64,000 nucleotides of DNA. Source: Streptacidiphilus jiangxiensis (GTDB taxonomy: Bacteria; Actinomycetota; Actinomycetes; Streptomycetales; Streptomycetaceae). The notes beneath the pieces are model-generated. The model was not told where the DNA came from. It made no database searches and saw only the letters and a list, made by a program, of their open reading frames with translations. Location: the NCBI RefSeq assembly GCF_900109465.1, contig NZ_FOAZ01000034.1:1-64000 (forward strand), written 5' to 3'. A program made the translations under genes and the position numbers. The stretch's first letter is position 1. Each line of letters starts with the position of its first letter. Positions 1 to 64,000 of the stretch are shown here, one piece after another.

Positions 1-1383
1 TCCCACCGTGAAGCCCCCGAGATCTCCAAGGACCCGGTCGCCGACAGCACCGACCTGTACGCGTTCGTCAGCCCCGACAAGCGCGACACCGTCACCCTGA
101 TCGCGAACTACATCCCGCTGCAGAACCCCGCGGGCGGCCCGAACTTCTACGAGTTCGGCGACGACGTCCTGTACGAGATCCACATCGACAACACCGGCGA
201 CGGTCGCGCGGACGTCAGCTACCAGTTCCGCTTCACCACCCACCTGCGCAACCACGACACGTTCCTTTACAACACCGGCCCGATCACCTCGCTGACCTCG
301 ACGGCCTGGAACCGCTTCCAGACCTACACCCTCACCCGCGTCGAGCACGGCCGCGAGACCGTCCTCGGCCGGGACCTGCTCTGCCCACCGTGCAACATCG
401 GCCCCCTGTCCACCCCCGACTACCCGGCCCTCGCCAGGGCCGCCGTGCACGGCGTGGGACCGGGCCGGAAGGTGTTCGCCGGGCAGCGCGCCGAGGGCTT
501 CTACGTCGACCTCGGCTCGATCTTCGACCTGGGTGACCTGCGTCCGTTCCAGTCGCTGCACGTCTTCGCCAAGGCCCAGGGCCTGCCCGACCAGCCCGGC
601 GTCAACGCCACCAAGGAGCTCAACGTCCACAGCCTCGCGCTGCAGGTCCCGATCCAGGAGCTGACCCGCGGCTGGTGCGGCTCCGACGTCGACGACCCCC
701 GCGCCGTCATCGGCGTGTGGACCTCGGCCAGCCGTCGTGCCGCCCGGGTGATCGAGCCCGGCCGGGGCAAGGACACCGAGTCGGGACCGTTCGTCCAGGT
801 CTCCCGTCTGGGCAACCCGCTGTTCAACGAGGTCATCGTGCCGATGGCCCGCAAGGACGAGTGGAACGCGCTGCCCCCGGCCGACGACAAGAGGTTCGCC
901 TCCTACGTCGCCAAGCCCGAACTCGCCGGCCTGCTCCCGGTCCTGTACCCGGACGTCTTCCCCAGCCTCGAGGCGCTCGACAAGTCCGGCAAGCCGCGCG
1001 CGGACCTCCTCGCGATCCTCCTCACCGGCATCCCCAAGGGCGTCGTCCCCGGCTTCCAGAACTTCACCGGCACCACCGAAGCCGACATGCTCCGCCTCAA
1101 CGTCGCCGTCCCGCCGACCGACAAGCCCAACATCCTGGGCCTCGTGGCGGGCGACGCAGCCGGATTCCCCAACGGCCGCCGCGTGTTCGACGACGTCGTC
1201 ACCGTCGAGATCCGCGCGATCGCCGGACTGACCTACGCACTCGTCGACAAGACCTTCACCCCCGACAAGGCCGCGACCGAAGTCACCGACGGCCTGGACA
1301 ACACCGCCCCCGAGAACCCCTACCTGGACACCTTCCCCTACCTGGGCGTCCCCTACGACGGCTACCACCACCCCGCTTCCTGA
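1..1383 (+). CDS. DUF4331 family protein (5' truncated by window edge)
   Basis: The reading frame is open from base 1 with no start codon in the window, so only the C-terminal 460 residues are seen. It begins SHREAPEISKDPVADSTDLY, the characteristic opening of DUF4331 proteins, whose function is unknown; the true start should lie only a short distance upstream. A Cys pair (LLCPPCN) and the FAGQRAEGFYVDLGSIFDL block are also typical of the family. Family members are usually exported or associated with the cell surface in soil bacteria. A nested hairpin follows the stop, and the next gene is on the same strand. Confidence 0.9.
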   Translation, partial: SHREAPEISKDPVADSTDLYAFVSPDKRDTVTLIANYIPLQNPAGGPNFYEFGDDVLYEIHIDNTGDGRADVSYQFRFTTHLRNHDTFLYNTGPITSLTSTAWNRFQTYTLTRVEHGRETVLGRDLLCPPCNIGPLSTPDYPALARAAVHGVGPGRKVFAGQRAEGFYVDLGSIFDLGDLRPFQSLHVFAKAQGLPDQPGVNATKELNVHSLALQVPIQELTRGWCGSDVDDPRAVIGVWTSASRRAARVIEPGRGKDTESGPFVQVSRLGNPLFNEVIVPMARKDEWNALPPADDKRFASYVAKPELAGLLPVLYPDVFPSLEALDKSGKPRADLLAILLTGIPKGVVPGFQNFTGTTEADMLRLNVAVPPTDKPNILGLVAGDAAGFPNGRRVFDDVVTVEIRAIAGLTYALVDKTFTPDKAATEVTDGLDNTAPENPYLDTFPYLGVPYDGYHHPAS

Positions 1384-1420
1384 CCCCCGCCCCACCCGGC
1401 CACCGCGTCGGACGCTGACC

Positions 1421-1477
1421 GCTCCGGTGCCCGCACACCCCACTGCGGCCGTGCCCCCGCAGGCGCGGCACCGGAGC
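1421..1477. terminator. Nested inverted repeat between DUF4331 gene and the next gene
   Basis: A perfect 11-bp inverted repeat (GCTCCGGTGCC at 1421-1431, GGCACCGGAGC at 1467-1477) encloses a second one (CTGCGG at 1443-1448, CCGCAG at 1457-1462). It has no T-tract, which is usual for high-GC terminators. It lies 38 bases after the DUF4331 stop and 31 bases before the next start, so it could be a terminator or an intercistronic processing structure. Confidence 0.55.
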
Positions 1478-1508
1478 CCCCACGCCGTACAGCTGAACAG
1501 GAACCGCC

Positions 1509-1874
1509 ATGCACTCCGAGGCCAGTGAGCAGACGATCGACATGCCCCACCAGCACGCCCACGAACACCCGCCCCTCCCGGCCCCCTCGCACCAGGGCAG
1601 CGTGCTGCTGGACATCGGCGCGGGAACCGGCGCCCTGGTCATCCACACCACCGCCCTGCAGGACGGTCTGGAGATCCACGTCAGCCCGGACACCGACCCC
1701 GCCCACCGCACCCACGCCGCCGTGCGCCCGCGCCACCTGCCGCACCGCACCCTGTACGCGGCCGTCATCACTCCGCTCCCGGCCGGTCACTACACCGTCT
1801 GGGACCTGGACGACACCGCCCACGGCTCCATCGCCGTCCACGACGGCCAGGTCACCGACTACCACTGGGCCTGA
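1509..1874 (+). CDS. Hypothetical protein, histidine-rich N-terminus
   Basis: A 121-residue protein of unknown function. Residues 10-30 are rich in His and Pro (MPHQHAHEHPPLPAP). The rest reads as a small beta-rich domain (VLLDIGAGTGALVIHT, GHYTVWDLDD, GSIAVHDGQVTDY). The DIGAGTGAL stretch superficially resembles methyltransferase motif I, but the protein is too short and has no following SAM-binding motifs. It follows the DUF4331 gene on the same strand after a hairpin and precedes a zinc-finger gene by 17 bases, suggesting one transcriptional unit. The His-rich leader suggests metal binding, which is an inference only. Confidence 0.75.
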   Translation: MHSEASEQTIDMPHQHAHEHPPLPAPSHQGSVLLDIGAGTGALVIHTTALQDGLEIHVSPDTDPAHRTHAAVRPRHLPHRTLYAAVITPLPAGHYTVWDLDDTAHGSIAVHDGQVTDYHWA

Positions 1875-1903
1875 GCGGAGCCGGATCGTGGTTGGCTGAG
1901 GCC

Positions 1904-2242
1904 ATGGACGACCGATCGGGACAGTGGCGGGTGACCCAGCCGGCGGGCGCGGCCACCGAGAGGACCTGCAGTCATGTCGACGCGGCCCTGGTGGCGGCGG
2001 CCGCGGGCGCCGGGTGTGGCGCGTGCCTGGCGTCAGGGAGCACCTGGGTGCACCTGTTGGCGTGCACGGCGTGCGGAACGGTCGGCTGCGACGACAGCTC
2101 TCCGCGGCGGCACGCGTTCGAGCACTTCACGCGGACGGGCCATCCGATCGCCCGGACGCTGAAGAGCGGCGAGACCTGGGCTTGGTGCTACGTCGACGAC
2201 GTCTTCCTCGAGCCCGTCCGCGCCACTCCGAAGGAGCGGTGA
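1904..2242 (+). CDS. UBP-type zinc finger domain protein
   Basis: A small protein (112 residues from this ATG) with the pattern CSHVD...CGAC...HLLACTACGTVGCDDS...RHAFEHF..TGHPI. These are the Cys/His ligands of the ZnF-UBP fold, in which two zinc ions are bound by Cys pairs and a His cluster. Bacterial single-domain members are common in actinobacteria and have no established role. A TTG at 1892 in the same frame is an alternative start. The gene is convergent with the SRPBCC gene, whose stop is 19 bases away. Confidence 0.85.
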   Translation: MDDRSGQWRVTQPAGAATERTCSHVDAALVAAAAGAGCGACLASGSTWVHLLACTACGTVGCDDSSPRRHAFEHFTRTGHPIARTLKSGETWAWCYVDDVFLEPVRATPKER

Positions 2243-2260
2243 CGTGCCCCGCCCGAACGG

Positions 2261-2722
2261 TCAGGACGGCGGGTCGGGCGGGGCCGGCGGGAGCGCGTCG
2301 AGGACGTGGCGCAGCCGGACCTGGACGGCGTCGGCCAGGTCCTCGAAGGACCGGCGCAGGATCGGCTCCGCGAACCGGAGCAGGCCCTTGAAGGTCAGGG
2401 TGGCCCGGTAGGTGACCAGGGAGCCGTCACCGTGCGGGCGGATGGCGATGTCGTCGGTGGCGGAGACGGTCCGGTTGACGCCGTGGAAGACCAGCCGGTG
2501 CGGTTCCCGGGTGACCAGGCGGTAGTCGAGTGTGGCCTGCCTGCCGCGGAAGCGGGAGGTGTTCTCCCAGCGGGCGCCCACCGCGAGCGGGCCGGGGTCG
2601 AGGCGACGGCACCGCACGGTGCCCGGGTCCCACTGCTCGGTGTTGCTGAAGTCCTCCAGGTAGGAGGCCACGGTCGGGGCGGGGGTGGCGACGCGGAACG
2701 AGCGCACCACGGTGATGGCCAC
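2261..2722 (-). CDS. SRPBCC family protein
   Basis: A 153-residue protein from a GTG start (VAITVVRSFRVATP) with the helix-grip pattern of polyketide cyclase/dehydrase-like lipid-transfer proteins: an N-terminal strand, YLEDFSNTEQWDPG, a run of strands and a long C-terminal helix (SFEDLADAVQVRLRHVLDAL). Such proteins bind hydrophobic ligands in an internal cavity; the ligand here is unknown. It is the last gene of the minus-strand run photolyase - small membrane protein - MerR - SRPBCC, 50 bases after the MerR stop, so it is probably co-transcribed and regulated by light or B12 with them (inference). Confidence 0.88.
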   Translation of the reverse strand: MAITVVRSFRVATPAPTVASYLEDFSNTEQWDPGTVRCRRLDPGPLAVGARWENTSRFRGRQATLDYRLVTREPHRLVFHGVNRTVSATDDIAIRPHGDGSLVTYRATLTFKGLLRFAEPILRRSFEDLADAVQVRLRHVLDALPPAPPDPPS

Positions 2723-2772
2723 GCGATTCTCCTGGGCGTGCGGGGACGGGGGTGGGGACGGGGACGGCTCTG

Positions 2773-3771
2773 TCAGGTGCTCGCGGACGGGATGCTCGCG
2801 GACGGGTCGGTGAGCGCGCCCGTCGTGGCCGCGATGCGGTCGACCGCGCCCCTCAGGCTGGCGGGCTTGACGGCCGCGCCCGTGGGCGGGAGCGGGTGCC
2901 AGCCCGGACCGGCCAGCAGCAGGAGCGGGCGGCGGCGGGCACCGGCGACGCCGAAGGGGAGGGTCAGGATGTCGGCGGCGATCTGCGGCGCCGCGGTGGC
3001 CCGGGTCTGCGACCACAGCAGCACGGCGGCCGGTCCCAGGCGACGCAGGCCCTGGGCGAGGGCGGCCGGCGGGACCGAGGCCCCGAGCATCCGGAACGCG
3101 ATGCCGCGCGCGGTGAGCGCGGCGGCCAGCGCGTCCAAGGGCAGGGTGTGGTCCTCCCCGGGAGCCGCCGCCAGCAGGGCGACGGGACCGGATCGGGGGA
3201 TCGGGACGGCCCGTCGGCGCAGCTCGGCGGAGACGTGCCAGGACAGCAGGTGTTCGACCTCGATGTACGACTCCCCCACCGCGGCCCAGCGGCGTCCGGC
3301 CGCACGCAGCGAGGGCGCGATCACCTCCTCCCAGGCCGCCTCCACGCCCAACTCGTCGACAGCTGCGGCCAGAAGGGCTTGGACGGTGGGCGCGTCGAGG
3401 CGGTCTGCGGCGCGGACCAGGCCGCGCACGCGCCCCGTCATGCCCTCGTGCGGAGTGGGCTCCCGCCGGTCCGGCTGCCCGGGGGCGGTGGCGGGCAGTG
3501 ATGCGTCGACCGCGGGGGTCGGGCCGTCGAGGCAGATCCGGGCGGCCTCGGCCGGTGGCAGGCCTCGCGCCGTCAGTGCGCACATGCCTTCCAGCCGGGC
3601 GATGTCGGCGGGTGTCCAGCGGCGGTGGTGGCCGTGGTCGCGTGCGGCCGGGCCGATGCCGTAGCGCCGCTCCCACGACCGCAGTGTCACCGGTGACACG
3701 CCCAACCGGCGCGCGACCTCCCCGGTGGGCAGTCCGGCCTCGCGCGCCGTGTCGCTCCGGTGCGGCGTCAT
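2773..3771 (-). CDS. MerR-family regulator with B12-binding domain (LitR/CarH type)
   Basis: A 332-residue regulator. Residues 14-80 form a MerR winged helix (LRSWERRYGIGP, HRRWTPADIARLEGM). A helical bundle follows, with W162 and E173-H174 matching the W...EH motif that caps adenosylcobalamin in CarH, here with one extra residue in the spacing. A Rossmann-like B12 domain then starts near residue 196. In the lower-ligand motif, E206-x-H208 is kept but the usual Gly is Pro (EDHTLP). LitR/CarH proteins use AdoB12 as a light sensor and repress carotenoid and photolyase genes in the dark. The neighbouring photolyase and FAD enzyme fit this role. Light sensing by this copy is inferred, not shown. 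Confidence 0.92.
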   Translation of the reverse strand: MTPHRSDTAREAGLPTGEVARRLGVSPVTLRSWERRYGIGPAARDHGHHRRWTPADIARLEGMCALTARGLPPAEAARICLDGPTPAVDASLPATAPGQPDRREPTPHEGMTGRVRGLVRAADRLDAPTVQALLAAAVDELGVEAAWEEVIAPSLRAAGRRWAAVGESYIEVEHLLSWHVSAELRRRAVPIPRSGPVALLAAAPGEDHTLPLDALAAALTARGIAFRMLGASVPPAALAQGLRRLGPAAVLLWSQTRATAAPQIAADILTLPFGVAGARRRPLLLLAGPGWHPLPPTGAAVKPASLRGAVDRIAATTGALTDPSASIPSAST

Positions 3772-3807
3772 GGTCGTTCCCCTCTCACTGCGTTCGGCCG
3801 GAGGCGG

Positions 3808-4038
3808 TCACAGGGCGAGGATCCGCCCGACCATGAAGCCCACGGCGCCGATGACGAGAACGGCGAGCCCGAACAACCCGACCCAGTTCCACCAGAGGTC
3901 GTGGTGGTGGACCGGGTCGTGGATGGAGATCCCGTGGCAGGTGGACGACTCGCACTCGGGCGTCTCCTCCGGGCGGCCCAGGGACTGGACCCGCAGGAGC
4001 GGGGGAACGGGCTGCGGCGAGACAACGTGACCGGACAT
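3808..4038 (-). CDS. Small single-pass membrane protein
   Basis: A 76-residue protein. The ATG at 4038 is chosen because GGGAGG lies 5 bases upstream; a longer in-frame start exists at 4119 but lacks this. The N-terminal half carries ECESSTCHG and DPVHHHDLWW, a Cys/His-rich stretch that could bind metal. Residues 50-75 form one hydrophobic helix (WVGLFGLAVLVIGAVGFMVG). It sits between the photolyase and MerR genes on the same strand, 36 bases before the MerR start. I do not recognise the family. Confidence 0.72.
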   Translation of the reverse strand: MSGHVVSPQPVPPLLRVQSLGRPEETPECESSTCHGISIHDPVHHHDLWWNWVGLFGLAVLVIGAVGFMVGRILAL

Positions 4039-4084
4039 GGCTGGCCTCCCGGCTGATCGTGATGCCTCCAGCCTGACCCTGGAC

Positions 4085-4098
4085 GCTGCGTTCGCAGC
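4085..4098. promoter_or_regulatory. 14-bp near-perfect palindrome upstream of the small membrane protein gene
   Basis: GCTGCG-TT-CGCAGC lies 47 bases upstream of the small membrane protein start, in the 126-base gap after the photolyase stop. It may be an operator for an internal promoter driving the MerR and SRPBCC genes separately from the photolyase. No clear -35/-10 pair is visible. Confidence 0.3.
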
Positions 4099-4164
4099 CG
4101 GCATCGATCGCGCATCCATTCACGCCCGCACGGGATCGCCGCACGGCGGATCGCCGGACCGGAG

Positions 4165-5676
4165 TCACGGCGGGCCACCACCCCGTCGACGCTCGACCGC
4201 CAACAGGTCCTCGATACCGCTCAGGCCGTCCAGTTGGGCCACGGTGCGCGCGGTGCGGGGATTGTGCTCCAACAGGGCGCGGTGGCCGGCGACGAACGCC
4301 CAGTAGCCCGTCGTGACCGGACAGGCTGCGGGACCCGTGCGCTCCTGGGGGCGGTAGCGGCAGGCACCACAGAAGTCGCTCATGCGGTGGATGTAGGAGC
4401 CACCGGCCAGATACGGCTTGGTGGTCATCCTGCCGCCGTCGGCGTGCTGGGACATGCCGACCACGTTGGGCACCATGACCCAGTCGTAGCCGTCGACGAA
4501 CGCCCGGTGGAACCAGTCGGTGACCTCGCGCGGGTTCCAGCCGTGCTGCAACGCCCAGTTGCCCAGCAGCATGAGACGGGGGATGTGGTGGGTCCAACCG
4601 GTGTCACGGACCTGGGCGAGCGCGCCGCGCAGACAGGCCGCCTCGACGGCGTCGGCATCCAGGTCGGCGAACCACGCGGGCACCGGCTCCCGGTGGTCCA
4701 GGGCGTTCGCGTGCCGGTAATCGTCGCCGAAGTACCAGTACAGATGCCACACGTACTCGCGCCAGCCCGCGATCTGCCGGACGAACCCCTCGACGCTGTT
4801 CAGCGGTGCCGCACCGGCCCGGTGGGCCGCCTCCGCGCCACGCACGCACTCCAGCGGGTCGAGCAGCCCGAGGTTGAGCGGCACGGACAGCAGGCTGTGG
4901 GCCATCCACGGGTCGCCCGCGAGCATCGCGTCCTCGAAACGACCGAAAGCGGGCAGCCGCACGGCCAGGAACCGGTCCAGAGCCTGCTGCGCCTCTCCCC
5001 GGGTGACGGGGAAACGACGCGGGCCGTCCCGACCGAGGAAACGCACCTCTCCCCGCCGCTCCCAACGGTCCAGATCCGCCCGGACCTCCTCGTCGATCTC
5101 GTCCTCCTGCGGCCACCAGGGCGGCTCCACCGGCAGCCGCTCCGCGCCGCGGGGCGGCCGTTCACGGTTCTCGGCGTCGAGGTTCCAGCGACCGCCGACC
5201 GGCGCTCCCCCGTCCATGAGCAGGCCGCACTGCACCCGCACGGCGTGGTAGAAGTCCTCCAGCAGCAGCCGACGCCGGCCCCGACCGTCGGCCCAACGAC
5301 GGAACGCGACGAAATCGGTGAGGAACCCGCGCGCAGGCAGCACCCGAACCTGCGGAAGGGACTCCACCAGCTTCAAGGCGGCACGTGAGGTGGGATGGTG
5401 CACCGTCACCGCCGACGCGCCGACCGCCAGCCGGAGGCCCTCACGGTAGGTGTCCGCGCGCACGTACCGGGCCCGGTCCCCGAGCTCGGCGGCGCGATGC
5501 CGCAGGGCGGACAGCACCAGATGGGCCTTGGCCCGGTGGAAGACGCGACGGCGCAGCACCGCACGGGATTCGACGAGCACCACCGGCGCATCCGGGTCGG
5601 GTCCTGCGTCGCCCTCCCGCAGGAAGTGCGGGCCGAGCTGGTCGGCGAACAGCCAGTGCGGGCGAGCGGCACACAC
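4165..5676 (-). CDS. Cryptochrome/photolyase-related protein, FeS-BCP (prokaryotic 6-4 photolyase) type
   Basis: A 503-residue protein from a GTG start (VCAARPHWLFADQLGP) with AAGGAGG 5 bases upstream; the longer open frame further upstream is not coding. The N-terminal alpha/beta domain (HWLFADQLGPHF, VVLVESRAV) and C-terminal FAD-binding helical domain (GWTHHIPRLMLLGNWALQ, WVMVPNVVGMSQHADGG) match the FeS-BCP/CryB clade. Four conserved cysteines for a 4Fe-4S cluster are present: one in VEAACLRGAL, two in DFCGACRYRP and one in GPAACPV. Family members repair (6-4) photoproducts with blue light. It leads the minus-strand lit-like operon and has an unusual hairpin directly before its ribosome site. 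Confidence 0.93.
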   Translation of the reverse strand: MCAARPHWLFADQLGPHFLREGDAGPDPDAPVVLVESRAVLRRRVFHRAKAHLVLSALRHRAAELGDRARYVRADTYREGLRLAVGASAVTVHHPTSRAALKLVESLPQVRVLPARGFLTDFVAFRRWADGRGRRRLLLEDFYHAVRVQCGLLMDGGAPVGGRWNLDAENRERPPRGAERLPVEPPWWPQEDEIDEEVRADLDRWERRGEVRFLGRDGPRRFPVTRGEAQQALDRFLAVRLPAFGRFEDAMLAGDPWMAHSLLSVPLNLGLLDPLECVRGAEAAHRAGAAPLNSVEGFVRQIAGWREYVWHLYWYFGDDYRHANALDHREPVPAWFADLDADAVEAACLRGALAQVRDTGWTHHIPRLMLLGNWALQHGWNPREVTDWFHRAFVDGYDWVMVPNVVGMSQHADGGRMTTKPYLAGGSYIHRMSDFCGACRYRPQERTGPAACPVTTGYWAFVAGHRALLEHNPRTARTVAQLDGLSGIEDLLAVERRRGGGPP

Positions 5677-5686
5677 ATCTGCCTCC

Positions 5687-5719
5687 TTGGCGCCCGGGGT
5701 CGACGACCCCGGGCGCCAA
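5687..5719 (-). promoter_or_regulatory. Perfect 16-bp inverted repeat abutting the photolyase ribosome-binding site
   Basis: TTGGCGCCCGGGGTCG, one base, then its exact reverse complement. In the minus-strand mRNA the stem (about 15 bp, 3-base loop) ends inside the AAGGAGG Shine-Dalgarno of the photolyase at 5682-5688. It is downstream of the candidate promoter at 5764-5774, so it should be transcribed. It could be an attenuator, an RNA-stability or translational switch, or a DNA operator. Confidence 0.7.
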
Positions 5720-5763
5720 CACGGTCGACACCAGCCGCGTCGGCGGCGATTCGCATCGCCCTG

Positions 5764-5774
5764 GCATCGGTTCC
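5764..5774 (-). promoter_or_regulatory. Promoter-like motif GGAACCGATGC upstream of the photolyase
   Basis: On the minus strand this reads GGAACCGATGC, 88-98 bases before the photolyase start. The same GGAAnCGATGC core occurs before the DUF427 gene (8176-8186) and the DUF4383 gene (13391-13401), also on the minus strand. A GGAA core is typical of -35 elements of ECF sigma factors, so this is a candidate ECF promoter; the -10 is not clear here. Confidence 0.45.
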
Positions 5775-5790
5775 CCACTGACGCTTCGAC

Positions 5791-5812
5791 GCGACCGATC
5801 AGATGCGGTCGC
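5791..5812. promoter_or_regulatory. Inverted repeat in the divergent photolyase/FAD-enzyme promoter region
   Basis: GCGACCG-8 bases-CGGTCGC lies about midway in the 231-base gap between the photolyase and the divergent FAD enzyme gene. The spacing suits a dimeric regulator, and the neighbouring MerR/B12 regulator is the obvious candidate. Binding is not shown. Confidence 0.35.
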
Positions 5813-5907
5813 TTCGATGCGCCAACGGTGCGTGTCGTGGTGGGTCGAGGTGTGGAGGAGCGTCGTTCCGTGCGAGTACGGGGAATCCAGAACCGGAGTG
5901 AGGCGCG

Positions 5908-7206
5908 ATGACGAGGACGGCACGAGTCGACGCGGTGGTCGTCGGGGCCGGACCGGCCGGGCTCGCGTGCGCGACGGACCTGTGCGACGCGGGGCTCGAG
6001 GTCGTGCTGCTGGAGTCCGCCGGTCGCGTCGGGGGCCGGATGGTGTCCGACTACCAGGACGGGTTCGTTCTCGATCGCGGCTTCCAGGTCTTCAACACCG
6101 CCTACCCGCAGGTGCGACGGCGGGTCGACCTGCGGGCGCTGCGCCTGAAGGCGTTCGAGGCCGGGTTCGTCCTCGCCCGAGGAGCCCGCGGAGAGCGACG
6201 GGATCGGGTCGCCGATCCCACACGGGAGCCCGGTGCCCTGCCGGGCATGCTGCGCCTCGGGCCCCCGCGCGACCTGCTGGCGCTCGCGGCGCTCGGAACC
6301 TGGGACATGCTCGCTCCGGTCGGCCTGGTCAAGCGCAGGCGCGGGACGACGGTCCGTCAGGCCCTGCAGGGCGCCGGACTGGACGACGCCTTCTGCGAAG
6401 CCGTGCTGGCGCCGTTCCTGCGCGGGGTCTTCCTGGACCAGGACCTGGCGGTCTCGGGGCGGTTCTTCCATCTGGTGTTGCGCAGCATGCTCCGTGGCAG
6501 CCTGTGCCTGCCGGAACGCGGCGTCGCCCAGATCCCGCTCCAGCTCGCGGAGCGGCTTCCGGTCGGCGTGCTGCGGCTCGGCTCGGGTGTCGAGCGGCTG
6601 GACGGTGACGGCGTCCGGCTCGCCGAAGGCGGGCAGGTGCGCGCGCCGGCAGTCGTCGTCGCCACCGGACCGGCCGCCGCGCGTGCCCTGCTCCCGCAGC
6701 TGCCGCCGGTCTCGGCACGCGCGGTGACGACGCTCTACCATGCGGCTCCGGAGGCACCCTGGCCGTCCAGGCAGCTCCTGGTGGACGGCGACGGGCAACT
6801 GCTGCACACCAGTGTCGTCAGCAACGTCCAGCCCGGTTACGCCCCTCCGGGCGTCGCCCTGGTGTCGACCTCGCTGCTGGGCACGGCGTCCCCGGAGCAG
6901 GTCCAGGCCGCAGAGCGGCGCCTGGCCGAGCTGTACCGGACCTCGACCCGCACGTGGGAACGGATCGCGGTCCACCGCATCAGCGAAGCCCTGCCGGCGC
7001 TCCCCGCCGCGCAGCCGCTGAGCCTGCGCACGCGCCTCGGCCCTGGCCGCTACGTCTGCGGCGACCACCGGGCCACGGCGTCCGTGCAGGGCGCGCTCGC
7101 GTCCGGTGCCCACGCCGCGCGCGAGGTGCTGCACGACCTGGCAGCCCGTCAACCCCGTCCGGAAGCCCTCCGAGAGCTTCGCAACGCGTCAGGAGCGACC
7201 CGATGA
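5908..7206 (+). CDS. FAD-dependent oxidoreductase (amine oxidase / phytoene desaturase-like)
   Basis: A 432-residue flavoenzyme. The N-terminal dinucleotide-binding motif G13-A-G-P-A-G18 is followed by the ribose-binding acidic residue in VVLLESAGRVGGR, typical of the amine oxidase/protoporphyrinogen oxidase/CrtI superfamily. A second FAD contact is near the C-terminus (GRYVCGDHRATASVQGALASGAHAA). The substrate is unknown; carotenoid, sterol or porphyrin-like molecules are oxidised by relatives. It is divergent from the photolyase across a shared regulatory gap and overlaps the next gene by ATGA, so it is likely part of the same light-linked regulon (inference). Confidence 0.9.
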   Translation: MTRTARVDAVVVGAGPAGLACATDLCDAGLEVVLLESAGRVGGRMVSDYQDGFVLDRGFQVFNTAYPQVRRRVDLRALRLKAFEAGFVLARGARGERRDRVADPTREPGALPGMLRLGPPRDLLALAALGTWDMLAPVGLVKRRRGTTVRQALQGAGLDDAFCEAVLAPFLRGVFLDQDLAVSGRFFHLVLRSMLRGSLCLPERGVAQIPLQLAERLPVGVLRLGSGVERLDGDGVRLAEGGQVRAPAVVVATGPAAARALLPQLPPVSARAVTTLYHAAPEAPWPSRQLLVDGDGQLLHTSVVSNVQPGYAPPGVALVSTSLLGTASPEQVQAAERRLAELYRTSTRTWERIAVHRISEALPALPAAQPLSLRTRLGPGRYVCGDHRATASVQGALASGAHAAREVLHDLAARQPRPEALRELRNASGATR

Positions 7207-7547
7207 GCGACCACGACCTGCTGTTGGGCGACACCATCACGGCGATCGTCGCCGACGACAGCGAAGTGCTCGTCCAGTTGGTCGCGGACGGGATCATGTG
7301 GCGCGGGACTCCCGTCACCGGGGCGTCCTGGGCGCGCAGCCTGCCGTGCCGCGACGGCAGGCGGCCACCGTTGCGGGACCGTCTGGCCGTCTCCGGGTAC
7401 CTGCATCTCGACCGTGCCTCCTACCGGCTCGGCGAGCGCTGGGCCCCGGCCGGGCGGGTCCGCCTGCGCCTGGACTCGGTGTCCGCGTGGTGGCTGCGTG
7501 GCGTGGCCGAGCACGCACCGGCCGAGGAGCGCGTGGGGCGGGCGTGA
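7203..7547 (+). CDS. Hypothetical protein translationally coupled to the FAD enzyme
   Basis: A 114-residue protein whose ATG overlaps the stop of the FAD oxidoreductase (ATGA), which fixes the start and implies translational coupling. The sequence is beta-rich (TITAIVADDSEVLVQLVADG, LAVSGYLHLDRASYRL) with no signal peptide, membrane segment or catalytic motif that I recognise. It is convergent with the DUF427 gene, 28 bases away. A role alongside the FAD enzyme is inferred only from coupling. Confidence 0.78.
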   Translation: MSDHDLLLGDTITAIVADDSEVLVQLVADGIMWRGTPVTGASWARSLPCRDGRRPPLRDRLAVSGYLHLDRASYRLGERWAPAGRVRLRLDSVSAWWLRGVAEHAPAEERVGRA

Positions 7548-7575
7548 CAGGAGCGCCCGCGCCGGGCCCTTCCGT

Positions 7576-8100
7576 TCACCACCCCTGGGATCCCGGGCCG
7601 CCCTTGAACGGCCCGCGGATCCGGGAGGTGATCCAGCCTCCGTAGAAGTCGCCCGGCTGCGGCTGCACCGGTTCACCGTCGACGAGGCACTGGTCCACCC
7701 GGCCGGGGTAGAAGGCGAGGGCGTCCGCCAACGCCTCGAATCCGGGCGCCGGCCGGGGATAGCTCCAGGCAGCGCGGCGACTGACGTGGTCGGCGACGTG
7801 CAGGTCCCAGTAGACGGCGTGGCCCTTCCACTCGCACCAGGACTCCCCCGCGCCGCGCCGCAGCGCCCCCGGGGTCTCGTCCGCGGCGGGCACGTAGTAG
7901 ACCGGCGGATGGCTGGTCTCCAGCACCCGCTGCGAGCGCGTGGTGTCGGCGACGACCACGCCCCCGAACACGACCGTCACGCGGCTGCGGCACGCGACCA
8001 GCGCCGGTGGGCGCGGGTAGTCCCACACCGACTCCTGCGCGACGTCGTCGAAGCCCACGCCCACGGTGTCGGTCGCGGGGGGTTCGTCCTTGCGCTTCAT
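7576..8100 (-). CDS. DUF427 domain protein
   Basis: A 174-residue protein from the ATG preceded by GGAGGG. The DUF427 hallmarks are present: VTVVFGGVVVADTTRSQRVLE, HPPVYYVPAAD, CEWKGHAVYWDL and a C-terminal FYPGRVDQCLVDGEPV. The family is widespread in actinobacteria and fungi without a settled biochemical role. A conserved promoter-like motif lies 76-86 bases upstream and is shared almost base for base with the DUF4383 gene 5 kb away, suggesting common stress or light control. Confidence 0.9.
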   Translation of the reverse strand: MKRKDEPPATDTVGVGFDDVAQESVWDYPRPPALVACRSRVTVVFGGVVVADTTRSQRVLETSHPPVYYVPAADETPGALRRGAGESWCEWKGHAVYWDLHVADHVSRRAAWSYPRPAPGFEALADALAFYPGRVDQCLVDGEPVQPQPGDFYGGWITSRIRGPFKGGPGSQGW

Positions 8101-8428
8101 CACGCCCTCCGGAGCTGATCGAGACCGGGCTCGGCCCGTCCCCACGCTCCAGCGTCCACCCGGAAGCATCGACGTGCATCGCTTCCGCAGCGAGACCCCG
8201 CCGCCGGACTCGATTCGACCACGCCCGAGACCCCTCGCGGTCTCGTGCGAGCGGACGAAGCCGGTCCTGGACCCCTCCCAGAGCGGCGGGACCTGCTACC
8301 GGCCGCCCCTGGGAGGGGCCGAGGCCGCAGGACTCACGCCATCCGCCCCTGACCGCCCGGTTCTCCGGGGTGCTGCCGGTGGACACCCACAGTCCGGATT
8401 CGCCGGGCGCTGGTACCGCGCGCTCCGC
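8101..8428. promoter_or_regulatory. Gene-free gap holding the DUF427 promoter region
   Basis: 328 bases between the DUF427 start and the PRC-barrel stop. The only signals I can support are the bipartite motif at 8142-8186 for DUF427. No convincing ORF or RNA gene is seen in the remainder. Confidence 0.5.
8142..8186 (-). promoter_or_regulatory. Bipartite promoter motif of the DUF427 gene
   Basis: On the minus strand the first block is GGAAGCGATGC (8176-8186), preceded by CGCTGC. A second block, GAGCGTGG (8142-8149), begins 37 bases after the first block begins. Both blocks and the exact spacing recur upstream of the DUF4383 gene (13357-13401). This is strong evidence of a shared promoter or activator site. 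Confidence 0.6.
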
Positions 8429-8779
8429 TCAGAGCATCGGACCGAAGCCCGGGAACGCGCCGTAGTACCGGCCGAGTGTGGTCCAGAAGTCGTCATCGCG
8501 CTCGAAGGCGGGAGCGCCCTTGATCTGGTCCCGTGTCAGCGCCACGTGGACCGCCTTGGCGGCGCAGTCGACCCGGGCGACCGTCCCGGCCGGGACCACC
8601 ACGCGCCGGCCGAGGATCCAGGTGCCGGTGTCGACGATCAGGCAGCGCCGCTCGTCGCGGTCCAGGACCGCCTCGACGTGGCCGACGGGGCCGTCGGCGG
8701 CCTCGACGCGGTAGCCGGTGACGTCCTCCCCGGCCACCACCGCGCTGTCGCTCGGATAGCTCCAGAGCCGGTGGCTCAT
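8429..8779 (-). CDS. PRC-barrel domain protein
   Basis: A 116-residue protein with a PRC-barrel fold over residues 15-75 (VAGEDVTGYRVEAADGPVGHVEAVLDRD, LIVDTGTWILGRRVVVPAG), followed by a short C-terminal tail (FWTTLGRYYGAFPGFGPML). Stand-alone actinobacterial PRC-barrel proteins are commonly stress-induced, but their molecular job is unclear. A SigB-type promoter, GTGT-N15-GGGTAG, sits 60 bases upstream at 8839-8863, which supports general-stress control. Confidence 0.9.
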   Translation of the reverse strand: MSHRLWSYPSDSAVVAGEDVTGYRVEAADGPVGHVEAVLDRDERRCLIVDTGTWILGRRVVVPAGTVARVDCAAKAVHVALTRDQIKGAPAFERDDDFWTTLGRYYGAFPGFGPML

Positions 8780-8838
8780 CTGCGTACCTCCACGCGCTCG
8801 GAGGCCGATCCCGGACGGACCGGCCGAACCCTTCGCGC

Positions 8839-8863
8839 CTACCCCCGCCCCGCCGGGTCACAC
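8839..8863 (-). promoter_or_regulatory. SigB-like promoter of the PRC-barrel gene
   Basis: On the minus strand GTGT, 15 bases, GGGTAG. This fits the GnnT-N14-16-GGGTAY consensus of the Streptomyces SigB-type stress sigma factors except for the final base. It ends 60 bases before the PRC-barrel ATG. Confidence 0.5.
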
Positions 8864-8895
8864 GGCGCGACGCACGCCGGGGAGCTCGGGCCCCG

Positions 8896-9396
8896 TCATC
8901 GGCGCGCGGGACCGCCGGGTTTTCTGGTGTCGGCGTCCGGGTCCGGCGCCCGGGGGTCGAGCCAGGTGAGCAACGCGAGGGTCACCACCGCGGCGGCGCC
9001 TGAGCTCAGCAGTCGCGTCGTGTCGTCCTGCGTCACCGTCAAGCCACCGGTGCGCAGGGCTGCCAGGACCGCGAGTAGTTGGGCGGCGGTCACGACTGCC
9101 ACGCACAGGCGCGCCGCGCGCGTGTCGTTCAGCGCCACGACCAGGCCGGCAACGGCGAGCGCGGCGGCATCGACGGCGAACCCGACCGCTGAGCCGGCCG
9201 CACCCCTGGCGGCCAGGTGGCCGGAGAGCAGTATCGCGCAGAGGGAGGAGCTCGTGAGAAGGGCCACGGTCGCCGTGCGCCACACCGCCACGAGCGCCCG
9301 GTCGGGTCGGCGCAGGGCGCGGGCGCCGAGGAGCCGGCGGCTGGGTCCCGGGCGGGGCGTCCCGGTTGCGGTCCGAGGGACCTGCCGGTTCGTCAT
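8896..9396 (-). CDS. Hypothetical four-helix membrane protein
   Basis: A 166-residue protein; the start is chosen by AAGGAGG 6 bases upstream of ATG 9396. After a basic N-terminal stretch there are about four hydrophobic helices (VALLTSSSLCAILL, AVDAAALAVAGLVVAL, AVVTAAQLLAVLAAL, GAAAVVTLALLTWL) and a charged C-terminal tail. I do not recognise the family. It lies among stress-type genes and the 99-base gap to the PRC-barrel gene suggests it may be transcribed with it. Confidence 0.75.
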   Translation of the reverse strand: MTNRQVPRTATGTPRPGPSRRLLGARALRRPDRALVAVWRTATVALLTSSSLCAILLSGHLAARGAAGSAVGFAVDAAALAVAGLVVALNDTRAARLCVAVVTAAQLLAVLAALRTGGLTVTQDDTTRLLSSGAAAVVTLALLTWLDPRAPDPDADTRKPGGPARR

Positions 9397-9561
9397 GTCG
9401 TCCTCCTTCGGGACCGCGGGGATCCCACCTGCCCCCATGGCCCCATGAATTCGACGCGGTCACGAGGCGCACCGTTGCCGCATCGCACGACCTCGCGCCG
9501 CATGGGCGCAGGTTGACGGACCGCCCGTTTGCCCGGGGACGTCCGGGGCTAGACGCGTCTC

Positions 9562-9843
9562 ATGGCTGGCAGATACGGATCGGCGGGCGCGGCCCGCAGC
9601 ATCATGGTGGTCACCGATGTCGTCGCGGGCATCCTGGGACTGTGGATCGTGCTGTACGTTCTCGACGCCAACCCCTCCAATGACTTCGCGCACTGGGTCC
9701 ACAGCGCCGCCGACTGGCTGTCGGCCTGGGCGCACGACTTGTTCACACCCTCCGAGGGCTGGTTGCGCACCCTCTTCAACTACGGCATCCCCGCGGTTCT
9801 GTACCTGTTCGTCGGTCACACCCTGGCGGGCCGACTGAAGTAG
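9562..9843 (+). CDS. Small membrane protein (actinobacterial hypothetical)
   Basis: A 93-residue protein with two hydrophobic segments: residues 14-34 (IMVVTDVVAGILGLWIVLYVL) and 75-87 (GIPAVLYLFVGHT). Between them is an amphipathic region containing HWVHSAADWLSAWAHDLF. The composition and layout match small conserved membrane proteins often seen in Streptomyces genomes; the function is unknown. No strong Shine-Dalgarno precedes the ATG, though a weak SigB-like GTTT...GGGCTAG lies just upstream. Confidence 0.75.
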   Translation: MAGRYGSAGAARSIMVVTDVVAGILGLWIVLYVLDANPSNDFAHWVHSAADWLSAWAHDLFTPSEGWLRTLFNYGIPAVLYLFVGHTLAGRLK

Positions 9844-9975
9844 CGGGCCGGCTGAAGCGGGTCCGCCGGACCGGGCGGAATTCGCTTCGGCATCGATGCG
9901 GGTAGGGGTCCGGCCTCGGCGGCGACAGCCTGGAGTCCTTCTGTCGTGCCGCGCCTCGGCACGGCTCTGATATAC

Positions 9976-10004
9976 CTAGGGAAACAGGTAGCAAGTTTCT
10001 CTAG
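9976..10004. promoter_or_regulatory. Operator-like inverted repeat before the MMPL transporter gene
   Basis: CTAGGGAAAC, 9 bases, GTTTCTCTAG: a 10-bp inverted repeat with one mismatch in a locally AT-rich stretch (9967-10010) just upstream of the GTG start at 10021. The MarR-family gene directly downstream of the transporter is the likely ligand-responsive repressor using this site (inference). Confidence 0.55.
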
Positions 10005-10020
10005 CTGTATTGGTGGAGTC

Positions 10021-12123
10021 GTGTCCCCCTCGCCCAGAGTCCAGCGCCGCCTCCGGTGGCTTCTCCCCGCGGTTCTCGTGATCGTCTGGCTGGCCGTCGG
10101 AGGAGGCCTCGGGCCGTTCGTCGGCAAGTTGGGGCAGGTCGCGACGAACGACAGCGCGGCGTTCCTGCCGCAGAGCGCGGAGTCCACCAAGGTGCTGGCG
10201 TTGCAGCGCAGCATCGACACCCGTGAGTCCGTCCCGCTCGTCGTGGTGTGGACCTCGTCACCGAGCCCGCTGCCCCCGGGCGCGGCGACGGCGGCCGAGG
10301 CGGCGTTGGCGCGGGTGGCCCGCGTGCCAGGTCTCGCCGAACCGCCGACAGCGGTGATCGCGTCCAGGGACGGGCGGGCTCTGCAGGCGGTGGTGCCGCT
10401 GCGCGCGGACCTCGGCGACCAACTGCACGCCACTGTCGACCAGGTCCGCTCAACCGCCGCCGTCGGCGGCGTGACGGTCTTCCTGGCGGGCCCCGCCGCA
10501 AGCCAGGCGGACCTGGTCGACGCCTTCGCCGGCATCGACGGGCTGCTCCTCGGTGTGGCCCTCGCCGTGGTGCTGGTCATCCTGCTGCTCGTCTACCGCA
10601 GTGTCCTGCTCCCGCTGCTGGTCATCGTCAGCGCGGTCTTCGCCCTCGGACTGGCCGGCGGCATCGTCTACCTGCTCGCGCGCCAGGGCGTGGTGCGCAT
10701 CGACGGCCAGGTCCAGGGCATCCTGCCCATCCTCGTGATCGGCGCGGCGACCGACTACGCCCTGCTCCTCAGCGCCCGCTTCAAGGAGGAACTCACCCGA
10801 CAGGCGGACCGGTTCGCGGCCATGCGCACCGCGTGGCGACGCTCCGTCGAGCCGGTCCTCGCCAGCGCCACGACGGTGGCCCTGGGTCTGCTGGCCCTGC
10901 TGCTCAGCGACCTGACGAACAACCAGGCTCTGGGGCCGGTCGGCGCGATCGGGGTCGCATGCGCGGCACTGAGCGCCCTGAGCTTCCTGCCCGCCGTGCT
11001 GGTGCTGCTGGGCCGCAGCGCCTACTGGCCCGCCCGTCCGCACACCGGCGACAGGACCAGTTCGGGAGTCTGGCGGCGCGCCGCCGACCTGGTCAGCCGC
11101 CGACCGCGCCGCGTGTGGGCGCTGGCCCTGGCCGGGCTGGTCGCAGCGGCCTGCGCCCTGCCCCTGTTCACCGCCCGCGGCCTGCCCCTGGACGAGACGT
11201 TCATCCACACCGAGCCGTCGGTCACCGCCCAACGCGTCCTGGACGCGCACTTCCCCGCCGGGCAGGGCAACCCCGCCGTCGTCCTCACCGACGCGCGGCA
11301 GGCCGACCAGGTCCTCGCTGCCACCCGCGCCACCTCCGGGGTCGCCTCCGCGACGGTCCTGCCGGCCGCGCCCGGATCGCACCTCGCCACCGTCGACGCG
11401 GTTCTCGCCGACCCGGCCGACAGCCACGCCGCCGAACAGACCGTGGGGGCGCTGCGCGCCGCCGTGCACCGGATTCCCGACGCCCACGCACTGGTCGGCG
11501 GCTACACGGCCCAGCAGCTCGACATCCAGAACACCGCGGCCCACGACCGGCTCGTCATCATCCCCGTGGTGCTCGCCATCATCACCTTCATCCTCGTCCT
11601 GCTGTTGCGCGCCCTGCTGGCGCCCGTGCTGCTCGTGGCGACCGTCGTGCTCAACTACCTGGCGACGTTGGGCGTCAGCGCACTGGTCTTCCCAGCCGTG
11701 TTCGACCTGCACGGCGCGGACGCCTCGGTCCCGCTGTACGGGTTCGTGTTCCTGGTCGCCCTCGGCGTGGACTACAACATCTTCCTGATGACGCGGGTGC
11801 GCGAGGAGTCGCTGCGGTCCGGCACCCGGGCGGGCGTCCTGCGGGGCCTGACCACCACCGGCGGCGTCATCACCTCGGCGGGCGTGGTGCTCGCCGCCAC
11901 GTTCGCGGCTCTGGGAGTGATCCCCCTCGCGTTCCTGCTGCAGATCGCGTTCATCGTCGCCTTCGGCGTCCTGCTCGACACCCTGCTGGTTCGCTCTCTG
12001 CTGGTGCCCGCCCTGGTGTACGAGCTCGGCGACCGCGTCTGGTGGCCCGGCCGCCTGCGCCACGGACCGACGCACGCGGCGGCGGCCGATGGGCGAAGCA
12101 CTGTGCCCGCTGCGGAACAATAG
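10021..12123 (+). CDS. MMPL/RND family transporter
   Basis: About 700 residues from GTG 10021, preceded by GGTGGAG; an upstream in-frame ATG at 9946 would start inside the promoter palindrome region and is less likely. The layout is two MMPL repeats: TM1, an extracytoplasmic loop of about 130 residues, then five TMs (LLLGVALAVVLVILLLVYRSV and on); the pattern repeats from RRVWALALAGLVAAACAL. The motif GAATDYALLL in half one and GVDYNIFLMTRVREE in half two carry the membrane Asp-Tyr pairs used for proton coupling. Substrates of relatives are lipids or drugs. The MarR gene follows by 84 bases. Confidence 0.93.
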   Translation: MSPSPRVQRRLRWLLPAVLVIVWLAVGGGLGPFVGKLGQVATNDSAAFLPQSAESTKVLALQRSIDTRESVPLVVVWTSSPSPLPPGAATAAEAALARVARVPGLAEPPTAVIASRDGRALQAVVPLRADLGDQLHATVDQVRSTAAVGGVTVFLAGPAASQADLVDAFAGIDGLLLGVALAVVLVILLLVYRSVLLPLLVIVSAVFALGLAGGIVYLLARQGVVRIDGQVQGILPILVIGAATDYALLLSARFKEELTRQADRFAAMRTAWRRSVEPVLASATTVALGLLALLLSDLTNNQALGPVGAIGVACAALSALSFLPAVLVLLGRSAYWPARPHTGDRTSSGVWRRAADLVSRRPRRVWALALAGLVAAACALPLFTARGLPLDETFIHTEPSVTAQRVLDAHFPAGQGNPAVVLTDARQADQVLAATRATSGVASATVLPAAPGSHLATVDAVLADPADSHAAEQTVGALRAAVHRIPDAHALVGGYTAQQLDIQNTAAHDRLVIIPVVLAIITFILVLLLRALLAPVLLVATVVLNYLATLGVSALVFPAVFDLHGADASVPLYGFVFLVALGVDYNIFLMTRVREESLRSGTRAGVLRGLTTTGGVITSAGVVLAATFAALGVIPLAFLLQIAFIVAFGVLLDTLLVRSLLVPALVYELGDRVWWPGRLRHGPTHAAAADGRSTVPAAEQ

Positions 12124-12207
12124 CGGCGGAACAGTCGGAGAGACGTCGATCGCGCGAGTGAAGTCCCGCCGGGGCTTGGCGCGCGGCACGGAAGGTGGTG
12201 GGGCCAG

Positions 12208-12744
12208 GTGAGCGAGGCCGCGACCGGGGACACCCCGTCCGACCTGCCGACCGGCCCGCCGACCGGACCGCCCGGCGAGTCCGGGCAGCGGATCGGCGGA
12301 CCGGTGGCCTGGGCGGTGCGGCAACTTCTGCTGGCCAACCGCAACGCCGAGCAGGCGCTGGCCCGCCATCTGGGCCTGGGCCACAACGACGTCACCGCCA
12401 TGGAACACCTGCTCAGCTCGCCCGAGGGCCTCGGGCCGATGGACATCGCACAGCGGCTCGGCATCCGCTCCGCCTCAGCGACCGTCCTGGTCGACCGGCT
12501 CGAGGAAGCGGGCCACGTCACCCGTGGCCGCCACCGCACCGACCGCCGCCGCACGGTGGTCCACCCGACCCCGCACGCGCGGCAGGAGATCGTCACCGCC
12601 CTGCGACCGCTGGTGGCCGCGGTCGACGCCGCCGCCGACGACCTCAGCGACGGCGAGCGCGAAACCGTCGTGCGTTTCCTGCAGGCCGCGGCCGATCGGA
12701 TCAGCCGGGCGGCCGCGCAGCTCGACGAGGGCGACCCGGCCTGA
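12208..12744 (+). CDS. MarR-family transcriptional regulator
   Basis: 178 residues with a Pro/Gly-rich leader (residues 8-25) and a winged helix-turn-helix over residues 60-120 (MDIAQRLGIRSASATVLVDRLEEAGHVTRGRHRTDRRRTVVHPT). It starts with GTG and lies 84 bases after the MMPL gene on the same strand. MarR proteins downstream of exporters usually repress their own operon and release DNA on binding a substrate of the pump. The palindrome at 9976-10004 is the probable operator. Confidence 0.92.
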   Translation: MSEAATGDTPSDLPTGPPTGPPGESGQRIGGPVAWAVRQLLLANRNAEQALARHLGLGHNDVTAMEHLLSSPEGLGPMDIAQRLGIRSASATVLVDRLEEAGHVTRGRHRTDRRRTVVHPTPHARQEIVTALRPLVAAVDAAADDLSDGERETVVRFLQAAADRISRAAAQLDEGDPA

Positions 12745-12794
12745 GGCAGGCCGGGGCCGAGCCGCCCGGGTCGAACGGCACCTCGTGGTGTCGA

Positions 12795-13319
12795 CTACAG
12801 GTGCGAGGCCGACGCGGCCGGGCCGGGCAGCGCCGGGGACAGGCCCGCCGCGCCAGTCCGGTCGGGGTGGCGTGCCTTCCAGTACGGGTTGTCGTGGGGC
12901 AGTTTCATGCTGACGCGCCCGTACATGCCGAAGGTGGCGATGATCAGACCCATCACGAAGCTGAACAGCACGTTGGCCATGCGGAACGCCAGGAAGTTGG
13001 CACCGCTCTCGAGCAGGCCGAGGTTGACGAAGCCGCTCAGCACGAAGAGGGCGCCCACGATGATGTTGATCGTCGACGCGGTGTTGCCTCCGATCACCGC
13101 ACCCGCGACGAGCACGGCCGCGAACACGATCGAGACCACGCTGAGCAGGCCGTTGCTCGACAGCCCGGCGACCTGCTCGCCCTTGGTGCCGAAGAACGCC
13201 AGGCCGTTCGCGAGGCCGAGGCAGCCGAAGACCAGCAGTGCGACACCGCACAGTCCGGCGCCGTAGCGGTACACCTGCGCCAGGCGGTGATCCACGGGCA
13301 GTTCGTCCTTGAGTTTCAT
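12795..13319 (-). CDS. DUF4383 domain membrane protein
   Basis: A 174-residue protein with four predicted transmembrane helices (GAGLCGVALLVFGCLGLANGL, GLLSVVSIVFAAVLVAGAVI, INIIVGALFVLSGFVNLGLL, MANVLFSFVMGLIIATFGMYG), the DUF4383 pattern common in actinobacteria, plus a soluble C-terminal tail. Function unknown; genes of this family are often stress-responsive. Its promoter region carries the same two-block motif as the DUF427 gene. Confidence 0.9.
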   Translation of the reverse strand: MKLKDELPVDHRLAQVYRYGAGLCGVALLVFGCLGLANGLAFFGTKGEQVAGLSSNGLLSVVSIVFAAVLVAGAVIGGNTASTINIIVGALFVLSGFVNLGLLESGANFLAFRMANVLFSFVMGLIIATFGMYGRVSMKLPHDNPYWKARHPDRTGAAGLSPALPGPAASASHL

Positions 13320-13356
13320 CGTGTCCTCCGGGGGGGCTGCGGTGCGTCACCGGGTT

Positions 13357-13401
13357 CCACGCTCGAACGCCCGCCGGACCACGGCGATGCGCATCGTTTC
13401 C
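13357..13401 (-). promoter_or_regulatory. Bipartite promoter motif of the DUF4383 gene
   Basis: On the minus strand GGAAACGATGC (13391-13401), preceded by CGCTGC, and GAGCGTGG (13357-13364), with block starts 37 bases apart, exactly as upstream of the DUF427 gene. The first block lies 72-82 bases before the ATG. Confidence 0.6.
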
Positions 13402-13482
13402 GCAGCGCACGGCAGCCCGGGACCGTGCACCCCGTGCGCCGACCCGCGCGCCTAAGCGCCGCGTCAGTGCTTCCAGCGCAAC

Positions 13483-13535
13483 CGGAGACCCATCTCCGCT
13501 TCGTGCTATGATCCGTATGCGGAGTCAAATCTCCG
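13483..13535 (+). promoter_or_regulatory. Promoter with paired TetR-type operators for the MFS/TetR operon
   Basis: Two copies of CGGAGnCnnATCTCCG (13483-13498 and 13520-13535), 37 bases apart centre to centre, flank a -10-like TATGAT (13507-13512). The upstream copy covers the -35 position and the downstream copy the expected transcription start. This is the classic arrangement for repression by the TetR protein encoded at the end of the operon. Confidence 0.75.
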
Positions 13536-13564
13536 GTTAGCCTGCCCGCTGGAGAGCCTGACCT

Positions 13565-15028
13565 ATGGCCAGAACCAAGAACCGCCCGCACTACAACGTC
13601 ACCTTCGCGGTGCTGGTGCTCGGCGTCGGCGCCTACGCGCTGCTGCAGTCGATGATCGTGCCGGTGCTCCCGACGCTGATCGAGCACCTGCACACCTCCC
13701 AGTCCACCGCCACCTGGCTCATGACCGGGTACCTGCTGTCCGCCTCCGTCGCCACGCCCATCCTCGGGCGCATCGGCGACAAGGTGGGCAAGGAGCGGAT
13801 GCTGATCGCCACGCTGCTGGCGCTCACCCTCGGCTCCGCCCTCGCCGGCCTCTCGAACTCCATAGGCCTGATGATCGTCGCCCGCGTGATCCAGGGCTTG
13901 GGCGGCGGCGTGCTGCCGCTGGCCTTCGGGATCATCCGGGACGAGTTCCCCGCCGAGAAGGTGCGCGGCGCGGTCGGCACCACCGCGGCACTCACCGCCG
14001 TCGGCGGTGGCATCGGCCTGATCCTGGCCGGTCCCATCACCAACCACATGGACTACCACTGGCTGTTCTGGCTGCCCATGATCATGACCGGGATCGCCAC
14101 CGTCGCCACCTTCCTCTTCGTGCCGGAGTCCCCGGTGCGCACCCCCGGCAGGATCAGCTGGACCGCGGCGGGCCTGCTGTCCGCCTGGCTGGTGGCGCTG
14201 CTGCTCGCCGTCAGCGAGGGCCCGAGCTGGGGTTGGGGCAGCGCGCGCGTGCTCGGCCTGTTCGCCGCCACCGTCGTCTTCGTCGCCCTGTGGATCCTCG
14301 TCGAGCTGCGCTCCGCCGAGCCGCTCATCGACATGCGGATGATGCGCATCCCCGCCGTCTGGACCGCCAACCTCGTGGCACTGCTGTTCGGCGTCGGGAT
14401 GTACACCACCATGACGTTCCTGCCGCAGCTGGTGCAGACCCCGGCCAAGCTCGCCGGATACGGCTTCAGCGCCAGCGTCACCCAGTCCGGCCTCTACATG
14501 CTGCCGATGACGGTCGCGATGTTCTTGCTCGGCACCTGGACCGGCCGACTCTCCGCCCGCTACGGCTCCAAGGCCGTGCTGGTGGCCGGCAGCTTCGTCA
14601 CCGTCGTCCCGTTCGTGCTGCTCGCGGTGGACCACTCCCGCACCTGGGAGCTCTACCTCTCCTCCACCCTGCTGGGCATCGGCCTCGGCCTGGCCTTCTC
14701 GTCGATGTCGGCCATCGTGGTCGAGGCGGTGCCGGCCGAGCAGACCGGCGTGGCCAGCGGCATGAACGCCAACATCCGCACCATCGGCGGCGCCGTCGGC
14801 AGCGCCATCGGGGCCAGTATCCTGGCCTCCGGCGTCACCGCCACCCACCCCTTCCCGCAGGACTCCGGCTACACCGACGTCTTCTGGATGCTCACGGCGG
14901 GCGGCGTCCTCGCCGCCGTCGCCAGCCTGCTCATCCCGACGGTCCGTCGGACCCCACGGATGGTGGCCGCGGGCGACTCGAAGGACAATCGCCAGGCCGA
15001 CATGAACGAAGCCTCCTTGAACGGATGA
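13565..15028 (+). CDS. MFS drug transporter, DHA2 (14-TM) family
   Basis: 487 residues with about 14 transmembrane helices. Motif A (GRIGDKVGKERML) follows TM2 and motif C-like glycines occur in TM5 (GTTAALTAVGGGIGLILAGPI); the length and the central helices fit the DHA2 drug:H+ antiporter family. It likely exports a toxic or self-made compound. The start lies 29 bases after the second operator; its stop overlaps the TetR start (ATGA), so pump and regulator are translationally coupled and autoregulated. Confidence 0.94.
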   Translation: MARTKNRPHYNVTFAVLVLGVGAYALLQSMIVPVLPTLIEHLHTSQSTATWLMTGYLLSASVATPILGRIGDKVGKERMLIATLLALTLGSALAGLSNSIGLMIVARVIQGLGGGVLPLAFGIIRDEFPAEKVRGAVGTTAALTAVGGGIGLILAGPITNHMDYHWLFWLPMIMTGIATVATFLFVPESPVRTPGRISWTAAGLLSAWLVALLLAVSEGPSWGWGSARVLGLFAATVVFVALWILVELRSAEPLIDMRMMRIPAVWTANLVALLFGVGMYTTMTFLPQLVQTPAKLAGYGFSASVTQSGLYMLPMTVAMFLLGTWTGRLSARYGSKAVLVAGSFVTVVPFVLLAVDHSRTWELYLSSTLLGIGLGLAFSSMSAIVVEAVPAEQTGVASGMNANIRTIGGAVGSAIGASILASGVTATHPFPQDSGYTDVFWMLTAGGVLAAVASLLIPTVRRTPRMVAAGDSKDNRQADMNEASLNG

Positions 15029-15732
15029 CCATGAACGACTCCCAGGGCCGGGCCGCAGCAGCCGCCGGCACCGCCACCGCCCGGACGGGCAAGGGACTTC
15101 GCCGCGACGCGGCGGAGAACCGGGCGAGGTTGCTGCGGGCCGCCTGGGAGGCGTTCGCCGAGCACGGCGCCGACGCCGGCGTGGAGGAGATCGCCCGCCG
15201 CGCCGGCGTCGGCATGGGCACGCTCTACCGGCGCTTCCCCACCAAGGACGCGCTGATCAACGAGCTCAGCGAGGTCATCTTCGAATCCATCCTGGAGTAC
15301 GCCCGGATGTCGGCTGCACTCGGCACGGACCGCGCCCCCGGCGCGCCCAGCGGGCTCGAGGAGTCGCTGTTCCACATGGGTGAGGTGATGGCCTCTCACC
15401 ACGGCTGCCTGGCCCGGCTGTGGCAGGCGTCCCCTCCGCCGGAGCAGGACGAGCGCCGCACCGAGCTGTGGCAGCTGATGGGGCAGATGCTGGACCAGGC
15501 CAAGGCCACCGGCGACGTCCGCCCCGAGCTCACCCTCACGGACGTCTACCTGTCCGTCCTCGCCCTGCGCAGCCTCATCGACGACACCGCGGGCACGGGC
15601 CCCGACCTGTGGCGCCGCTACCTCGAGGTCGTCCTCGCCGGCTTCCGCCCCACCCCCGGCGCACGCCCGCTGGCCTACCAGCCCGCGGACGACACCCTGG
15701 TCACCCGCGGCATCCCCAAGCACCGCCACTGA
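15025..15732 (+). CDS. TetR-family transcriptional regulator
   Basis: 235 residues from the ATG overlapping the MFS stop; a second ATG two codons on is an alternative. The helix-turn-helix lies at about residues 25-75 (NRARLLRAAWEAFAEHG, VEEIARRAGVGMGTLYRRFPTKDALI), followed by a helical ligand-binding domain with W residues (LARLWQASPP, LWQLMGQMLD). It is expected to bind the two CGGAG...CTCCG sites upstream of the operon and respond to a substrate of the transporter (inference from position). Confidence 0.94.
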   Translation: MTMNDSQGRAAAAAGTATARTGKGLRRDAAENRARLLRAAWEAFAEHGADAGVEEIARRAGVGMGTLYRRFPTKDALINELSEVIFESILEYARMSAALGTDRAPGAPSGLEESLFHMGEVMASHHGCLARLWQASPPPEQDERRTELWQLMGQMLDQAKATGDVRPELTLTDVYLSVLALRSLIDDTAGTGPDLWRRYLEVVLAGFRPTPGARPLAYQPADDTLVTRGIPKHRH

Positions 15733-15738
15733 CACCCC

Positions 15739-15762
15739 CAGCCACAGCCACAGCCACAGCCA
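15739..15762 (+). repeat. Hexanucleotide tandem repeat (CAGCCA)x4
   Basis: Four perfect copies of CAGCCA lie between the convergent TetR and YcxB-like genes, just after the TetR stop. It is a simple microsatellite with no coding role visible. Confidence 0.8.
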
Positions 15763-15774
15763 ACGCTGCCCGCC

Positions 15775-16173
15775 TCAGCGCCCCACGCCGCCGTCGCGCA
15801 CCGTGTACTTGCCGCCGACCCAGGCCCGCAGTTGCTCCGCGAGGGCGGCCCGGTCCTCCTCGGGGACCGCCGACGCCGGGAGGATCGCGGCCCCGTGCTC
15901 CACGTCCTGCGTGGTCCACAGACCCGGGCGCTCCACGACGTAGTGGACCTTCGCCCACACCATGTCCCGCACACCGCGGTCGTCGGTCAGCCGGATGCCC
16001 GTCTCGGAGAGCTCGACGGTGACCTTGCCCTCGTTCCGCTCGGCGATCCTGGCCGAGGCCGAGGCCAGGATCTTCTTCTTCAATCCGCCGAAGAGGCCGG
16101 AGAAGTTGCTCGCCGAGGCAAGCAACTCCTCGATCTCAGTGCGCGTCAGGTCGAAGGTGTAGGCGAACGCCAT
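15775..16173 (-). CDS. YcxB-like domain protein
   Basis: A 132-residue protein resembling the soluble C-terminal part of YcxB-like proteins (VTVELSETGIRLTDDRGVRDMVWAKVHYVVERPGLW, ILPASAVPEEDRAALAEQLRAWV). The two membrane helices normally present in the family are absent: the N-terminus is a helix-rich soluble segment (FDLTRTEIEELLASASNFSGLFGGLKKKI). Function unknown. It is convergent with the TetR gene and is followed by no recognisable operon partner. Confidence 0.72.
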   Translation of the reverse strand: MAFAYTFDLTRTEIEELLASASNFSGLFGGLKKKILASASARIAERNEGKVTVELSETGIRLTDDRGVRDMVWAKVHYVVERPGLWTTQDVEHGAAILPASAVPEEDRAALAEQLRAWVGGKYTVRDGGVGR

Positions 16174-16317
16174 GGCCGAAAGCCTCCCTGGATCCGGACG
16201 CCTGTGCGTCCGCGAGTGGAGTGGAGGCTAGCAGTCCGATCATCATCTCCCAGATGGCCCTGGGCAGGACGGAGTGCGTGGGTCCGCCCTGCCCGAGGAT
16301 GGCGTCGTCGGCCGACC

Positions 16318-16334
16318 GACCCCCGCGAGGGGTC
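16318..16334 (-). terminator. Short GC hairpin at the 3' end of the metallophosphoesterase gene
   Basis: GACCCC-CGCGA-GGGGTC; the right arm includes two bases of the stop codon at 16333. No T-tract follows. Weak candidate terminator. Confidence 0.35.
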
Positions 16335-17502
16335 AGCGGCAGGAGCCGGTGCCCGTGTCGCGGTACTGCAGCGCCGAGGAGTCGAAGCCCGGGCCCGGCA
16401 GGACGGGCTGGTAGTCCCAGCTGTAGCCGTGGGACTTGAGCGTGAGCTTCAGGACGCCGAACGCGCCCGCCTGCCCGGTGACCACGTTGGGGTTGTCGTA
16501 GTTGCCCGCCGTACCCGCGAGGGTGTCCAGGGCCTCGCCGCCGGAGCCGACGACGAACTCCGGGATGCCGTGCTTCGGGTCGTAGTCGCCCGCCGGATCC
16601 ATCGCGCGGAGGCGGGCGTAGGCGTGCTCGTGCCCGTTGAGGACGAGCGTGGCGTGGTTCTGGTACAGCAGCTGCCACCAGGCGTCGGCCGCCGCGCCCT
16701 CGACACCGCCCGCGCCCGGCGCGGCCGCCGGGACCGTCGCGGTGGAGGCGGTCGTGGCGCTGAAGGTCGGCTGGTGCCAGTACGCGATGGTGCACGGACG
16801 CGAGTTGGCGGCCAGGTCCTGGGAGAGCCACTGGGTCTCCTGGGCCAGCAGGCCGTTGTCCGTGGTGGAGCAGTCGTGGTTGAACGCGTCGGAGTTGCAC
16901 TCGGCGTTGAGCGAGATGATGTGCCAGTTGCCGAGGTTGTAGGAGTACCAGCCCTGGTTGTCGGCGGTGTCGTCGCCGGCCTGGCCCTGGTTGGTCGGCG
17001 CCCCGGACTGGTCGTGTCCGTTGAAGTAGCTGAAGTACCCGTTGCCGTTCTGGCCGGCCTCGTTGTCGCCCTTCTTGGCGTACGGGTAGTACTCGTGGTT
17101 GCCCGGCGCCGGGCGCTCGAGCATCTTCAGGCCTCCCCAGGCCTGGTCGAAGGACTGCTGGAAGTCGGTCAACTTGCCGACCTGGTACTGCTCGTCCCCC
17201 AGCAGGGCCACCGCGTCCGGGTGCATGGCCGTGGCCTGCCCGGCGGTGGCGAACTCGGCGCTCATCCCGCCCAGGGTCGGGCTGCCGCACTTGAGGGATG
17301 TCGGAGTGCCGGCGTTCTCGGGGTCGTCGGGCTCGCAGGCGATGTCACCGACGGCCGCCAAGGTGTATGTCGCCTCGCTGTGGTGGGCGTAGGGCCAGTC
17401 GTTGTCGTTACTGCCGTGACCTGCTGCGGCGACGGCGGTGCCGGTGACCGCGAGTACGGCCAGTCCGACGGTCGCGGCGGAGATCTTGGTAACGCGGCGC
17501 AT
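16333..17502 (-). CDS. Secreted metallophosphoesterase (purple acid phosphatase-like)
   Basis: 389 residues from ATG 17502, with GGAAGGA upstream; the longer open frame upstream runs through the promoter repeats. It has a Sec signal peptide (MRRVTKISAATVGLAVLAVTGTAVAAAG). All dinuclear-metal motifs are present in order: AAVGDIA, LLGDEQY, APGNHEYY, AYWHQP and LNGHEHAY. It probably hydrolyses phosphate esters outside the cell. GTTCACC-type repeats resembling PHO boxes lie 84-114 bases upstream, suggesting induction by phosphate starvation through PhoP. Confidence 0.92.
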   Translation of the reverse strand: MRRVTKISAATVGLAVLAVTGTAVAAAGHGSNDNDWPYAHHSEATYTLAAVGDIACEPDDPENAGTPTSLKCGSPTLGGMSAEFATAGQATAMHPDAVALLGDEQYQVGKLTDFQQSFDQAWGGLKMLERPAPGNHEYYPYAKKGDNEAGQNGNGYFSYFNGHDQSGAPTNQGQAGDDTADNQGWYSYNLGNWHIISLNAECNSDAFNHDCSTTDNGLLAQETQWLSQDLAANSRPCTIAYWHQPTFSATTASTATVPAAAPGAGGVEGAAADAWWQLLYQNHATLVLNGHEHAYARLRAMDPAGDYDPKHGIPEFVVGSGGEALDTLAGTAGNYDNPNVVTGQAGAFGVLKLTLKSHGYSWDYQPVLPGPGFDSSALQYRDTGTGSCR

Positions 17503-17585
17503 GCGCGGTGTCCTTCCACGGGAGGTGAGCCACCGCACGCTAAGCTCCGCGTCCGGCGCCTGACACAAACACGCTCTGGCGCTTC

Positions 17586-17628
17586 GGTGAACTCTTCGGT
17601 GAATGCTTGGGTGAACGCTTCGGTGGCC
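17586..17628 (-). promoter_or_regulatory. PHO-box-like direct repeats upstream of the phosphatase
   Basis: On the minus strand GTTCACCCAAG, ATTCACCGAAG and GTTCACCGAAG follow each other, with a fourth degenerate copy (GGCCACCGAAG). The core GTTCACC is that of Streptomyces PhoP-binding direct-repeat units. The period is 12 bases rather than the usual 11, which weakens the match. The location before a phosphatase gene supports it. Confidence 0.6.
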
Positions 17629-17734
17629 GCCCGGATGCGCCACCCGGAGCGCTGCACACGCCAGTTGCGGGGCGGATCCGGCGACGCACATGAGTGTCGC
17701 CGGACCACCCGACGCAGAAGAACCTGGAGGTACG

Positions 17735-18523
17735 GTGGCATCTCGGTCGTCTCACGCCGGGGTGGTGACCCTGGCCGCAGTCGGGGCAGTCGCCATGGCC
17801 GGCCTTTCTGCCTGGGCGACGAGCTCTCCTGACGGGGCCGCCGATGCATCGGCAGCCGGCTCAACAGCGGTCACCGGTGACGTGCTGGTCGGCGTTGATG
17901 GGCGCACCCTGACGGCATCGGTGTTCTGGAACGGCTGCGAGGACCGGCCCACGCTCGTCGCGGCGGAGACCTCCAGCGCCGTCACCCTGCAGGTCGTGCG
18001 ACACAGGCATGCTCCCCCGGACGCGGTGTGCGACAACGGTCAGGCACAGCATCTCTCGGTGTCCCTCGACCATCCGCTGGGCAACCGCAGCTTGGGCGGC
18101 CCCGGCCACACCTCGGACACGAGCACGTTCATGGCCAAGGATCTTCGTCAGCCTGGCTATCTCCCAGCCGGATACTCCCCGACATCGGACGTCATGGCCA
18201 ACGTCGACAGTGCCACCGTGCACGTCGACCGCGATGGTGCGCACTTCCTCACCTCGCCCACGCCGTCGTGGGAGCGCGGATACGCATCTGGCCATGAAGG
18301 AATCTTGATCATTACGGAGACGGTCGGCGAATCGACGCCGACGACCGGGGCGTCCGTGAGCGTCAACGGGCACCTGGGGCACTTCACTGTCCGCCCGGCA
18401 ACGGGCCGTCAGCTGGGCGAGACCCTGTCCTGGTTCGATGGCACCTACACAATGACGATTCAGGAACAGGATCCAGACCTCACTGAGGCGGACGTGCTAT
18501 GGATTGCGCAGGGCCTGCACTGA
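17735..18523 (+). CDS. Putative exported protein, DUF4367-like C-terminus
   Basis: 262 residues from GTG 17735, chosen because GGAGG lies just upstream; an earlier in-frame ATG exists at 17690. The N-terminus is a signal peptide or anchor (VVTLAAVGAVAMAGLSAWA). The C-terminal 70 residues (GASVSVNGHLGHFTV, ETLSWFDGTYTMTIQ, LTEADVLWIAQGLH) resemble the DUF4367 type of sensor-associated extracytoplasmic domain, a tentative match. Two Cys residues (NGCEDRP, DAVCDNG) may form a disulfide. Function unknown. Confidence 0.72.
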   Translation: MASRSSHAGVVTLAAVGAVAMAGLSAWATSSPDGAADASAAGSTAVTGDVLVGVDGRTLTASVFWNGCEDRPTLVAAETSSAVTLQVVRHRHAPPDAVCDNGQAQHLSVSLDHPLGNRSLGGPGHTSDTSTFMAKDLRQPGYLPAGYSPTSDVMANVDSATVHVDRDGAHFLTSPTPSWERGYASGHEGILIITETVGESTPTTGASVSVNGHLGHFTVRPATGRQLGETLSWFDGTYTMTIQEQDPDLTEADVLWIAQGLH

Positions 18524-18729
18524 GACAGGCAACGCGTCGAGGCCTCTGGGGAACGGCACCGCAAGGCCGTGCCGTCGCGGGGAGCGGACTTCCTGGGCCC
18601 ACCGAACCGGTCACATGTGGCCGGTCGTGTGACCTGTCAGAAGGTGAGGTCCGACTGCGATGATCGGCTTCCTGCTGGGCGGCGGGCGGACCTGACTGGT
18701 TCCACGTCAGGGGAGGACGAGGGGGCTGT

Positions 18730-20424
18730 ATGGCGGGGGCAGCGTTGGAGTTCGCCGGGTTGCGGCTCGAGGATCCGAGGGAGCTGGGCGGATTCCGTCC
18801 GCTGGCGCGTCTGGGTGAGGGCGGGATGGGCCAGGTGTTCCTCGCGCTCTCCCCAGGCGAACAATGGGCGGCAGTGAAGGTCATCCGCCGCGACTTCGCC
18901 GGGGACCCCGAGTTCAGGGGCCGCTTCGCGGCGGAGGTCCGAGCCGCTCAGAGGGTGCGTGGCGCGCATCTGGCATCGTTGCTGGCCGCGGACCTGGACG
19001 GTGAAGAGCCCTGGCTGGCCACCACCTACGTGGCCGGCCCGTCCCTTCTTGAGCTGGTGACCGCTCACGGGCCGCTGCCGGCTGAGCAGGTGATGCTGCT
19101 GGCCTGGGGCATCGCCCACGCCCTCACCGACATCCACGCGGCGGACATCGTCCACCGGGACCTCAAGCCCGCAAACGTCATCCTGGACGAGACCGGTCCG
19201 AAGGTCATCGACTTCGGCATCGTCAAATCCCTGACCCAGTCCGTCACGCATCGCAGCAGTTCCACCCGGATCGGCACCCCCCTGTACATGTCGCCCGAGC
19301 AGGCCATGGGCCGCCCGGTCGGCGCGCCGTCCGACATCTTCGCCCTGGGCTCCACCCTCCATCGCCTGGCGACCGGCCGCGAGGCCTTCGCCGCCGACAA
19401 CGAATGGGCCGTCGCCCACCGCATCGTCGCCGACCACCCCGACCTCACCGGCCTCACACCTCGGCTGCGCGACCTGATCGCCGCCTGCCTGGACAAGGAC
19501 CCCGACCACCGCCCCACCCCGGAGTGGGTGCGGACCTGGTGCGAGACCAGCCTGGGCGACACCCTCGGCCCCGGTGCGTGGATGGCCATCGAGGGATCCC
19601 GGACGGCCATCCGGAGCCGCACACAGGCACTGCGCACCCTCACAGTTCTCACCTCAGCCGGCGGCCCCGAAACACACCCCAGGACGATCCCGGACATCGC
19701 TCCGAACAAGCCGACCGGCGCGAAACCCCCTACCCCGCCCGGTGATTCAGCTGACCCCGCGACGGCAGGCAAGCCCACGACCGGACCCATCGGCGCCCCC
19801 GTGCCATCGCTCGAGCCGGTCATCGTCACCAAGAGCCAGAAAGACGTCAAGAACACTCCCCACACGCACCTGATAGGCCTCACGGTGGGACTGGTTGCCG
19901 GTGTCGTATTTGCCGGCTTCGGGCTCCTGCTGAGGTTGATACCGGATGCGACTCCGACCGCTGCTTGGGCCCCTGCGTCCCTGGGCATCTCCTTCTTTCT
20001 CATCATTTACGCGCTGGGCCTCAGGAACGACCACGGGCCGGATGTCGTCACCGTCGACAGCCAGGGCCTGACCTTCCAGCAGCAGCCGAACCGCAAGAAG
20101 GACGAACGATCCTCCCACGCGGTCGCATGGGCGGACATCTCTGTCATCAAGGTCACTGGCGGGGAGCAGCGCGCCGGGCACGGTGGCCCGGTCCGCGACC
20201 GCTCCGGTCGTCTGGTGGCGGCGGGACCCAAGTCTGAACTGCACGTGAGGTACCTCGATCACGTGCTCCCGGGCGAGCGGCTCGGCTCCGACCTCGGTTC
20301 GGGCTGGCACAGAATCTACGGCCCCTCAACCAGGTTTCCGTGGGCCGTCCCCGCCTGCGAACTGCGGGACGGCCTCGCCCGCTTCGCCGGCGACCGGTAC
20401 GAACACCCGGACCAGACCGCCTGA
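18730..20424 (+). CDS. Membrane Ser/Thr protein kinase (Hanks type) with novel C-terminal domain
   Basis: 564 residues. The kinase domain (about 20-275) has the glycine loop GEGGMGQVF at 29-37, ATP-binding K50 (AAVKVIRR), catalytic H142-R-D-L-K-P-A-N and D161-F-G, and GTPLYMSPEQ. A Pro-rich linker (about 320-360) leads to two transmembrane helices (LIGLTVGLVAGVVFAGFGLLL and ASLGISFFLIIYALGL). The C-terminal 130 residues are a globular region (VVTVDSQGLTFQQQP, AWADISVIKV) lacking PASTA repeats. Topology predicts kinase and C-domain on the same, cytoplasmic side, joined by a helical hairpin. The C-domain resembles PH-like intracellular membrane domains (inference). Confidence 0.93.
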   Translation: MAGAALEFAGLRLEDPRELGGFRPLARLGEGGMGQVFLALSPGEQWAAVKVIRRDFAGDPEFRGRFAAEVRAAQRVRGAHLASLLAADLDGEEPWLATTYVAGPSLLELVTAHGPLPAEQVMLLAWGIAHALTDIHAADIVHRDLKPANVILDETGPKVIDFGIVKSLTQSVTHRSSSTRIGTPLYMSPEQAMGRPVGAPSDIFALGSTLHRLATGREAFAADNEWAVAHRIVADHPDLTGLTPRLRDLIAACLDKDPDHRPTPEWVRTWCETSLGDTLGPGAWMAIEGSRTAIRSRTQALRTLTVLTSAGGPETHPRTIPDIAPNKPTGAKPPTPPGDSADPATAGKPTTGPIGAPVPSLEPVIVTKSQKDVKNTPHTHLIGLTVGLVAGVVFAGFGLLLRLIPDATPTAAWAPASLGISFFLIIYALGLRNDHGPDVVTVDSQGLTFQQQPNRKKDERSSHAVAWADISVIKVTGGEQRAGHGGPVRDRSGRLVAAGPKSELHVRYLDHVLPGERLGSDLGSGWHRIYGPSTRFPWAVPACELRDGLARFAGDRYEHPDQTA

Positions 20425-20465
20425 CGTCGGCTCACGATCGCGGAGCCAGCCTGCGCCATGGAGGC

Positions 20466-21590
20466 TCAATGCGAGCGGGAGGTGCGCTTGCCGAGGAGGC
20501 CGGCAAGCAGCATGACGAGCACGCCGATCCCCGCGCCGCAGACCGTCCACAGGACGCGGTAGCCCTCGGCGGCGTAGTCGGAGGGCTGTGGGAGGTCAAT
20601 CAGGACAAGCGCCCCCGCCGCGATGGCCGCACAGTAGATCGCGTAGTTCAAGAAGCGGATCCCCACCCCGTGCATCAACAGCACGAGCGCGACCACTTCG
20701 AGTCCGCGCTCGACCGCGAACAGCCTCAGTCCGTGCTCACTGGTGGGAATCAGCAGCAGCAACGCGGCAGCGACGGCACCGATCAACGCGCCGGCAAGGC
20801 GCTGTGCGCTGACCAGCGTGGCCTGCTCCAGGCTCGGCTTCAGCGCGATCATGGTCGCGATCGGCAGCCAGACGCCGTGCGACAGGTTCAGTCCGAATGC
20901 CAGCGCGACGCTGCCGGCGATGGCCAGGGCCCGGATCACCGCGAACATGACCTTCGGGCGGGTCAGCTTCTGGCGCGACGTGTCGCCGGGGAGTTCCGCA
21001 ATCGGCTGGGGCCGGTCCTCGCGTCCGCGGATCAGCCACCCGATGAACGTCACCACGATCCACAACGCCGACCCCCCGGCCCAGGCGAGCACCTGACCCC
21101 AGGTGTAGCTGGCGAGGCGAGGGTGCTGATGGAAGCTGAACGCGAGCGACAGGGCGAGGATGAACCAGACGTTGAGCAGCAGGCCGGTCACGAACCTGCG
21201 AACCCCGAAAGCAACTGCCAGCCCGGCCACCAACGTGACGGCGAAGGCGGCCAGCACCGACCAACCCCACGCGTCCGCTCCGATGCCGAACCCCAACGCG
21301 GTCAGCCCCGCGCCGATCAGCGCAAAGACGGCGACATGCGACGCACGGTGCCCGTAGCTCCCGCCGGGGTCGTCCAGCCACGCAAACAGCAGGCCGAACA
21401 ACGCGCTGAGCAGGTACTCCTCATGGCCGATCGCCCAGAAGACGACCAGCGGCACCAGCGCGATGTCCAGGAACAGCACCGCTCGCGGCCAGTTCACGCC
21501 CTCGGGGTGGAGTTGGAAGACCTCCGACGCCCAACCCTTGACCTTCCCCCCGTGACGGGGCTGCCCTGCTGATCCGATCGCACTGGCCAT
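20466..21590 (-). CDS. FUSC-family membrane protein (aromatic acid exporter-like)
   Basis: 374 residues with about ten transmembrane helices in two sets. The second half carries the FUSC signature (GSVALAFGLNLSHGVWLPIATMIALKPSLEQATLVSAQRLAGALIGAV). FUSC/YccS/AaeB-type proteins are linked to export of aromatic acids or other small anions. ATG 21590 is the first start after the upstream gap. No regulator is adjacent. It converges with the kinase gene across 41 bases holding a weak GGCTC/GAGCC hairpin. Confidence 0.88.
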   Translation of the reverse strand: MASAIGSAGQPRHGGKVKGWASEVFQLHPEGVNWPRAVLFLDIALVPLVVFWAIGHEEYLLSALFGLLFAWLDDPGGSYGHRASHVAVFALIGAGLTALGFGIGADAWGWSVLAAFAVTLVAGLAVAFGVRRFVTGLLLNVWFILALSLAFSFHQHPRLASYTWGQVLAWAGGSALWIVVTFIGWLIRGREDRPQPIAELPGDTSRQKLTRPKVMFAVIRALAIAGSVALAFGLNLSHGVWLPIATMIALKPSLEQATLVSAQRLAGALIGAVAAALLLLIPTSEHGLRLFAVERGLEVVALVLLMHGVGIRFLNYAIYCAAIAAGALVLIDLPQPSDYAAEGYRVLWTVCGAGIGVLVMLLAGLLGKRTSRSH

Positions 21591-21741
21591 CGTCGACCTC
21601 GCTCGCCCTCGTCGCCGGACATGTCGCTCCTGTCGCGCACTCTCCGATCCCGTCGACATCGCTTCGACTGCCGTCGACCCCGGACGGGGCAGGTACTCCC
21701 TGCGGGTTCCCGCGCCTCAGTGGCTCACACGGCCGGCGGGC

Positions 21742-22092
21742 TTACCCGCCCGGAGAAGCTTCGTCCGCGTGGACATCAAAGCTCATCCGACCCTCAGCGC
21801 TCACGCTCGGGCCCTCGGAGCGGAAGGTGCCGGCTATCCATCTCGTGAGCCGACCGGTGTCTTCTGCGTCACCGGTCAGGGTCACGTGCACGCTGCCGGA
21901 GCCCGCCGGAGCCAGGGCCTTGCCGGGCCGGTCAGTGCCTCCTGAGGCCGCGTCCACGTCGTAGATCCTCGTGTGCAGCATTCCTGGAGCCTTGGGTACC
22001 TGCCGTTCCGTGGTGGTGAAGCTGCCGGCCACTGCGGCAACCACGGCGCGGACCGCCTCGGCATTGCCTGTGAGTGCCATGTGCACAGCCAT
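21742..22092 (-). CDS. Small hypothetical protein with a duplicated strand-helix unit
   Basis: 116 residues from ATG 22092, preceded by GGAGGAGG. The sequence contains two similar halves: MALTGNAEAVRAVVAAVAGSF near the N-terminus and VTLTGDAEDTGRLTRWIAGTF in the middle. This points to an internal duplication of a beta-alpha unit. The family is not recognised. It is divergent from the CopD-like gene, and the iron box at 22207-22225 lies between them, so it may also be iron-regulated. Confidence 0.72.
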   Translation of the reverse strand: MAVHMALTGNAEAVRAVVAAVAGSFTTTERQVPKAPGMLHTRIYDVDAASGGTDRPGKALAPAGSGSVHVTLTGDAEDTGRLTRWIAGTFRSEGPSVSAEGRMSFDVHADEASPGG

Positions 22093-22206
22093 CGTGTACC
22101 TCCTCCGACCCAAAGCCAGCGTGCGCCGAGGAGGAGCGTCCCGCGACAGGGACACCCGAGATTCCCTGCAGGCTCGCCCTCCGCGATTCCGCCTCGCCCA
22201 AGGAGC

Positions 22207-22225
22207 TTAGGTAAGGCTAACCTAA
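22207..22225. promoter_or_regulatory. Iron box (IdeR/DmdR-type operator)
   Basis: TTAGGTAAGGCTAACCTAA matches the actinobacterial iron-box consensus TTAGGTTAGGCTAACCTAA at 18 of 19 positions. It lies 43 bases before the CopD-like ATG and 115 bases before the divergent small gene. Fe-loaded IdeR/DmdR1 would be expected to repress transcription here. Confidence 0.85.
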
Positions 22226-22267
22226 TCAAGCTTCGTGCCTGCTCCTGCCCTCGAAGGATGGTTCGCC

Positions 22268-23506
22268 ATGCCCTTTTCCTCCCTGCCCGCACCATCGGCG
22301 TCCCTCGCGGCGGCGCCACCCTCGACCCCGCTCGGGCCGTTCGAGGACAGTGCGTTGGCCTGGGCGGGCTGGACGACGGTCATGTCCTTCGTCGGCCTGA
22401 TCGCGCTCGCCCTGCTGGTGGCGGCCCCGGCCCGAACCGCGGGGGCGCGGATCCGCGTTCGGGTCCGCTCGCGGCTGGCGGCCGCGTCCGTGGCGTCCGG
22501 CCTGCTCGCCGGCCCGGCCGCGTGGACGGCGCTGGCCCATGAGGCCGCCGGCGGCCCGGGGGCGGGCTACGACTACGCCGCCGCGTGGGACGGGCTCTTC
22601 GACGGCACCACCTCCGGCCTCCTGTCCGGACTGCAGGTGACGCTGCCCGTCCTCGGCGCGATCCTCCTCGCACCGGCCGCGCTGCGCCCGACCCTCGGCT
22701 CCCGCGCGGGCGCCACACTGCTCCTCGCGGGGCTGACGACCGGTCTGGTGGCCCTGGGCAGCGCCAGGTTCCCGACCCAGGTCCGCAACGGCCTCGGCCG
22801 GACCGTCATGGAGACGGTCGTGTGGATGCTCCACCTCTTCGGCGCCGCCGTGTGGCTGGGCGGCCTGGTCGGACTGCTGCTGCTCGCCCTGCCCGGCGCG
22901 GTGGACCCCACGGCGCGCGCGGCCTTCTGGGGCCCGGCCGTCCGGCGCTTCTCCGTCGCGGCCATGGCCTGCGTCGCCGCGATCACCCTGTCCGGGCTCT
23001 TCCTGTACTGGGAGCACGTCGACGGCCTCGGACAGCTCGTCAGCACCATGTACGGGCGCGTGCTGGGCGTGAAGATCCTCGTGTTCGGCTCGGTGCTGGC
23101 ACTCGGTGCGTTCAACCAGTTCTGGCTGCATCCCCGGATCGAGGCGCTGCGCGTGGCGGGTGATCCCGGCCGTCGCGCCGGCATCGCGCTGCGACGCTTC
23201 CCCGTCGTCGTGGCGGCCGAGATCGTGCTGGTGCTGCTGGTACTCCTCATAGCCCCGTTCCTGCACGGCTCCGCCCGTAACCAGGCCTTCCAGGCCGAGG
23301 CGGCGCGACACACGGCGTCCGCCACCGCGCCGCTGCCGAAGCTGCCGCCCAAGCAGGCGTCGGCTTCGACCTGGGGCTGGGGGATCTCCGAGACCGTGTC
23401 CGTCGCAGGCGTCATGGCGATCTGTTACCGCTGCTCGGGACGGATCGCCCGGCGACGCACCGCGGACACCGCGCCCGCACCGGTGGCCCCGGCCACGGCC
23501 GGGTAA
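22268..23506 (+). CDS. CopD-domain integral membrane protein under an iron box
   Basis: 412 residues with about nine transmembrane helices. The C-terminal half matches the copper resistance D (CopD) domain (VWMLHLFGAAVWLGGLVGLLLL, ITLSGLFLYWEHVDGLGQLVSTMYGRVLGVKILVFGSVLALGAFNQFWLHPRI). CopD proteins are linked to copper uptake across the membrane, but the operator here is for iron. Its role may therefore be in iron/copper or haem-related transport (inference). ATG 22268 is preferred over the upstream GTG at 22235, which has no ribosome site. Confidence 0.88.
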   Translation: MPFSSLPAPSASLAAAPPSTPLGPFEDSALAWAGWTTVMSFVGLIALALLVAAPARTAGARIRVRVRSRLAAASVASGLLAGPAAWTALAHEAAGGPGAGYDYAAAWDGLFDGTTSGLLSGLQVTLPVLGAILLAPAALRPTLGSRAGATLLLAGLTTGLVALGSARFPTQVRNGLGRTVMETVVWMLHLFGAAVWLGGLVGLLLLALPGAVDPTARAAFWGPAVRRFSVAAMACVAAITLSGLFLYWEHVDGLGQLVSTMYGRVLGVKILVFGSVLALGAFNQFWLHPRIEALRVAGDPGRRAGIALRRFPVVVAAEIVLVLLVLLIAPFLHGSARNQAFQAEAARHTASATAPLPKLPPKQASASTWGWGISETVSVAGVMAICYRCSGRIARRRTADTAPAPVAPATAG

Positions 23507-23619
23507 CCGCAAGCTTCCCCGGACCCTTCACATGCTCGGCGTCTCCCCGCCGTCCTTGGCGAGCTCGAACCGGGGCGGGTGCGAGGGAACCCGCTCGCGG
23601 GGTCTCACGTCACAGGTCC

Positions 23620-24879
23620 GTGGCGATGACGAAGACGAAGAGTGCGCTCGCGGCGGCAACGGTCGCGGGACTGCTGGCGATCACCGGTTGTGCGAGCGCG
23701 GGGCCCGCGCCGGCGCGGAGCGACGTGCTGCGCGTCGACGCGCCGGTGGCGGCCGCGCCCGTGGCCGACATCCGGTCGGCCGCCGTGCCGAGCGCCGAAC
23801 TCGGCCTGGCGCTGCTGAGTCGGCTGAGCGGGAAGGGCGACGTCGCGGTCTCGCCCGCGAGTCTGGAAGGCGCGCTCGCCCTGCTGCTGCCCGGTACGCG
23901 GGGGGCGACCGCCGACGAGATCCGCGCGCTGCTGGGCACCCGGCTGTCCGGTGACGCGTACGCCGCCGCCCTCGGCGCACTGCGCCGAGGGGAGCTGACA
24001 CAAGCCACCCAGGACCACAACGATCTCAGCTACGCGGACGACCTGTGGCTGCAGAGCGGCCTGCGGCTGCGCTCCCCCTATCTGCGGACCCTCGCCGCCG
24101 CCTTCGACACCGGCGTGCACACGGTGGACTTCGAGAAGGACCCCGGCGGCGCGGTCGCGGCCATCAACGCGCAGGTCCTGCACGAGACCCGCGGCATGAT
24201 CCCGAAGCTGTTCGACCAGGGCAGCCTGAACACGTCGACGAGGCTCGCGCTGACCGACGCGCTCTACCTCCACGCGGACTGGGCCCGGAGCTTCGATTCG
24301 GACAAGACCACGGCCGCGCCGTTCCACCTCGCCGACGGCCAGGTGGTCCAGGTGCCCACCATGACCGGCGACGTGGACGCCCGCGCCGGTTCCGTCCAGG
24401 GCTGGCAGACGGCCGAACTCCCCTACCGGGGCGCGCACCTGGCCATGGACCTGCTGCTCCCGGCCGCCTCCGGGCAGGCGCTGCCGACCGCCGCCCAACT
24501 CGGCGCGGCCCTGGCCTCGGTCGGCCAGGGGACACCGGCCACCGTCCACCTGCCCCGGTTCCACTTCTCCTACGGCCAGGAGCTGTCGGGCGTCCTGCAG
24601 TCGCTGGGCGTGCGCACCGTGTTCGGCCCGGCCGCCGACCTCGGCGGCATCCCGGCGGACGGGACCTCCCTGCACGTCAGCACCGTGGTCCAGCGCGCCA
24701 GGGTGGACGTCGACGAGCAGGGCACCACGGCCGCTGCCGCGACCGGCATCGGCGTCGCGACCTCCGCCGAGCTCCCTCCCCCGCGCGAGATCTCCTTCGA
24801 CCGGCCGTTCCTCTTCCTGATCCGCGACACCACCACCGGGCAGGTGCTCTTCCTCGGCCGCGTCACCGACCCGCGCTGA
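23620..24879 (+). CDS. Serpin-family protease inhibitor lipoprotein
   Basis: 419 residues, GTG start. A lipoprotein signal (AGLLAITGCAS) anchors it outside the cell. The serpin core follows: VSPASLEGALALLLPGTRGATADEIRALLG, DALYLHADWARSF, MDLLLPA. The hinge and reactive loop (DEQGTTAAAATGIGVA) and the C-terminal signature (FDRPFLFLIRDTTTGQVLFLGRVTDP) are also present. The small-residue hinge is consistent with an inhibitory serpin that traps serine or cysteine proteases by loop insertion. Serpins are patchy in bacteria. The target is unknown. Confidence 0.95.
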   Translation: MAMTKTKSALAAATVAGLLAITGCASAGPAPARSDVLRVDAPVAAAPVADIRSAAVPSAELGLALLSRLSGKGDVAVSPASLEGALALLLPGTRGATADEIRALLGTRLSGDAYAAALGALRRGELTQATQDHNDLSYADDLWLQSGLRLRSPYLRTLAAAFDTGVHTVDFEKDPGGAVAAINAQVLHETRGMIPKLFDQGSLNTSTRLALTDALYLHADWARSFDSDKTTAAPFHLADGQVVQVPTMTGDVDARAGSVQGWQTAELPYRGAHLAMDLLLPAASGQALPTAAQLGAALASVGQGTPATVHLPRFHFSYGQELSGVLQSLGVRTVFGPAADLGGIPADGTSLHVSTVVQRARVDVDEQGTTAAAATGIGVATSAELPPPREISFDRPFLFLIRDTTTGQVLFLGRVTDPR

Positions 24880-24959
24880 GCTCCGAAGACAGCTCTCCGG
24901 CCCCTCGGTCGCGACGGACGCGCACGCCTGGCGGGGCCGACACCGACAGGCGCGACCGC

Positions 24960-25616
24960 CTACTCGCTTCCGCCCGAGGAAGGCTGCGCCTGCGCGGTGC
25001 GCGCCTGCAGGCGTGCTCTCCTGGTCTCCTCCCGCTCGCGAAGAGCAGCGCGTTCGTTCTCAGCCGCGATCCGCATCCGCTCCGTCTCGGCGTTGAGTTG
25101 TGCCTTCATCCGTTCCGTCTTCTGCTCCAGAGCGGCTTTCGCCACGACGCCGAAGGAGGTGGCCATCGCTCCGAGAACCCCGCTCGCGATGAGCTCGTTG
25201 ACCATGTCCGGCTCGGACTGGAGCTTCAGGAACTCTGCTACTGACAGAGCATCCGGTTCCCAGCCCGGTGCCGGCACGGCTTGCGCGTGGCCGGGTTGCG
25301 CGTAGTGGACCTCCCGAAGCGCCGGGCGGCCAACGGGAGGCATACTCTCGGAGGTCTGGCTGATGCTCCCGACGTAGAGCCAGTCGTAACCGCACTCCTC
25401 GCAGTAGCGGCCTGCCCAACGTGCGTCACAGGTCGGGCAGCGCGGTACGGGCATGTCACGTGAGCACTGGTCGCATCGGTCGAGGTTCCGGGACAGGTGG
25501 CCGACTGGGCAGGGCAGCCGTGCTTCAGGCTGATCCAGTCTCTCCCTCTTGCCTGAGGTCCTGACATCGACCGTCTCCCTGAGCAGTTCGTTGTTTGACT
25601 CGTCCTCGTCAGGCAT
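24960..25616 (-). CDS. Zinc-ribbon protein with C-terminal coiled coil
   Basis: 218 residues. The N-terminal third has repeated Cys pairs (LPCPVGH, DRCDQCSRD, RCPTCDARWAGRYCEECGYDW), giving one or two zinc ribbons. The C-terminal 70 residues are highly charged and helical (EQKTERMKAQLNAETERMRIAAENERAALREREETRRARLQ), a coiled coil. No catalytic motif is visible. It converges with the serpin gene across an 80-base gap containing a CGGTCGCG/CGCGACCG inverted repeat. A scaffold or nucleic-acid/protein-binding role is possible but unproven. Confidence 0.8.
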   Translation of the reverse strand: MPDEDESNNELLRETVDVRTSGKRERLDQPEARLPCPVGHLSRNLDRCDQCSRDMPVPRCPTCDARWAGRYCEECGYDWLYVGSISQTSESMPPVGRPALREVHYAQPGHAQAVPAPGWEPDALSVAEFLKLQSEPDMVNELIASGVLGAMATSFGVVAKAALEQKTERMKAQLNAETERMRIAAENERAALREREETRRARLQARTAQAQPSSGGSE

Positions 25617-25746
25617 GGCCTCAGCCTAGAGCGCGACTGTGGGCGTCATGGGCAGTTCTTGGATCCCAGCCGGTGAGGATCCACCGGTCGCTCCGCGCAC
25701 CGCCCGCAACGCCGCGTCGGCGTTGATCGAGTGAAAGGGTGTCCCC

Positions 25747-26841
25747 GTGGACGACGACTCTCTCACCGCGGTCCTGCGGCGCGCGGCCGACCGCCAGCGC
25801 GGGTTCAATGACCGCTTCGCGGCCTACTTCGATTCCCTGACCGACGCCGCGGGCGGCGCCCTGGAGACCCCGGCGTTCGGACGGTTCACCGCCCGGGCCC
25901 TCGACCTGGTGCGCGAGCTCTCGCTGCGCGGGGGCAAACGCCTGCGCGTTGTCCTGCTGTACGAGGCGGCCGCGCTGGTCACCGACGAGCCCGTGACCGG
26001 GCTGGACGAGGCCGCCATCAGCATCGAACTGCTGCACACGCACGGCCTGATCCACGACGACATCATCGACGACACGCCCGTCCGCCGCGGCGGACCCTCC
26101 ACCTACTACGCCTACCTGCGCGAGTTCCCGGATCGGCCCGACACCGCCCTGGCCCTCGCCGTCCTCGCCGGTGACCTGGCGGCCTTCCTGTCCGTGCGCG
26201 TGCTGCTCGGCAGCGGCCTGCCTCCCGCCCTCGCCCTGGCCATGGCCGCCGTCCACGCGGACGTCGGAGCGACCACGATCACCGGGCAGATCCTGGACCT
26301 GGAGCGCGACTTCCACCCCGAGCCCTCGACCGATCTGCTGAACGCGGTCACCGAGTACAAGTCGACGCGCTACTCCGTGCTCGCTCCCCTGCGGCTGGGC
26401 CTGCTCGCCGCCGGTGCGGACCCGTCCGAGCACGACGGCGAACTACGCCGCTACGCGACCGCGTTGGGCATCGCCAACCAGATCCACGACGACTGGCTGG
26501 ACCTGTTCGGCGATGCGGAGACCCTCGGCAAGTCCCCCGGGTCCGACATCCGCTCCGGCCGCCGCAGCTACGCCGTCCGCGCCCTGCTGGCCGCCGCGGA
26601 CAAGAGCGAGCGCGAGCTGTTGGACGCCGCCCTGGGAGATCCGGACGGCGACGAGGAGACGCTCGACCGCGTCCGCGACATCGCGCGGGCGCACGGGATC
26701 GACCGGTCGCTCCGGGCCGAGGCCGAGCGCCACGCGCGCGAGGCGGCGGCCCTGGCCGCCACCTGGCGGGGGCGCTGGCGGCCGGACGCCGTGGCGCTGT
26801 TCACGCTGCTCCCGACCTGGACGGTCGCACGCGACCGGTAG
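25747..26841 (+). CDS. Polyprenyl (GGPP-type) diphosphate synthase
   Basis: 364 residues, GTG start. The trans-prenyltransferase motifs are complete: GGKRLR at 62-67, first Asp-rich motif D104-D-I-I-D108, and second Asp-rich motif D248-D-W-L-D252. Residues two and five before the first Asp motif (I102, H99) are of moderate size, so product length cannot be read reliably; C20 or longer is likely. The enzyme condenses IPP with allylic diphosphates. No terpene cyclase or crt gene is adjacent, so the pathway is open. Confidence 0.92.
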   Translation: MDDDSLTAVLRRAADRQRGFNDRFAAYFDSLTDAAGGALETPAFGRFTARALDLVRELSLRGGKRLRVVLLYEAAALVTDEPVTGLDEAAISIELLHTHGLIHDDIIDDTPVRRGGPSTYYAYLREFPDRPDTALALAVLAGDLAAFLSVRVLLGSGLPPALALAMAAVHADVGATTITGQILDLERDFHPEPSTDLLNAVTEYKSTRYSVLAPLRLGLLAAGADPSEHDGELRRYATALGIANQIHDDWLDLFGDAETLGKSPGSDIRSGRRSYAVRALLAAADKSERELLDAALGDPDGDEETLDRVRDIARAHGIDRSLRAEAERHAREAAALAATWRGRWRPDAVALFTLLPTWTVARDR

Positions 26842-26923
26842 AGGCAGAAGAGCATGCTTCCGCACCGTCGCCCCTGCGGGGAGTCCCCTGGGCACCCGGG
26901 CCGTGCACCCACCTCGCACAGGC

Positions 26924-28522
26924 TCACAGGTGCGCCGAGGCCTCTTCCTGCAGCAGGGCGGAGATCTGGTTGGTGTCGTCGAAGATCCGCACCGCGCCGG
27001 CGATGTCAGGGGTGGTGGCGGAGTTGACGAGCACGACGAAGATGACGAGGTGACCGTCGTCGGTCAGCAGGTAGCCGGCCTGGCTCTGGTCCGCGATGTC
27101 GAGCTGGCTGTTGAGCCGGTCGAGGCCGATGACGGTGCCGGGCTTGGCGAACACCTTGCCCTTGGCGGGGCAGTCCGGGCAGGAGATCGCGTTCGAGCCG
27201 TTGACACCCAGGATGGGGAGGGAGCGCCGGAAGGCTGTCGCGTCCGGGGTGTGCAGCCAGTAGTCGAGGATCTCGGACAGGCCGATCGGGGTGGCCTTCT
27301 CGGTCGCGTCCCCGCCGCGGCCGTCGTCCAGTTGGAACTGCTGCGGGTCGACGTGGGCGACGTCGGTGAGGAAGCGGTGCTCAACCGCGAATCCGCCGCC
27401 GAAGCAGTCGTCGGTGTGGGCCACGACCGTCGCCATGTTGCACAGCGCCAGGTTGGCGCCGAGATTGTGGCTGACCTTCAGGATCAGCTTGGCGTACTCG
27501 TGGTAGGGCGGGGAGACGTAGGCGGCGACCTGCGGATCGTGAGCGTAGGAGCCGGGTGCCTCGGGGTTGGGGCCGGTTGCCTTCGCGGTCACGGTCACGC
27601 CCGCGCGGCCGAGCGCCTCGATCAGCGCGGTGCGGCCGAAGGTGTTCGGATCCACGATCGGAGAGGTCCTCAGGACGGGCTGGCTGCCCGCCGCGATGGT
27701 GCCGGACACCGTGATCCGGGTGCCGTCAGGGGAGGCCTTGACCGTGATGTCCGTCGGACCGTCGGCGGCCACGGTACTCACGGTGAACGTGACCTTGTAC
27801 GGCTGAACCTGGGGACGCCAGAAGAGCTTGGCCTTCTGCCCCGGGGCGGTGGGCGTGGTCTGCAGGTCGATCAGGTTGTCGTTGATGATCAGCGGCGTGG
27901 GCTGCGGGTCCAGCTCCGGCGGAGCGAAGATCGACACATCGATGAGCACGTTGCCGTTCACCCGGGTGATCCCGGCAGCGCGCACCTGACGGGCGATCTG
28001 ATTGATGCCCGCGAGTGGATTCTCCGGGGTGAGTGTGGCGCCGGGCAGGTCGTTGGCGGACGTGTGGTCGACGTTGGTGTAGTCCACCGACCCGTCCGGC
28101 TCGGTCCGCCCGCCCATCGTCAGGTCGCCCTGAGCGACCAGGCCCAGGTTCCCGTCCAGGGTGGTGCCGCGGCGGGTGCCGGTCGCGAACACGGGCGTGG
28201 TGAAGCGGTGATCGGGACCAAGGCTGTGCCAGGCAGCGGAGAGGGTGACGAGCTTGGTGTCCGAGCCCGGGACGAAGGACTGGTTCGCGAACTGGGAGTG
28301 GATCACCTGTCCGTTCGAAGGGTCGACCTCGTACACGCCCCACTGCGCGTGCTCGTAGCCGGGCTTGTGCATGATCGCCTCGACGGCGGGCGGGAGGGGG
28401 AAGCCGCCCTCGGATGTGCCCGCCAGCGCAGCGGGAGCGAGGGCGGCTCCGCCTGCGAGAGTCACCAGCGTCAGCCAGCCGGCAGCCCAGGGCCGCAGCC
28501 GACCACGGAGCAACGGGTTCAT
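26924..28522 (-). CDS. dacB: D-alanyl-D-alanine carboxypeptidase/endopeptidase (PBP4 family, S13)
   Basis: 532 residues from ATG 28522 with a signal peptide (WAAGWLTLVTLAGGAALAPAALA). Serine-penicillin-binding motifs are in order: SDTK in VPGSDTKLVTLSA (usually SNTK), SHN in KVSHNLGANL, and KPGT near the C-terminus in place of KTG. The large insertion between motif one and two is typical of PBP4/S13 enzymes. It trims peptidoglycan stem peptides outside the membrane. The KTG-to-KPG change is the main oddity. It is transcribed away from the XRE regulator genes. Confidence 0.92.
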   Translation of the reverse strand: MNPLLRGRLRPWAAGWLTLVTLAGGAALAPAALAGTSEGGFPLPPAVEAIMHKPGYEHAQWGVYEVDPSNGQVIHSQFANQSFVPGSDTKLVTLSAAWHSLGPDHRFTTPVFATGTRRGTTLDGNLGLVAQGDLTMGGRTEPDGSVDYTNVDHTSANDLPGATLTPENPLAGINQIARQVRAAGITRVNGNVLIDVSIFAPPELDPQPTPLIINDNLIDLQTTPTAPGQKAKLFWRPQVQPYKVTFTVSTVAADGPTDITVKASPDGTRITVSGTIAAGSQPVLRTSPIVDPNTFGRTALIEALGRAGVTVTAKATGPNPEAPGSYAHDPQVAAYVSPPYHEYAKLILKVSHNLGANLALCNMATVVAHTDDCFGGGFAVEHRFLTDVAHVDPQQFQLDDGRGGDATEKATPIGLSEILDYWLHTPDATAFRRSLPILGVNGSNAISCPDCPAKGKVFAKPGTVIGLDRLNSQLDIADQSQAGYLLTDDGHLVIFVVLVNSATTPDIAGAVRIFDDTNQISALLQEEASAHL

Positions 28523-28881
28523 GCGCACCGTCCATTCTGGAAGCAGCCATGCCGGCCAGGTCCTGGAACATCCGGCATCACGCGGCGGATCGTATGGCGA
28601 GGGGTCCACGCGGATCGGTCGGCTCGCCCGTGGATGCCGATACGTCAGGAGCAGATCATCCTTTCAGCCGACGGACGGCGCGTCGGTTGCGCCGGTCGGG
28701 CGCTGCCACCTTTCGTGTCCGTTGCGATCGCGCGGCCCGGGGTGGCTGGGGCAGACCGGGTTCTGCGGGGGAACAGCAGGGGAGGGCATGACACACCCCC
28801 CTTCACCCCGTCCGCGCAGGTCGGCTCCGGGGCAGACTGGGCAGCGACAGCGCGGCGAGAAGGGGAAGACAGGCCGATTCG
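28523..28881. other. Gene-free divergent promoter region
   Basis: 359 bases between the carboxypeptidase and the first XRE regulator. No convincing ORF, RNA gene or strong palindrome is seen; it presumably holds both promoters. Confidence 0.4.
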
Positions 28882-29787
28882 ATGAACGACAGCAGCTCCA
28901 GCAGCATCGGCGGCTTCCTGCGCGCCTGCCGTGACCGCACCACTCCGCAGGCCGCCGGTCTGTCGCCGGGGCCCGGCGCGCGGCGGACCCCGGGCCTGCG
29001 GCGCGAGGAACTGGCCTCACTGGCGGGCATCAGCATCGACTACTACATCCGGCTGGAACGCGGCCGCGAGACGCACCCCAGTCCCGCCGTGGTCGACTCG
29101 CTCGCCCGCGCGCTGCGCCTGGACGACTTCGAGCACCGGCACCTGCGTGACCTCGCAGTCAGCGCCGCGGGCACCCGGCGCGGCAGCGAGCCGAACGCCG
29201 CACCGGCCCGCGACCTGCCGCCCGGCATCGCGGCGATCCTGGAGGCGCTGCGCCCGAACCCCGCCTACGCCGTCAGCCGGACCACCGACGTGCTGGCGTG
29301 GAACCCCGGCGGGCTGCGGCTCTACCCGGGGCTGGAGCAGTGGCCGCAGAGCCGGCGCAACCTCGCCCGGTACGTCTTCCTGCACCCCGACGCCCCCGAG
29401 CTGCTGGACGACTGGGACGAGCAGATCCGTGGATGCGTCAGCAGGCTGCGGGTGTTGGCGGGCGTCGAGCCCGACGCCCCCGACCTGGTCGAGCTCGTCA
29501 CCGAGCTGCGGGCCAAGAGCCCGGAGTTCGCCGCGCTCTGGGACCGCTACGACGTGCTGCCGCACGCCAACGGCGTCAAGGCGTTCCACCACCCCGACGT
29601 CGGTGACGTGGCCCTCGGCTACCAGTCACTGCCGATCGAGGGCACCCCCGGCCACCGCCTGACCGTCTACCACGCCACGCCCGGCACGCCCGACCATGCG
29701 GCGATGCTGCGCCTGGACGCCATCGGTGCCCAGGAGCCAGCAGGGCCCACTGCCCCTGCCCATTCGCCTTCGCAGCCAGTGGCCTGA
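28882..29787 (+). CDS. XRE-family regulator with MmyB-like ligand-binding domain (copy 1)
   Basis: 301 residues. The N-terminal helix-turn-helix (about 10-80) contains RRTPGLRREELASLAGISIDYYIRLERGRETHPSPAVVDSLARALRL. The C-terminal MmyB-like PAS-type domain spans about 115-285 (NPAYAVSRTTDVLAWNPGGLRL, ARYVFLHPDA, LPIEGTPGHRLTVYHATPGT). Such regulators usually control a nearby oxidoreductase gene and may sense a fatty acid or other small ligand. A second copy follows after 16 bases. Confidence 0.93.
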   Translation: MNDSSSSSIGGFLRACRDRTTPQAAGLSPGPGARRTPGLRREELASLAGISIDYYIRLERGRETHPSPAVVDSLARALRLDDFEHRHLRDLAVSAAGTRRGSEPNAAPARDLPPGIAAILEALRPNPAYAVSRTTDVLAWNPGGLRLYPGLEQWPQSRRNLARYVFLHPDAPELLDDWDEQIRGCVSRLRVLAGVEPDAPDLVELVTELRAKSPEFAALWDRYDVLPHANGVKAFHHPDVGDVALGYQSLPIEGTPGHRLTVYHATPGTPDHAAMLRLDAIGAQEPAGPTAPAHSPSQPVA

Positions 29788-29803
29788 CGGCGGTGGCCAC
29801 CCC

Positions 29804-30715
29804 ATGAGCAGCACTCCGCCGGCAGTACTCGCCCCCGGGGCACGCGGCGCCGAGCAGTTGGGGCGTTGCCTGCGCATGTACCGCGCCCGGGTCTCCCCCA
29901 CCGAGGCGGGCCTGCCCGAAGGCCCCGGGCCGCGTCGCACCCCCGGGTTGCGCCGGGAGGAGCTGGCCACGCTCGCCGGGATCAGCGTCGACTACTGCGC
30001 CCGTCTGGAACGCGGGCGCGAGGCCCACCCCAGCGCGGCCGTCATCGACGCGCTCGCCCGCGCGCTGCGCCTGGACGACGCCGAGCACGACCACCTGCGC
30101 GCCCTGGCCGCCCGTGCCGCCGCGGGATCCCCGCCGCGCCCCAGGCCGGAGCCCGCCCGAACCGTGCGGCCCGCCGTCCGCAGCCTGCTGGAGAGCCTGC
30201 GGCCGGCCCCGGCCTACGTCGTCAGTCGCTCCCTGGACCTGCTGGCGTGGTCCCCCGCCGGCCTCAACCTGTACGGCGGCCTGGCAAACTGGCCGGCGGC
30301 CGAACGCAACCTGGCCCGCTACGTCTTCCTCCACCCCGCAGCCCGGGACCTGTTCCCCGACTGGGAGAACCAGGTGCGCGGCTGCGTCGCCCGCCTGCGC
30401 GCCCTGGCCGGAACCGACCCCGACGCGCCCGACCTTGCCCGGCTGGTCGGCGAACTCCTGCTCAAGAGCCCGGACTTCGCCCGCCTGTGGGAGCGCCACG
30501 AGGTCCGACCGCGCCCCTACGGCAGCAAGACCTTCCGTCACCCCGACGTCGGCGGCCTGACCTTGGACTACCAGTCCCTCCAGCTCGACGGCACGCCCGG
30601 GCATCGCCTGGTCGCCTACCAGGCCGCCCCCGGCACCCCCGACCACGACGCCATGACCCTCCTGGACCTGCTCGACGCGGAGCAGCGCGCCGTGCCGGAG
30701 CCCAACCCCCGCTGA
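29804..30715 (+). CDS. XRE-family regulator with MmyB-like ligand-binding domain (copy 2)
   Basis: 303 residues, collinear with the upstream regulator throughout (RRTPGLRREELATLAGISVDYCARLERGREAHPSAAVIDALARALRLDD; RNLARYVFLHPAARDLFPDWENQVRGC). The pair is a tandem duplication that has diverged, notably in the ligand-binding half and with an extra Pro/Arg linker (residues 108-125). Only 16 bases separate the genes, so they are one operon and could form heterodimers or sense different ligands (inference). The cupin, SDR and aldo/keto reductase genes downstream are the probable targets. Confidence 0.93.
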   Translation: MSSTPPAVLAPGARGAEQLGRCLRMYRARVSPTEAGLPEGPGPRRTPGLRREELATLAGISVDYCARLERGREAHPSAAVIDALARALRLDDAEHDHLRALAARAAAGSPPRPRPEPARTVRPAVRSLLESLRPAPAYVVSRSLDLLAWSPAGLNLYGGLANWPAAERNLARYVFLHPAARDLFPDWENQVRGCVARLRALAGTDPDAPDLARLVGELLLKSPDFARLWERHEVRPRPYGSKTFRHPDVGGLTLDYQSLQLDGTPGHRLVAYQAAPGTPDHDAMTLLDLLDAEQRAVPEPNPR

Positions 30716-30847
30716 TCCGCCTGGGAGGCCCTGTCACTCCCTGGCTCAACCCGGCCCCCCTGGTGGCGCGCGTCGGGCCGACGCCACTGGCAGGGTGGAG
30801 AACGAAAGCGAGCACACCCCGCAGACCCCCACCGAAGGAACAGCACC

Positions 30848-31258
30848 GTGGACCTCCTGAACCTCCCGGCCACCACCAAGAACCCGCCCGAGCTGTTCCA
30901 CGGCGACGCCTGGGTGGACTACCTCGCCGTACCGCAGCCCGGCACCGACCAACGAGCCGTCGTGACCAAGGTCCGCTTCGCTCCGGGCGCGCGCACCGCC
31001 TGGCACTCCCACGCCCATGGCCAGTTCCTGCACGTCACCGACGGCGTGGCCTGGTTCGGAACCCGCGACGGCGACGTCGTCGAGGTCCGCCCTGGACAGA
31101 CCCTCTACACCCCGCCCGGCCAGGAGCACTGGCACGCCGCCGCCGACGGCTGCTTCATGGAGCACATCGCCCTCATGGAGTCCGCCGACGACCCCGCCGA
31201 CAGCGTCACCTGGGCCGAGCACGTCACCGACGAGCAGTTCCACGGGCCGCAGGCATGA
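30848..31258 (+). CDS. Cupin-domain protein
   Basis: 136 residues, GTG start with AAGGA upstream. The cupin metal motifs are visible: H-S-H in ARTAWHSHAHGQFLHVTDG (motif one) and H in YTPPGQEHWHAAADG (motif two). Cupins of this size are usually mononuclear-metal dioxygenases or binding proteins; annotated relatives include carboxymuconolactone decarboxylase-associated cupins. Its stop overlaps the SDR start (ATGA), so the two are coupled. Confidence 0.9.
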   Translation: MDLLNLPATTKNPPELFHGDAWVDYLAVPQPGTDQRAVVTKVRFAPGARTAWHSHAHGQFLHVTDGVAWFGTRDGDVVEVRPGQTLYTPPGQEHWHAAADGCFMEHIALMESADDPADSVTWAEHVTDEQFHGPQA

Positions 31259-31326
31259 CGGCCGGCATGACCGCAAATATGACGTCCGGCGTCACCGCAA
31301 GCACGACGTCAGGCACGACCGGCGCG
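31255..31326 (+). repeat. Six 12-base repeats encoding the SDR leader
   Basis: Six in-frame 12-base units of the form RYSACSKCMRRY (for example ATGACGGCCGGC, ATGACCGCAAAT, ATGACGTCCGGC) encode a four-residue repeat. Units diverge by point changes only. The start codon is the first unit, so copy-number change would alter the leader length but not the frame. Confidence 0.7.
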
Positions 31327-32154
31327 CCGCGACGCGACGTCGTCGTGGTGATCGGTCCCGGCGCCATCGGCCGGGCCATCGCCCGCCGGGTCGGCGCCGG
31401 ACGCACCCTGCTGCTGGCCGGACACGACCGGGCCGGGACCGAGCAGGCCGCTGCCGAGCTGCAGGGGGACGGCTACGACACCGTCGTCCAGCCCACCGAC
31501 ATCTCCGACCACGCGGCCGTGACGGCGCTGGCGGCGAAAGCCGCGTCACTCGGCCCGGTCACGCACCTGGTGCACGCCGCCGGTGTGTCCCCCACGCAGG
31601 CCGGCATCGAACGGCTGCTCCGTGTGGACCTGCTGGGCACCGCCCTCGTCCTGGACGCGTTCGCCGAGGTGATCGCACCCGGCGGTGCCGGGATCGTGGT
31701 CGCCAGCATGGCCGGGCACCGCGAGAGCCCCTACGACCGCGACGTCGAACAGGCACTGGCCACCACCCCGACCGACGAGCTGCTGGCCCTGCCCTTCCTC
31801 CAGCCGGAACGCATCGGCACCACCGTTCACGCCTACGCCCTGTCCAAGCGGGCCAACTCCCTGCGGGTGCAGACCGCCGCCGCGGCCTGGGGCCGACGCG
31901 GGGCACGGGTCAACACCGTCAGCCCCGGCGTGATCATCACCCCGCTGGCCCTCGACGAACTCTCCGGCCCGCGCAAGGAGTGGTTCGAGCACGTGCGGCA
32001 GAGCTGTGCCGCCCAGCGCTTCGCCACGCCCGACGAGGTCGGCGACGTCGCCGCCTTCCTCCTCGGCCCCCAGGCGAGCTTCGTCACCGGCGCGGACCTG
32101 CTCATGGACGGCGGCGTCACCTCCGCCCTGCGCACCGGCGAACTCTCGCTGTAA
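31255..32154 (+). CDS. Short-chain dehydrogenase/reductase with repetitive Met-Thr leader
   Basis: 299 residues. The ATG overlaps the cupin stop. The first 24 residues are a low-complexity leader (MTAGMTANMTSGVTASTTSG) encoded by six 12-base repeats. The Rossmann motif is unusual (GPGAIGRAIA for TGxxxGIG). The catalytic Ser is in VVASMAGH and Tyr-x-x-x-Lys in HAYALSKRAN, and the C-terminal GADLLMDGG is typical. A catalytic NAD(P)-dependent oxidoreductase is expected; the substrate is unknown. It lies in the XRE-cupin-SDR-AKR operon. Confidence 0.9.
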   Translation: MTAGMTANMTSGVTASTTSGTTGAPRRDVVVVIGPGAIGRAIARRVGAGRTLLLAGHDRAGTEQAAAELQGDGYDTVVQPTDISDHAAVTALAAKAASLGPVTHLVHAAGVSPTQAGIERLLRVDLLGTALVLDAFAEVIAPGGAGIVVASMAGHRESPYDRDVEQALATTPTDELLALPFLQPERIGTTVHAYALSKRANSLRVQTAAAAWGRRGARVNTVSPGVIITPLALDELSGPRKEWFEHVRQSCAAQRFATPDEVGDVAAFLLGPQASFVTGADLLMDGGVTSALRTGELSL

Positions 32155-32189
32155 AGCCCCCTCCCCCACACCTCTTCTCTGGAGCACCC

Positions 32190-33074
32190 GTGCCGACACC
32201 CACCCACGTGACCCTCAACAACGGCGTGACCATGCCCGCCCTGGGCTTCGGCGTCTTCCAGACTCCGCCTGACGTCACCACCCAAGCCGTACGCACCGCC
32301 CTGGAGACCGGTTATCGACTGATCGACACCGCCGCCGCCTACGCCAACGAACGCGAGGTCGGCCAGGCCGTCCGCGACTCCGGGCTGCCGCGGGACGAGA
32401 TCTTCGTCGAGACCAAGGTCTGGATCAGCGACTACGGCTACGACGAGACGCTCCACGCCTTCGACAAGAGCGCCGGCAAACTGGGCCTCGACCACATCGA
32501 TCTGCTGATCCTGCACCAGGCCCTGCCGAGCCGCTTCGACCTCACCCTCGAGGCCTACCGCGCGCTGGAGACCCTGCTCGCCGACGGCAGGGTCCACGCC
32601 ATCGGCGTCAGCAACTTCATGCCCGAACACCTCGACGCCCTGCTGAAGAACAGCGACACCGTTCCCGCCGTGAACCAGATCGAGGTGCACCCGTACTTCA
32701 CCCAGCCGCTGGTCCAGGCGGCCGACGCCGCCCACGGCATCCTCTCCCAGGCCTGGTCCCCCATCGGCGGCATCACCAGCTACCGGGGCACCGGCTCCAG
32801 CACGTTCGACGACCCCGCCATCACCGCAATCGCCGAAGCCCACGGCAGGACCCCCGCCCAGGCCATGCTCCGCTGGCACCTCCAGCAGGGCCGCTCCGCC
32901 GTCCCCAAGTCCGTCCGTGCCGCCCGCATCGCGGAGAACTTCGACGTCTTCGACTTCGAGCTGACCCCCGCCGAACTCGCGATCCTGGACGCCCTCGACA
33001 CGGGCACTCGCGGTGGCCCCGACCCGGCAGCCATCACCCTGGAGACCTACGGCCGGGACATCCCCGAAGCCTGA
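32190..33074 (+). CDS. Aldo/keto reductase
   Basis: 294 residues, GTG start with GGAG upstream. The AKR catalytic tetrad is complete: D46 and Y51 in RLIDTAAAYANE, Lys in FVETKVWI and His in DLLILHQ. The NADPH-binding C-terminal segment (SAVPKSVRAARIAENFDVFDFEL) is conserved. It reduces aldehydes or ketones in the cytoplasm. It lies 35 bases after the SDR and closes the XRE-cupin-SDR-AKR run. Confidence 0.94.
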   Translation: MPTPTHVTLNNGVTMPALGFGVFQTPPDVTTQAVRTALETGYRLIDTAAAYANEREVGQAVRDSGLPRDEIFVETKVWISDYGYDETLHAFDKSAGKLGLDHIDLLILHQALPSRFDLTLEAYRALETLLADGRVHAIGVSNFMPEHLDALLKNSDTVPAVNQIEVHPYFTQPLVQAADAAHGILSQAWSPIGGITSYRGTGSSTFDDPAITAIAEAHGRTPAQAMLRWHLQQGRSAVPKSVRAARIAENFDVFDFELTPAELAILDALDTGTRGGPDPAAITLETYGRDIPEA

Positions 33075-33135
33075 CCGGTCAACCGTCGACCGGTCGGCCT
33101 GACCGGGCCGGTGACGCGATTCGGACCCGAGAGAG

Positions 33136-33168
33136 CAGTTCTTGCGCTCCATACGTCAGTTCTTGCGC
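33136..33168 (+). promoter_or_regulatory. 12-bp direct repeat upstream of the secreted glycosidase gene
   Basis: CAGTTCTTGCGC occurs at 33136-33147 and 33157-33168, exactly 21 bases (two helical turns) apart; the second runs into the palindrome TTGCGCAA. The block sits 112 bases before the ATG in a less GC-rich stretch. It looks like a pair of same-face activator or repressor sites. Confidence 0.5.
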
Positions 33169-33279
33169 AATTGGCTTCGCCTCTTGCCTTGATGACGTCC
33201 GGTCAATACGCTCCCGCCCAGAGCGCGGCCGAGGCACACCCACCCGTCCGTTCCGGCCGCCCTGTCCCCGGGATGGTCC

Positions 33280-34962
33280 ATGGCAGTCTCACGTCGCACC
33301 TTCCTGTCCACTGTTTCCGCCGGAGCCGCCGGCGTCGCCCTCGGCGGGCTGGCGCTGCCCGGCTCGGCGAGGGCCGCGAGTCCGGCCGGCGATGTCGTCG
33401 GCAAGGTGACCGTCGGCTACCAGGGCTGGTTCGCCTGCCCCGGCGACGGCGCCCCGATCGACGCGTGGTGGCACTGGAGCCAGAACTGGTCGCAGGCGCC
33501 CTCACCGAGCAACAACGTCATCAAGGCCTGGCCCGACTCGCGCGACTTCACCGCCACCTACCCGACCGCCTACGCCAACCTCGGCAACGGCTCCCCGGCC
33601 ACCCTCTTCTCCTCCTACGACCAGCAGACCATCGACACCCACTTCACGTGGATGCAGCAGAACGGCTGCGACACCGCCGCCCTGCAGCGCTTCGACCCCA
33701 ACGGCAGCGAGGGCCCGACCCGCAACGCGATCACCGCGCGGGTCCGCTCCTCCGCCGAGGCGCACGGCGTCAAGTTCTACGTGATGTACGACGTCAGCGG
33801 CTGGACGAACATGCAGTCCGAGATCAAGACGGACTGGACGAACCTGATGTCCCAGCACACCGCGTCCTCCGCCTACGCCCGCCAGAACGGCAAGCCGGTC
33901 GTCGGCATCTGGGGGTTCGGCTTCAACGACGCCAACCATCCCTGGGACCCGTCCGCCTGCTCGGACGTCATCAGCTGGTTCAAGTCCCAGGGCTGCTACG
34001 TCATGGGCGGCGTGCCGACCTGGTGGCGCACCGGCACCAGCGACTCCCGGGCCGGATACCTCGGCGTGTACCACTCCTTCGACATGCTCTCGCCGTGGAT
34101 GGTCGGCCGCATCGGCACGGTCTCCGACGTCGACTGGTTCTACAGCAACGCCACCGTGCCCGACCTCGCCGACTGCAACGCCAACGGCATCGACTACCAG
34201 CCGTGCGTCCTGCCCGGCGACCTGTCCGCCCGTCAGCGGGCGCACGGGGACTTCATGTGGCGGCAGTTCTACGACATGACCCGGGCCGGCGTGCAGAGCC
34301 TCTACATCTCCATGTTCGACGAGTTCGGCGAGGGCAACCAGATCGCCCGGACCGCCGAGAACCAGAGCCAGGTGCCGGCCGGCTCCGGTCTGCTGGCGCT
34401 GGACGAGGACGGCACCGCCTGCTCGTCCGACTACTACCTGCGCCTCACCGCCGACGGCGGCAAGATGCTCAAGGGCCAGACCGCGCTGACCGCCACCCGC
34501 CCGACGCAGCCGGTGGTGGGCTCCGGGGGCGGCGGCTCCGACCCGGACCTTGCGCTGCACCAGCCGGTGTCCGACAGCGGCCACACCCAGGTCTACGTCG
34601 CCGGCAACGCGGTCGACGGCGACCCCAACACCTACTGGGAGAGCATCGACAACGCCTTCCCCCAGTGGCTTCAGGTCGACCTCGGCTCCGCCGTCACCAC
34701 CCGCCGGATCGTGCTCACCCTGCCCCCCTCCACCGCGTGGGGCGCGCGCACCCAGACCATCCAGGTGCTCGGCAGCAGCGACGGCACCAACTTCAGCACC
34801 ATCCTCGCCTCGGCCGGCTACCTGTTCGACCCGGCCACCGGCAACACGGCCACGATCGCCTACCCCGGCGGCGCCACGGCCCGCTACGTCCGGCTCCTCT
34901 TCACCGCCAACACCGGCTGGCCGGCCGGCCAGGCCTCCGGGTTCTCGGTGTACGCGACCTGA
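33280..34962 (+). CDS. Tat-exported glycosidase-like protein with F5/8 type C (CBM32) domain
   Basis: 560 residues. A Tat signal (SRRTFLSTVSAGAAGVALGG) is followed by a TIM-barrel-like region (about 35-405: KVTVGYQGWFACPGDGAP, GVKFYVMYDVSGW, KPVVGIWGFGF, LYISMFDEFGEG) resembling GH71/GH99-like and putative xylosidase/arabinosidase proteins. D/E residues in YDVSG and MFDEFGEG could be catalytic. A Gly/Ser linker (GSGGGGSD) leads to a discoidin/CBM32 domain (about 420-560). It probably acts on extracellular polysaccharide; the substrate and exact GH family are uncertain. Confidence 0.85.
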   Translation: MAVSRRTFLSTVSAGAAGVALGGLALPGSARAASPAGDVVGKVTVGYQGWFACPGDGAPIDAWWHWSQNWSQAPSPSNNVIKAWPDSRDFTATYPTAYANLGNGSPATLFSSYDQQTIDTHFTWMQQNGCDTAALQRFDPNGSEGPTRNAITARVRSSAEAHGVKFYVMYDVSGWTNMQSEIKTDWTNLMSQHTASSAYARQNGKPVVGIWGFGFNDANHPWDPSACSDVISWFKSQGCYVMGGVPTWWRTGTSDSRAGYLGVYHSFDMLSPWMVGRIGTVSDVDWFYSNATVPDLADCNANGIDYQPCVLPGDLSARQRAHGDFMWRQFYDMTRAGVQSLYISMFDEFGEGNQIARTAENQSQVPAGSGLLALDEDGTACSSDYYLRLTADGGKMLKGQTALTATRPTQPVVGSGGGGSDPDLALHQPVSDSGHTQVYVAGNAVDGDPNTYWESIDNAFPQWLQVDLGSAVTTRRIVLTLPPSTAWGARTQTIQVLGSSDGTNFSTILASAGYLFDPATGNTATIAYPGGATARYVRLLFTANTGWPAGQASGFSVYAT

Positions 34963-34974
34963 CTCAAGCGGCGA

Positions 34975-35850
34975 TCAGGCCTGGGTGCTCGACGTGTCGA
35001 CTGCCGACGTCTCGTCGGCAGCGACGGTTCGCCGGGAACGCCGCGGTGTTGGCACCTTCGCGGCGGCCGGGGACTTGCTCATCTGTGCACTGGCCGCGAG
35101 TACCTGGGCGACGATCTGCCGGCGCACTTCACTCTCCGGGTCGTCGCTCAGGCCCTTTGCCAGCCGCTCCGCAGTGAGGTAGGAGCTCGACAGCACGGGT
35201 TGCTCGAAGAAGCGGTTGAGTTGCGCCAGGGTCTGCCCGTACATGTTCAAATAGGTTCGATTCAGATATCCGGAGAGAGCCGCGCCCACAGCCGCGACCG
35301 CACCCAGAAAGACCTTGGCTTCGGCGGCCTGGACGATCAGACCCACTGAGCAGCAGGCGACAATAACTCCCAGCCCCGCCCACATTGCGAGCCTTGCGGA
35401 ACGGAACGACTGAGCCGCCTGGACGGTCGCAATCAAGTGGTAGTCAGCAATCTGCTTCTGATTCAGTGCGAACAGGTTCTCCAAGGAGAGGACCTTCTTC
35501 AGGGCTTCCTCCTCGGCTTCCCTGATCTTCACGACCTCGAGCGTGGCTTCACGGCGCCTGACCGTCCTCAAGTGAACAGTGGCCAGACCCGCACCTCCTA
35601 CAAGCGCGACGCCAAGACCGACCAGAAGGGATCCCCAGAACCACGCCGGGGGCAACCCCTCCTTTCCGCCTCGCCCTCCGGCATCACCGCGAGCCAACGC
35701 CACAACCCCGAGAATCGACAGGGGAACGAAGATCGCGAGCGGAGCCAGAATCATCGCGATGGTCTTCGCATTCAGGCGCATGCGCCCAAACAGATACTCC
35801 GGGTAGGCGCTCAAGAGTTGGGTCGCGAGCAGCGTCTCAACTGATCCCAT
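34975..35850 (-). CDS. Membrane protein resembling TRADD-N-associated 2-TM domain proteins
   Basis: 291 residues. Two N-terminal helices (about 29-52 and 70-92) precede a charged helix (REATLEVVKIREAEEEALKKVLSLE). The block LFALNQKQIADYHLIATVQAAQSFRSARLAM and two further helices (AGLGVIVACCSVGLIVQAA, FLGAVAAVGAALSGYLNRTYL) follow. This ALNQ-Q-x-YH...QA-SF pattern resembles the 2-TM domain named from cyanobacterial TRADD-N-associated proteins, found in predicted conflict/apoptosis-like systems. The C-terminus is a soluble helical tail. No partner effector gene is adjacent. Domain assignment is from recalled motif only. Confidence 0.75.
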   Translation of the reverse strand: MGSVETLLATQLLSAYPEYLFGRMRLNAKTIAMILAPLAIFVPLSILGVVALARGDAGGRGGKEGLPPAWFWGSLLVGLGVALVGGAGLATVHLRTVRRREATLEVVKIREAEEEALKKVLSLENLFALNQKQIADYHLIATVQAAQSFRSARLAMWAGLGVIVACCSVGLIVQAAEAKVFLGAVAAVGAALSGYLNRTYLNMYGQTLAQLNRFFEQPVLSSSYLTAERLAKGLSDDPESEVRRQIVAQVLAASAQMSKSPAAAKVPTPRRSRRTVAADETSAVDTSSTQA

Positions 35851-36078
35851 TGGAGTCCCTCACTAGCGCCGTTGGGATGTCCACGCTAGAGCTTGGCGGA
35901 CCCCCAGGGGATCCTTTCTTCCCGATACGGCCGCAGGCTCCGGCGATGGTCAGTCAGTCCATCCAGTCGGGGTGGGTGCGGCAGGGGTCCAGCGGACGCC
36001 AGCGAGGGCCTCCTTGACGACCTGGACCTGCCGGAGAAGGCCTATGCCGGCGCCGCCGCTACGGGACAGCCCTGGCCC

Positions 36079-36660
36079 TCAGCCGGGTCGGACGACGCAG
36101 TCCTTCGACGTCACCGAGCTGTCTCTGTTGCTCATGATGGTGATGTTGCCGCTGATCGCCGACACGGCCGACAGCCGCTCCTGCACCGTGGCAGCGAGGA
36201 CGCCGTGGGTGTTGTCGGTACTGACCTTCATGTCGCCCTGGTCGGTCGTGTACCAGTCGCTGCCGCCGTTGTCGGTGGCCGTGCGGGTCCCGCTGCCGAA
36301 GTTCTCGGTCACGGAGTGCAGGCCCCCGCCCAGGTCGCTGACAGTCATTTGGAACATGACGCTGTACGGGTCACTGTCGGCGGGCGAGTAGGCCTGGCCG
36401 GAGTTGTCTACGACATACGCGGTGAACGTCGACGTGCCTGTGCCGTCCTGGGCGTCCTTGTACGTGATGACGCAATTCGCCAAGCCCTGCTGTGCACCGT
36501 GGGCGAGATTGTGTGGCTTGGCGGCCGACGCCGCGTTGCTCGGAGCCGCGGCAGGACTGGGGGCCGTATCGCTGCTGGTACGGGTGGCGGCGGGGTCGCA
36601 GGCTGCGACGGTGAGCACGACCAGTGTGGCGCCGGCCGCGAGGGTGAGGGTCCGGTTCAT
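36079..36660 (-). CDS. Putative lipoprotein
   Basis: 193 residues from ATG 36660. The signal peptide ends in a lipobox (LVVLTVAAC), then an Ala/Ser/Pro linker (to about 60) and a compact domain (CVITYKDAQDGTGTSTFTAYVVDNSGQAYS, SVMFQMTVSDLGGG, SDWYTTDQGDMKVSTD). A second Cys near the end (TSKDCVVRPG) may pair with the one in LANCVITY. Function unknown. The DUF6777 gene lies upstream on the same strand, 117 bases away. Confidence 0.82.
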   Translation of the reverse strand: MNRTLTLAAGATLVVLTVAACDPAATRTSSDTAPSPAAAPSNAASAAKPHNLAHGAQQGLANCVITYKDAQDGTGTSTFTAYVVDNSGQAYSPADSDPYSVMFQMTVSDLGGGLHSVTENFGSGTRTATDNGGSDWYTTDQGDMKVSTDNTHGVLAATVQERLSAVSAISGNITIMSNRDSSVTSKDCVVRPG

Positions 36661-36777
36661 CCCCGAACACTCCCGTAACCGTGAGGCGCATGCGCAGGGA
36701 GTTGCGAGACTGTGACGGATCGTCACGCTCGGGGAGCCGGCCGCCACCTCACGGTCAGGCCCGCCGGCCACACGGGT

Positions 36778-38190
36778 TCAGCTGGGCGGTGCGCCCGCGG
36801 ACGAGGGCTGCTGCACGGCGGGAGCCGTCGCCGGGGTCTCGGAGGACGTCGCCGGTGAGGGCACCGACTCCGACGGGGAACCGGAACCGGTCTGCGACGC
36901 GGACGGCGACTGCGACGGCGAGCCGGAGGATCCCGACGCACTGGGCGAGCCCGACTGCGACGCGGACGGACTCGTCGTCAGGGACGCGCTGCCGGACGGG
37001 CAGGCTGTGCCCGACGCACTGGCGGACGCGGACCCGTTTGCGGAGGCGGAGACCGAGGCGCACGGCGACGCCGAGCCGGCGGTCGACGCCCCGGCCGACC
37101 CGCTCGCCGAACCGCCGGCCGATCCGCTCGCCGAGGCACTCGGGTTCGGCGGCGGGATGTGGTGGTCGCCACCGCCCCGGCTGCCGACCGGTCGCACGAA
37201 CCACTGGCCCGAGTCCTGGTCGTAGAGGGTGATCGTCTGCTGCTCGACCACCGCGGGTTGGACGATCACGACGTTCTCGATCCGGAACGAGGGCCAGGGG
37301 GTCCCGGTGAAGGTCTCGTCGCCGGACGCCTGGGGCGGCAGCAGCGGGTTGCCGCACGCGCACCGGGCGCGGGGCAGGCCGCGACTGTCGATCAGCACGG
37401 CCGTGCCCACCTGCAGCACCGACTGGAACGCCGTCGCCTGGCCGTTCGCGAACCCGTGGTTGGTGACCCTGGTGTCGGCCCGGAGCACGACCGGGGTGAG
37501 GGTCCGCAGGAAGGCCGGGATCTGGTCGGCGGAGATGCCCTCGACCCCGGCCCAGGCGCGGCCCTTGTCCTGGTGCGCGGCCAGGAACACGGAGAGCTGG
37601 GGCACGTCGCAGCTGGAGACCGACTCCGTGCCGCCGTACAGGCCGAGCGCGGTGCCGCTCACGACGCGCGTGACGCTGCCGGTGGCGGCTGGTGAGCCGG
37701 TGGGGGAACCGGTCGCGCCGGAGTGCCGCGGCGACGGGCTGGAGCTCGGGTGGGCGGGCGGCGCCGGGGTGAACGGCTCAGGTCCGGTCGAGTCCGCAGG
37801 CTGGAGCGCGACGGCCTGGCTCGTACCGGAACCCGTCAGCACCAGTGGCAGCACCACTGCCGCCACGACCGCCGCGCCGAGCCCGGCCAGCAGGCCCGGG
37901 CGCCGCCACCAGGGCTTGCGCGGACCGCCGCCCTCGGGCGAGGAGCCCAGCGGGCGGCTGCCGGAGGGCGGCTCACCGGGCGGCGGAGGGCCCGGCCGGT
38001 CGGCCATCTGCGTCGGCGGCTCGGCGCCGGGCTGGGGCGCGGGAGGCTGCGTCTGGGGCGCCGACAGGGGCCCGGACGGCGGACCCGAGGGCGCGATCGT
38101 GGGCCGTTCGGAGGGCGGAACACCGGACTCCGCGCCGGGCCGCTCCCAGGACGGTTCGCCCGGGGGTTCCATCGGGGGTTGGCTGCTCAC
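36778..38190 (-). CDS. DUF6777 domain membrane-anchored protein with Ser/Ala-rich tail
   Basis: About 470 residues from GTG 38190 (ATG 38226 is an alternative). The Pro-rich cytoplasmic N-terminus (about 95 residues) is followed by one helix (LLAGLGAAVVAAVVLPLVLTGSG). The extracytoplasmic DUF6777 region has VSGTALGLYGGTESVSSCD, KGRAWAGVEGI, LTPVVLRADTRVTNHGFANG and RCACGNPL. The last 120 residues are Ser/Ala/Gly/Pro repeats (SASASGSAGGSASGSAG), a wall-spanning or disordered tail. Function is unknown; it is typical of Streptomyces surface proteins. Confidence 0.88.
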   Translation of the reverse strand: MSSQPPMEPPGEPSWERPGAESGVPPSERPTIAPSGPPSGPLSAPQTQPPAPQPGAEPPTQMADRPGPPPPGEPPSGSRPLGSSPEGGGPRKPWWRRPGLLAGLGAAVVAAVVLPLVLTGSGTSQAVALQPADSTGPEPFTPAPPAHPSSSPSPRHSGATGSPTGSPAATGSVTRVVSGTALGLYGGTESVSSCDVPQLSVFLAAHQDKGRAWAGVEGISADQIPAFLRTLTPVVLRADTRVTNHGFANGQATAFQSVLQVGTAVLIDSRGLPRARCACGNPLLPPQASGDETFTGTPWPSFRIENVVIVQPAVVEQQTITLYDQDSGQWFVRPVGSRGGGDHHIPPPNPSASASGSAGGSASGSAGASTAGSASPCASVSASANGSASASASGTACPSGSASLTTSPSASQSGSPSASGSSGSPSQSPSASQTGSGSPSESVPSPATSSETPATAPAVQQPSSAGAPPS

Positions 38191-38312
38191 AGGCCTTGCC
38201 TTCCGGGATCTCGGGGTCGCGGCCACCGATCACGGCCATTGTGTGGCGACCACGCCGCGCTCGCACACGCGGCGCCGCGCGACGTCACGCAGCGTATGCA
38301 CGGCCATCACGT

Positions 38313-38535
38313 CGCCGGGGCCGCCGGGGTCGTCAGGGTCGTCGCGCGGTCGGGGCGTCGGGGCGCGGGGCGTCGGGGCCGTCGGGGCCGTCGGGGCTGT
38401 TGGGGCCGCCGGGGTCGTCGCGTGGTCGGGGCGTCCGTCTTCGGGGCTGCCGGGGCCGTCGGGGCTGTCGGGGTCGTCGGGGCCGCCGGGGTCGTCGGGG
38501 CGTCGTGTCGTCGGGGCGTCGTGTCGTCGGGGTCG
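38313..38535 (+). repeat. G-rich tandem repeat region (GTCGGGGCC-like units)
   Basis: About 220 bases of degenerate 9-10 base units such as GTCGGGGCC, GTCGGGGCT and GCCGGGGTC lie between the DUF6777 start and the upstream gene stop. The plus strand has more than 20 GGGG runs at short intervals, so it could form G-quadruplexes. Open frames through it are repeat artefacts and no gene is called. Confidence 0.8.
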
Positions 38536-38542
38536 GGACCCG

Positions 38543-39118
38543 TCAGGCGTCGCCGGGCACCCAGGTCGGCGGGCCCTGGGCCCCGGTGACCGGATGCGCG
38601 CCGGTGTCGGGGGGCTCGACGGTCGCGTAGGTGTGCAGCTGCAGGCCGTCGTAGTAGACCCAGCGGCTCTGCTCCTCGTCGAGCAGCCAGGCGGCGTCCC
38701 CGTCCAGCACCAGGCCCAGGCGCAGGCCGCGGGTGAGCCGGCGGAAGGTCTCCAGGTCGATGGTGCCCTCGGTGACGTCCTCGACCTGTTCGCGGTAGTG
38801 CGCGAGCGCCTGCTCCAGTCGGCGCAGCAGCGGCCGGGGGTCGGCCGAGCGCGCGAGCGCCTGGGTGGCCCCCGGGGGACTGTGCGGGAGAGAGACCAGC
38901 AGCCGGCCGTCCACCCAGGCGGTCCAGCCGTTGGAGCAGACCACGCGGGTCCAGTCGCCGCGGACGTCGACGGCCAGCAGCGGCAGCAGCGGGTCCAGGC
39001 GGACGCTGGGCTCGGAGAAGTCGGGCCTCATCCAGGTGGCCAGGCCCTCGATCGGCGCGACGTGGGTGGGCCGGAAGTCCTCCGGCTCCGCCGGGTCGGT
39101 CCCGTCCGCCGCGCTCAC
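38543..39118 (-). CDS. Hypothetical protein, SH3-like core
   Basis: 191 residues, GTG start overlapping the stop of the small upstream gene (GTGA). Residues 40-75 (VRLDPLLPLLAVDVRGDWTRVVCSNGWTAWVDGRLLV) resemble a bacterial SH3-like fold. The C-terminal half (YREQVEDVTEGTIDLETFRRLTRGLRLGLVLDGDAAWLLDEEQSRWVYYDG) is helical then beta. No signal peptide or membrane segment. The function is unknown; it precedes the DUF6777 gene, from which it is separated by the G-rich repeat. Confidence 0.78.
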   Translation of the reverse strand: MSAADGTDPAEPEDFRPTHVAPIEGLATWMRPDFSEPSVRLDPLLPLLAVDVRGDWTRVVCSNGWTAWVDGRLLVSLPHSPPGATQALARSADPRPLLRRLEQALAHYREQVEDVTEGTIDLETFRRLTRGLRLGLVLDGDAAWLLDEEQSRWVYYDGLQLHTYATVEPPDTGAHPVTGAQGPPTWVPGDA

Positions 39119-39285
39119 CGAGGCATCACCGCGGGTTCGTACCGGCGCCGCGGCAGGCCGGGGCGCAGCGGGCTGCCGGGACCGACGTCGAGGTGCCGGA
39201 CCCGGTGGCCGTGATTCGAGCCGATGAACTGCGCGTCGCCGTCGACTTCGAGCAGCAGACGCGACGCCCCGGGGCGCTCTGCCAT
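39115..39285 (-). CDS. Small protein coupled to the SH3-like gene
   Basis: A 56-residue ORF (MAERPGASRLLLEVDGDAQFI...) whose stop overlaps the next gene's GTG. The overlap supports a real, translationally coupled gene. The sequence ends basic (PRRRYEPAVMPR) and shows no known motif. Function unknown. Confidence 0.55.
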   Translation of the reverse strand: MAERPGASRLLLEVDGDAQFIGSNHGHRVRHLDVGPGSPLRPGLPRRRYEPAVMPR

Positions 39286-39405
39286 GCTCCGGATTTTATC
39301 GCCGCCCGCCCCACCCGGCCCGGCGGCACCCGGCCGACGGCCCACCCCGCGCGAGCACGTCGCGGGGGGGCGCGTCGCGGACGGGGCGGACGGGGCAGAG
39401 GGGGG

Positions 39406-39834
39406 TCAGCGCAGGTGTTCCCACATGGCGTGGATCGCCGTGCGGAACTCGGTGACCTGGCGGGCGGAGAGCCCGTCGGTCATGCGGTTCTCGATCGCGG
39501 CGGCAGCGTCGGCGTACGTCGTCAGCAGCTCGCGGCCCTCGTCGGTGATGTGCACCAGGAGTTCCCGCTTGCTCTCCGGGTTCGGGCGGCGGCTGATCAG
39601 GCCGCGGGAGTCGAGGAGCCTCAGCATGTCCGCCATGGACTGCGGCGTCACGAAGGAGTCCCGCGCGAGTTGCGCCGCGGAGATCCCGTCCCGGTGGGCC
39701 AGGACCGTGAGCGCGGTGTACTGCATCGTGGTCACCCCGGACTCGCGGAGCATGTCGTCGAGGTGCGCTCGGATGGCGAGCTCCAGGCGCTTGGCCGCAT
39801 ACAGCAGCGAGGGCTCGCTGCGGTGCTCACTCAT
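39406..39834 (-). CDS. MarR-family regulator of the acyl-CoA catabolic operon
   Basis: 142 residues with a MarR winged helix over about 35-100 (YTALTVLAHRDGISAAQLARDSFVTPQSMADMLRLLDSRGLISRRPNPESKRELLVHITDEGREL). It is divergent from the crotonase gene across an 83-base gap holding repeated ATCAGG elements. In the hydroxycinnamate cou system a MarR protein (CouR) represses an equivalent set of genes until the CoA thioester is made. A similar role is inferred here. Confidence 0.92.
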   Translation of the reverse strand: MSEHRSEPSLLYAAKRLELAIRAHLDDMLRESGVTTMQYTALTVLAHRDGISAAQLARDSFVTPQSMADMLRLLDSRGLISRRPNPESKRELLVHITDEGRELLTTYADAAAAIENRMTDGLSARQVTEFRTAIHAMWEHLR

Positions 39835-39853
39835 CGACGACTCCCCGAGCGTA

Positions 39854-39908
39854 TTGACAGGTTCCCTGATGATACTCCACCCTCGGAACCATCAGGTTTC
39901 CTTATGAT
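39854..39908 (+). promoter_or_regulatory. Divergent operator/promoter between MarR and crotonase genes
   Basis: An imperfect palindrome GGAACCATCAGGTTTCC (39885-39901) and a second, inverted ATCAGGGAACC copy (39859-39869) lie in the gap. TATGAT (39903-39908) is a good -10, placing the transcription start at about 39915-39916, one or two bases before the GTG at 39918. The crotonase mRNA may therefore be nearly leaderless and directly covered by the palindrome. Confidence 0.55.
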
Positions 39909-39917
39909 TGGATCAGG

Positions 39918-40709
39918 GTGGATGCATCGACCTGGGACCTTCCCGCCTCGCTGCGCGTGGAACAGCGCGGCGAGGTTGCCGTCCTGACGCTCTGCCGACC
40001 GCAGAAGCGCAACGCGATCGACGACGCGACGATCCAGGGGATCGGCCGCTTCTTCGACGCGCTCCCGCCGTTCGCCAAGGTCGTCGTGGTCGCCGCCGAG
40101 GGCGACCACTTCTCCGCCGGCCTCGACCTGGGCGAGATGAGCGAGCGCGACGCCGTCGCCGGCGTCCACCACTCCCGGATGTGGCACGCCGCCTTCGCCA
40201 GGATGGAGGGCGGCCCCGTGCCCGTGATCGCGGTGCTCAAGGGCGCGGTCGTGGGCGGCGGCCTGGAGCTCGCCACCGCGGCGCACCTGCGGGTCGCCGA
40301 GCGTTCCGCCTTCTTCGCCCTCCCCGAGGGCGCGCGCGGTCTGTTCGTGGGCGGCGGAGCCTCCGTGCGCGTCTCCCGGATCGTCGGAGTGCAGCGCATG
40401 ACCGACATGATGCTCACCGGCCGCGTGCTGGACGCCGAGGAGGGCGTGCGCGACGGGCTCGTCGACTACCTCGTCGACGAGGGCGAGGGCATCGACAAGG
40501 CACTGAAGCTCGCGGAGCAGATCGCCGGCAACTCGCCGGTCACCAACTTCGCGGTCCTGCACGCGCTGCCGCGCATCGCGGGAGCCGATCCCGACACCGG
40601 CCTGCTGATGGAGTCGCTGATGGCAGCGGTCGCCCAGAGCAGCCCCGAAGCCAAGCAGCGGATGAACGATTTCCTGTCCGGCCGAGCCGCCAAGGTGGTG
40701 CAGCGATGA
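39918..40709 (+). CDS. Enoyl-CoA hydratase/isomerase (crotonase family)
   Basis: 263 residues, GTG start without a clear Shine-Dalgarno. Crotonase features: LCRPQKRNAIDD, oxyanion-hole strand GDHFSAGLDLGEM, and second oxyanion segment KGAVVGGGLELATAAHLRVAE, then FALPEGARGLFVGGGAS. The Glu in the LPEG segment is a likely catalytic acid. It would hydrate an enoyl-CoA to a 3-hydroxyacyl-CoA. It heads an operon of overlapping genes (crotonase - CoA ligase - dehydrogenase), which together form a beta-oxidation-like sequence. Confidence 0.94.
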   Translation: MDASTWDLPASLRVEQRGEVAVLTLCRPQKRNAIDDATIQGIGRFFDALPPFAKVVVVAAEGDHFSAGLDLGEMSERDAVAGVHHSRMWHAAFARMEGGPVPVIAVLKGAVVGGGLELATAAHLRVAERSAFFALPEGARGLFVGGGASVRVSRIVGVQRMTDMMLTGRVLDAEEGVRDGLVDYLVDEGEGIDKALKLAEQIAGNSPVTNFAVLHALPRIAGADPDTGLLMESLMAAVAQSSPEAKQRMNDFLSGRAAKVVQR

Positions 40710-42703
40710 GTGCGAGCGAGACGACTCTCCCGACCGTCCCCGAGGTTCTCCACCCGCCGCACCCCGACGCTGCCCGGGACGCGCGCGTGCAGGGCTTCCT
40801 GCGCTGGCTGCGCGAGGAACGCGGGCACGATTTCGCCTCGTGGGACGAGCTGCGGCACTGGTCCGTCGACCGTCTCGAGGACTTCTGGCGCAGCGTGTGG
40901 GACTACTTCGGCGTGCGCGCCCACACCCCGCCGACGGCGGTGCTCGCCGAGCACGACCGGGGCATGCCGGGCGCGCGCTGGTTCCCTGGCGCGACCCTGA
41001 ACTACGCCGAGCACGCCTTCGGGCAGCCCGAGGACGCCGACGAGCTCGCGGTCATCGCCGTCTCGCAGACCCGCGACCGGGTCGAGCTCACCTTCGCGGA
41101 GCTGGCCGACCAGGTGCGCCGGGTGCGGGCCGGGCTGCGGCGGCTGGGCGTCACCCGCGGCGACCGGGTCGCCGCCTATCTGCCGAACGTCCCGGAGACG
41201 CTGGTCGCGTTCCTGGCCACCGCCAGCCTCGGCGCGACCTGGGCCGCCTGCGCCCCCGAGTTCGGCGCGCGCAGCGTCATCGACCGCTTCGAGCAGGTCG
41301 AGCCGAAGGTGCTGCTCACCGTCGCCGGCTACACCTACGGTGAGAAGCCGATCGACAAGCGCGCGGACGTCGCGGAGCTGCGCGCCGCCCTGCCCACCGT
41401 CGCGCACGTGGTCCACGTCCCCTACGGCCCGCTGCAGGTCCCGGACACGGTGTCGTGGGAGGCGCTCGCGGCGGACGCGGACGAACCGCTCTCCTTCGAG
41501 CCGGTCCCCTTCGACCACCCGCTCTACGTCCTGTTCTCCTCCGGCACCACCGGTAAGCCCAAGGCCATCGTGCACGGCCACGGTGGCATCCTGCTGGAGC
41601 ACCTGAAGAACCACGCGTTCCACTGGGACCTCGGCCCCGGCGACCGGCTGCTGTGGTTCACCACGACCGCCTGGATGATGTGGAACAACCTCATCTCCGC
41701 GCTGCTGCTGCGCAGCGGCGTGGTGATGATCGACGGCAACCCGCTCCACCCCGACCTGCGCTTCCAGTGGCAGCTCGCGGCGGAGACCGGCGCGACGCTG
41801 GTCGGCGCGAGCCCCGGGTACCTCATGTCCTGCCGCAAGGAGGGCGTCCGCCCGGCCGAGGAGTTCGACCTGTCCCGGCTGCGGCAACTGGGCGTGGCCG
41901 GCAGCCCGTTCGCCGCGGAGGGCTTCCGCTGGGTGCACGAGCAGTTCGGCGACCGCGTGCTGCTCAACGTCGGCTCCGGGGGCACCGACGTGTGCACCGG
42001 CCTGGTCCAGGCGTCTCCGCTGCAGCCCGTCTACGTCGGCGAGATGTCCGGCGCGAGCCTGGGTGTGGACGCGAAGGCCTTCGACGAGCAGGGCCGGGTC
42101 GTGGTCGGCGAACTGGGCGAGCTGGTGATCACCTCGCCGATGCCGTCCATGCCGGTGGGTTTCTGGGGCGACGAGGACGGCAGCAGGATCCGGGCGGCGT
42201 ACTTCGAGGACTTCCCCGGCGTCTTCCGCTTCGGCGACTGGTGCCGGTTCACCGAGCAGGGGTCGTGCACCATCACCGGCCGCTCCGACGCCACCCTCAA
42301 CCGGGGCGGCGTGCGGCTGGGCACGGGCGAGTTCTACCGGGTCCTGCAGGACCTGCCCTCCGTGAACGACGCCCTCGTGGTCCACCTGGAGGACGCGCAG
42401 GGCGGCATGGGCGAGCTCATCCTCTTCGTGGTGCCCGCCGACGGCACGGCCGTCGACGAGGAGTTGACGGCACGGCTGAACCGGGAGATCCGCACCGCGC
42501 TGTCCCCGCGTCACGTGCCCGACCGCATCGTGCCGGTCACCGCCGTGCCCTACAGCAGGACCGGCAAGAAGCTCGAGGTGCCGATCAAGAAGATCCTGCG
42601 CGGCGCCGCCGCCGACGAGGTCGCCTCGCCCGGCGCCCTGATGGATCCGGGCGCCCTCGACTCCTACGCCGCCTACGCCCGCGCACGCCGGGAGGACCGA
42701 TGA
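40706..42703 (+). CDS. Acetoacetyl-CoA synthetase-like acyl-CoA ligase
   Basis: 665 residues; ATG overlaps the crotonase stop (ATGA). The N-terminal ACAS-type cap (RARWFPGATLNYAEHAF region) and adenylation motifs (LFSSGTTGKPKAIVHGHGG, TTTAWMMWNNLISALL, GDWCRFTEQGSCTITGRSDATLNRGG) place it in the acetoacetyl-CoA synthetase branch of ANL enzymes. The catalytic C-terminal Lys is in YSRTGKKLEVPIKKIL. It activates a carboxylic acid with ATP and CoA. In this operon the substrate may be acetoacetate or a hydroxycinnamate-type acid feeding the crotonase. The family points to the former and the context to the latter. Confidence 0.92.
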   Translation: MSASETTLPTVPEVLHPPHPDAARDARVQGFLRWLREERGHDFASWDELRHWSVDRLEDFWRSVWDYFGVRAHTPPTAVLAEHDRGMPGARWFPGATLNYAEHAFGQPEDADELAVIAVSQTRDRVELTFAELADQVRRVRAGLRRLGVTRGDRVAAYLPNVPETLVAFLATASLGATWAACAPEFGARSVIDRFEQVEPKVLLTVAGYTYGEKPIDKRADVAELRAALPTVAHVVHVPYGPLQVPDTVSWEALAADADEPLSFEPVPFDHPLYVLFSSGTTGKPKAIVHGHGGILLEHLKNHAFHWDLGPGDRLLWFTTTAWMMWNNLISALLLRSGVVMIDGNPLHPDLRFQWQLAAETGATLVGASPGYLMSCRKEGVRPAEEFDLSRLRQLGVAGSPFAAEGFRWVHEQFGDRVLLNVGSGGTDVCTGLVQASPLQPVYVGEMSGASLGVDAKAFDEQGRVVVGELGELVITSPMPSMPVGFWGDEDGSRIRAAYFEDFPGVFRFGDWCRFTEQGSCTITGRSDATLNRGGVRLGTGEFYRVLQDLPSVNDALVVHLEDAQGGMGELILFVVPADGTAVDEELTARLNREIRTALSPRHVPDRIVPVTAVPYSRTGKKLEVPIKKILRGAAADEVASPGALMDPGALDSYAAYARARREDR

Positions 42704-43656
42704 ACGGGGTCGGGGTCGGGGACCCGGGCACCGTCGCGGTCGTCGGCACCGGAGTCATCGGCGCGAGCTGGGCGGCGCTCTTCCTGGCAGGCGGTCACGA
42801 CGTCGTCGCCCACGACCCGGCGCCGGGGGCGGAGCGGCGTCTGCGGGAGGCCGTCGCCCAGGCCTGGCCCACACTCCGGCGACTCGGCCTGGCGGGCGGC
42901 GCGTCCCCGCAGCGGCTCACCTTCACCGCGGATCTCGCCGCGGCCGTGGCCGAGGCGCGGTTCGTGCAGGAGAGCGGGCCGGAGCGGATCGAGCTCAAGC
43001 AGCGGCTGTTCGCCGACCTGGACGCGGCCACACCGGTCGACACCGTCATCGCCAGCAGCTCGTCCGGCCTCACGCCGAGTCAGTTGCAGGAGATGTGCGG
43101 CCGCGCACCCGAGCGGGTGCTCGTCGGGCACCCCTTCCACCCGGCCCACCTGATCCCGCTCGTCGAGGTCGTCCCCGGCGCCCGGACCGACCCCGCCGCG
43201 GTCGAACAGGCGATGGCGTTCTACACCGGCCTCGGCAAGCGCCCGATCCACGTCCGCCAGGAGCTGCCCGGCCACGTCACCAACCGGCTCCAGGCGGCGC
43301 TGTGGCAGGAGGCCTACTCACTGGTCGAGCGCGGCGTGGTGAGCGTCGCGGACGTCGACGCCGCGATCTGCCACGGCCCCGGCCTGCGCTGGGCGCTACT
43401 CGGGCCGCTGGTCAACCAGCATCTGTCGGGCGGCGCCGGGGGCCTCGCGCACACCCTCGCACACCTGGGCCCGCCCGCTGAGGAGTGGATGAAGGACCTG
43501 CGCCCGGCCCGCCTGTCGCCCACGCTCGTCGCGCAGCTGGTGAGCGGCGTCGACGACGAACTCGCCGATCTGGACCAGGCCGAGCTGGTCGCCCAGCGCG
43601 ACGAACTGCTGGTGGCCCTCCTGCAGCACAAGCGCGACCACCGCACCCTGCCCTAG
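42700..43656 (+). CDS. 3-hydroxyacyl-CoA dehydrogenase family protein (carnitine dehydrogenase-like)
   Basis: 318 residues; ATG overlaps the ligase stop. NAD-binding motif VAVVGTGVIGASWAALFLAGG at about 12-32, then ASSSSGLTPSQLQEMC and GHPFHPAHLIPLVEVVPG, the active-site His block of the 3-HCDH family. The single-domain layout and ASWAALFLAGGHDV resemble L-carnitine dehydrogenase. In this operon it would oxidise the hydroxy intermediate made by the crotonase to a 3-keto compound. The amidohydrolase follows by 16 bases. Confidence 0.92.
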   Translation: MNGVGVGDPGTVAVVGTGVIGASWAALFLAGGHDVVAHDPAPGAERRLREAVAQAWPTLRRLGLAGGASPQRLTFTADLAAAVAEARFVQESGPERIELKQRLFADLDAATPVDTVIASSSSGLTPSQLQEMCGRAPERVLVGHPFHPAHLIPLVEVVPGARTDPAAVEQAMAFYTGLGKRPIHVRQELPGHVTNRLQAALWQEAYSLVERGVVSVADVDAAICHGPGLRWALLGPLVNQHLSGGAGGLAHTLAHLGPPAEEWMKDLRPARLSPTLVAQLVSGVDDELADLDQAELVAQRDELLVALLQHKRDHRTLP

Positions 43657-43672
43657 AAAGCCGACGGGAACC

Positions 43673-44566
43673 ATGACCTACTCCCCCCGCATCGACCTCG
43701 ACGCGATCGTCGCCCTGGACTTCCACGCCCACGTCGAAGCCGACGGCCACGGACACCACTCCCTCGACCAGGAGCTGATGGACGCCTCCGCCGCGTACTT
43801 CCGCGGCGACCACAACCGCACCCCCACCGTGGCGGACCTCGCCGCCTACTTCCGCGAGCGGCGCATGGCCGCCGTCGTCTTCACCATCGACGCCGGCCAC
43901 GGACTCGGCCACCCGCCGCTGTCCAGCGAGCAGATCGCCGAGCAGGCGGCCGAGCACGCCGACGTGCTGATCCCCTTCGGGTCCGTGGACCCCCACCGGG
44001 GCGCCGACGCGTGCAGGCAGGCACGCCGCCTTGCCGTGGAGTACGGCGTCCGCGGGTTCAAGTTCCACCCGGGGCTGCAGGCCTTCGCGCCCAACGATCC
44101 GGCGTACGCGCCGTTGTGGGCGACGCTGGAGGAGCTCGGCACCATCGCCCTCTTCCACACCGGCCAGGCCGGGATCGGCGCCGGACTGCCCGGCGGCCGC
44201 GGCATCAAGCTGCGCTACAGCGACCCGCTCCTGCTCGACGACGTCGCCGCGGACTTCCCCGGCCTGCGGATCGTCATGGCCCACCCCGCGGTGCCGTGGG
44301 TGGACACGCAGATCTCCATCGCCACCCACAAGGCCAACGTGTTCATCGACCTGTCGGGCTGGGCGCCGAAGTACTTCCCGCCGCAGCTGGTGCGGCAGCT
44401 GTCCGGCCCGCTGGCCCGCAAGGTGCTCTACGGCTCGGACTTCCCCGTGGTCACCCCGGACCGGTGGTTCGCTGACTTCGCGAAGCTGGAGATGAAGGAC
44501 GAGGTCAAGCCGCTGATCCTGAAGGAGAACGCGCTGGCGCTGCTGGGTCTGCGCGACCCTTCCTGA
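43673..44566 (+). CDS. Amidohydrolase-2 family metal-dependent hydrolase (CouO-like)
   Basis: 297 residues with a TIM-barrel amidohydrolase pattern: metal-binding H-x-H in ALDFHAHVEADGHG, GFKFHPGLQAF, FHTGQAG, VMAHPAVPWVDT and YGSDFPVVTPD. Relatives include ACMSD-type decarboxylases and 4-hydroxyphenyl-beta-ketoacyl-CoA hydrolases. With ligase, hydratase and dehydrogenase upstream, retro-Claisen cleavage of a 3-ketoacyl-CoA to a shortened acid plus acetyl-CoA fits well, as known for CouO in Rhodococcus (inference). A strong bidirectional terminator follows. Confidence 0.9.
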   Translation: MTYSPRIDLDAIVALDFHAHVEADGHGHHSLDQELMDASAAYFRGDHNRTPTVADLAAYFRERRMAAVVFTIDAGHGLGHPPLSSEQIAEQAAEHADVLIPFGSVDPHRGADACRQARRLAVEYGVRGFKFHPGLQAFAPNDPAYAPLWATLEELGTIALFHTGQAGIGAGLPGGRGIKLRYSDPLLLDDVAADFPGLRIVMAHPAVPWVDTQISIATHKANVFIDLSGWAPKYFPPQLVRQLSGPLARKVLYGSDFPVVTPDRWFADFAKLEMKDEVKPLILKENALALLGLRDPS

Positions 44567-44619
44567 ACGCTCGGATCGTCCCTGAGGCGTGACCCGCCAG
44601 CCCAACGATGCAGACCCGG

Positions 44620-44652
44620 AAGCAGGGCCGTGACCACGTCATGGCCCTGCTT
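44620..44652. terminator. Bidirectional terminator between amidohydrolase and MerR genes
   Basis: Perfect 10-bp inverted repeat AAGCAGGGCC (44620-44629) / GGCCCTGCTT (44643-44652) with a 13-base loop, placed between two convergent genes and overlapping the MerR stop codon. Confidence 0.75.
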
Positions 44653-44992
44653 GTGCGAGGAGCGCGTCGACCAGGCGACGAGAGTGCTCGAGTCCCTCGA
44701 TCGACTCGTCGAGGCGCCGGCGCTGCCGGGCCAGCCGCGTGACCATCTCCGGGCACTGCGGCAGCAGCCGACCCGCGTCGTACCCCACGCAGGGCAGCAT
44801 GACCGCGATGTTCGCGGTGTTCAGCCCCGCGGCGAGCAGCGCCCGGATGGTGTCGACACGCAGCACGTCCGACTCCTGGTAGCGACGCCTACCCGCGGTC
44901 GTCCGCTCAGGGGCCAGCAGCCCGCGCTCCTCGTAGTACCGCAGCAGCCGCTCCGGCACGCCGGAACGGGCGGCGAGTTCGCCGATCTGCAT
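44639..44992 (-). CDS. MerR-family transcriptional regulator
   Basis: 117 residues, a minimal MerR protein. Winged helix at 1-70 (MQIGELAARSGVPERLLRYYEERGLLAPERTTAGRRRYQESDVLRVDTIRALLAAGL), then a coiled-coil dimerisation helix (VTRLARQRRRLDESIEGLEHSRRLVDALL). A Cys pair (PCVGY, PQCPEM) could be a sensor but does not match SoxR or metal-type spacing. It is divergent from the SDR gene, its probable target; an 8-bp-arm palindrome lies just before its start. Confidence 0.92.
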   Translation of the reverse strand: MQIGELAARSGVPERLLRYYEERGLLAPERTTAGRRRYQESDVLRVDTIRALLAAGLNTANIAVMLPCVGYDAGRLLPQCPEMVTRLARQRRRLDESIEGLEHSRRLVDALLAQAGP

Positions 44993-45010
44993 CCGTGCTC
45001 TCCGCTCCTA

Positions 45011-45029
45011 CCTGCGGCGATGCCGCAGG
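45011..45029. promoter_or_regulatory. Palindrome in the MerR/SDR divergent promoter
   Basis: CCTGCGGC-GAT-GCCGCAGG, perfect 8-bp arms, 19 bases before the MerR start and 73 before the SDR start. Candidate MerR operator. Confidence 0.5.
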
Positions 45030-45101
45030 GCTTGCTCCTCACACCGATGAGAGGACCTACGGTCATCGCGTTCAACATCACGCGAGTTGGAGAAGATTCC
45101 C

Positions 45102-45764
45102 ATGCCAGGACTGGTCATCGTGGGCGCCGGAGCCGGCCTGGGCGCCGCGGTCGCCGCGCGGTTCGCGCGCGAGGGACTGCCCGTCGCAGCGATCGCCCGT
45201 AGCCGAGCCGTGCACGAGGTCGCCGCCGCGGTCCGCACGCGGACCTCCGGGCAGGTGCTCGCGCTGCGCGCCGACAGCGCCGACCGTACCGCGCTCCACG
45301 CCGCCCTCGACGCCGCTGTGGACGCTCACGGCGTGCCCGACGTGCTCGTGTACAACGCCGCGATCATCCAGCCGGACCGGCCGGGCGAACTGAGCACGCA
45401 GCAGCACCTGGACGCGTGGTCGGTGAACGTGCTCGGCGCGATGGACGCGGCCACCCACCTGGCCCCGCAGATGACCCGGAACGGCGGCGGCACGGTGATC
45501 ATCACCGGCGGCATGCCGCGACCCCTCAGCCGCAGCACGAGCCTGTCCCTCGGCAAGGCCGGTGTCCGCGCGCTCACCCGGATCCTCGACCAGGAGTACG
45601 GCCCGTTCGGCGTGCACGTGGCCACCGTGACCGTGGACTGCGCCATCGTGCCTGGCACCGACGCCGACCCCGAGCTGATCGCCGAGCACTACTGGGCGCT
45701 GCACCGGCAGCCGCGTGCGCAGTGGCAGCACGAGATCGTGCACGCGGCCTCAGCGCCCGCCTGA
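45102..45764 (+). CDS. SDR-fold protein lacking the catalytic Tyr/Ser
   Basis: 220 residues from ATG 45102, GGAGAAG upstream. The Rossmann motif VIVGAGAGLGAAVAARFAREG and NAA motif (VYNAAII) are classical SDR. The active site is not: where YxxxK is expected the sequence is LSLGK (Leu replaces Tyr), and the catalytic Ser position reads TVIITGGMP. Lys is kept. It may be a non-catalytic binding protein or use another chemistry. It is controlled by the divergent MerR (inference) and is followed by a broken quinone-oxidoreductase fragment. Confidence 0.88.
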   Translation: MPGLVIVGAGAGLGAAVAARFAREGLPVAAIARSRAVHEVAAAVRTRTSGQVLALRADSADRTALHAALDAAVDAHGVPDVLVYNAAIIQPDRPGELSTQQHLDAWSVNVLGAMDAATHLAPQMTRNGGGTVIITGGMPRPLSRSTSLSLGKAGVRALTRILDQEYGPFGVHVATVTVDCAIVPGTDADPELIAEHYWALHRQPRAQWQHEIVHAASAPA

Positions 45765-45774
45765 ACCCGGACCT

Positions 45775-45897
45775 GAGGCGAGCGCCGAGGACATCGAGTG
45801 GGCCGACGCGGTGCTCTTCGGCTCACCCACTCGCTTCGGCAACGTCTCCGCAGAGCTCAAGCAGTCCGGTACCGCCGCCCGGCTCAAGGCCGCCTGA
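45775..45897 (+). pseudogene. Remnant of a WrbA-like NAD(P)H:quinone oxidoreductase
   Basis: About 40 codons ending in TGA read EASAEDIEWADAVLFGSPTR, then FGNVSAELKQ. This matches the internal FMN-binding segment of WrbA-type flavodoxin-fold enzymes (usually about 200 residues). The N-terminal flavodoxin loop and everything after LKQ are missing, and no start codon fits. It is a deletion remnant between the SDR and the isomerase genes. Confidence 0.7.
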
Positions 45898-45954
45898 CCG
45901 ATCGTCGCACCAGCACTGTCCACAGCCGTCGCACCAGCATCAGAAGGAGAGACC

Positions 45955-46257
45955 GTGAAGGAGTTCCTGGTCGAGCTGACCACCACCGTGCCCGAGGGCA
46001 CCGAGCCGGCCGAGGTCGAGCGGATGCGCGCGGCCGAAGCCGTGCAGGCCGCGGAACTGGCCCGCGCCGGGCACCTGGTCAGGCTGTGGCGCCCGGTGGG
46101 TGAGCTGCGCAGTATCGGCCTGTGGCGGGCCGCCGACGAGGCCGAGCTGTACGAGGCGGTACTCGGGACACTTCCCCTGTGGCCGTGGATGACCTCGACG
46201 GTCACCTCCGTCCACTCGCACCCCAACGACCCGGCCGGGAGCCGCGACGCGATCTGA
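45955..46257 (+). CDS. catC: Muconolactone delta-isomerase family protein
   Basis: 100 residues, GTG start with AAGGAGA upstream. The sequence MKEFLVELTTTVPEGTEPAEVERMRAAEAVQAAELARAGHLVRLWRP, then LWRAADEAELYEAVLGTLPLWPWMTSTVTSVHSHPND, has the ferredoxin-like CatC fold and length. CatC converts muconolactone to 3-oxoadipate enol-lactone in catechol ortho-cleavage. No catA/catB lies beside it; the hydroxyquinol genes adjacent on the other strand feed the same 3-oxoadipate pool. Confidence 0.9.
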   Translation: MKEFLVELTTTVPEGTEPAEVERMRAAEAVQAAELARAGHLVRLWRPVGELRSIGLWRAADEAELYEAVLGTLPLWPWMTSTVTSVHSHPNDPAGSRDAI

Positions 46258-46297
46258 TCCCCGAGCGGCTCCCCGCGGGAGCGGATCGTCGCCGACC

Positions 46298-47383
46298 TCA
46301 CTCCGGCCCGGCGGCCTGCGGCGGCTCGCCCGCCCATGCGGCGTGCAGGAGGGCGGTCAGGCCCTCCGCGGTGACCTCGACGGGGTTGGCGTACGGGTTG
46401 GCGAGCACCTCGTCGACGATGCGCGCGATGGCGGTCTCCGCCATGCCGAGCTCCCGCAGTGAGCGCGGGGCGCCGAGCTCGCCGGCGAGGTCGAAGAAGC
46501 GGCGGGCCGGGTCGGCGGCACCGCCGAGCGCGCGGCTCAGCGCGGCCACTGCCTGCGGGGCGCCCCGCTGGTTGTAGGCCAGGGCGTGCGGGAGGACGAC
46601 GGTGTGCGTGGGAGCGTGGGGCAGGTCGAGGGTGCCGCCGAGGCTGTGGCACAGCTTGTGGTGCAGGGACATCGTCGTGGCGCCGAGGCAGGCGCCGCTG
46701 AGCCAGGCTCCGTACTGGGCCTGGCCCCGGGCCTCCAGGTCGCCGGGGTCACGGACGACGGCAGGCAGGGCGTCGACGAGTGCGCGGACGCCCTCCTCGG
46801 CCATGAGCGAGATCACCGGGTTGGCGTCGGGCGCGTACAGGGCCTCGACCGCGTGCGCGGCGGCGTTGACCGCGCTGGTCACCGAGAGACCGACGGGCAG
46901 GGTGAGGGTGAGTTCGGGGTCGTAGAACACGCTGACCGGCAGGACGCGCGGGTCGCGTCCGGTGCGCTTGCGTCCGTTCTCGGTCAGCCCCCAGACGGGC
47001 GTCATCTCCGAGCCGGCGTAGGTGGTGGGCACGGCGAGGACCGGCAGCCCGTGCTCCAGCGCGACGGCCTTGCCCAGGCCGACCGCCGAACCGCCGCCCA
47101 CGGCCACGCAGCAGTCCGCGCCGAGTTCGCGTGCGCGCTGCCGGGCGAGGTCGGCGACCTCGAGCGGGACATGCATGCGCGCCTCGGCCAGAACGCCCGC
47201 CGCACGGCTCCCGAGGGCGTCGGCGACCATCCCGCCCGTGGCCTGCTGCTGCGGGCCGCACAGGACCAGCGCCCGCCGGTACCCGAGGCGCTCGATCTCC
47301 TGAGGCAGCGACGCCACGACGCCGGGGCCGAAGACCACGCGCATCGGCAGGGAGTGGTAGGTGAACGGCTGAAGGGCGGTCAC
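46298..47383 (-). CDS. Maleylacetate reductase
   Basis: 361 residues from GTG 47383 (AGGAAG upstream); GTG 47449, overlapping the dioxygenase stop, is an alternative giving 383. This iron-type alcohol dehydrogenase family member shows the maleylacetate reductase pattern: MRVVFGPGVVASLPQEIERLG, AVGGGSAVGLGKAVAL, PTTYAGSEMTPVWGLTENGRK, MSLHHKLCHSLGGTLDLPHAPTHTVVLPHALAYN. It reduces maleylacetate to 3-oxoadipate with NAD(P)H. It is directly downstream of the hydroxyquinol dioxygenase, the preceding pathway step. Confidence 0.93.
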   Translation of the reverse strand: MTALQPFTYHSLPMRVVFGPGVVASLPQEIERLGYRRALVLCGPQQQATGGMVADALGSRAAGVLAEARMHVPLEVADLARQRARELGADCCVAVGGGSAVGLGKAVALEHGLPVLAVPTTYAGSEMTPVWGLTENGRKRTGRDPRVLPVSVFYDPELTLTLPVGLSVTSAVNAAAHAVEALYAPDANPVISLMAEEGVRALVDALPAVVRDPGDLEARGQAQYGAWLSGACLGATTMSLHHKLCHSLGGTLDLPHAPTHTVVLPHALAYNQRGAPQAVAALSRALGGAADPARRFFDLAGELGAPRSLRELGMAETAIARIVDEVLANPYANPVEVTAEGLTALLHAAWAGEPPQAAGPE

Positions 47384-47441
47384 GGCTGAGCCTGCTTCCT
47401 GGTGTCCGAACTGCGGATGCGGGTGGTCCGTCAGGCGCGCC

Positions 47442-48353
47442 TCAGGCACCGTCCGCGGGCGTCTCGGGCCGCAGCACCACGTCGAAGTGGACGGCCCGGA
47501 ACGGGTTGGGAAGCCCGACCTCGGCCGCGCGGGCAGGGTCGTCGACGGTGGGGAACTCGCGGACGAGGCTGTCCTTCACCCCGAAGACGGCGTCCGAGTC
47601 GAGGTAGGGCGTGTCCGCGACGAACAGGTGGGTGAGCAGCGGCCGGTAGCCGCAGGCCCGGACGTCGAAGTGGATGTGGGCGGGTCGGTTCGGGTGGCGG
47701 CCGGTCGCCTGGAGGAGGCGGCCGACGGGCCCGTCGGTGGGGACCGGGTAGTAGCGGGGCACGATCGACCGGAACCAGAAGCGGCCCTCGTCGTCGGTGG
47801 TGAACAGCCCGCGCAGGTTGCCCTCGGGCTGCTGCTCCGGCTGCTGCACGTCGTAGAAGCCGTCCGCGTTGGCCTGCCACACGTCCACGGCCGCGCCGGG
47901 GACGGGGGTGCCGTCGACTCCGCGGACCGTGCCGGTGACCAGGCACGGCTCCCCCTTGCCGTCCAGGGCGATGTCGGCGCCGAGTTCGCGCGCGGGCGAC
48001 CGGACGAGGTGGAACGGCCCTTCCACGGTCGACTCCGTGCCCCTGTCCGCACGGTTGTTCATGGTCTCCACCAGCATCGACACGCCGAGGACGTCGGAGA
48101 GCAGGACGAACTCCTGCCGCACCGGCGTGCAGGCCGTACCCACCTCGGTGAGGAATCCGATCGCCGCCGCCCACTCGTCGACGGTGGGCTCGACGTCCTT
48201 CACGAACGCGTGCAAGTGCCGCACGAGCGCGGTCATGACCTCGCCCAGCCGCGCATCGGGGGTACCGGCGAAGGAGGCGGCCACGACCTCGGCGGAGCGC
48301 TCCTCGCTGAAGCGCGCCGGGCCTGTGGTCCTGGCGGTGGGGTCCGCTGTCAT
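47442..48353 (-). CDS. Hydroxyquinol 1,2-dioxygenase (intradiol)
   Basis: 303 residues. The N-terminal helical linker domain (VRHLHAFVKDVEPTVDEWAAAIGFLTEVG) dimerises such enzymes. The non-haem Fe(III) ligands are Y167 (DGFYDVQ), Y201/Y202 (PRYYPVP), H226 and H228 (PAHIHFDV). LGVSMLVE and the overall sequence favour the hydroxyquinol/chlorocatechol class. It opens hydroxyquinol to maleylacetate, used by the next gene. The pair resembles the end of resorcinol or 4-nitrocatechol catabolism; no monooxygenase is in this window. Confidence 0.93.
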   Translation of the reverse strand: MTADPTARTTGPARFSEERSAEVVAASFAGTPDARLGEVMTALVRHLHAFVKDVEPTVDEWAAAIGFLTEVGTACTPVRQEFVLLSDVLGVSMLVETMNNRADRGTESTVEGPFHLVRSPARELGADIALDGKGEPCLVTGTVRGVDGTPVPGAAVDVWQANADGFYDVQQPEQQPEGNLRGLFTTDDEGRFWFRSIVPRYYPVPTDGPVGRLLQATGRHPNRPAHIHFDVRACGYRPLLTHLFVADTPYLDSDAVFGVKDSLVREFPTVDDPARAAEVGLPNPFRAVHFDVVLRPETPADGA

Positions 48354-48637
48354 GGGGCGCGCCCCTTACGTGGGTGGCCGAGGGGGATGTGCACCATTAT
48401 TTCCCTCGAATGTGGCGCGGCACGGCGGGGCACGCCCGCCGGCGGCTTCTGTGACGCCACGTGACAGTTGCATGGCGACGACCTGGGGAGCGTTGACGCA
48501 GATCGGCACCACCGGCTGTGATGACATATCAGGACGCCTGGAGCTGCGCGGTCCTGGCGCACATGGCTTGTCATGCGCATGGCTCTCGCTCCGAGTGATC
48601 CTGCCTTCGCTCACCCCGTCGTCCCAGGAGGACCCCC

Positions 48638-50278
48638 GTGAAGCTCACGATCCGCTCCGCCGTCGGACTCCTCGCAGCGCCGCTGCCGATCCTCGCCCTC
48701 GCCCTGGCCGTGCCCGCGCAGGCCACCACCACCCCGGCGGCGCTGCACGGCGACGTGCTCCCGGCGATCGCCCACTTCCAGCGCGTCGGAGCGGTCGACG
48801 CCCGCCGGTCGATACCCGTCACCCTCAGCCTCGCGCTGCGCGACCAGGCGGCCCTGACCGCCTTCCTTGGACAGGTCACCGACCCCCAATCCCCGCAGTA
48901 CCGGCACTACCTGACGGTCCAGCAGTTCGCGGACCGCTTCGGCGCTACGGCGCGGACCGTCGCACGGGTCACCGCGTATCTGCGCAGCCAGGGGCTCACC
49001 GTCGGCCAGGTCAGCGCCAACCACCTGAGCGTGCAGGCCCGCGGCACCGCCGCCCAGGTCGAGAAGGCCTTCGGGGCCACCCTCGCCGACTACCGCGACC
49101 CCGCCTCACGCCAGGACTTCTACGCCAACACCGCCGCCCCGGTGCTCCCCGCCGCCATCGCCGCCGACGTCACCGACGTGGCCGGCCTGAACAACTACGC
49201 CCACTACCACACGAACCTGGCCCGCAAGACGACCGCGACGGCGTCCCCCGGGGCGACTCACCCGGGTCTGACCCCCGCGCACGCCCGCTCCGCGTACAAC
49301 GTCGCCCCGGCCATCGGCGCCGGCTACAACGGCCACGGCGTCACCGTCGGCCTGTTGGAGTTCTCCGCCTACACGCAGTCGGACGTGACCACCTACGACA
49401 AGGGTTACGCGCTGACCCCGCCCACACCCGTGGTGCGCGCCGCGGGCGGCGGCACCACCGACACCTCCGGCCAGGACGAGGTCGAGCTCGACATCGAGGT
49501 CGTCCAGGCCCTCGCCCCGCAGGCCTCGGTCAAGGTCTACGAGGCGCCCAACAGCGACGCCGGCGAACTGGCCGTCTACGCGGCGCTGGTCAGCGACGAC
49601 GTCCCCGTCATCTCCACCAGTTGGGGCCAGTACGAGGCGGGCGAGACCCCCTCAAACCTGACCGCCGTCGACACCGACCTGCAGGAGGCCGCCGCCCAGG
49701 GGCAGTCCGTCTACGCGGCGTCGGGTGACAGCGGCTCCGACGACGCCGGCAACGGCGGCACCTCCGTCGACTTCCCCGCCGCCGACCCCTGGGTCTCCGG
49801 CACCGGCGGCACCACGCTCTCCCTCAACTCCTCCGGCGCCTGGAGCAAGGAGACCGCCTGGAGCGGCAGTGGCGGCGGCGTCTCCTCGCAGTTCGCCACG
49901 CCGAGCTTCCAGAGCAAGGTCGACACCAGCGGGTCCCGGTACGTGCCCGACGTCGCCGCCGACGCCAACCCGAGCACCGGCTGGTCCGTCTACAGCCAGG
50001 GCGCCTGGACCGAGTACGGCGGCACCAGCGCCGCCGCCCCCAACTGGGCCGCCTTCACCGCGATCTACGACAGCGAGGCCGCCGCCAAGGGCAAGCCGTC
50101 CTTCGGCTTCGCCAACTCCACCATCTACGCCCTGGCCCAGTCGTCGAACTACAGCAAGGCGTTCCACGACGTCACCGGCGGAAGCAACGGCGCATACAGC
50201 GCCGGCACCGGCTACGACCGGGTGACAGGCTGGGGCTCGTACAACGGTGCGAACTTCCTCTCCGCCGAACTGGGCTGA
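48638..50278 (+). CDS. S53 family serine-carboxyl peptidase (sedolisin/kumamolisin type)
   Basis: 546 residues, GTG start. Signal peptide (VGLLAAPLPILALALAVPAQA), pro-kumamolisin domain (about 40-190) and catalytic domain from about 210. Catalytic residues: E281 and D285 (DEVELDIEV), oxyanion D364 (ASGDSG) and nucleophile S464 in YGGTSAAAPNW. Calcium-site Asp residues are in DVTGGSNG. Sedolisins are secreted and active at acid pH, cleaving proteins for nutrition. The gene is monocistronic and followed by an exceptionally strong hairpin. Confidence 0.95.
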   Translation: MKLTIRSAVGLLAAPLPILALALAVPAQATTTPAALHGDVLPAIAHFQRVGAVDARRSIPVTLSLALRDQAALTAFLGQVTDPQSPQYRHYLTVQQFADRFGATARTVARVTAYLRSQGLTVGQVSANHLSVQARGTAAQVEKAFGATLADYRDPASRQDFYANTAAPVLPAAIAADVTDVAGLNNYAHYHTNLARKTTATASPGATHPGLTPAHARSAYNVAPAIGAGYNGHGVTVGLLEFSAYTQSDVTTYDKGYALTPPTPVVRAAGGGTTDTSGQDEVELDIEVVQALAPQASVKVYEAPNSDAGELAVYAALVSDDVPVISTSWGQYEAGETPSNLTAVDTDLQEAAAQGQSVYAASGDSGSDDAGNGGTSVDFPAADPWVSGTGGTTLSLNSSGAWSKETAWSGSGGGVSSQFATPSFQSKVDTSGSRYVPDVAADANPSTGWSVYSQGAWTEYGGTSAAAPNWAAFTAIYDSEAAAKGKPSFGFANSTIYALAQSSNYSKAFHDVTGGSNGAYSAGTGYDRVTGWGSYNGANFLSAELG

Positions 50279-50299
50279 CCCCCGGGTCCGAGCCGACCC

Positions 50300-50342
50300 T
50301 GCCGTTCCGTCGGGCCGAGCACGCCGGCTCGACGGAACGGCA
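50300..50342 (+). terminator. Strong terminator after the sedolisin gene
   Basis: 13-bp perfect inverted repeat TGCCGTTCCGTCG / CGACGGAACGGCA, extendable to an 18-bp stem (one G-T pair) with a 7-base loop. It begins 22 bases after the stop codon. No T-tract, as is usual in high-GC genomes. Confidence 0.85.
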
Positions 50343-50435
50343 GGACGCGTGGCCGATGCGGCGGCCGGCCCGAGGACGGCGACGCCCAAAGTCCTCCACT
50401 GGTCGAGGCAGGAGTCATGTCCGGGGCGGCACGCG

Positions 50436-50864
50436 TCAGGCGAGCCGGTCAGGGAGCGGGGCCAAGCTGTAGTTGGCCCAGACGTAGGCGTCCATCTGAT
50501 GCTGGTCACCGGACAGGTTGCGGACCCGATCCACCTTGCCGTCGGCGTTGAAGTGCCACACGAGCGCCCACATCGTGTCGACCTTGCCGACTCCCTCGGT
50601 GGACCAGCCGCGGTGGATGTCGACGACGTACTCGTCGTTGGCCTCCAGGAACAGTGGCTCGGCCTGGAAGCCGGCCTTGCCGAGCTGGGTGAAGAACGCC
50701 ACGATCTCCTCGACCCCGTGCTTGGTGCCGGACAACGGATGGTGGCCGGGGATGGTCCACTCGAGGTCGTCGGTCAGGACCTGCCGCATGCCGTCCAGGT
50801 CGTAGGCCGCGTAGGCGGCGAAGAACCTGCTGATGGCCTCGATCTTCGGGTTCGTGCTGGTCAT
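50436..50864 (-). CDS. NTF2-like (SnoaL) family protein
   Basis: 142 residues with the NTF2/SnoaL cone fold: helix ISRFFAAYAAYDLDGMRQVLTDDLEWTIPGHHPLSGTKHGVEEIVAFFTQLGKAG, then strands (FLEANDEYVVDIHRG, TMWALVWHFNADGKVDRVRNLSGDQHQMDAYVW). Relatives are small-molecule binding proteins or isomerases/cyclases; the pocket residues do not define a substrate. It is divergent from a LysR gene across 105 bases and is its likely target. Confidence 0.9.
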   Translation of the reverse strand: MTSTNPKIEAISRFFAAYAAYDLDGMRQVLTDDLEWTIPGHHPLSGTKHGVEEIVAFFTQLGKAGFQAEPLFLEANDEYVVDIHRGWSTEGVGKVDTMWALVWHFNADGKVDRVRNLSGDQHQMDAYVWANYSLAPLPDRLA

Positions 50865-50969
50865 GATGCCGCTTCCCTCGAGTCGTCCGGCGAGCTGTTC
50901 CGCTCACGTGATCAAGGCTGCCGGACCCTGGTCGGGGGCGTCCAATACCTGGTTCCATAACCTGGCGGC

Positions 50970-51881
50970 ATGGACATCGACACCCGCCTGCTGCGCTACT
51001 TCACCGCCGTCGCCCAGGAAGGGAACCTCACCCGCGCCGCGGAGCGCCTGTTCGTCTCGCAGCCGGCGCTCACCAAGCAGATCAAGCAGCTGGAAACCCA
51101 GGTGGGCGTCGAGTTGTTCGTCCGGTCCCGTGCCGGGATGACGCTGACTCCCGCCGGCGCCGCACTGGCGAGCGAGGCCACCGCCGTGCTCACCGCCTGG
51201 CAGGTCGCGTTGCGCCGGACCCGCGCGGCCGCCGGCCGGGCCGCGCGTACGCTGCGGATCGGCTTCGTTGCCAGCGCAGCCAACGAACACACGCAGGAGA
51301 TCGTCGCCGCCTTCGCCCGGCGGCACCCGGGCTGGCGCCTCGAGATGCACCAGTCCGACTGGGCGGACCCCACGGCGGGCCTGGCCGACGGCTCGGTCGA
51401 CGCCGCACTGCTGCGGCTCCCCTTCCCCGGTCAGGAGGCCTTCCGCGTCACGACCTTGCTGACGGAGCCCCGCTGGGTCGCGCTGCCCGCCGGTCACCGG
51501 CTGGCGCAGGTCTCCGAAGTTCCCTTCCACGACCTGTGGGACGAGCCGTTCGTCGCCACCCCGCCGGAGTCCGGCTCGTGGCGTGACTGGTGGCTGGCCG
51601 CCGACGAACGCGACGGCCACCCGGCCCGCATCGGCGTCGTGGCGCACAACCCCGACGAGTGGCTCAACGCCATCGTCAACGGCTACGGCGTCAGCCTCAC
51701 GCCCGCTGCCACCGCCCGCTTCTACCAACGCCCCGGTATCGTCTACCGCCCCGTCACCGGTGTCAGCCCCAGCCACGTCGCGGTCGCGTGGAGCGCGGCC
51801 GCCGACCACGACCGGATCGTCCAGGACTTCGTCCACGCCTGCACGACGGTCTGTGCCGAGCCGGAGGACCCGCGCCCATGA
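50970..51881 (+). CDS. LysR-family transcriptional regulator
   Basis: 303 residues. Winged helix at 1-60 (LLRYFTAVAQEGNLTRAAERLFVSQPALTKQIKQLETQVGVELFVRSRAGMTLTPAG), then a type 2 periplasmic-binding effector domain (LRIGFVASAANEHTQEIVAAFARRHPG, ALLRLPFPGQEAFRVTTLLTEPRWVALPAGHRLA). LysR proteins typically control the divergent gene, here the SnoaL-like protein, in response to a small ligand. Confidence 0.94.
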   Translation: MDIDTRLLRYFTAVAQEGNLTRAAERLFVSQPALTKQIKQLETQVGVELFVRSRAGMTLTPAGAALASEATAVLTAWQVALRRTRAAAGRAARTLRIGFVASAANEHTQEIVAAFARRHPGWRLEMHQSDWADPTAGLADGSVDAALLRLPFPGQEAFRVTTLLTEPRWVALPAGHRLAQVSEVPFHDLWDEPFVATPPESGSWRDWWLAADERDGHPARIGVVAHNPDEWLNAIVNGYGVSLTPAATARFYQRPGIVYRPVTGVSPSHVAVAWSAAADHDRIVQDFVHACTTVCAEPEDPRP

Positions 51882-52027
51882 GCGTCTGAGTTGGGGCGGC
51901 TTCAGCCGGACGCCGACCGTGTCACGGACGGGCCTGGTGGGCTTCCCCCCAGCCGACACCGACCCCACACCGGCGACGACTCAGTGCCGCACGGCCCCCG
52001 CCGCCGACGTCCCGTCGGCCGCGCCGC

Positions 52028-52315
52028 TCACCGTTGCTCGCCCGCCTTCTGCAGGATCCGCTCAGCCTCGCGGACCGCCCACGACGTCCCGGTCTCGTCG
52101 AACTGCCGGTCCCAGGCCCGCTCGAACACGACAAGAAGCCGAGCACCGACGACGCCTGCCGCCGTCCACAGCACGGTGAGCACCGACAGGAACACCAGCA
52201 GCGCGTCACCCCCGCCGACGTGGGCCAGCGAGCCCGCGGCGAACAGGGCACCGCTGACCGCGAACCCGGAGTAGGCGACGATCGCCAGCCCCAGCGCGTA
52301 CGAACGGTGCGTCAC
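52028..52315 (-). CDS. Small two/three-helix membrane protein
   Basis: 95 residues from GTG 52315 (AGGGGG upstream); a weaker in-frame GTG lies at 52363. Hydrophobic segments YALGLAIVAYSGFAVSGALFAAG and ALLVFLSVLTVLWTAAGVVGARLLVV, then a charged amphipathic tail. The GTG overlaps the stop of a short upstream ORF (GTGA). Function unknown. Confidence 0.72.
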   Translation of the reverse strand: MTHRSYALGLAIVAYSGFAVSGALFAAGSLAHVGGGDALLVFLSVLTVLWTAAGVVGARLLVVFERAWDRQFDETGTSWAVREAERILQKAGEQR

Positions 52316-52467
52316 CGCGGCCCCCTGGACGGTCGGGAGGTGAGCCGGGCCAGGCGCGGGCACGTCTCGTCCGAGCCGCGGACCGCATGACGAAGAGCGC
52401 GCCGATCTGCATCGGCATGGCCGATGCCGTGGACGAGCCCCTGGTTCAGGACATCACGGAAAGTCAT
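52312..52467 (-). CDS. Short ORF coupled to the membrane protein
   Basis: 51 codons (MTFRDVLNQGLVHGIGHADADR...) behind a strong GGAGAGG ribosome site, ending in a TGA that overlaps the GTG of the membrane protein gene. It may be a small protein or a leader peptide for translational coupling. It is rich in Arg and His, with no known motif. Confidence 0.45.
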   Translation of the reverse strand: MTFRDVLNQGLVHGIGHADADRRALRHAVRGSDETCPRLARLTSRPSRGPR

Positions 52468-52670
52468 TGTTCCCTCTCCTCCACCCACCAGGGTTACCAC
52501 ACGAAACGCCCACGCAGCAGAGTGAAGGCGGTCGATACCTGCTGGAGTTGCACCGAGCCGCGCACTCCCCGCCCGGGAGCAGATCGCGCATGGATCACGG
52601 GCAGCGAACCAGGGGGCCGCGGCGCAGACCGCGCCACGAACCCCCCTCCCCGCCCTCGACTGGCGCAGTA

Positions 52671-53819
52671 TCAGGCGCACACGCCCGCATCGGCGTCGGC
52701 GTCGGCATCGGCATCGGCATCGGCGTTGGCGTCGGCGTCCGCCAGGGCCCTCACCACCCAGTCCGCTGCCTGCGGCAGCCATTCGCCCTGCGCGTTGCCC
52801 AGGAGGTGGTTCCCGTGCGGGACGAGGAGGAGCTCCCCGGAGGGGAGTTCGGTGCGCACATCGCCCGCGTTCAGAACTCCGGGAATGCGGTCCTCACCCC
52901 CCTCGACCAGCAGGACCGGTCCGGTGAGCTGCTCGGCCAGGCCGGCCAGGTCCACCCGCGCGGCGAAGCTGCGCGCCGCCGCCGGGCCGCCGCAGCGCTG
53001 TGCCAGGGTGGCCGTGACGAAGGGCACCAGACCCGCCCAGTCCAGCCGGCCGGGCCCGCTGACCAACACCGCAGCCCGAAGCCGGCGTTCGCCCGCGGCA
53101 GACTTGGCGGCGAACCAGCCACCCAGGCTCAGGCCCACCACGGCCGACCGCTCGACATCCAGATCGCTCCGCTCGGACAGGGCGTCCAGGGCTCGACCGG
53201 CGATCTGCTGGTACTCGGGCTCGAACGTGCTCGTACCTGCCAGCACGCCCTGTCCCGGCCCGTCGATCGCGAGCACGCCGAGCCCCCGCGACAACAGCGC
53301 CTCGATCACGGCATGGAACTCCTCCTTGCTGGAGTCCAGCCCGGGCACCACCAGTGCCACCGGAACGCGCCCGCCCTCGGCCGGCCGCCGCAACCACCCC
53401 GCGAAGCCCTCGCCCTCGACCCGCTCGGCCGCCGGGTCCAGCAGGGCCAACGCCCGACCCATGGCCCGGTCCGCCTCCAGCGCGAGCCGGGCCACCGCCG
53501 CGCGGTCGGGGTGCGGGAGCAGCGTGCCGAAGTGGAACCAGCGCGCGGCCATCCGGTACGCCGCCCCCGCCGTCTGCGCCGTCGCGGCTCGCTCACCTAC
53601 CGTCAGGTGCTCTCGGCCGGACGCCTCGCAGCGCACGGGCCAGTCCAACAGGGAGGTCAGGTCGGCCGTCACCCGGTCGTACTCGTACACGTCCAGCCCT
53701 GCACCGTGCGCCCGTGGCCGGTTCCCGGCGACGAAGGCGGCCGCCAGCCCGGGCGTCTCCAGGAACGCCAGGTCGACCTGCTCCCCTGGGCCTGCCGGTC
53801 CCCCGTTTGCTGATGTCAC
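52671..53819 (-). CDS. Alpha/beta hydrolase with Ala-Asp repeat tail
   Basis: 382 residues from GTG 53819 (GGAAGGA upstream). The N-terminal helical region and core resemble FrsA/2,6-dihydroxypseudooxynicotine hydrolase-type esterases: oxyanion area VPGLDSSKEEFHAVIEAL, nucleophile VVGLSLGGWFAA (GxSxG), acid VEGGEDRIPG and His in LVPHGNHLLGN. The C-terminus ends in an (Ala-Asp)n repeat (ADADANADADADADADAG) encoded by a hexanucleotide repeat. It is divergent from a MarR gene whose operator lies between them. The substrate is unknown. Confidence 0.9.
   Translation of the reverse strand: MTSANGGPAGPGEQVDLAFLETPGLAAAFVAGNRPRAHGAGLDVYEYDRVTADLTSLLDWPVRCEASGREHLTVGERAATAQTAGAAYRMAARWFHFGTLLPHPDRAAVARLALEADRAMGRALALLDPAAERVEGEGFAGWLRRPAEGGRVPVALVVPGLDSSKEEFHAVIEALLSRGLGVLAIDGPGQGVLAGTSTFEPEYQQIAGRALDALSERSDLDVERSAVVGLSLGGWFAAKSAAGERRLRAAVLVSGPGRLDWAGLVPFVTATLAQRCGGPAAARSFAARVDLAGLAEQLTGPVLLVEGGEDRIPGVLNAGDVRTELPSGELLLVPHGNHLLGNAQGEWLPQAADWVVRALADADANADADADADADADAGVCA
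52688..52745 (-). repeat. Hexanucleotide repeat encoding an (Ala-Asp)n tail
   Basis: About nine tandem GCRTCG units (coding strand GCCGAY) inside the 3' end of the hydrolase gene. Each unit adds Ala-Asp in frame, so slippage would change the tail length without breaking the frame. Confidence 0.85.
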
Positions 53820-53868
53820 AACAGATCCTTCCGATGGTTCCCCTGTCCGATCTTCAACACATGGATCA

Positions 53869-53886
53869 TCATCAAAGCATTGATGA
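53869..53886. promoter_or_regulatory. MarR-type operator between hydrolase and MarR genes
   Basis: TCATCAAAGCATTGATGA, an 18-bp near-perfect palindrome (8 of 9 paired positions), in the 111-base divergent gap. Size and AT-richness are typical of MarR operators. Confidence 0.7.
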
Positions 53887-53930
53887 CTGTCAACCAGCTT
53901 GTCTCTCGCCAAGCCTTGTATGGTGGGATC

Positions 53931-54383
53931 ATGGGAATGCCCGCGAACGAGCGCCTCGGACTCGACATCCGACGCGCTGAGCAGGAGCTGATGGCCGCCA
54001 AGCGGGCCGCGGTGGAACCGGCCGGACTCACCGTGCCGCAGTACGCCACCCTCCATGTGCTGGCCGAGAACGCCGGGATCAGCGGGGCGGCTCTGGCCCG
54101 CGCCTGCCAGGTCACCCCGCAGGCCATGGCCGTGGTGCTGAAGAACCTCACCGACCGTGGCCTGGTCGAACGCGCGCCCCACCCCTGGCACGGCAACGTC
54201 CTGGAGACGCGCCTCACGCCCGCCGGCCACACCGCCCTGACCCTCGCCGACGCCAGGGCCTGCGCCATCGAACACGCCATCGCCGAGGAACTGACCGAGG
54301 CCGAACGCACCCAACTGCGCGAACTCCTGGCCCGCTGCAACCACGCGGTCCGCCGCGCCGCACAGGCCCAGGCCGAGGCCTGA
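53931..54383 (+). CDS. MarR-family transcriptional regulator
   Basis: 150 residues from ATG 53931 (GGTGGG upstream); the upstream ATGs in this frame fall in the operator. Winged helix at about 35-100 (YATLHVLAENAGISGAALARACQVTPQAMAVVLKNLTDRGLVERAPHPWHGNVLETRLTPAG). It is divergent from the alpha/beta hydrolase and probably represses it and itself through the palindrome at 53869-53886. Confidence 0.93.
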   Translation: MGMPANERLGLDIRRAEQELMAAKRAAVEPAGLTVPQYATLHVLAENAGISGAALARACQVTPQAMAVVLKNLTDRGLVERAPHPWHGNVLETRLTPAGHTALTLADARACAIEHAIAEELTEAERTQLRELLARCNHAVRRAAQAQAEA

Positions 54384-54478
54384 CACGGCGTCGACTCAGG
54401 AGTTGTCCGAAGGCGCACACGGCCCCGATGAGATCGGTGGGCGGCTTCGCGTCGGACGAGGAGCGGTTAGCATCCCGC

Positions 54479-54991
54479 ATGGCCACGCACTGGACGAACA
54501 GTTCCGAGACCTTCGCGCTGCTTCTTCGGCGCCAGGGACTCGACCCGGACGCGGTCGACGACGTCACGCGGGCATGGTCCGCGTTCCAGGAGTTCGTCCA
54601 GACGGACATCGACGGGATCGAGCCGGCGGAGGACGACGGCGACGGGTTCAGCGTGCAGTGCGGCCGCTGGGCCTGGCACGACAACCGTCCCGCGCTCGCC
54701 TTCACCCGGCAGTTCGCGGTGCGCGACGAGAGCGACCGGGACGACGGCTTCGGGCAGACGCAGCTGTGGAGCGTGGAGCTCGTCCTGTTCTTCTCCGACG
54801 CCCCGGCCGGGGCCGACCTCGACGCGACGGCGTGGTCCACCGGCATGGGCTTCGACTTCGATCCCATCGGACCGCAACGGGCCGCGGCCCTGATCCGGAC
54901 CGCCGCGGTCATCGCGACGCTCCCACACGTCAGCGCGGTGTGGGCGGCGATCCCGGTCGGCAGCAGTCTCCGCCTGGAACGCGCGGACTGA
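54479..54991 (+). CDS. Hypothetical acidic protein
   Basis: 170 residues from ATG 54479; an in-frame ATG at 54428 is possible. The protein is acidic (DDGDGF, DESDRDDGFGQ) with strands around SVQCGRWAWHDNRPALAFTRQFAV and LWSVELVLFFSDAP. No domain is recognised. It resembles small actinobacterial hypothetical proteins, but I cannot name a family. Function unknown. Confidence 0.75.
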   Translation: MATHWTNSSETFALLLRRQGLDPDAVDDVTRAWSAFQEFVQTDIDGIEPAEDDGDGFSVQCGRWAWHDNRPALAFTRQFAVRDESDRDDGFGQTQLWSVELVLFFSDAPAGADLDATAWSTGMGFDFDPIGPQRAAALIRTAAVIATLPHVSAVWAAIPVGSSLRLERAD

Positions 54992-55068
54992 TCCGCGGGA
55001 TCTCCGCCGTCCGCCGCGCGCCCGTGGTCCTGAGGCGGTCGCCCCAGGTCCCGGCTCACGCCAGTGGA

Positions 55069-55218
55069 TCAGGCTCCCCAGCCGGAGTCGGCGGGGGCGA
55101 CGGCCTGGGGTGTGGCGGACGCCTGGGAGGTGGTGGGGGCCGGCGCGTGGCCGGGGGCGGTGAGGAGCAGGGCCAGGGCGGCGAGGGCGGCGATGAGGAG
55201 TCTCTGCGCGAAAGCCAT
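55069..55218 (-). CDS. Candidate small exported peptide
   Basis: A 49-codon ORF. The sequence MAFAQRLLIAALAALALLLT is a textbook signal peptide with an AxA-like cleavage region (GHAPA). The predicted mature part is about 23 residues, Ala/Pro/Thr-rich and ending DSGWGA. The ribosome site is weak (AGGA, 11 bases away). It lies directly downstream of the LuxR-type regulator on the same strand and beside the carbamoyl/sulfo cluster. It could be a signalling peptide, a small secreted factor or a precursor; none is shown. Confidence 0.55.
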   Translation of the reverse strand: MAFAQRLLIAALAALALLLTAPGHAPAPTTSQASATPQAVAPADSGWGA

Positions 55219-55245
55219 GATCTTTTGATTCCTGTCTGAGGGGTG

Positions 55246-55261
55246 GCGGGCGGAGGCCCGC
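55246..55261 (-). terminator. Hairpin between LuxR-type regulator and the small peptide gene
   Basis: GCGGGC-GGAG-GCCCGC, 6-bp arms and a 4-base loop, 97 bases after the regulator stop and 28 bases before the small ORF. It is either a terminator or a leader structure for the peptide gene. Confidence 0.45.
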
Positions 55262-55357
55262 TCTCATTGTTTCGAAGCGATGAGGCTGGTCAGGGACGTG
55301 TGGCCGGTCCGTTTCCCGCAGTGCGCAAAGCAGAACCCGGCGCCGCCCGGGCAGGCG

Positions 55358-56344
55358 CTACTCGTCGCGGAACCAGCCCTCGGCGTGGACCAGATAGCCG
55401 AGTTGGGCGCGGCTGCGGCTGCCCAGCTCCTCGGAGACGCGCTGGATGTGCTTGGAGACCGTGCGGGTGCTGATGCCGAGCTTGTGGGCGATGCCTGCGT
55501 CCGTGCACCCGTCGACGACCAGGCGGATGACGTCGCGCCGGACCCGGTCCGTGAGCAGTTCCGGTCTTCCACCGCCCGGTTCGACGGAGAGGGTCACCGC
55601 GTGGTCCCACATGTACTCGAAGACCTTCACCAGGTAGTCGACCAGGGACGGGGTGTTGATGACGAGTGCGGAGTGCTGCCGGTCCGGTCCGGCGGGGACG
55701 AAGGCGATGGCGCGGTCGCAGATGATCAGCCGGTCGAAGACCTGGTTGATGGTGCGCACCTGCGCGCCGTGCTCGGAGACCCGCTGGATGTAGGCGCGGG
55801 TGGGCGGATGGTTGCGCACGGTGTGCTGGTAGAGCGTGCGCTGTCGGACGCCGCGGGCGGACAGTGCCAGGTCGCGGGTGAGCGCCTGCTCGAGGATCTC
55901 GGCCGGGCGCCCGCCGCCGGGTTGGGCGGTGAGCAGCTCGAAGCGGCAGGAGTCGACGGCCTCCGCCAGGGCGGTGGAGATGGTCGCGGCGCCGCTGAGC
56001 TGGCGTATCGCGGGGCGACTGCGGTCCAGGAACTCGCGGTACACCGGTTCCGCCTCGGCCACGGCCCGGCGCAGTTTCGACAGCTGCTCCTGTTGCTCGG
56101 AGATCGCCTCCTCCAGCGGCCGGGAGAGGTCGGCCGCGGCGATGTCGGGGGGCATGGGGACGACGGTGTTCGGGTCGTCGGCGAGTGCGTGGACGAGCCC
56201 GAGCCGGGTGAGGCACTTGGGGGTCGCCGCGGTCGGCGCCCCGCCGTCGGCCCAGGCCTGCTGGTAGACCCGCATGCCGGCCTCGCAGATGCCGGCTCCG
56301 TTCCGCGTGCAGTCGCCCGCGGCATCTGCGTCGCCTGCTTGCAT
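55358..56344 (-). CDS. LuxR-type (HTH) regulator with coiled-coil/PLD-like sensor region
   Basis: 328 residues. An N-terminal TrmB-like helix region with a Cys pair (GICEAGMRVYQQAWADG) is followed by a coiled coil (LEEAISEQQEQLSKLRRAVAEAEPVYREFL). The middle domain is seen in Streptomyces cluster-linked regulators (FELLTAQPGGGRPAEILEQALTRDLALSARGVRQRTLYQHTVRNHPPTRAYIQRV). The C-terminal LuxR helix-turn-helix is LLTDRVRRDVIRLVVDGCTDAGIAHKLGISTRTVSKHIQRVSEELGSRSRAQLGYLVH. Regulators of this layout often control adjacent specialised-metabolite genes. It is divergent from the carbamoyltransferase operon, its probable target. Confidence 0.9.
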   Translation of the reverse strand: MQAGDADAAGDCTRNGAGICEAGMRVYQQAWADGGAPTAATPKCLTRLGLVHALADDPNTVVPMPPDIAAADLSRPLEEAISEQQEQLSKLRRAVAEAEPVYREFLDRSRPAIRQLSGAATISTALAEAVDSCRFELLTAQPGGGRPAEILEQALTRDLALSARGVRQRTLYQHTVRNHPPTRAYIQRVSEHGAQVRTINQVFDRLIICDRAIAFVPAGPDRQHSALVINTPSLVDYLVKVFEYMWDHAVTLSVEPGGGRPELLTDRVRRDVIRLVVDGCTDAGIAHKLGISTRTVSKHIQRVSEELGSRSRAQLGYLVHAEGWFRDE

Positions 56345-56706
56345 GCGTACCCCACCCCTTCCGGTTGACGCCGTGCGTGGGCACGAACGTCCTCACGTGT
56401 CGCTCCCGCTTCCTCTGCTCGGCAGAATCGAGTTCGCCAACGGCAGTGATCATGAGGTTCGGCGACGTGCTTGGTGCTGTCAATTGCGGAATCGGCACCT
56501 CCAGGTCGCTTGCGCACTGCCAATGGCGGCAAACACGGACAACAGCTGCCCAGGCGACTCCTGTCGCATTTACACCCTGAATGGCTCGACCCCTCAGGTG
56601 ATGACAGGCCGTCGGCCCTGCATGCGGCGAGACGGAACGGGCATGCAGCGCCCTCCCCCGGGATCACGGGCGGACGGGGCAATCGGAACACTCGGGAGAA
56701 TTTGTC
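56345..56706. promoter_or_regulatory. Divergent promoter region of the sulfo/carbamoyl cluster
   Basis: 362 bases, noticeably less GC-rich than the flanking genes (AT-rich patches around 56450-56600). On the minus strand TTGACA (about 56480) is a possible -35 for the regulator. GGGAGAA is the ribosome site of the carbamoyltransferase. I see no convincing gene or strong palindrome in it. Confidence 0.45.
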
Positions 56707-58425
56707 ATGATCACCGCTGGCTTGAAGCTGACCCAGAGCGGCGGCATAGCCCTGCTCAACGACGGAAAGCTCGAGTTCAACATCGAGATGCAGAAGCTTG
56801 CCAACGGTGCCCGCTACAGCAACGTTGACGAACTTGACGATCTCGTCGGAATTCTGGGCGGTTTCGGATACCGTCTCGACGACATCGGCACCTGGGCCGT
56901 CGACGGCTGGGACGGCGCCGAGTTCGGGCGGCTGGCCCGGCTGTCCGGCGGTTCCCCCGTCGAGCTGCTGGTCGCGCCCTACCGCGAGACGGCGCAGGTG
57001 CCCGACCCGCTGCAGCCGGGCCGACTGGGCGAGCTGCTGATCGGCGGCCGCAGCAAGAAGTACGAGAGCTACGTGCACGTGGGCAGCCACCTGGCCGCCG
57101 CCTACTGCACCAGCCCGTTCGCCCGCCGCGGCGAGGCCTCGATGGTCATGGTCTGGGACGGCGGCTGCTTCCCGCGCCTGTACTGCGTGGACGCGGACGG
57201 CCGGATCGAGCCGGGCGGCGAGGTCTTCCCGCTGATCGGCCACACCTACTCGATGGCCTCGCAGCACTGGGGCCCGTTCAAGCGAACCGCCAAGTCGCGC
57301 AACGTCGACGACCTCTCGGTGGCCGGCAAGATGATGGCCTACATCGCCCTCGGCACGGCCCGCGAGGAGATCAAGAAGGTCTTCCGCGAGGAGTTCCACG
57401 CCCACTTCGAGGCCGACACGCCGCAGGTGCACCGCTACCGCGCCGAGATCATCGGCTGCGGCAGCACCGGCGAGGGCTCGCACGCGTATGTGCACGCCTT
57501 CCTCGACGACGTGCACGCCCGGACCAACGCCCTCGGCGTCTCCGACGAGGACGTGCTGGCCAGCGTGCACGAGTTCCTGGAGGAGATGCTGATCGAGCGT
57601 CTCGCCGCCAAGATCCGCGCCTGGAAGGGCGACGAGCCCTGGAACCTGTGCTTCGCGGGCGGCTGCGCGCTCAACATCAAGTGGAACAGCGCACTGCGGG
57701 CGCACCCGATCATCAAGGCCATGTGGGTGCCGCCGTTCCCGGACGACTCCGGCTCCGCGATCGGCACGGCCGCCCTGGCCGCGGCCCGCGGCGAGGGCCT
57801 GCGGCCGATCGAGTGGGGCACCCGGCTGGGCCCGGCCCTGGACCGCACCCCGCACGTGCCGCAGGGCTGGACGGTGTCCCCCTGCCGCCCGGAGGAGCTG
57901 GCCCGGCTGCTGCACCGCACCGGCCAGCCGGCGGTCGTGCTGAACGGCCGCGCCGAGCTCGGCCCGCGCGCGCTCGGCGGCCGCAGCATCATCGCCCCGG
58001 CCGTCGACACCACGATGAAGAAGGCGCTGAACGACGCCAAGTCGCGGGAGTACTACCGGCCGGTCGCTCCCATCTGCCTGGAGGAGCACGCGCCGAAGAT
58101 CTTCGACCCGGGCACGCCCGACCCGCACATGCTCTTCGAGCACTGGGTCCGGCCCGAGTGGGTGGACCGCCTGCCGGCGATCATGCACCTGGACGGCACG
58201 GCCCGGCTGCAGACCGTCAACCAGCACGACGACCCCACGCTCTTCGCGATCCTGCGCGAGTACCACAAGTGGAGCGGCGTCCCGGTGCTCTGCAACACCA
58301 GCGCCAACTACAACGGCCGCAGCTTCTTCCCCGACGCGGCGTCCGCCATGGAGTGGGGCCAGCTCGACCTGGTCTGGTCCGAAGGCGTGCTCTACCGGCG
58401 CGAGTTCGGCTCGGCCTCCGCCTGA
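56707..58425 (+). CDS. O-carbamoyltransferase (TobZ/NovN/HypF-C-like)
   Basis: 572 residues. N-terminal Kae1/YrdC-linked ASKHA-type domain with metal/substrate residues H124 and H128 (YVHVGSHLAAAY) and D151 (MVWDGG). The C-terminal carbamoyltransferase domain contains LCFAGGCALNIKWNSALR, VLNGRAELGPRALGGRSIIAPA and YYRPVAPICLEEHA, with a late CNTSANYNGR block. Such enzymes transfer a carbamoyl group from carbamoyl phosphate via carbamoyl-AMP to a hydroxyl of a natural product. The opening motif (GLKLTQSGGIALL) lacks the usual His-Asp pair. It heads the cluster. Confidence 0.93.
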   Translation: MITAGLKLTQSGGIALLNDGKLEFNIEMQKLANGARYSNVDELDDLVGILGGFGYRLDDIGTWAVDGWDGAEFGRLARLSGGSPVELLVAPYRETAQVPDPLQPGRLGELLIGGRSKKYESYVHVGSHLAAAYCTSPFARRGEASMVMVWDGGCFPRLYCVDADGRIEPGGEVFPLIGHTYSMASQHWGPFKRTAKSRNVDDLSVAGKMMAYIALGTAREEIKKVFREEFHAHFEADTPQVHRYRAEIIGCGSTGEGSHAYVHAFLDDVHARTNALGVSDEDVLASVHEFLEEMLIERLAAKIRAWKGDEPWNLCFAGGCALNIKWNSALRAHPIIKAMWVPPFPDDSGSAIGTAALAAARGEGLRPIEWGTRLGPALDRTPHVPQGWTVSPCRPEELARLLHRTGQPAVVLNGRAELGPRALGGRSIIAPAVDTTMKKALNDAKSREYYRPVAPICLEEHAPKIFDPGTPDPHMLFEHWVRPEWVDRLPAIMHLDGTARLQTVNQHDDPTLFAILREYHKWSGVPVLCNTSANYNGRSFFPDAASAMEWGQLDLVWSEGVLYRREFGSASA

Positions 58426-58518
58426 GCGACGGAGGGTCCCGCGCCGCCTCCGCCACACCCGTAAGCAGCCCCACTGCCCCACTGCCCCGCGACGGGGCGT
58501 TCTTGAGGAGTACCGCAC

Positions 58519-59481
58519 GTGCAACAAGCACCCCGGACCATGGTCGTCTCGCTGCAGAAGACCGGCACCCACCTGATGCAGGGTCTGATGCTGGAACTGG
58601 GCTACAAGATGACCGGCGTGCCGCGTCCCGCGCCGGACAACACCCCCGAGTTCGACGACGAGGCCCTGCTGCAGATCGCCTCGATCACCCGCTCCCGCGA
58701 GGAGTACGCCGAACTGCAGACGGTCAGCTCGGCCGAGCTGCGGCGCCGCACCCAGGACGACTGGGCCGCACTGGGCTGGAGCTGGCAGCGTCGGCTCGGG
58801 CAGCGCGTGGTCAACCGCTACGGTCAGACCCGTCTCGACCACGCCGACTCGGTGATCACCAACCCGCACATCAACTACAGCCGCTTCGCCGACACCCCGC
58901 CCGGGCTGTGCTGGATGTACCACGAACTCGACCTGGACAAGGTGGACGGCACCTTCCTGCAGGAGTGGGTGTCCACCGGGTCGCCGCGGCTGATCTTCAA
59001 CTACCGCGACCCCCGCGACACCGTGGTCTCCATGATCAACTTCCTGGAGGGCAAGACCGCCGCCGGCTACGGCAACTTCTACGAGTTCGACATCTTCCAC
59101 CGCGTGCTCACCTCGATGGACACCTGGGAGGAGAAGATCGACTACGCGTTGCGCGACACCTCCTTCCTCGGCCGCGACCAGTTCGAGCGCTCGCTGTGGA
59201 TGCTGCGGCACCCGGACGTGTGCAAGGTCAGCTACGAGGACCTGGTCGGCCCCAACGGCGGTGGCACGCGCGAGCGCCAGCTCGACGCCGTGAGCCGGCT
59301 GCTCACCCACATCGGCAGCGACCTGGACCCGGAGAAGGTGGCCGACACGGTCTACAACCAGAACTCCTGGAGCTTCTTCAAGGGCCGCACCGGCACCTGG
59401 CGCGAGTACTTCAACGAGCGCAACCTGGCCCGCTTCAACGAGCAGTTCGGCGACCTGCTCCAGCAGTTCGGCTACGAGTGA
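58519..59481 (+). CDS. PAPS-dependent sulfotransferase
   Basis: 320 residues, GTG start. The PAPS-binding motifs are complete: 5'-phosphosulfate loop S11-LQKTGTH18, 3'-phosphate motif Y162-RDPRDTVVSM, and C-terminal KGRTGTW (288-294), the KGxxGxW signature of cytosolic-type sulfotransferases. It transfers sulfate to a hydroxyl or amine of a small molecule. The cluster also encodes APS kinase and sulfate adenylyltransferase, which make its PAPS donor. Its stop shares a base with the ATP-grasp ATG (TGATG). Confidence 0.94.
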   Translation: MQQAPRTMVVSLQKTGTHLMQGLMLELGYKMTGVPRPAPDNTPEFDDEALLQIASITRSREEYAELQTVSSAELRRRTQDDWAALGWSWQRRLGQRVVNRYGQTRLDHADSVITNPHINYSRFADTPPGLCWMYHELDLDKVDGTFLQEWVSTGSPRLIFNYRDPRDTVVSMINFLEGKTAAGYGNFYEFDIFHRVLTSMDTWEEKIDYALRDTSFLGRDQFERSLWMLRHPDVCKVSYEDLVGPNGGGTRERQLDAVSRLLTHIGSDLDPEKVADTVYNQNSWSFFKGRTGTWREYFNERNLARFNEQFGDLLQQFGYE

Positions 59482-60854
59482 TGAAGCCCCGCGCGTTCGT
59501 GCTGCTCGGCGGGCTGCGGGTGATCCTGCGCAACCGGCTCTACCTCGACGAGCTGTCCCGCCGGGGACTGGCGATCCTGGTGCTGACCGGGGAGGAGTGG
59601 CGTGCCGAGGCGGCCCGGCAACTGGCCACCGAGGACGGCCCGATCACGCAGATCGCCGAGATCGGCTTCGCCCGCGGCACCGTGGGCGTCGAGGGCGGCT
59701 TCACCGCCGACACCGTCGCGCAGGTCCTCGCGTGGCGCGCCCGGTACGAGCTCTCCGGGGTCCTCGCCGCCGGCGAGATGCTGGTGGAACAGACCGGTGT
59801 CGTCGCCGACCTCCTCGGCCTGCCGTCCCCCGGGCTGCGCGCGACCCGCGTGTGCCGCAACAAGTACCTGCAGCGCGCCTACCTCGCCGGGCTGAGCCCG
59901 GCGGCGGTGGTGCTGCCGCCGGGCGGGCGGGCCGAGGCCGCTGCCGAGGCCGGTGCCTCCCTGTCCTTCCCGGCCGTGCTCAAGCCCTCAGGTCGGCGCT
60001 CCAGTTCGGGAGTGCGCACCGTGGCCGACCCCGCCGAGCTGGCGGCCTGCCTGGCCGACTACCCGGCCGAGGAGACGCTGCTGGTGGAGGAGTACGTCCA
60101 CGGCCCGGAGTACTCGGTCGAGGCGCTGGTCGACAACGGCCGCGTGGTCTTCGAGTCGGTGACCGCCAAGGGCACCAACGAGGGCGGCGCCGGCCGCTTC
60201 GTGGAGCTCTCGCACACCGTCCCCGAGCCGCCCGGTCCGGCGCGCGACGCGCTGCTCGCCGCCAACCGCACCGTGGTGGCCGCCCTCGGCTTCGGCTCCG
60301 GGGTCATCCACAGCGAGCTGCGACTGACCCCGGACGGCCGGGCGCTCCTGATGGAGGCCGCGGCCAGGACACCCGGCGACGGCATCCTGCCGCTGTACCA
60401 CCTGGCGACCGGACACGCGTTGGAGCCGGACATCATCGCCCTGGCCCTCGGCGAGCCGGTGGACCACCCCACCCCCACCCGCTGTGCGCGCCAGGTCTAC
60501 CTGGAGACCCCGCCCGGTGTCCTCCAGGACGTGCGGATCCACCTCGACGGCGCCGCCGAACCGCTCTGGGCGGCCGACGGCGAGGCCTGGCCGGTGATGT
60601 CGCCGGGCCGGCCCGGCGACGCCCCGGCGCTGCGCGCGGTGCTGGTGCTGCAGGAACCGGGCGGCAGCGTGGTCGGCGCGTTCGAGGAGTCCGGGGACCG
60701 GGTGGTCACCTTCCTCATCGACGCGGCGACCCCGCAGGAGCTCGACCAGTACGAGGCCGTGGTGCGACAGGCGATCGAGGTCACCATTGCACCGGCCGCC
60801 ACATCGGCCGACGCCTCGGTCGGCGCACCGGTCGGCGCACCGGTCGGCCTCTGA
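59481..60854 (+). CDS. ATP-grasp ligase
   Basis: 457 residues; ATG overlaps the sulfotransferase stop by one base. N-terminal pre-ATP-grasp domain (VLLGGLRVILRNRLYLDELSRRG), ATP-grasp core (FPAVLKPSGRRSSSGVRTV, LLVEEYVHGPEYSVEALV, IHSELRLTPDGRALLMEAAARTPGD with the Mg ligands) and a C-terminal domain ending in a VGAPVGAPVG repeat. Such enzymes join a carboxylate, via acyl phosphate, to an amine, for example forming dipeptides or amides. It is the only scaffold-building enzyme in the visible cluster; substrates are unknown. Confidence 0.92.
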   Translation: MKPRAFVLLGGLRVILRNRLYLDELSRRGLAILVLTGEEWRAEAARQLATEDGPITQIAEIGFARGTVGVEGGFTADTVAQVLAWRARYELSGVLAAGEMLVEQTGVVADLLGLPSPGLRATRVCRNKYLQRAYLAGLSPAAVVLPPGGRAEAAAEAGASLSFPAVLKPSGRRSSSGVRTVADPAELAACLADYPAEETLLVEEYVHGPEYSVEALVDNGRVVFESVTAKGTNEGGAGRFVELSHTVPEPPGPARDALLAANRTVVAALGFGSGVIHSELRLTPDGRALLMEAAARTPGDGILPLYHLATGHALEPDIIALALGEPVDHPTPTRCARQVYLETPPGVLQDVRIHLDGAAEPLWAADGEAWPVMSPGRPGDAPALRAVLVLQEPGGSVVGAFEESGDRVVTFLIDAATPQELDQYEAVVRQAIEVTIAPAATSADASVGAPVGAPVGL

Positions 60855-60894
60855 CGCGGGCGCGGACGAGGACGAGAAAGAGAGAGACGAGAAC

Positions 60895-61155
60895 ATGTGG
60901 ATCATCGAGCTCGCCTTCGGCGAGTCCGCCGAGCGCCTCGCCGCCAGGCCGGCGCACCGGGACAAGCTCACCGCCCTGCACGCGCAGGGCCAGGTGCTGC
61001 TGGCCGGCCCGTTGGCCGACGACTCCGGCGCGGTCATCGTGCTGGACGTGCCGGACCGCGAAGCGGTGGACCGGATCCTGACGGCCGACCCCTACTTCGC
61101 CACCACCGGGGTCACCGTCGTCGCGGTGCGCGAATGGAAGCCCTTCCTGCGGTGA
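60895..61155 (+). CDS. YCII-related protein
   Basis: 86 residues with a ferredoxin-like YCII fold (MWIIELAFGESAERLAARPAHRDKLTALHAQGQVLLAGPLADDSGAVIVLDVPDREAVDRILTADPYF). The His and Asp typical of YCII-type proteins are present (AHRDKL, DPYF). Free-standing members include dehydrochlorinases and helper or binding proteins of metabolic clusters. Its stop overlaps the GTG of the MFS gene (GTGA), so it is an integral part of the operon. Confidence 0.88.
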   Translation: MWIIELAFGESAERLAARPAHRDKLTALHAQGQVLLAGPLADDSGAVIVLDVPDREAVDRILTADPYFATTGVTVVAVREWKPFLR

Positions 61156-62498
61156 ACCTCATCAACCAGTCGCCAGCTGCGCCCACGGCCCCACCGCCAC
61201 GGCGGTTGTGGGCGCTGCCCGTCTTCCAGAAGCTCTTCGTCGGGGACGCCGCAGCCCGGGTCGGCTACCAGGTGACCCTGTTCCTGCTGCCGTTGTTGGT
61301 GGTCACCCGACTGCACGGCAGCGGTTCGCAGGCGGGGCTCGTCTCCGGCTCCCAGTTCGTCCCGGTGCTGCTCTTCTCGCTCGGCGCCGGCGTGCTGGCG
61401 GACCGCGCACCCACCCGTCGGCTCATCCTGGCCGGCACGCTGGCCAGAGGCGCGGCGCTCGGCGCGCTGGGGCTGATGTGCGCGCTCACCGGGGTGACCT
61501 TCTGGGCGCTGCTCGCGACCGCGTTCGTGGTCGGCACGGGCAGCGTCGTCTACGACGTGGGCTACCAGGCCGGCATCCCGAGCCTGCTGCGGCCCGAGGA
61601 ACTGACCCGGGGCAACGCCCTGCTGCAGTCCAGCAACTCGGTGTCGCAGATGGCCGGGCCCGCACTGGCCGGGGTACTGGTCCAGCAGGTCGGCCTGCCG
61701 CTGTCGCTGACGCTCGCCACCGCGCTGTTCGTCGGCGCGTTCGCCGCCTTCTGGCTGCTGCCGCTGGAGCAGGGGCTCGCGTCCGACGACACGGGGGCCG
61801 GGAGCCGGGGCGGAGCCGGCGGCCGCGCCACCGCGGGCCGGGGCCGGTCGGCCCTGGCCGGGCTGCGGTTCACGCTCGGCTGCCGCCCCCTGCGCGACCT
61901 GTGCGTCCAGTCCGGGCTGTTCAACCTGCACGAGGAGGCGTTCCTGACGGCCTTCCTGGTGTACGGGGTGCGCGCCGCCCACCTGACGGCCGGCACGATC
62001 GGCCTGCTCATCGGGTTCGGCAGCATCGGCACCCTGCTCGGCTCGGCCGCCGCCGGTCGCCTGGCCGACCGACGGCACGCCGGCCGCAGCCTGGTCGTGG
62101 GACTGGTCGGAGCCTCGGCCGGCTTCCTGATCGGCCCGCTGCTCTCCTCCCACGTCCCGACGATCCCGCTCTACGGGACCGCCTTCCTCCTCAACGGCTT
62201 CGCTCTCGGCCAGTACAACGTGTACGCGGTCAGCATGCGGCAGGCCATCCCGCCCAAGCGGTTCCTCGGGTCCGCCACGGCCGGGTACCGCCTGGTCTCG
62301 CTCGGCCTCGCACCCGTCGGCAGCCTCCTCGGCGGCTGGCTCGCCGACCGGCTCACCGCGGGCTCGGCCCTGTACGTGATCGCGGTCTCGATGACCGTCA
62401 CTTCTCTGCTCATCCTCGCCTCCCCGATCCGCCGCATCCGGCGGGTGGAGGACGCATCGGCCCTGGGAGGGCGACACCATGACGACGACTCGGACTGA
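61152..62498 (+). CDS. MFS exporter (enterobactin/macrolide efflux-like)
   Basis: 448 residues from GTG overlapping the YCII stop. Twelve helices with motif A variants (GVLADRAPTRRLILAG; GRLADRRHAGRS) and YQAGIPSLLRPEELTRGNALLQSSNSVSQMAGPALAGVL, typical of the MFS_3/EntS-type exporter group found in biosynthetic clusters. A Gly/Ala-rich loop lies between TM6 and TM7. It likely exports the cluster product and may confer self-resistance. The 3' end overlaps cysC by 20 bases. Confidence 0.92.
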   Translation: MNLINQSPAAPTAPPPRRLWALPVFQKLFVGDAAARVGYQVTLFLLPLLVVTRLHGSGSQAGLVSGSQFVPVLLFSLGAGVLADRAPTRRLILAGTLARGAALGALGLMCALTGVTFWALLATAFVVGTGSVVYDVGYQAGIPSLLRPEELTRGNALLQSSNSVSQMAGPALAGVLVQQVGLPLSLTLATALFVGAFAAFWLLPLEQGLASDDTGAGSRGGAGGRATAGRGRSALAGLRFTLGCRPLRDLCVQSGLFNLHEEAFLTAFLVYGVRAAHLTAGTIGLLIGFGSIGTLLGSAAAGRLADRRHAGRSLVVGLVGASAGFLIGPLLSSHVPTIPLYGTAFLLNGFALGQYNVYAVSMRQAIPPKRFLGSATAGYRLVSLGLAPVGSLLGGWLADRLTAGSALYVIAVSMTVTSLLILASPIRRIRRVEDASALGGRHHDDDSD

Positions 62499-63060
62499 GG
62501 CCCGCGACGCGGCGCCGACCTGCTGCGGCTGCGGGGCGACGGTGTGGCTGACCGGCCTGCCCAGCGCCGGGAAGACGACGATCGCCTCCGCGCTGGCCGA
62601 GCGGCTGCGCGCGGACGGCCGACGGGTGGAGATCCTCGACGGCGACGAGGTCCGCGCCGCCCTCTCGGCCGACCTCGGCTTCTCCCGCGAGGACCGGCGC
62701 GCCCACATCGCACGGGTCGGCATGATCGCCGAGGTCCTCGCGCGCAACGGGGTGCTCGTCCTCGTGCCGGTGATCGCCCCCTACGCCGACGCGCGGGCGG
62801 CGATCCGCCAGCGGCACGTGAGCAGCGGCACCGCGTACTTCGAGGTGCACGTCGCGACCCCGGTGGACGTCTGCTCCGAGCGGGACGTGAAGGGCCTGTA
62901 CGCCAAGCAGGCCGCCGGTGAGATCTCCGGTCTGACCGGCGTGGACGACCCCTACGAGGTGCCCACGTCACCCGACCTGAGGCTGCGTGCGGACATCGAG
63001 TCGGTGGCCGAGTCCGCCTCGGCGCTGCTGAACTTCCTGGCTGAGAAGGCGTTCGTCTAG
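62479..63060 (+). CDS. cysC: Adenylylsulfate (APS) kinase
   Basis: 193 residues. P-loop G26-LPSAGKT33, ILDGDEVRAALSADLGFSREDRRAHIARVG and ISGLTGVDDPYEVP are APS-kinase signatures. It phosphorylates APS to PAPS. An unusual Cys cluster (C15-C-G-C18) precedes the P-loop. In ordinary sulfate assimilation many actinobacteria go from APS directly to sulfite, so a cysC here, overlapping an exporter gene and next to a sulfotransferase, implies dedicated PAPS supply. Confidence 0.95.
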   Translation: MTTTRTEARDAAPTCCGCGATVWLTGLPSAGKTTIASALAERLRADGRRVEILDGDEVRAALSADLGFSREDRRAHIARVGMIAEVLARNGVLVLVPVIAPYADARAAIRQRHVSSGTAYFEVHVATPVDVCSERDVKGLYAKQAAGEISGLTGVDDPYEVPTSPDLRLRADIESVAESASALLNFLAEKAFV

Positions 63061-64000
63061 TGCTCCAGACTTCCACCCCACCCCCGGCGCCACCGCGGTC
63101 CGCACCGACCCGTCTGTCGCACCTGGACGCGTTGGAGGCCGAGGCCGTCCACATCTTCCGCGAGGTGGCGGGCGAGTTCGAGAACCCGGTGATCCTCTTC
63201 TCCGGCGGCAAGGACTCCATCGTCATGCTGCACCTGGCGCTGAAGGCCTTCGCGCCCGCGCCGGTGCCGTTCGCGCTGCTGCACGTGGACACCGGCCACA
63301 ACTTCCCCGAGGTCCTCGCCTACCGCGACCGGGTCGTGGCCGAGCACGGCCTGCGCCTGCACGTCGCCTCCGTCCAGCAGTTCATCGACACAGGACGGCT
63401 GCGCGAGCGCCCCGACGGCACCCGCAACCCGCTGCAGACCGTCCCACTGCTCGACGCCATCGAGACGGGCCGCTTCGACGCCGTCTTCGGCGGCGGCCGC
63501 CGCGACGAGGAGAAGGCCCGCGCCAAGGAACGCGTCTTCTCCCTGCGCGACGAGTTCGGCGCCTGGGACCCGCGCCGCCAGCGCCCCGAGCTGTGGTCGC
63601 TCTACAACGGCCGCCACGCGGTCGGCGAGCACGTGCGCGTCTTCCCGCTGTCCAACTGGACCGAGCTGGACGTGTGGCAGTACATCGAACGCGAGAAGAT
63701 CGACCTCCCCGAGATCTACTACGCCCACGAGCGTGACGTCTTCGCCCGCAACGGCATGTGGCTGACCGCCGGCGAGTGGGGCGGCCCGAAGGACGGCGAG
63801 ACCGTCGAGCGGCGCCTGGTGCGCTACCGCACGGTCGGCGACATGTCCTGCACCGGCGCCGTCGACTCCGACGCCGACACCATCGCCGCGGTGATCACCG
63901 AGATCGCCGCGAGCCGCCTGACCGAACGTGGCGCCACCCGCGCGGACGACAAGATGTCCGAGGCCGCCATGGAGGACCGCAAGCGCGAGGGGTACTTCTA
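63060..64000 (+). CDS. cysD: Sulfate adenylyltransferase subunit 2 (last stop base outside window)
   Basis: 313 residues seen, GTG start sharing a base with the cysC stop. PP-loop SGGKDSIVMLHLALKAF binds ATP; HVDTGHNFPEVLAYRDR, GGGRRDEEKARAKERVFSLRD and FPLSNWTELDVWQYI are typical CysD blocks. The protein ends MEDRKREGYF, the normal CysD terminus, followed by TA at the window edge, so the gene is essentially complete. With a CysN GTPase (expected just downstream) it makes APS from sulfate and ATP. Confidence 0.95.
   Translation, partial: MLQTSTPPPAPPRSAPTRLSHLDALEAEAVHIFREVAGEFENPVILFSGGKDSIVMLHLALKAFAPAPVPFALLHVDTGHNFPEVLAYRDRVVAEHGLRLHVASVQQFIDTGRLRERPDGTRNPLQTVPLLDAIETGRFDAVFGGGRRDEEKARAKERVFSLRDEFGAWDPRRQRPELWSLYNGRHAVGEHVRVFPLSNWTELDVWQYIEREKIDLPEIYYAHERDVFARNGMWLTAGEWGGPKDGETVERRLVRYRTVGDMSCTGAVDSDADTIAAVITEIAASRLTERGATRADDKMSEAAMEDRKREGYF

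Follow-up and report, generated by a model that had tools for sequence, protein, structure and literature searches.

The saxitoxin tailoring genes sxtI, sxtN and sxtO encode an O-carbamoyltransferase, a sulfotransferase and an APS kinase, and rhizobia carry PAPS genes, nodPQ, in addition to their housekeeping set. In Rhizobium tropici CIAT 899, one run comprises nodA-like, nodB, nodC, nodS, nodU, nodI, permease, sulfotransferase and cysD genes. A seven-gene cluster of Pantoea agglomerans Eh318 is described as including carbamoyltransferase, MFS, ATP-grasp and sulfotransferase genes, so that, as the available portion of that paper presents it, this combination is already published (PMC4010436). 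In the ascamycin acm cluster, genes for ATP sulfurylase and for APS kinase accompany a dedicated sulfotransferase, AcmK (PMC9113183). For azaserine-type loci, the azs gene-order table of PMC10445470 was used as the reference; its authors offer the speculation that azaserine synthesis might not involve AzsJ (and AzsA), given that some azaserine clusters lack them. Among the open-licence PMC papers listed by searches on the gene set, on aziridine-type sulfotransferases and on O-carbamoylserine clusters, the Pantoea paper alone describes a close set.

The locus described here lies at the end of the window, by which we mean the whole 64,000-nucleotide stretch of Streptacidiphilus jiangxiensis DNA that was analyzed, and continues a short distance beyond it. 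Its features, with corrected coordinates, are as follows.

55069..55218, minus strand: small exported peptide ORF (P0009), 49 aa, ending ..APADSGWGA; candidate DSxWG-group peptide
55358..56344, minus strand: LuxR-type regulator (P0008) with a GerE domain (PF00196), related to the azsR-position regulator
56707..58425, plus strand: NodU/CmcH-type O-carbamoyltransferase (P0001), PF02543 and PF16861
58519..59481, plus strand: PAPS-dependent sulfotransferase (P0002), PF00685
59481..60854, plus strand: AzsJ-like ATP-grasp ligase (P0003), PF13535
60895..61155, plus strand: YCII-domain protein (P0004), PF03795
61152..62498, plus strand: MFS exporter (P0005), PF07690 / PF05977
62479..63060, plus strand: cysC, APS kinase (P0006), TIGR00455 above cut-off
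63060..64001, plus strand, stop 1 base past the window: cysD, ATP sulfurylase small subunit (P0007), TIGR02039 above cut-off
From contig position 64004, plus strand, cut at the contig end (64875): cysN (partial), 290 codons read

All nine ORFs claimed by the first-pass annotation are present, with a GC3 of 0.94-0.97 in seven genes of the operon and Pfam matches in eight of the nine proteins; the 49-aa peptide, which has no Pfam or NCBIfam match, is the sole exception. The seven genes from the carbamoyltransferase to cysD are co-directional, and the divergent regulator and peptide ORF are found at their head, as had been described. The overlaps of 1-20 bases described for the run hold at four of the six junctions (-1, -4, -20 and -1); at the remaining two, the genes are separated by 93 and 40 bases.

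Streptomyces regalis NRRL 3151 has the carbamoyltransferase, sulfotransferase, ATP-grasp, YCII, MFS and cysC genes in identical order, with identities of 78, 69-74, 59, 66, 55-57 and 68%, respectively, the sulfotransferase and MFS genes shifting frame in the deposited draft sequence. One additional S. regalis gene, which separates the MFS gene from cysC, encodes a FemAB/GNAT-like protein, another family able to form peptide bonds. The 20.8-kb S. regalis locus contains no counterpart of the 16 predicted genes just upstream of the window cluster and no match to the cluster cysD. Because S. regalis keeps the gene order through cysC, we read the window genes, on these comparative grounds, as one co-inherited, dedicated cluster. 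The gene set is rarely seen.

The first-pass annotation credited the cluster with its own PAPS supply. Both cysC and cysD score above their cut-offs, and the cysN ORF lies past position 64000, so the claim stands for these genes, with cysN visible for its first 290 codons only. Over those codons, cysN is 79% identical to the gene that follows cysD in another locus (L020); a search of the cluster's own genome for cysN returned two truncated ends and distant relatives only. A second, housekeeping-type cys locus with its own cysD is present elsewhere in the genome (contig C31), and from codon 20 onward the cluster cysD is near-identical to that other genomic copy. With the S. regalis synteny and this second cysD, neither refutation named in the first-pass annotation applies, be it synteny that marks the genes as unrelated housekeeping neighbors or an identical housekeeping cysDNC locus without any further cysD in the genome. 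In a tree, all 8 housekeeping cysC rows lie in one fork of 10 rows (support, 92/93), and the cluster cysC is drawn outside it. Sequence comparison indicates that cysD-cysN of the cluster was copied recently from the housekeeping pair, to which it is near-identical, and that the cluster cysC was not. Since the pair is near-identical to the housekeeping genes and the S. regalis locus has no cysD match, cysD-cysN is a late addition, and its recent gain next to the cysC that belongs to the cluster is consistent with a need for PAPS. The locus illustrates how a cluster may acquire a private PAPS supply through copying of housekeeping cysD-cysN, in the manner of rhizobial nodPQ.

Family scores (PF02543, 196 bits; PF16861, 148 bits; both above cut-off) and conserved motifs (HVGSHLAAA at 124 and GPRALGGRS at 419) place P0001 in the NodU/CmcH carbamoyltransferase superfamily. 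It is about 50% identical to rhizobial NodU over its full length, and in a tree with 3 NodU rows its clade is sister to NodU and not within it (87/87). P0001 is not NodU proper, since it groups outside NodU and reaches 649.8 bits against the 1000-bit cut-off of NCBIfam NF041651. The closest relatives, at 76-80% identity, are in genomes without a cluster-type sulfotransferase (G361, G298, G334 and G209). In the two neighborhoods scanned (G361 and G298), NRPS/PKS genes adjoin the relative, which means that the acceptor could be larger; the A-domain motifs near these carbamoyltransferases gave no substrate call. Within the 20 kb examined at each of 12 loci with a 56-80% identical carbamoyltransferase, ATP-grasp-like genes occur at three: L151, confirmed by Pfam; L152, identified by similarity only; and L157, which has no Pfam match at 1e-8 and additionally carries a 2OG-Fe dioxygenase gene.

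P0002 is predicted to be a PAPS sulfotransferase of family PF00685, based on its score (32.4 bits; cut-off, 22) and on the motifs KTGTHL at 14 and YRDPRD at 162, which we take to be the two PAPS-binding motifs. A three-row profile containing P0002 twice gave only weak, general sulfotransferase matches, to plant SOT16 and SOT18 (E values of 1.3e-4 and 2.3e-4) and to retinol dehydratase (0.0029), a sulfotransferase-fold enzyme named for elimination. A phmmer search of P0002 against the PDB found nothing. The best match to the R. tropici sulfotransferase is 17 aa long (E value, 0.031), so P0002 is not NodH-like. AF2 models of P0002 and of the ATP-grasp protein P0003 were too poor to use (pLDDT of 43.8 and 41.9, respectively).

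The best solved relative of P0003 is the L-amino acid ligase 3vot (E value, 3.4e-13), and P0003 is 51% identical over 442 aa to the azsJ-position protein of Streptomyces lavendulae pSA3239, which was used for the AzsJ comparison in place of S. fragilis AzsJ. The pSA3239 locus has the azs gene order, with the P0003-like ATP-grasp gene at the azsJ place. These homologies favor the amide or dipeptide ligase that had been suggested for P0003, as far as homology alone carries that assignment. In a tree, the window and S. regalis proteins (100/98) are sister to a 17-member clade (99/99; joining fork, 91/93), and homology and tree together indicate that P0003 shares common ancestry with the azsJ-position proteins. 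A Lys-N-oxygenase gene and a cupin-MetRS gene are neighbors in 10 of the 17 clade members, creE/creD-like genes in 1 and neither in 6; the marker queries were taken from two of the loci (L075 and L055), which consequently match themselves. Another locus with hydrazinoacetate markers, L070, branches outside the clade.

Next to relatives of the LuxR protein, small exported peptides with D..W tails occur at 24 of 70 loci versus 2 of 70 in reversed flanks, and most of these tails are DSxWG-like (17 versus 0); the peptide filter was set after the first 30 loci had been viewed, so the second set of 40 is the only independent test of these counts. P0009 carries the same kind of tail (ADSGWGA end), which makes it a possible uncatalogued peptide signal. 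We tentatively suggest that AzsR-like LuxR proteins might respond to an adjacently encoded, small secreted peptide with at least one DSxWG unit in a pheromone-like loop, P0009 being the peptide of the window. It is conceivable, though still speculative, that the same undescribed switch covers this and many other actinobacterial clusters, including those of the azaserine type. Nothing apt on a LuxR-peptide pairing was among the open-licence PMC papers that the searches listed, and the association is a testable candidate for peptide signaling in Streptomyces relatives.

Taken together, the locus is probably a minimal specialized-metabolite cluster, whose product would best be read as an amino-acid amide or dipeptide bearing both a sulfate and an O-carbamate. 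No scaffold-building gene is seen in the cluster as read to 64875, and this makes primary amino acids the likeliest substrates, although scaffold genes could lie beyond that position. The carbamoyltransferase would modify a hydroxyl on a primary amino acid, L-serine being the simplest case. The resulting O-carbamoyl-L-serine would resemble glutamine and share the shape class of azaserine; that this particular compound is involved is rather doubtful. The ATP-grasp ligase would then couple the carbamoylated amino acid to a second amino acid or an amine, and the sulfotransferase would add sulfate from PAPS made by ATP sulfurylase (CysD-CysN) and APS kinase (CysC). The MFS protein would export the product, and the cluster would be turned on by the LuxR protein, possibly together with P0009. 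A sulfated, carbamoylated amino-acid amide or peptide, exported from the cell, is thus the product that we favor, with its substrates inferred. If this is right, no more than three enzymes and a pump are needed to turn primary amino acids into a peptide-like metabolite with sulfate and carbamate groups. Such a pathway would be simple to reconstruct in a laboratory host and to test, and the AzsJ group, present yet unexplained in azaserine clusters, gains a context without diazo machinery.

Sulfate serves as a leaving group on the way to aziridine antibiotics and sorghum strigolactones. Here, too, it could activate a hydroxyl and be expelled to leave a double bond, an aziridine or another strained ring, as the profile match to retinol dehydratase and the YCII gene, conserved in the window and in S. 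regalis as the second gene past the sulfotransferase, would allow. We consider this unlikely, and the same holds for expulsion by a second protein, perhaps the YCII protein, or by a neighboring substrate amine: no aziridine-synthase gene was recognized in the cluster, the YCII protein has no assigned role, and a stable and a transient sulfate look the same from sequence. It is similarly improbable that a sugar, nucleoside or oligosaccharide receives the carbamate and the sulfate in Nod-factor style, with the ATP-grasp protein as an accessory. The sister relationship of the carbamoyltransferase to NodU, the single R. tropici run from nodA-like genes to the sulfotransferase and cysD, and the position of cysC after nodU in Cupriavidus taiwanensis point that way, but the nine proteins contain no NodA/B/C-like or glycosyltransferase domain, the sulfotransferase is not of the NodH kind, and S. 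regalis retains the ATP-grasp gene.

The NRPS/PKS genes beside both scanned relatives of the carbamoyltransferase, and a contig that ends shortly downstream, would fit a cluster that tailors the product of another locus in the genome, such as an NRPS/PKS product. This is very unlikely, given that S. regalis has the same genes and that its locus shares none of the 16 upstream genes. Near-identity of cysD-cysN to the housekeeping-type copy is what a chance grouping of unrelated or housekeeping neighbors has in its favor; against it are the second cys locus on contig C31, same-strand coupling with overlaps at four of the six junctions and the synteny with S. regalis, on which we rejected a housekeeping neighborhood as scarcely credible. 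The sulfated, carbamoylated amino-acid product remains our preferred reading.

The first-pass annotation had pointed to saxitoxin, which resembles the locus by enzyme class (O-carbamoyltransferase, sulfotransferase and APS kinase), a likeness that we set aside; the window operon additionally has ATP-grasp, YCII and cysD-cysN genes. The acm cluster is similar in that its sulfotransferase is accompanied by PAPS-making genes, but it is a nucleoside sulfamate pathway for which the available part of the source names no carbamoyltransferase or ATP-grasp (PMC9113183). Eh318 shares, by description only, a NodU/CmcH carbamoyltransferase together with MFS, ATP-grasp and sulfotransferase genes, and differs in having pnp1B, pnp1C and an aminotransferase gene and in that no cys genes are named in the available text (PMC4010436). 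Likeness to the azs locus of pSA3239 comprises the ATP-grasp gene at the azsJ place (51%), the LuxR gene at the azsR position (40% over 211 aa) and, at the azsA place, a small exported ORF with D-V-G-W units. The nine proteins of the locus include no hydrazinoacetate enzymes (Lys N-oxygenase or cupin-MetRS hydrazine synthetase), no NRPS, of the Cy-A-CP type or otherwise, and no P450, and the MFS protein has no meaningful similarity to that of the azsK position; we therefore rejected membership among azaserine clusters. Nor is this a Nod-factor decoration cluster, since the Nod backbone (NodABC) domains are absent and P0002 is not NodH-type. The R. tropici exporter is an ABC permease rather than an MFS protein, and no ATP-grasp or YCII gene is annotated in its stretch, for which the gene table is incomplete. 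Nevertheless, R. tropici has a sister-clade carbamoyltransferase (about 50%), an exporter, a sulfotransferase and cysD in one run, and extra PAPS genes beyond the housekeeping set are a feature that the window, where comparison established it, shares with rhizobia. Among the gene sets compared, the closest is the rhizobial run from nodU to cysD, not saxitoxin.

The cluster lies at the end of the window, which covers the first 64,000 of the 64,875 bases of contig C86 (9.54-Mb genome, 93 contigs), and comprises the following genes.

Predicted genes of the cluster (window coordinates, strand, assignment)
55069-55218, minus, small exported ORF of 49 aa, without Pfam support
55358-56344, minus, LuxR-type regulator (Pfam)
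56707-58425, plus, carbamoyltransferase (Pfam)
58519-59481, plus, sulfotransferase (Pfam)
59481-60854, plus, ATP-grasp ligase (Pfam)
60895-61155, plus, YCII protein (Pfam)
61152-62498, plus, MFS exporter (Pfam)
62479-63060, plus, cysC (Pfam; NCBIfam above cut-off)
63060-64001, plus, cysD (Pfam; NCBIfam above cut-off)
64004 to the contig end, plus, cysN ORF, cut by that end

The first-pass annotation described overlaps of 1 to 20 bases along the operon, which is true of four junctions between the seven operon genes but not of the other two, which are gaps (in order, +93, -1, +40, -4, -20, and -1 bases). GC3 is 0.94 to 0.97 across these genes, and cluster proteins other than CysC and CysD have no above-cut-off match in NCBIfam. 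The carbamoyltransferase contains HVGSHLAAA and GPRALGGRS, the sulfotransferase KTGTHL and YRDPRD, the ATP-grasp protein EYSVE, HSELR, and EAAARTPGD, CysC GLPSAGKTT, and CysD SGGKDS, all of them motifs expected for the respective families; one ATP-grasp pattern, as written, was unmatched in the cluster ATP-grasp. Upstream of the cluster is a MarR-family regulator gene (53931-54383, plus strand), and the ORF next after it (54428-54991) has no match in Pfam.

A sulfotransferase scan of 84,980 species genomes, by a method sensitive to close relatives only, gave 17 stretches, one of which codes for a relative, in Streptomyces regalis NRRL 3151. This locus (L006) has, in the same order as the window, a carbamoyltransferase (78%), sulfotransferase (69 to 74%), ATP-grasp (59%), YCII protein (66%), MFS protein (55 to 57%), and cysC (68%). 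Two LuxR fragments in divergent orientation precede these genes, a FemAB/GNAT-like gene separates MFS from cysC, and cysD has no match in the 20.8 kb of L006 that were covered. None of the 16 genes predicted in window positions 40001 to 55050 was matched in L006, and thus the likeness stops at the left edge of the cluster. The gene order kept through cysC argues against chance neighbors and supports the earlier proposal of a single cluster. The S. regalis sulfotransferase (L006 10001-10839) has a frame change and lacks ~33 to 40 residues around 133 to 171, including most of YRDPRD, and the MFS gene (L006 12663-13867) has a frame change in the deposited draft; these changes may reflect a decaying cluster or draft error.

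Among same-family genomes, relatives of the sulfotransferase (E ≤ 1e-20) occur in at least 14 of 394, of the ATP-grasp (E ≤ 1e-30) in at least 46 of 394, and of the carbamoyltransferase (E ≤ 1e-40) in at least 136 of 389, these being lower bounds because in many genomes only the best 3 to 5 candidates were scored. Full-length carbamoyltransferases at ≥56% were found at 12 further loci, spread over 11 genomes that do not overlap with the 14 carrying the sulfotransferase. Both enzymes are present in certain genomes (e.g., G044, G227, G265, and G319), but only with a weaker or partial carbamoyltransferase match. Two of the 11 (G118 and G133) additionally encode an ATP-grasp resembling P0003 (the one in the window), but at separate places. 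When genomes were drawn from the phylum, 1 of 396 had the carbamoyltransferase at E ≤ 1e-60, namely the genome that contains the window. We conclude that the genes tabulated above are a real, rare cluster of the kind in which tailoring enzymes have a dedicated PAPS supply.

The first-pass annotation had left room for this cysD being the only one in the genome; a second is present on contig C31, in a locus with a sulfite-reductase-like gene and cysH (both named by reading translations), cysC, cysD, and the start of cysN. Aligned from their contig ends inward, the cluster cysD-cysN and the C31 copy (L004) are identical over the final 1,483 bases; 4 differing positions fall within 63117 to 63392, and the copies diverge before 63117 (cysD codon 20). 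The shared part of cysD is 99.4% identical within the genome, against 92.9, 91.6, 89.2, and 88.4% when four genomes of the same genus are compared, which suggests that the cluster cysD-cysN is a recent, near-identical copy of a housekeeping-type pair. The two contigs stop at one and the same base of cysN. We interpret this as the assembly breaking at the repeat, and small differences between the copies could be hidden. The 3' half of cysN was not found in a search of the same genome. Between the cluster cysC and that of C31, identity is 74% over 175 aa. A tree of 13 rows places the cluster cysC of the window and that of S. regalis outside a 10-row fork (92/93, not starred) comprising every one of the 8 housekeeping rows plus 2 from other clusters. 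In two further clusters (L021 9554-19998 in genome G154 and L020 2196-10162 in G265), a sulfotransferase relative at 45% is accompanied by a different ATP-grasp, by cysD, by cysN or cysNC, and by a gene resembling CysQ (the Pfam Inositol_P check covered L021 alone). L021 additionally contains genes that resemble DDAH and ornithine N-oxygenase.

The best solved relative of the ATP-grasp protein is the L-amino acid ligase 3vot (E = 3.4e-13). For a tree, loci were taken from 20 of the 46 genomes, hand-picked from the upper part of the list (one locus being from the window's own genome), together with four plasmid loci, 24 in all. The window and S. regalis proteins pair in it (100/98), and a clade of 17 (99/99) is their sister. 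In the stretches examined, 10 of these 17 have Lys-N-oxygenase and cupin-MetRS genes (domains checked in L060 and L055), although L075 and L055 supplied the marker queries and so match themselves; one has creE/creD-like genes and six have neither, among them L059, with other azs-like (azaserine) genes, and L064, with chorismate-type genes. These neighborhoods suggest that the ligase group mostly goes with clusters for unusual amino acids, e.g., glutamine analogues. In the window's own genome, a 39% relative of P0003 also lies near Lys N-oxygenase and cupin-MetRS genes of the hydrazinoacetate type at L070 (G000:C41:276500-296499). ATP-grasp genes are described as common in N-N bond clusters in PMC12154649. 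The S. lavendulae pSA3239 locus has the azs gene order given in a table of PMC10445470, whose authors speculate that AzsJ and AzsA, at the ATP-grasp and small exported ORF positions, are perhaps uninvolved in azaserine synthesis.

An unplanned result concerns the LuxR-type regulator, relatives of which occur in 389 of 394 genomes. The azsA-position gene of pSA3239 encodes a small exported peptide in which the unit DVGWN occurs three times, and the small ORF of the window ends in ADSGWGA. A filter for such peptides (small ORF ≤700 bp from LuxR, hydrophobic start, [D/E]..W tail), written on the first 30 LuxR loci, window included, matched 12 of the 30 (reversed flanks, 1/30; Fisher P = 0.001). 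Among the 40 loci of a second, lower-scoring set it matched 12 (reversed flanks, 1/40; P = 0.0015), with the peptide upstream and divergent in all 12. Pooled, this is 24/70 versus 2/70, and for a stricter motif (DSxW, then G, S, or T) 17/70 versus 0/70; the motif is repeated within five peptides. Paired loci include the window, L075, L090, L093, L095, L097, L098, L104, L108, L183, L185, L187, L188, L190, L205 to L207, and L211. Across 1,210 kb of sequence from 61 other loci there were 12 matches, three of which are the window and two azs-ordered plasmids; a fourth, L067, has a similar tail. No Pfam or NCBIfam family covers the seven peptides tried. AzsR-like LuxR regulators are often accompanied by a small exported D..W-tail peptide, mostly DSxWG-like, which is a candidate peptide signal. 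Against this interpretation, the filter detects no peptide at the ten closest LuxR relatives (L080 to L089), close kinship makes some of the loci non-independent, one of two L102 matches and the L202 match look like chance, and the window peptide is downstream of LuxR on the same strand rather than divergent.

The enzyme classes (carbamoyltransferase, ATP-grasp, and sulfotransferase) are assigned from sequence; for substrates, step order, and sulfate stability, we infer the following. Since the operon as read has no scaffold-building gene, primary metabolites would be the simplest substrates. A hydroxy amino acid, with serine as first candidate, would be carbamoylated and then ligated by the ATP-grasp enzyme, and the product would be sulfated with PAPS made by the cluster's own enzymes and exported. 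Competing with this route are readings in which the sulfate is a leaving group, in which the acceptor is of sugar type, or in which the cluster tailors the product of another locus.

Within the plasmid collection, the best-matching named relatives of the carbamoyltransferase are the NodU proteins of rhizobia (~50% over full length); related solved structures are distant only. A tree of 29 rows groups the window protein with that of S. regalis and four others at 76 to 80% (100/100). This group falls in an actinobacterial clade with 14 members (98/98), whose sister consists of three NodU rows (87/87). Two of the four neighborhoods (L146 and L147) were scanned and have NRPS/PKS genes and a class-III aminotransferase domain; L148 and L149 resemble them in gene sizes only. 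On a Streptomyces sp. NBC_01237 plasmid (L074 6346-13650), a NodU-like carbamoyltransferase at 45% has in its vicinity two precursor-like ORFs of 73 aa, similar to each other, and genes that look, from their translations alone, ABC-transporter-like and signal-peptidase-like; this is possibly a carbamoylated RiPP locus.

Saxitoxin is a comparison system for this cluster, as are the rhizobial Nod functions. Rhizobium tropici CIAT 899 has nodU, nodI, a permease, a sulfotransferase, and cysD in succession, and Cupriavidus taiwanensis has cysC after nodU; the nodU-to-cysD run is the closest known set among those compared, although the window and R. tropici sulfotransferases are unlike each other. 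According to PMC9113183, ascamycin is a case of a dedicated sulfotransferase with clustered PAPS genes. The closest printed gene set found in the open-licence PMC literature is that of Pantoea agglomerans Eh318, for which PMC4010436 lists a carbamoyltransferase, MFS, ATP-grasp, sulfotransferase, and aminotransferase, with product unknown.
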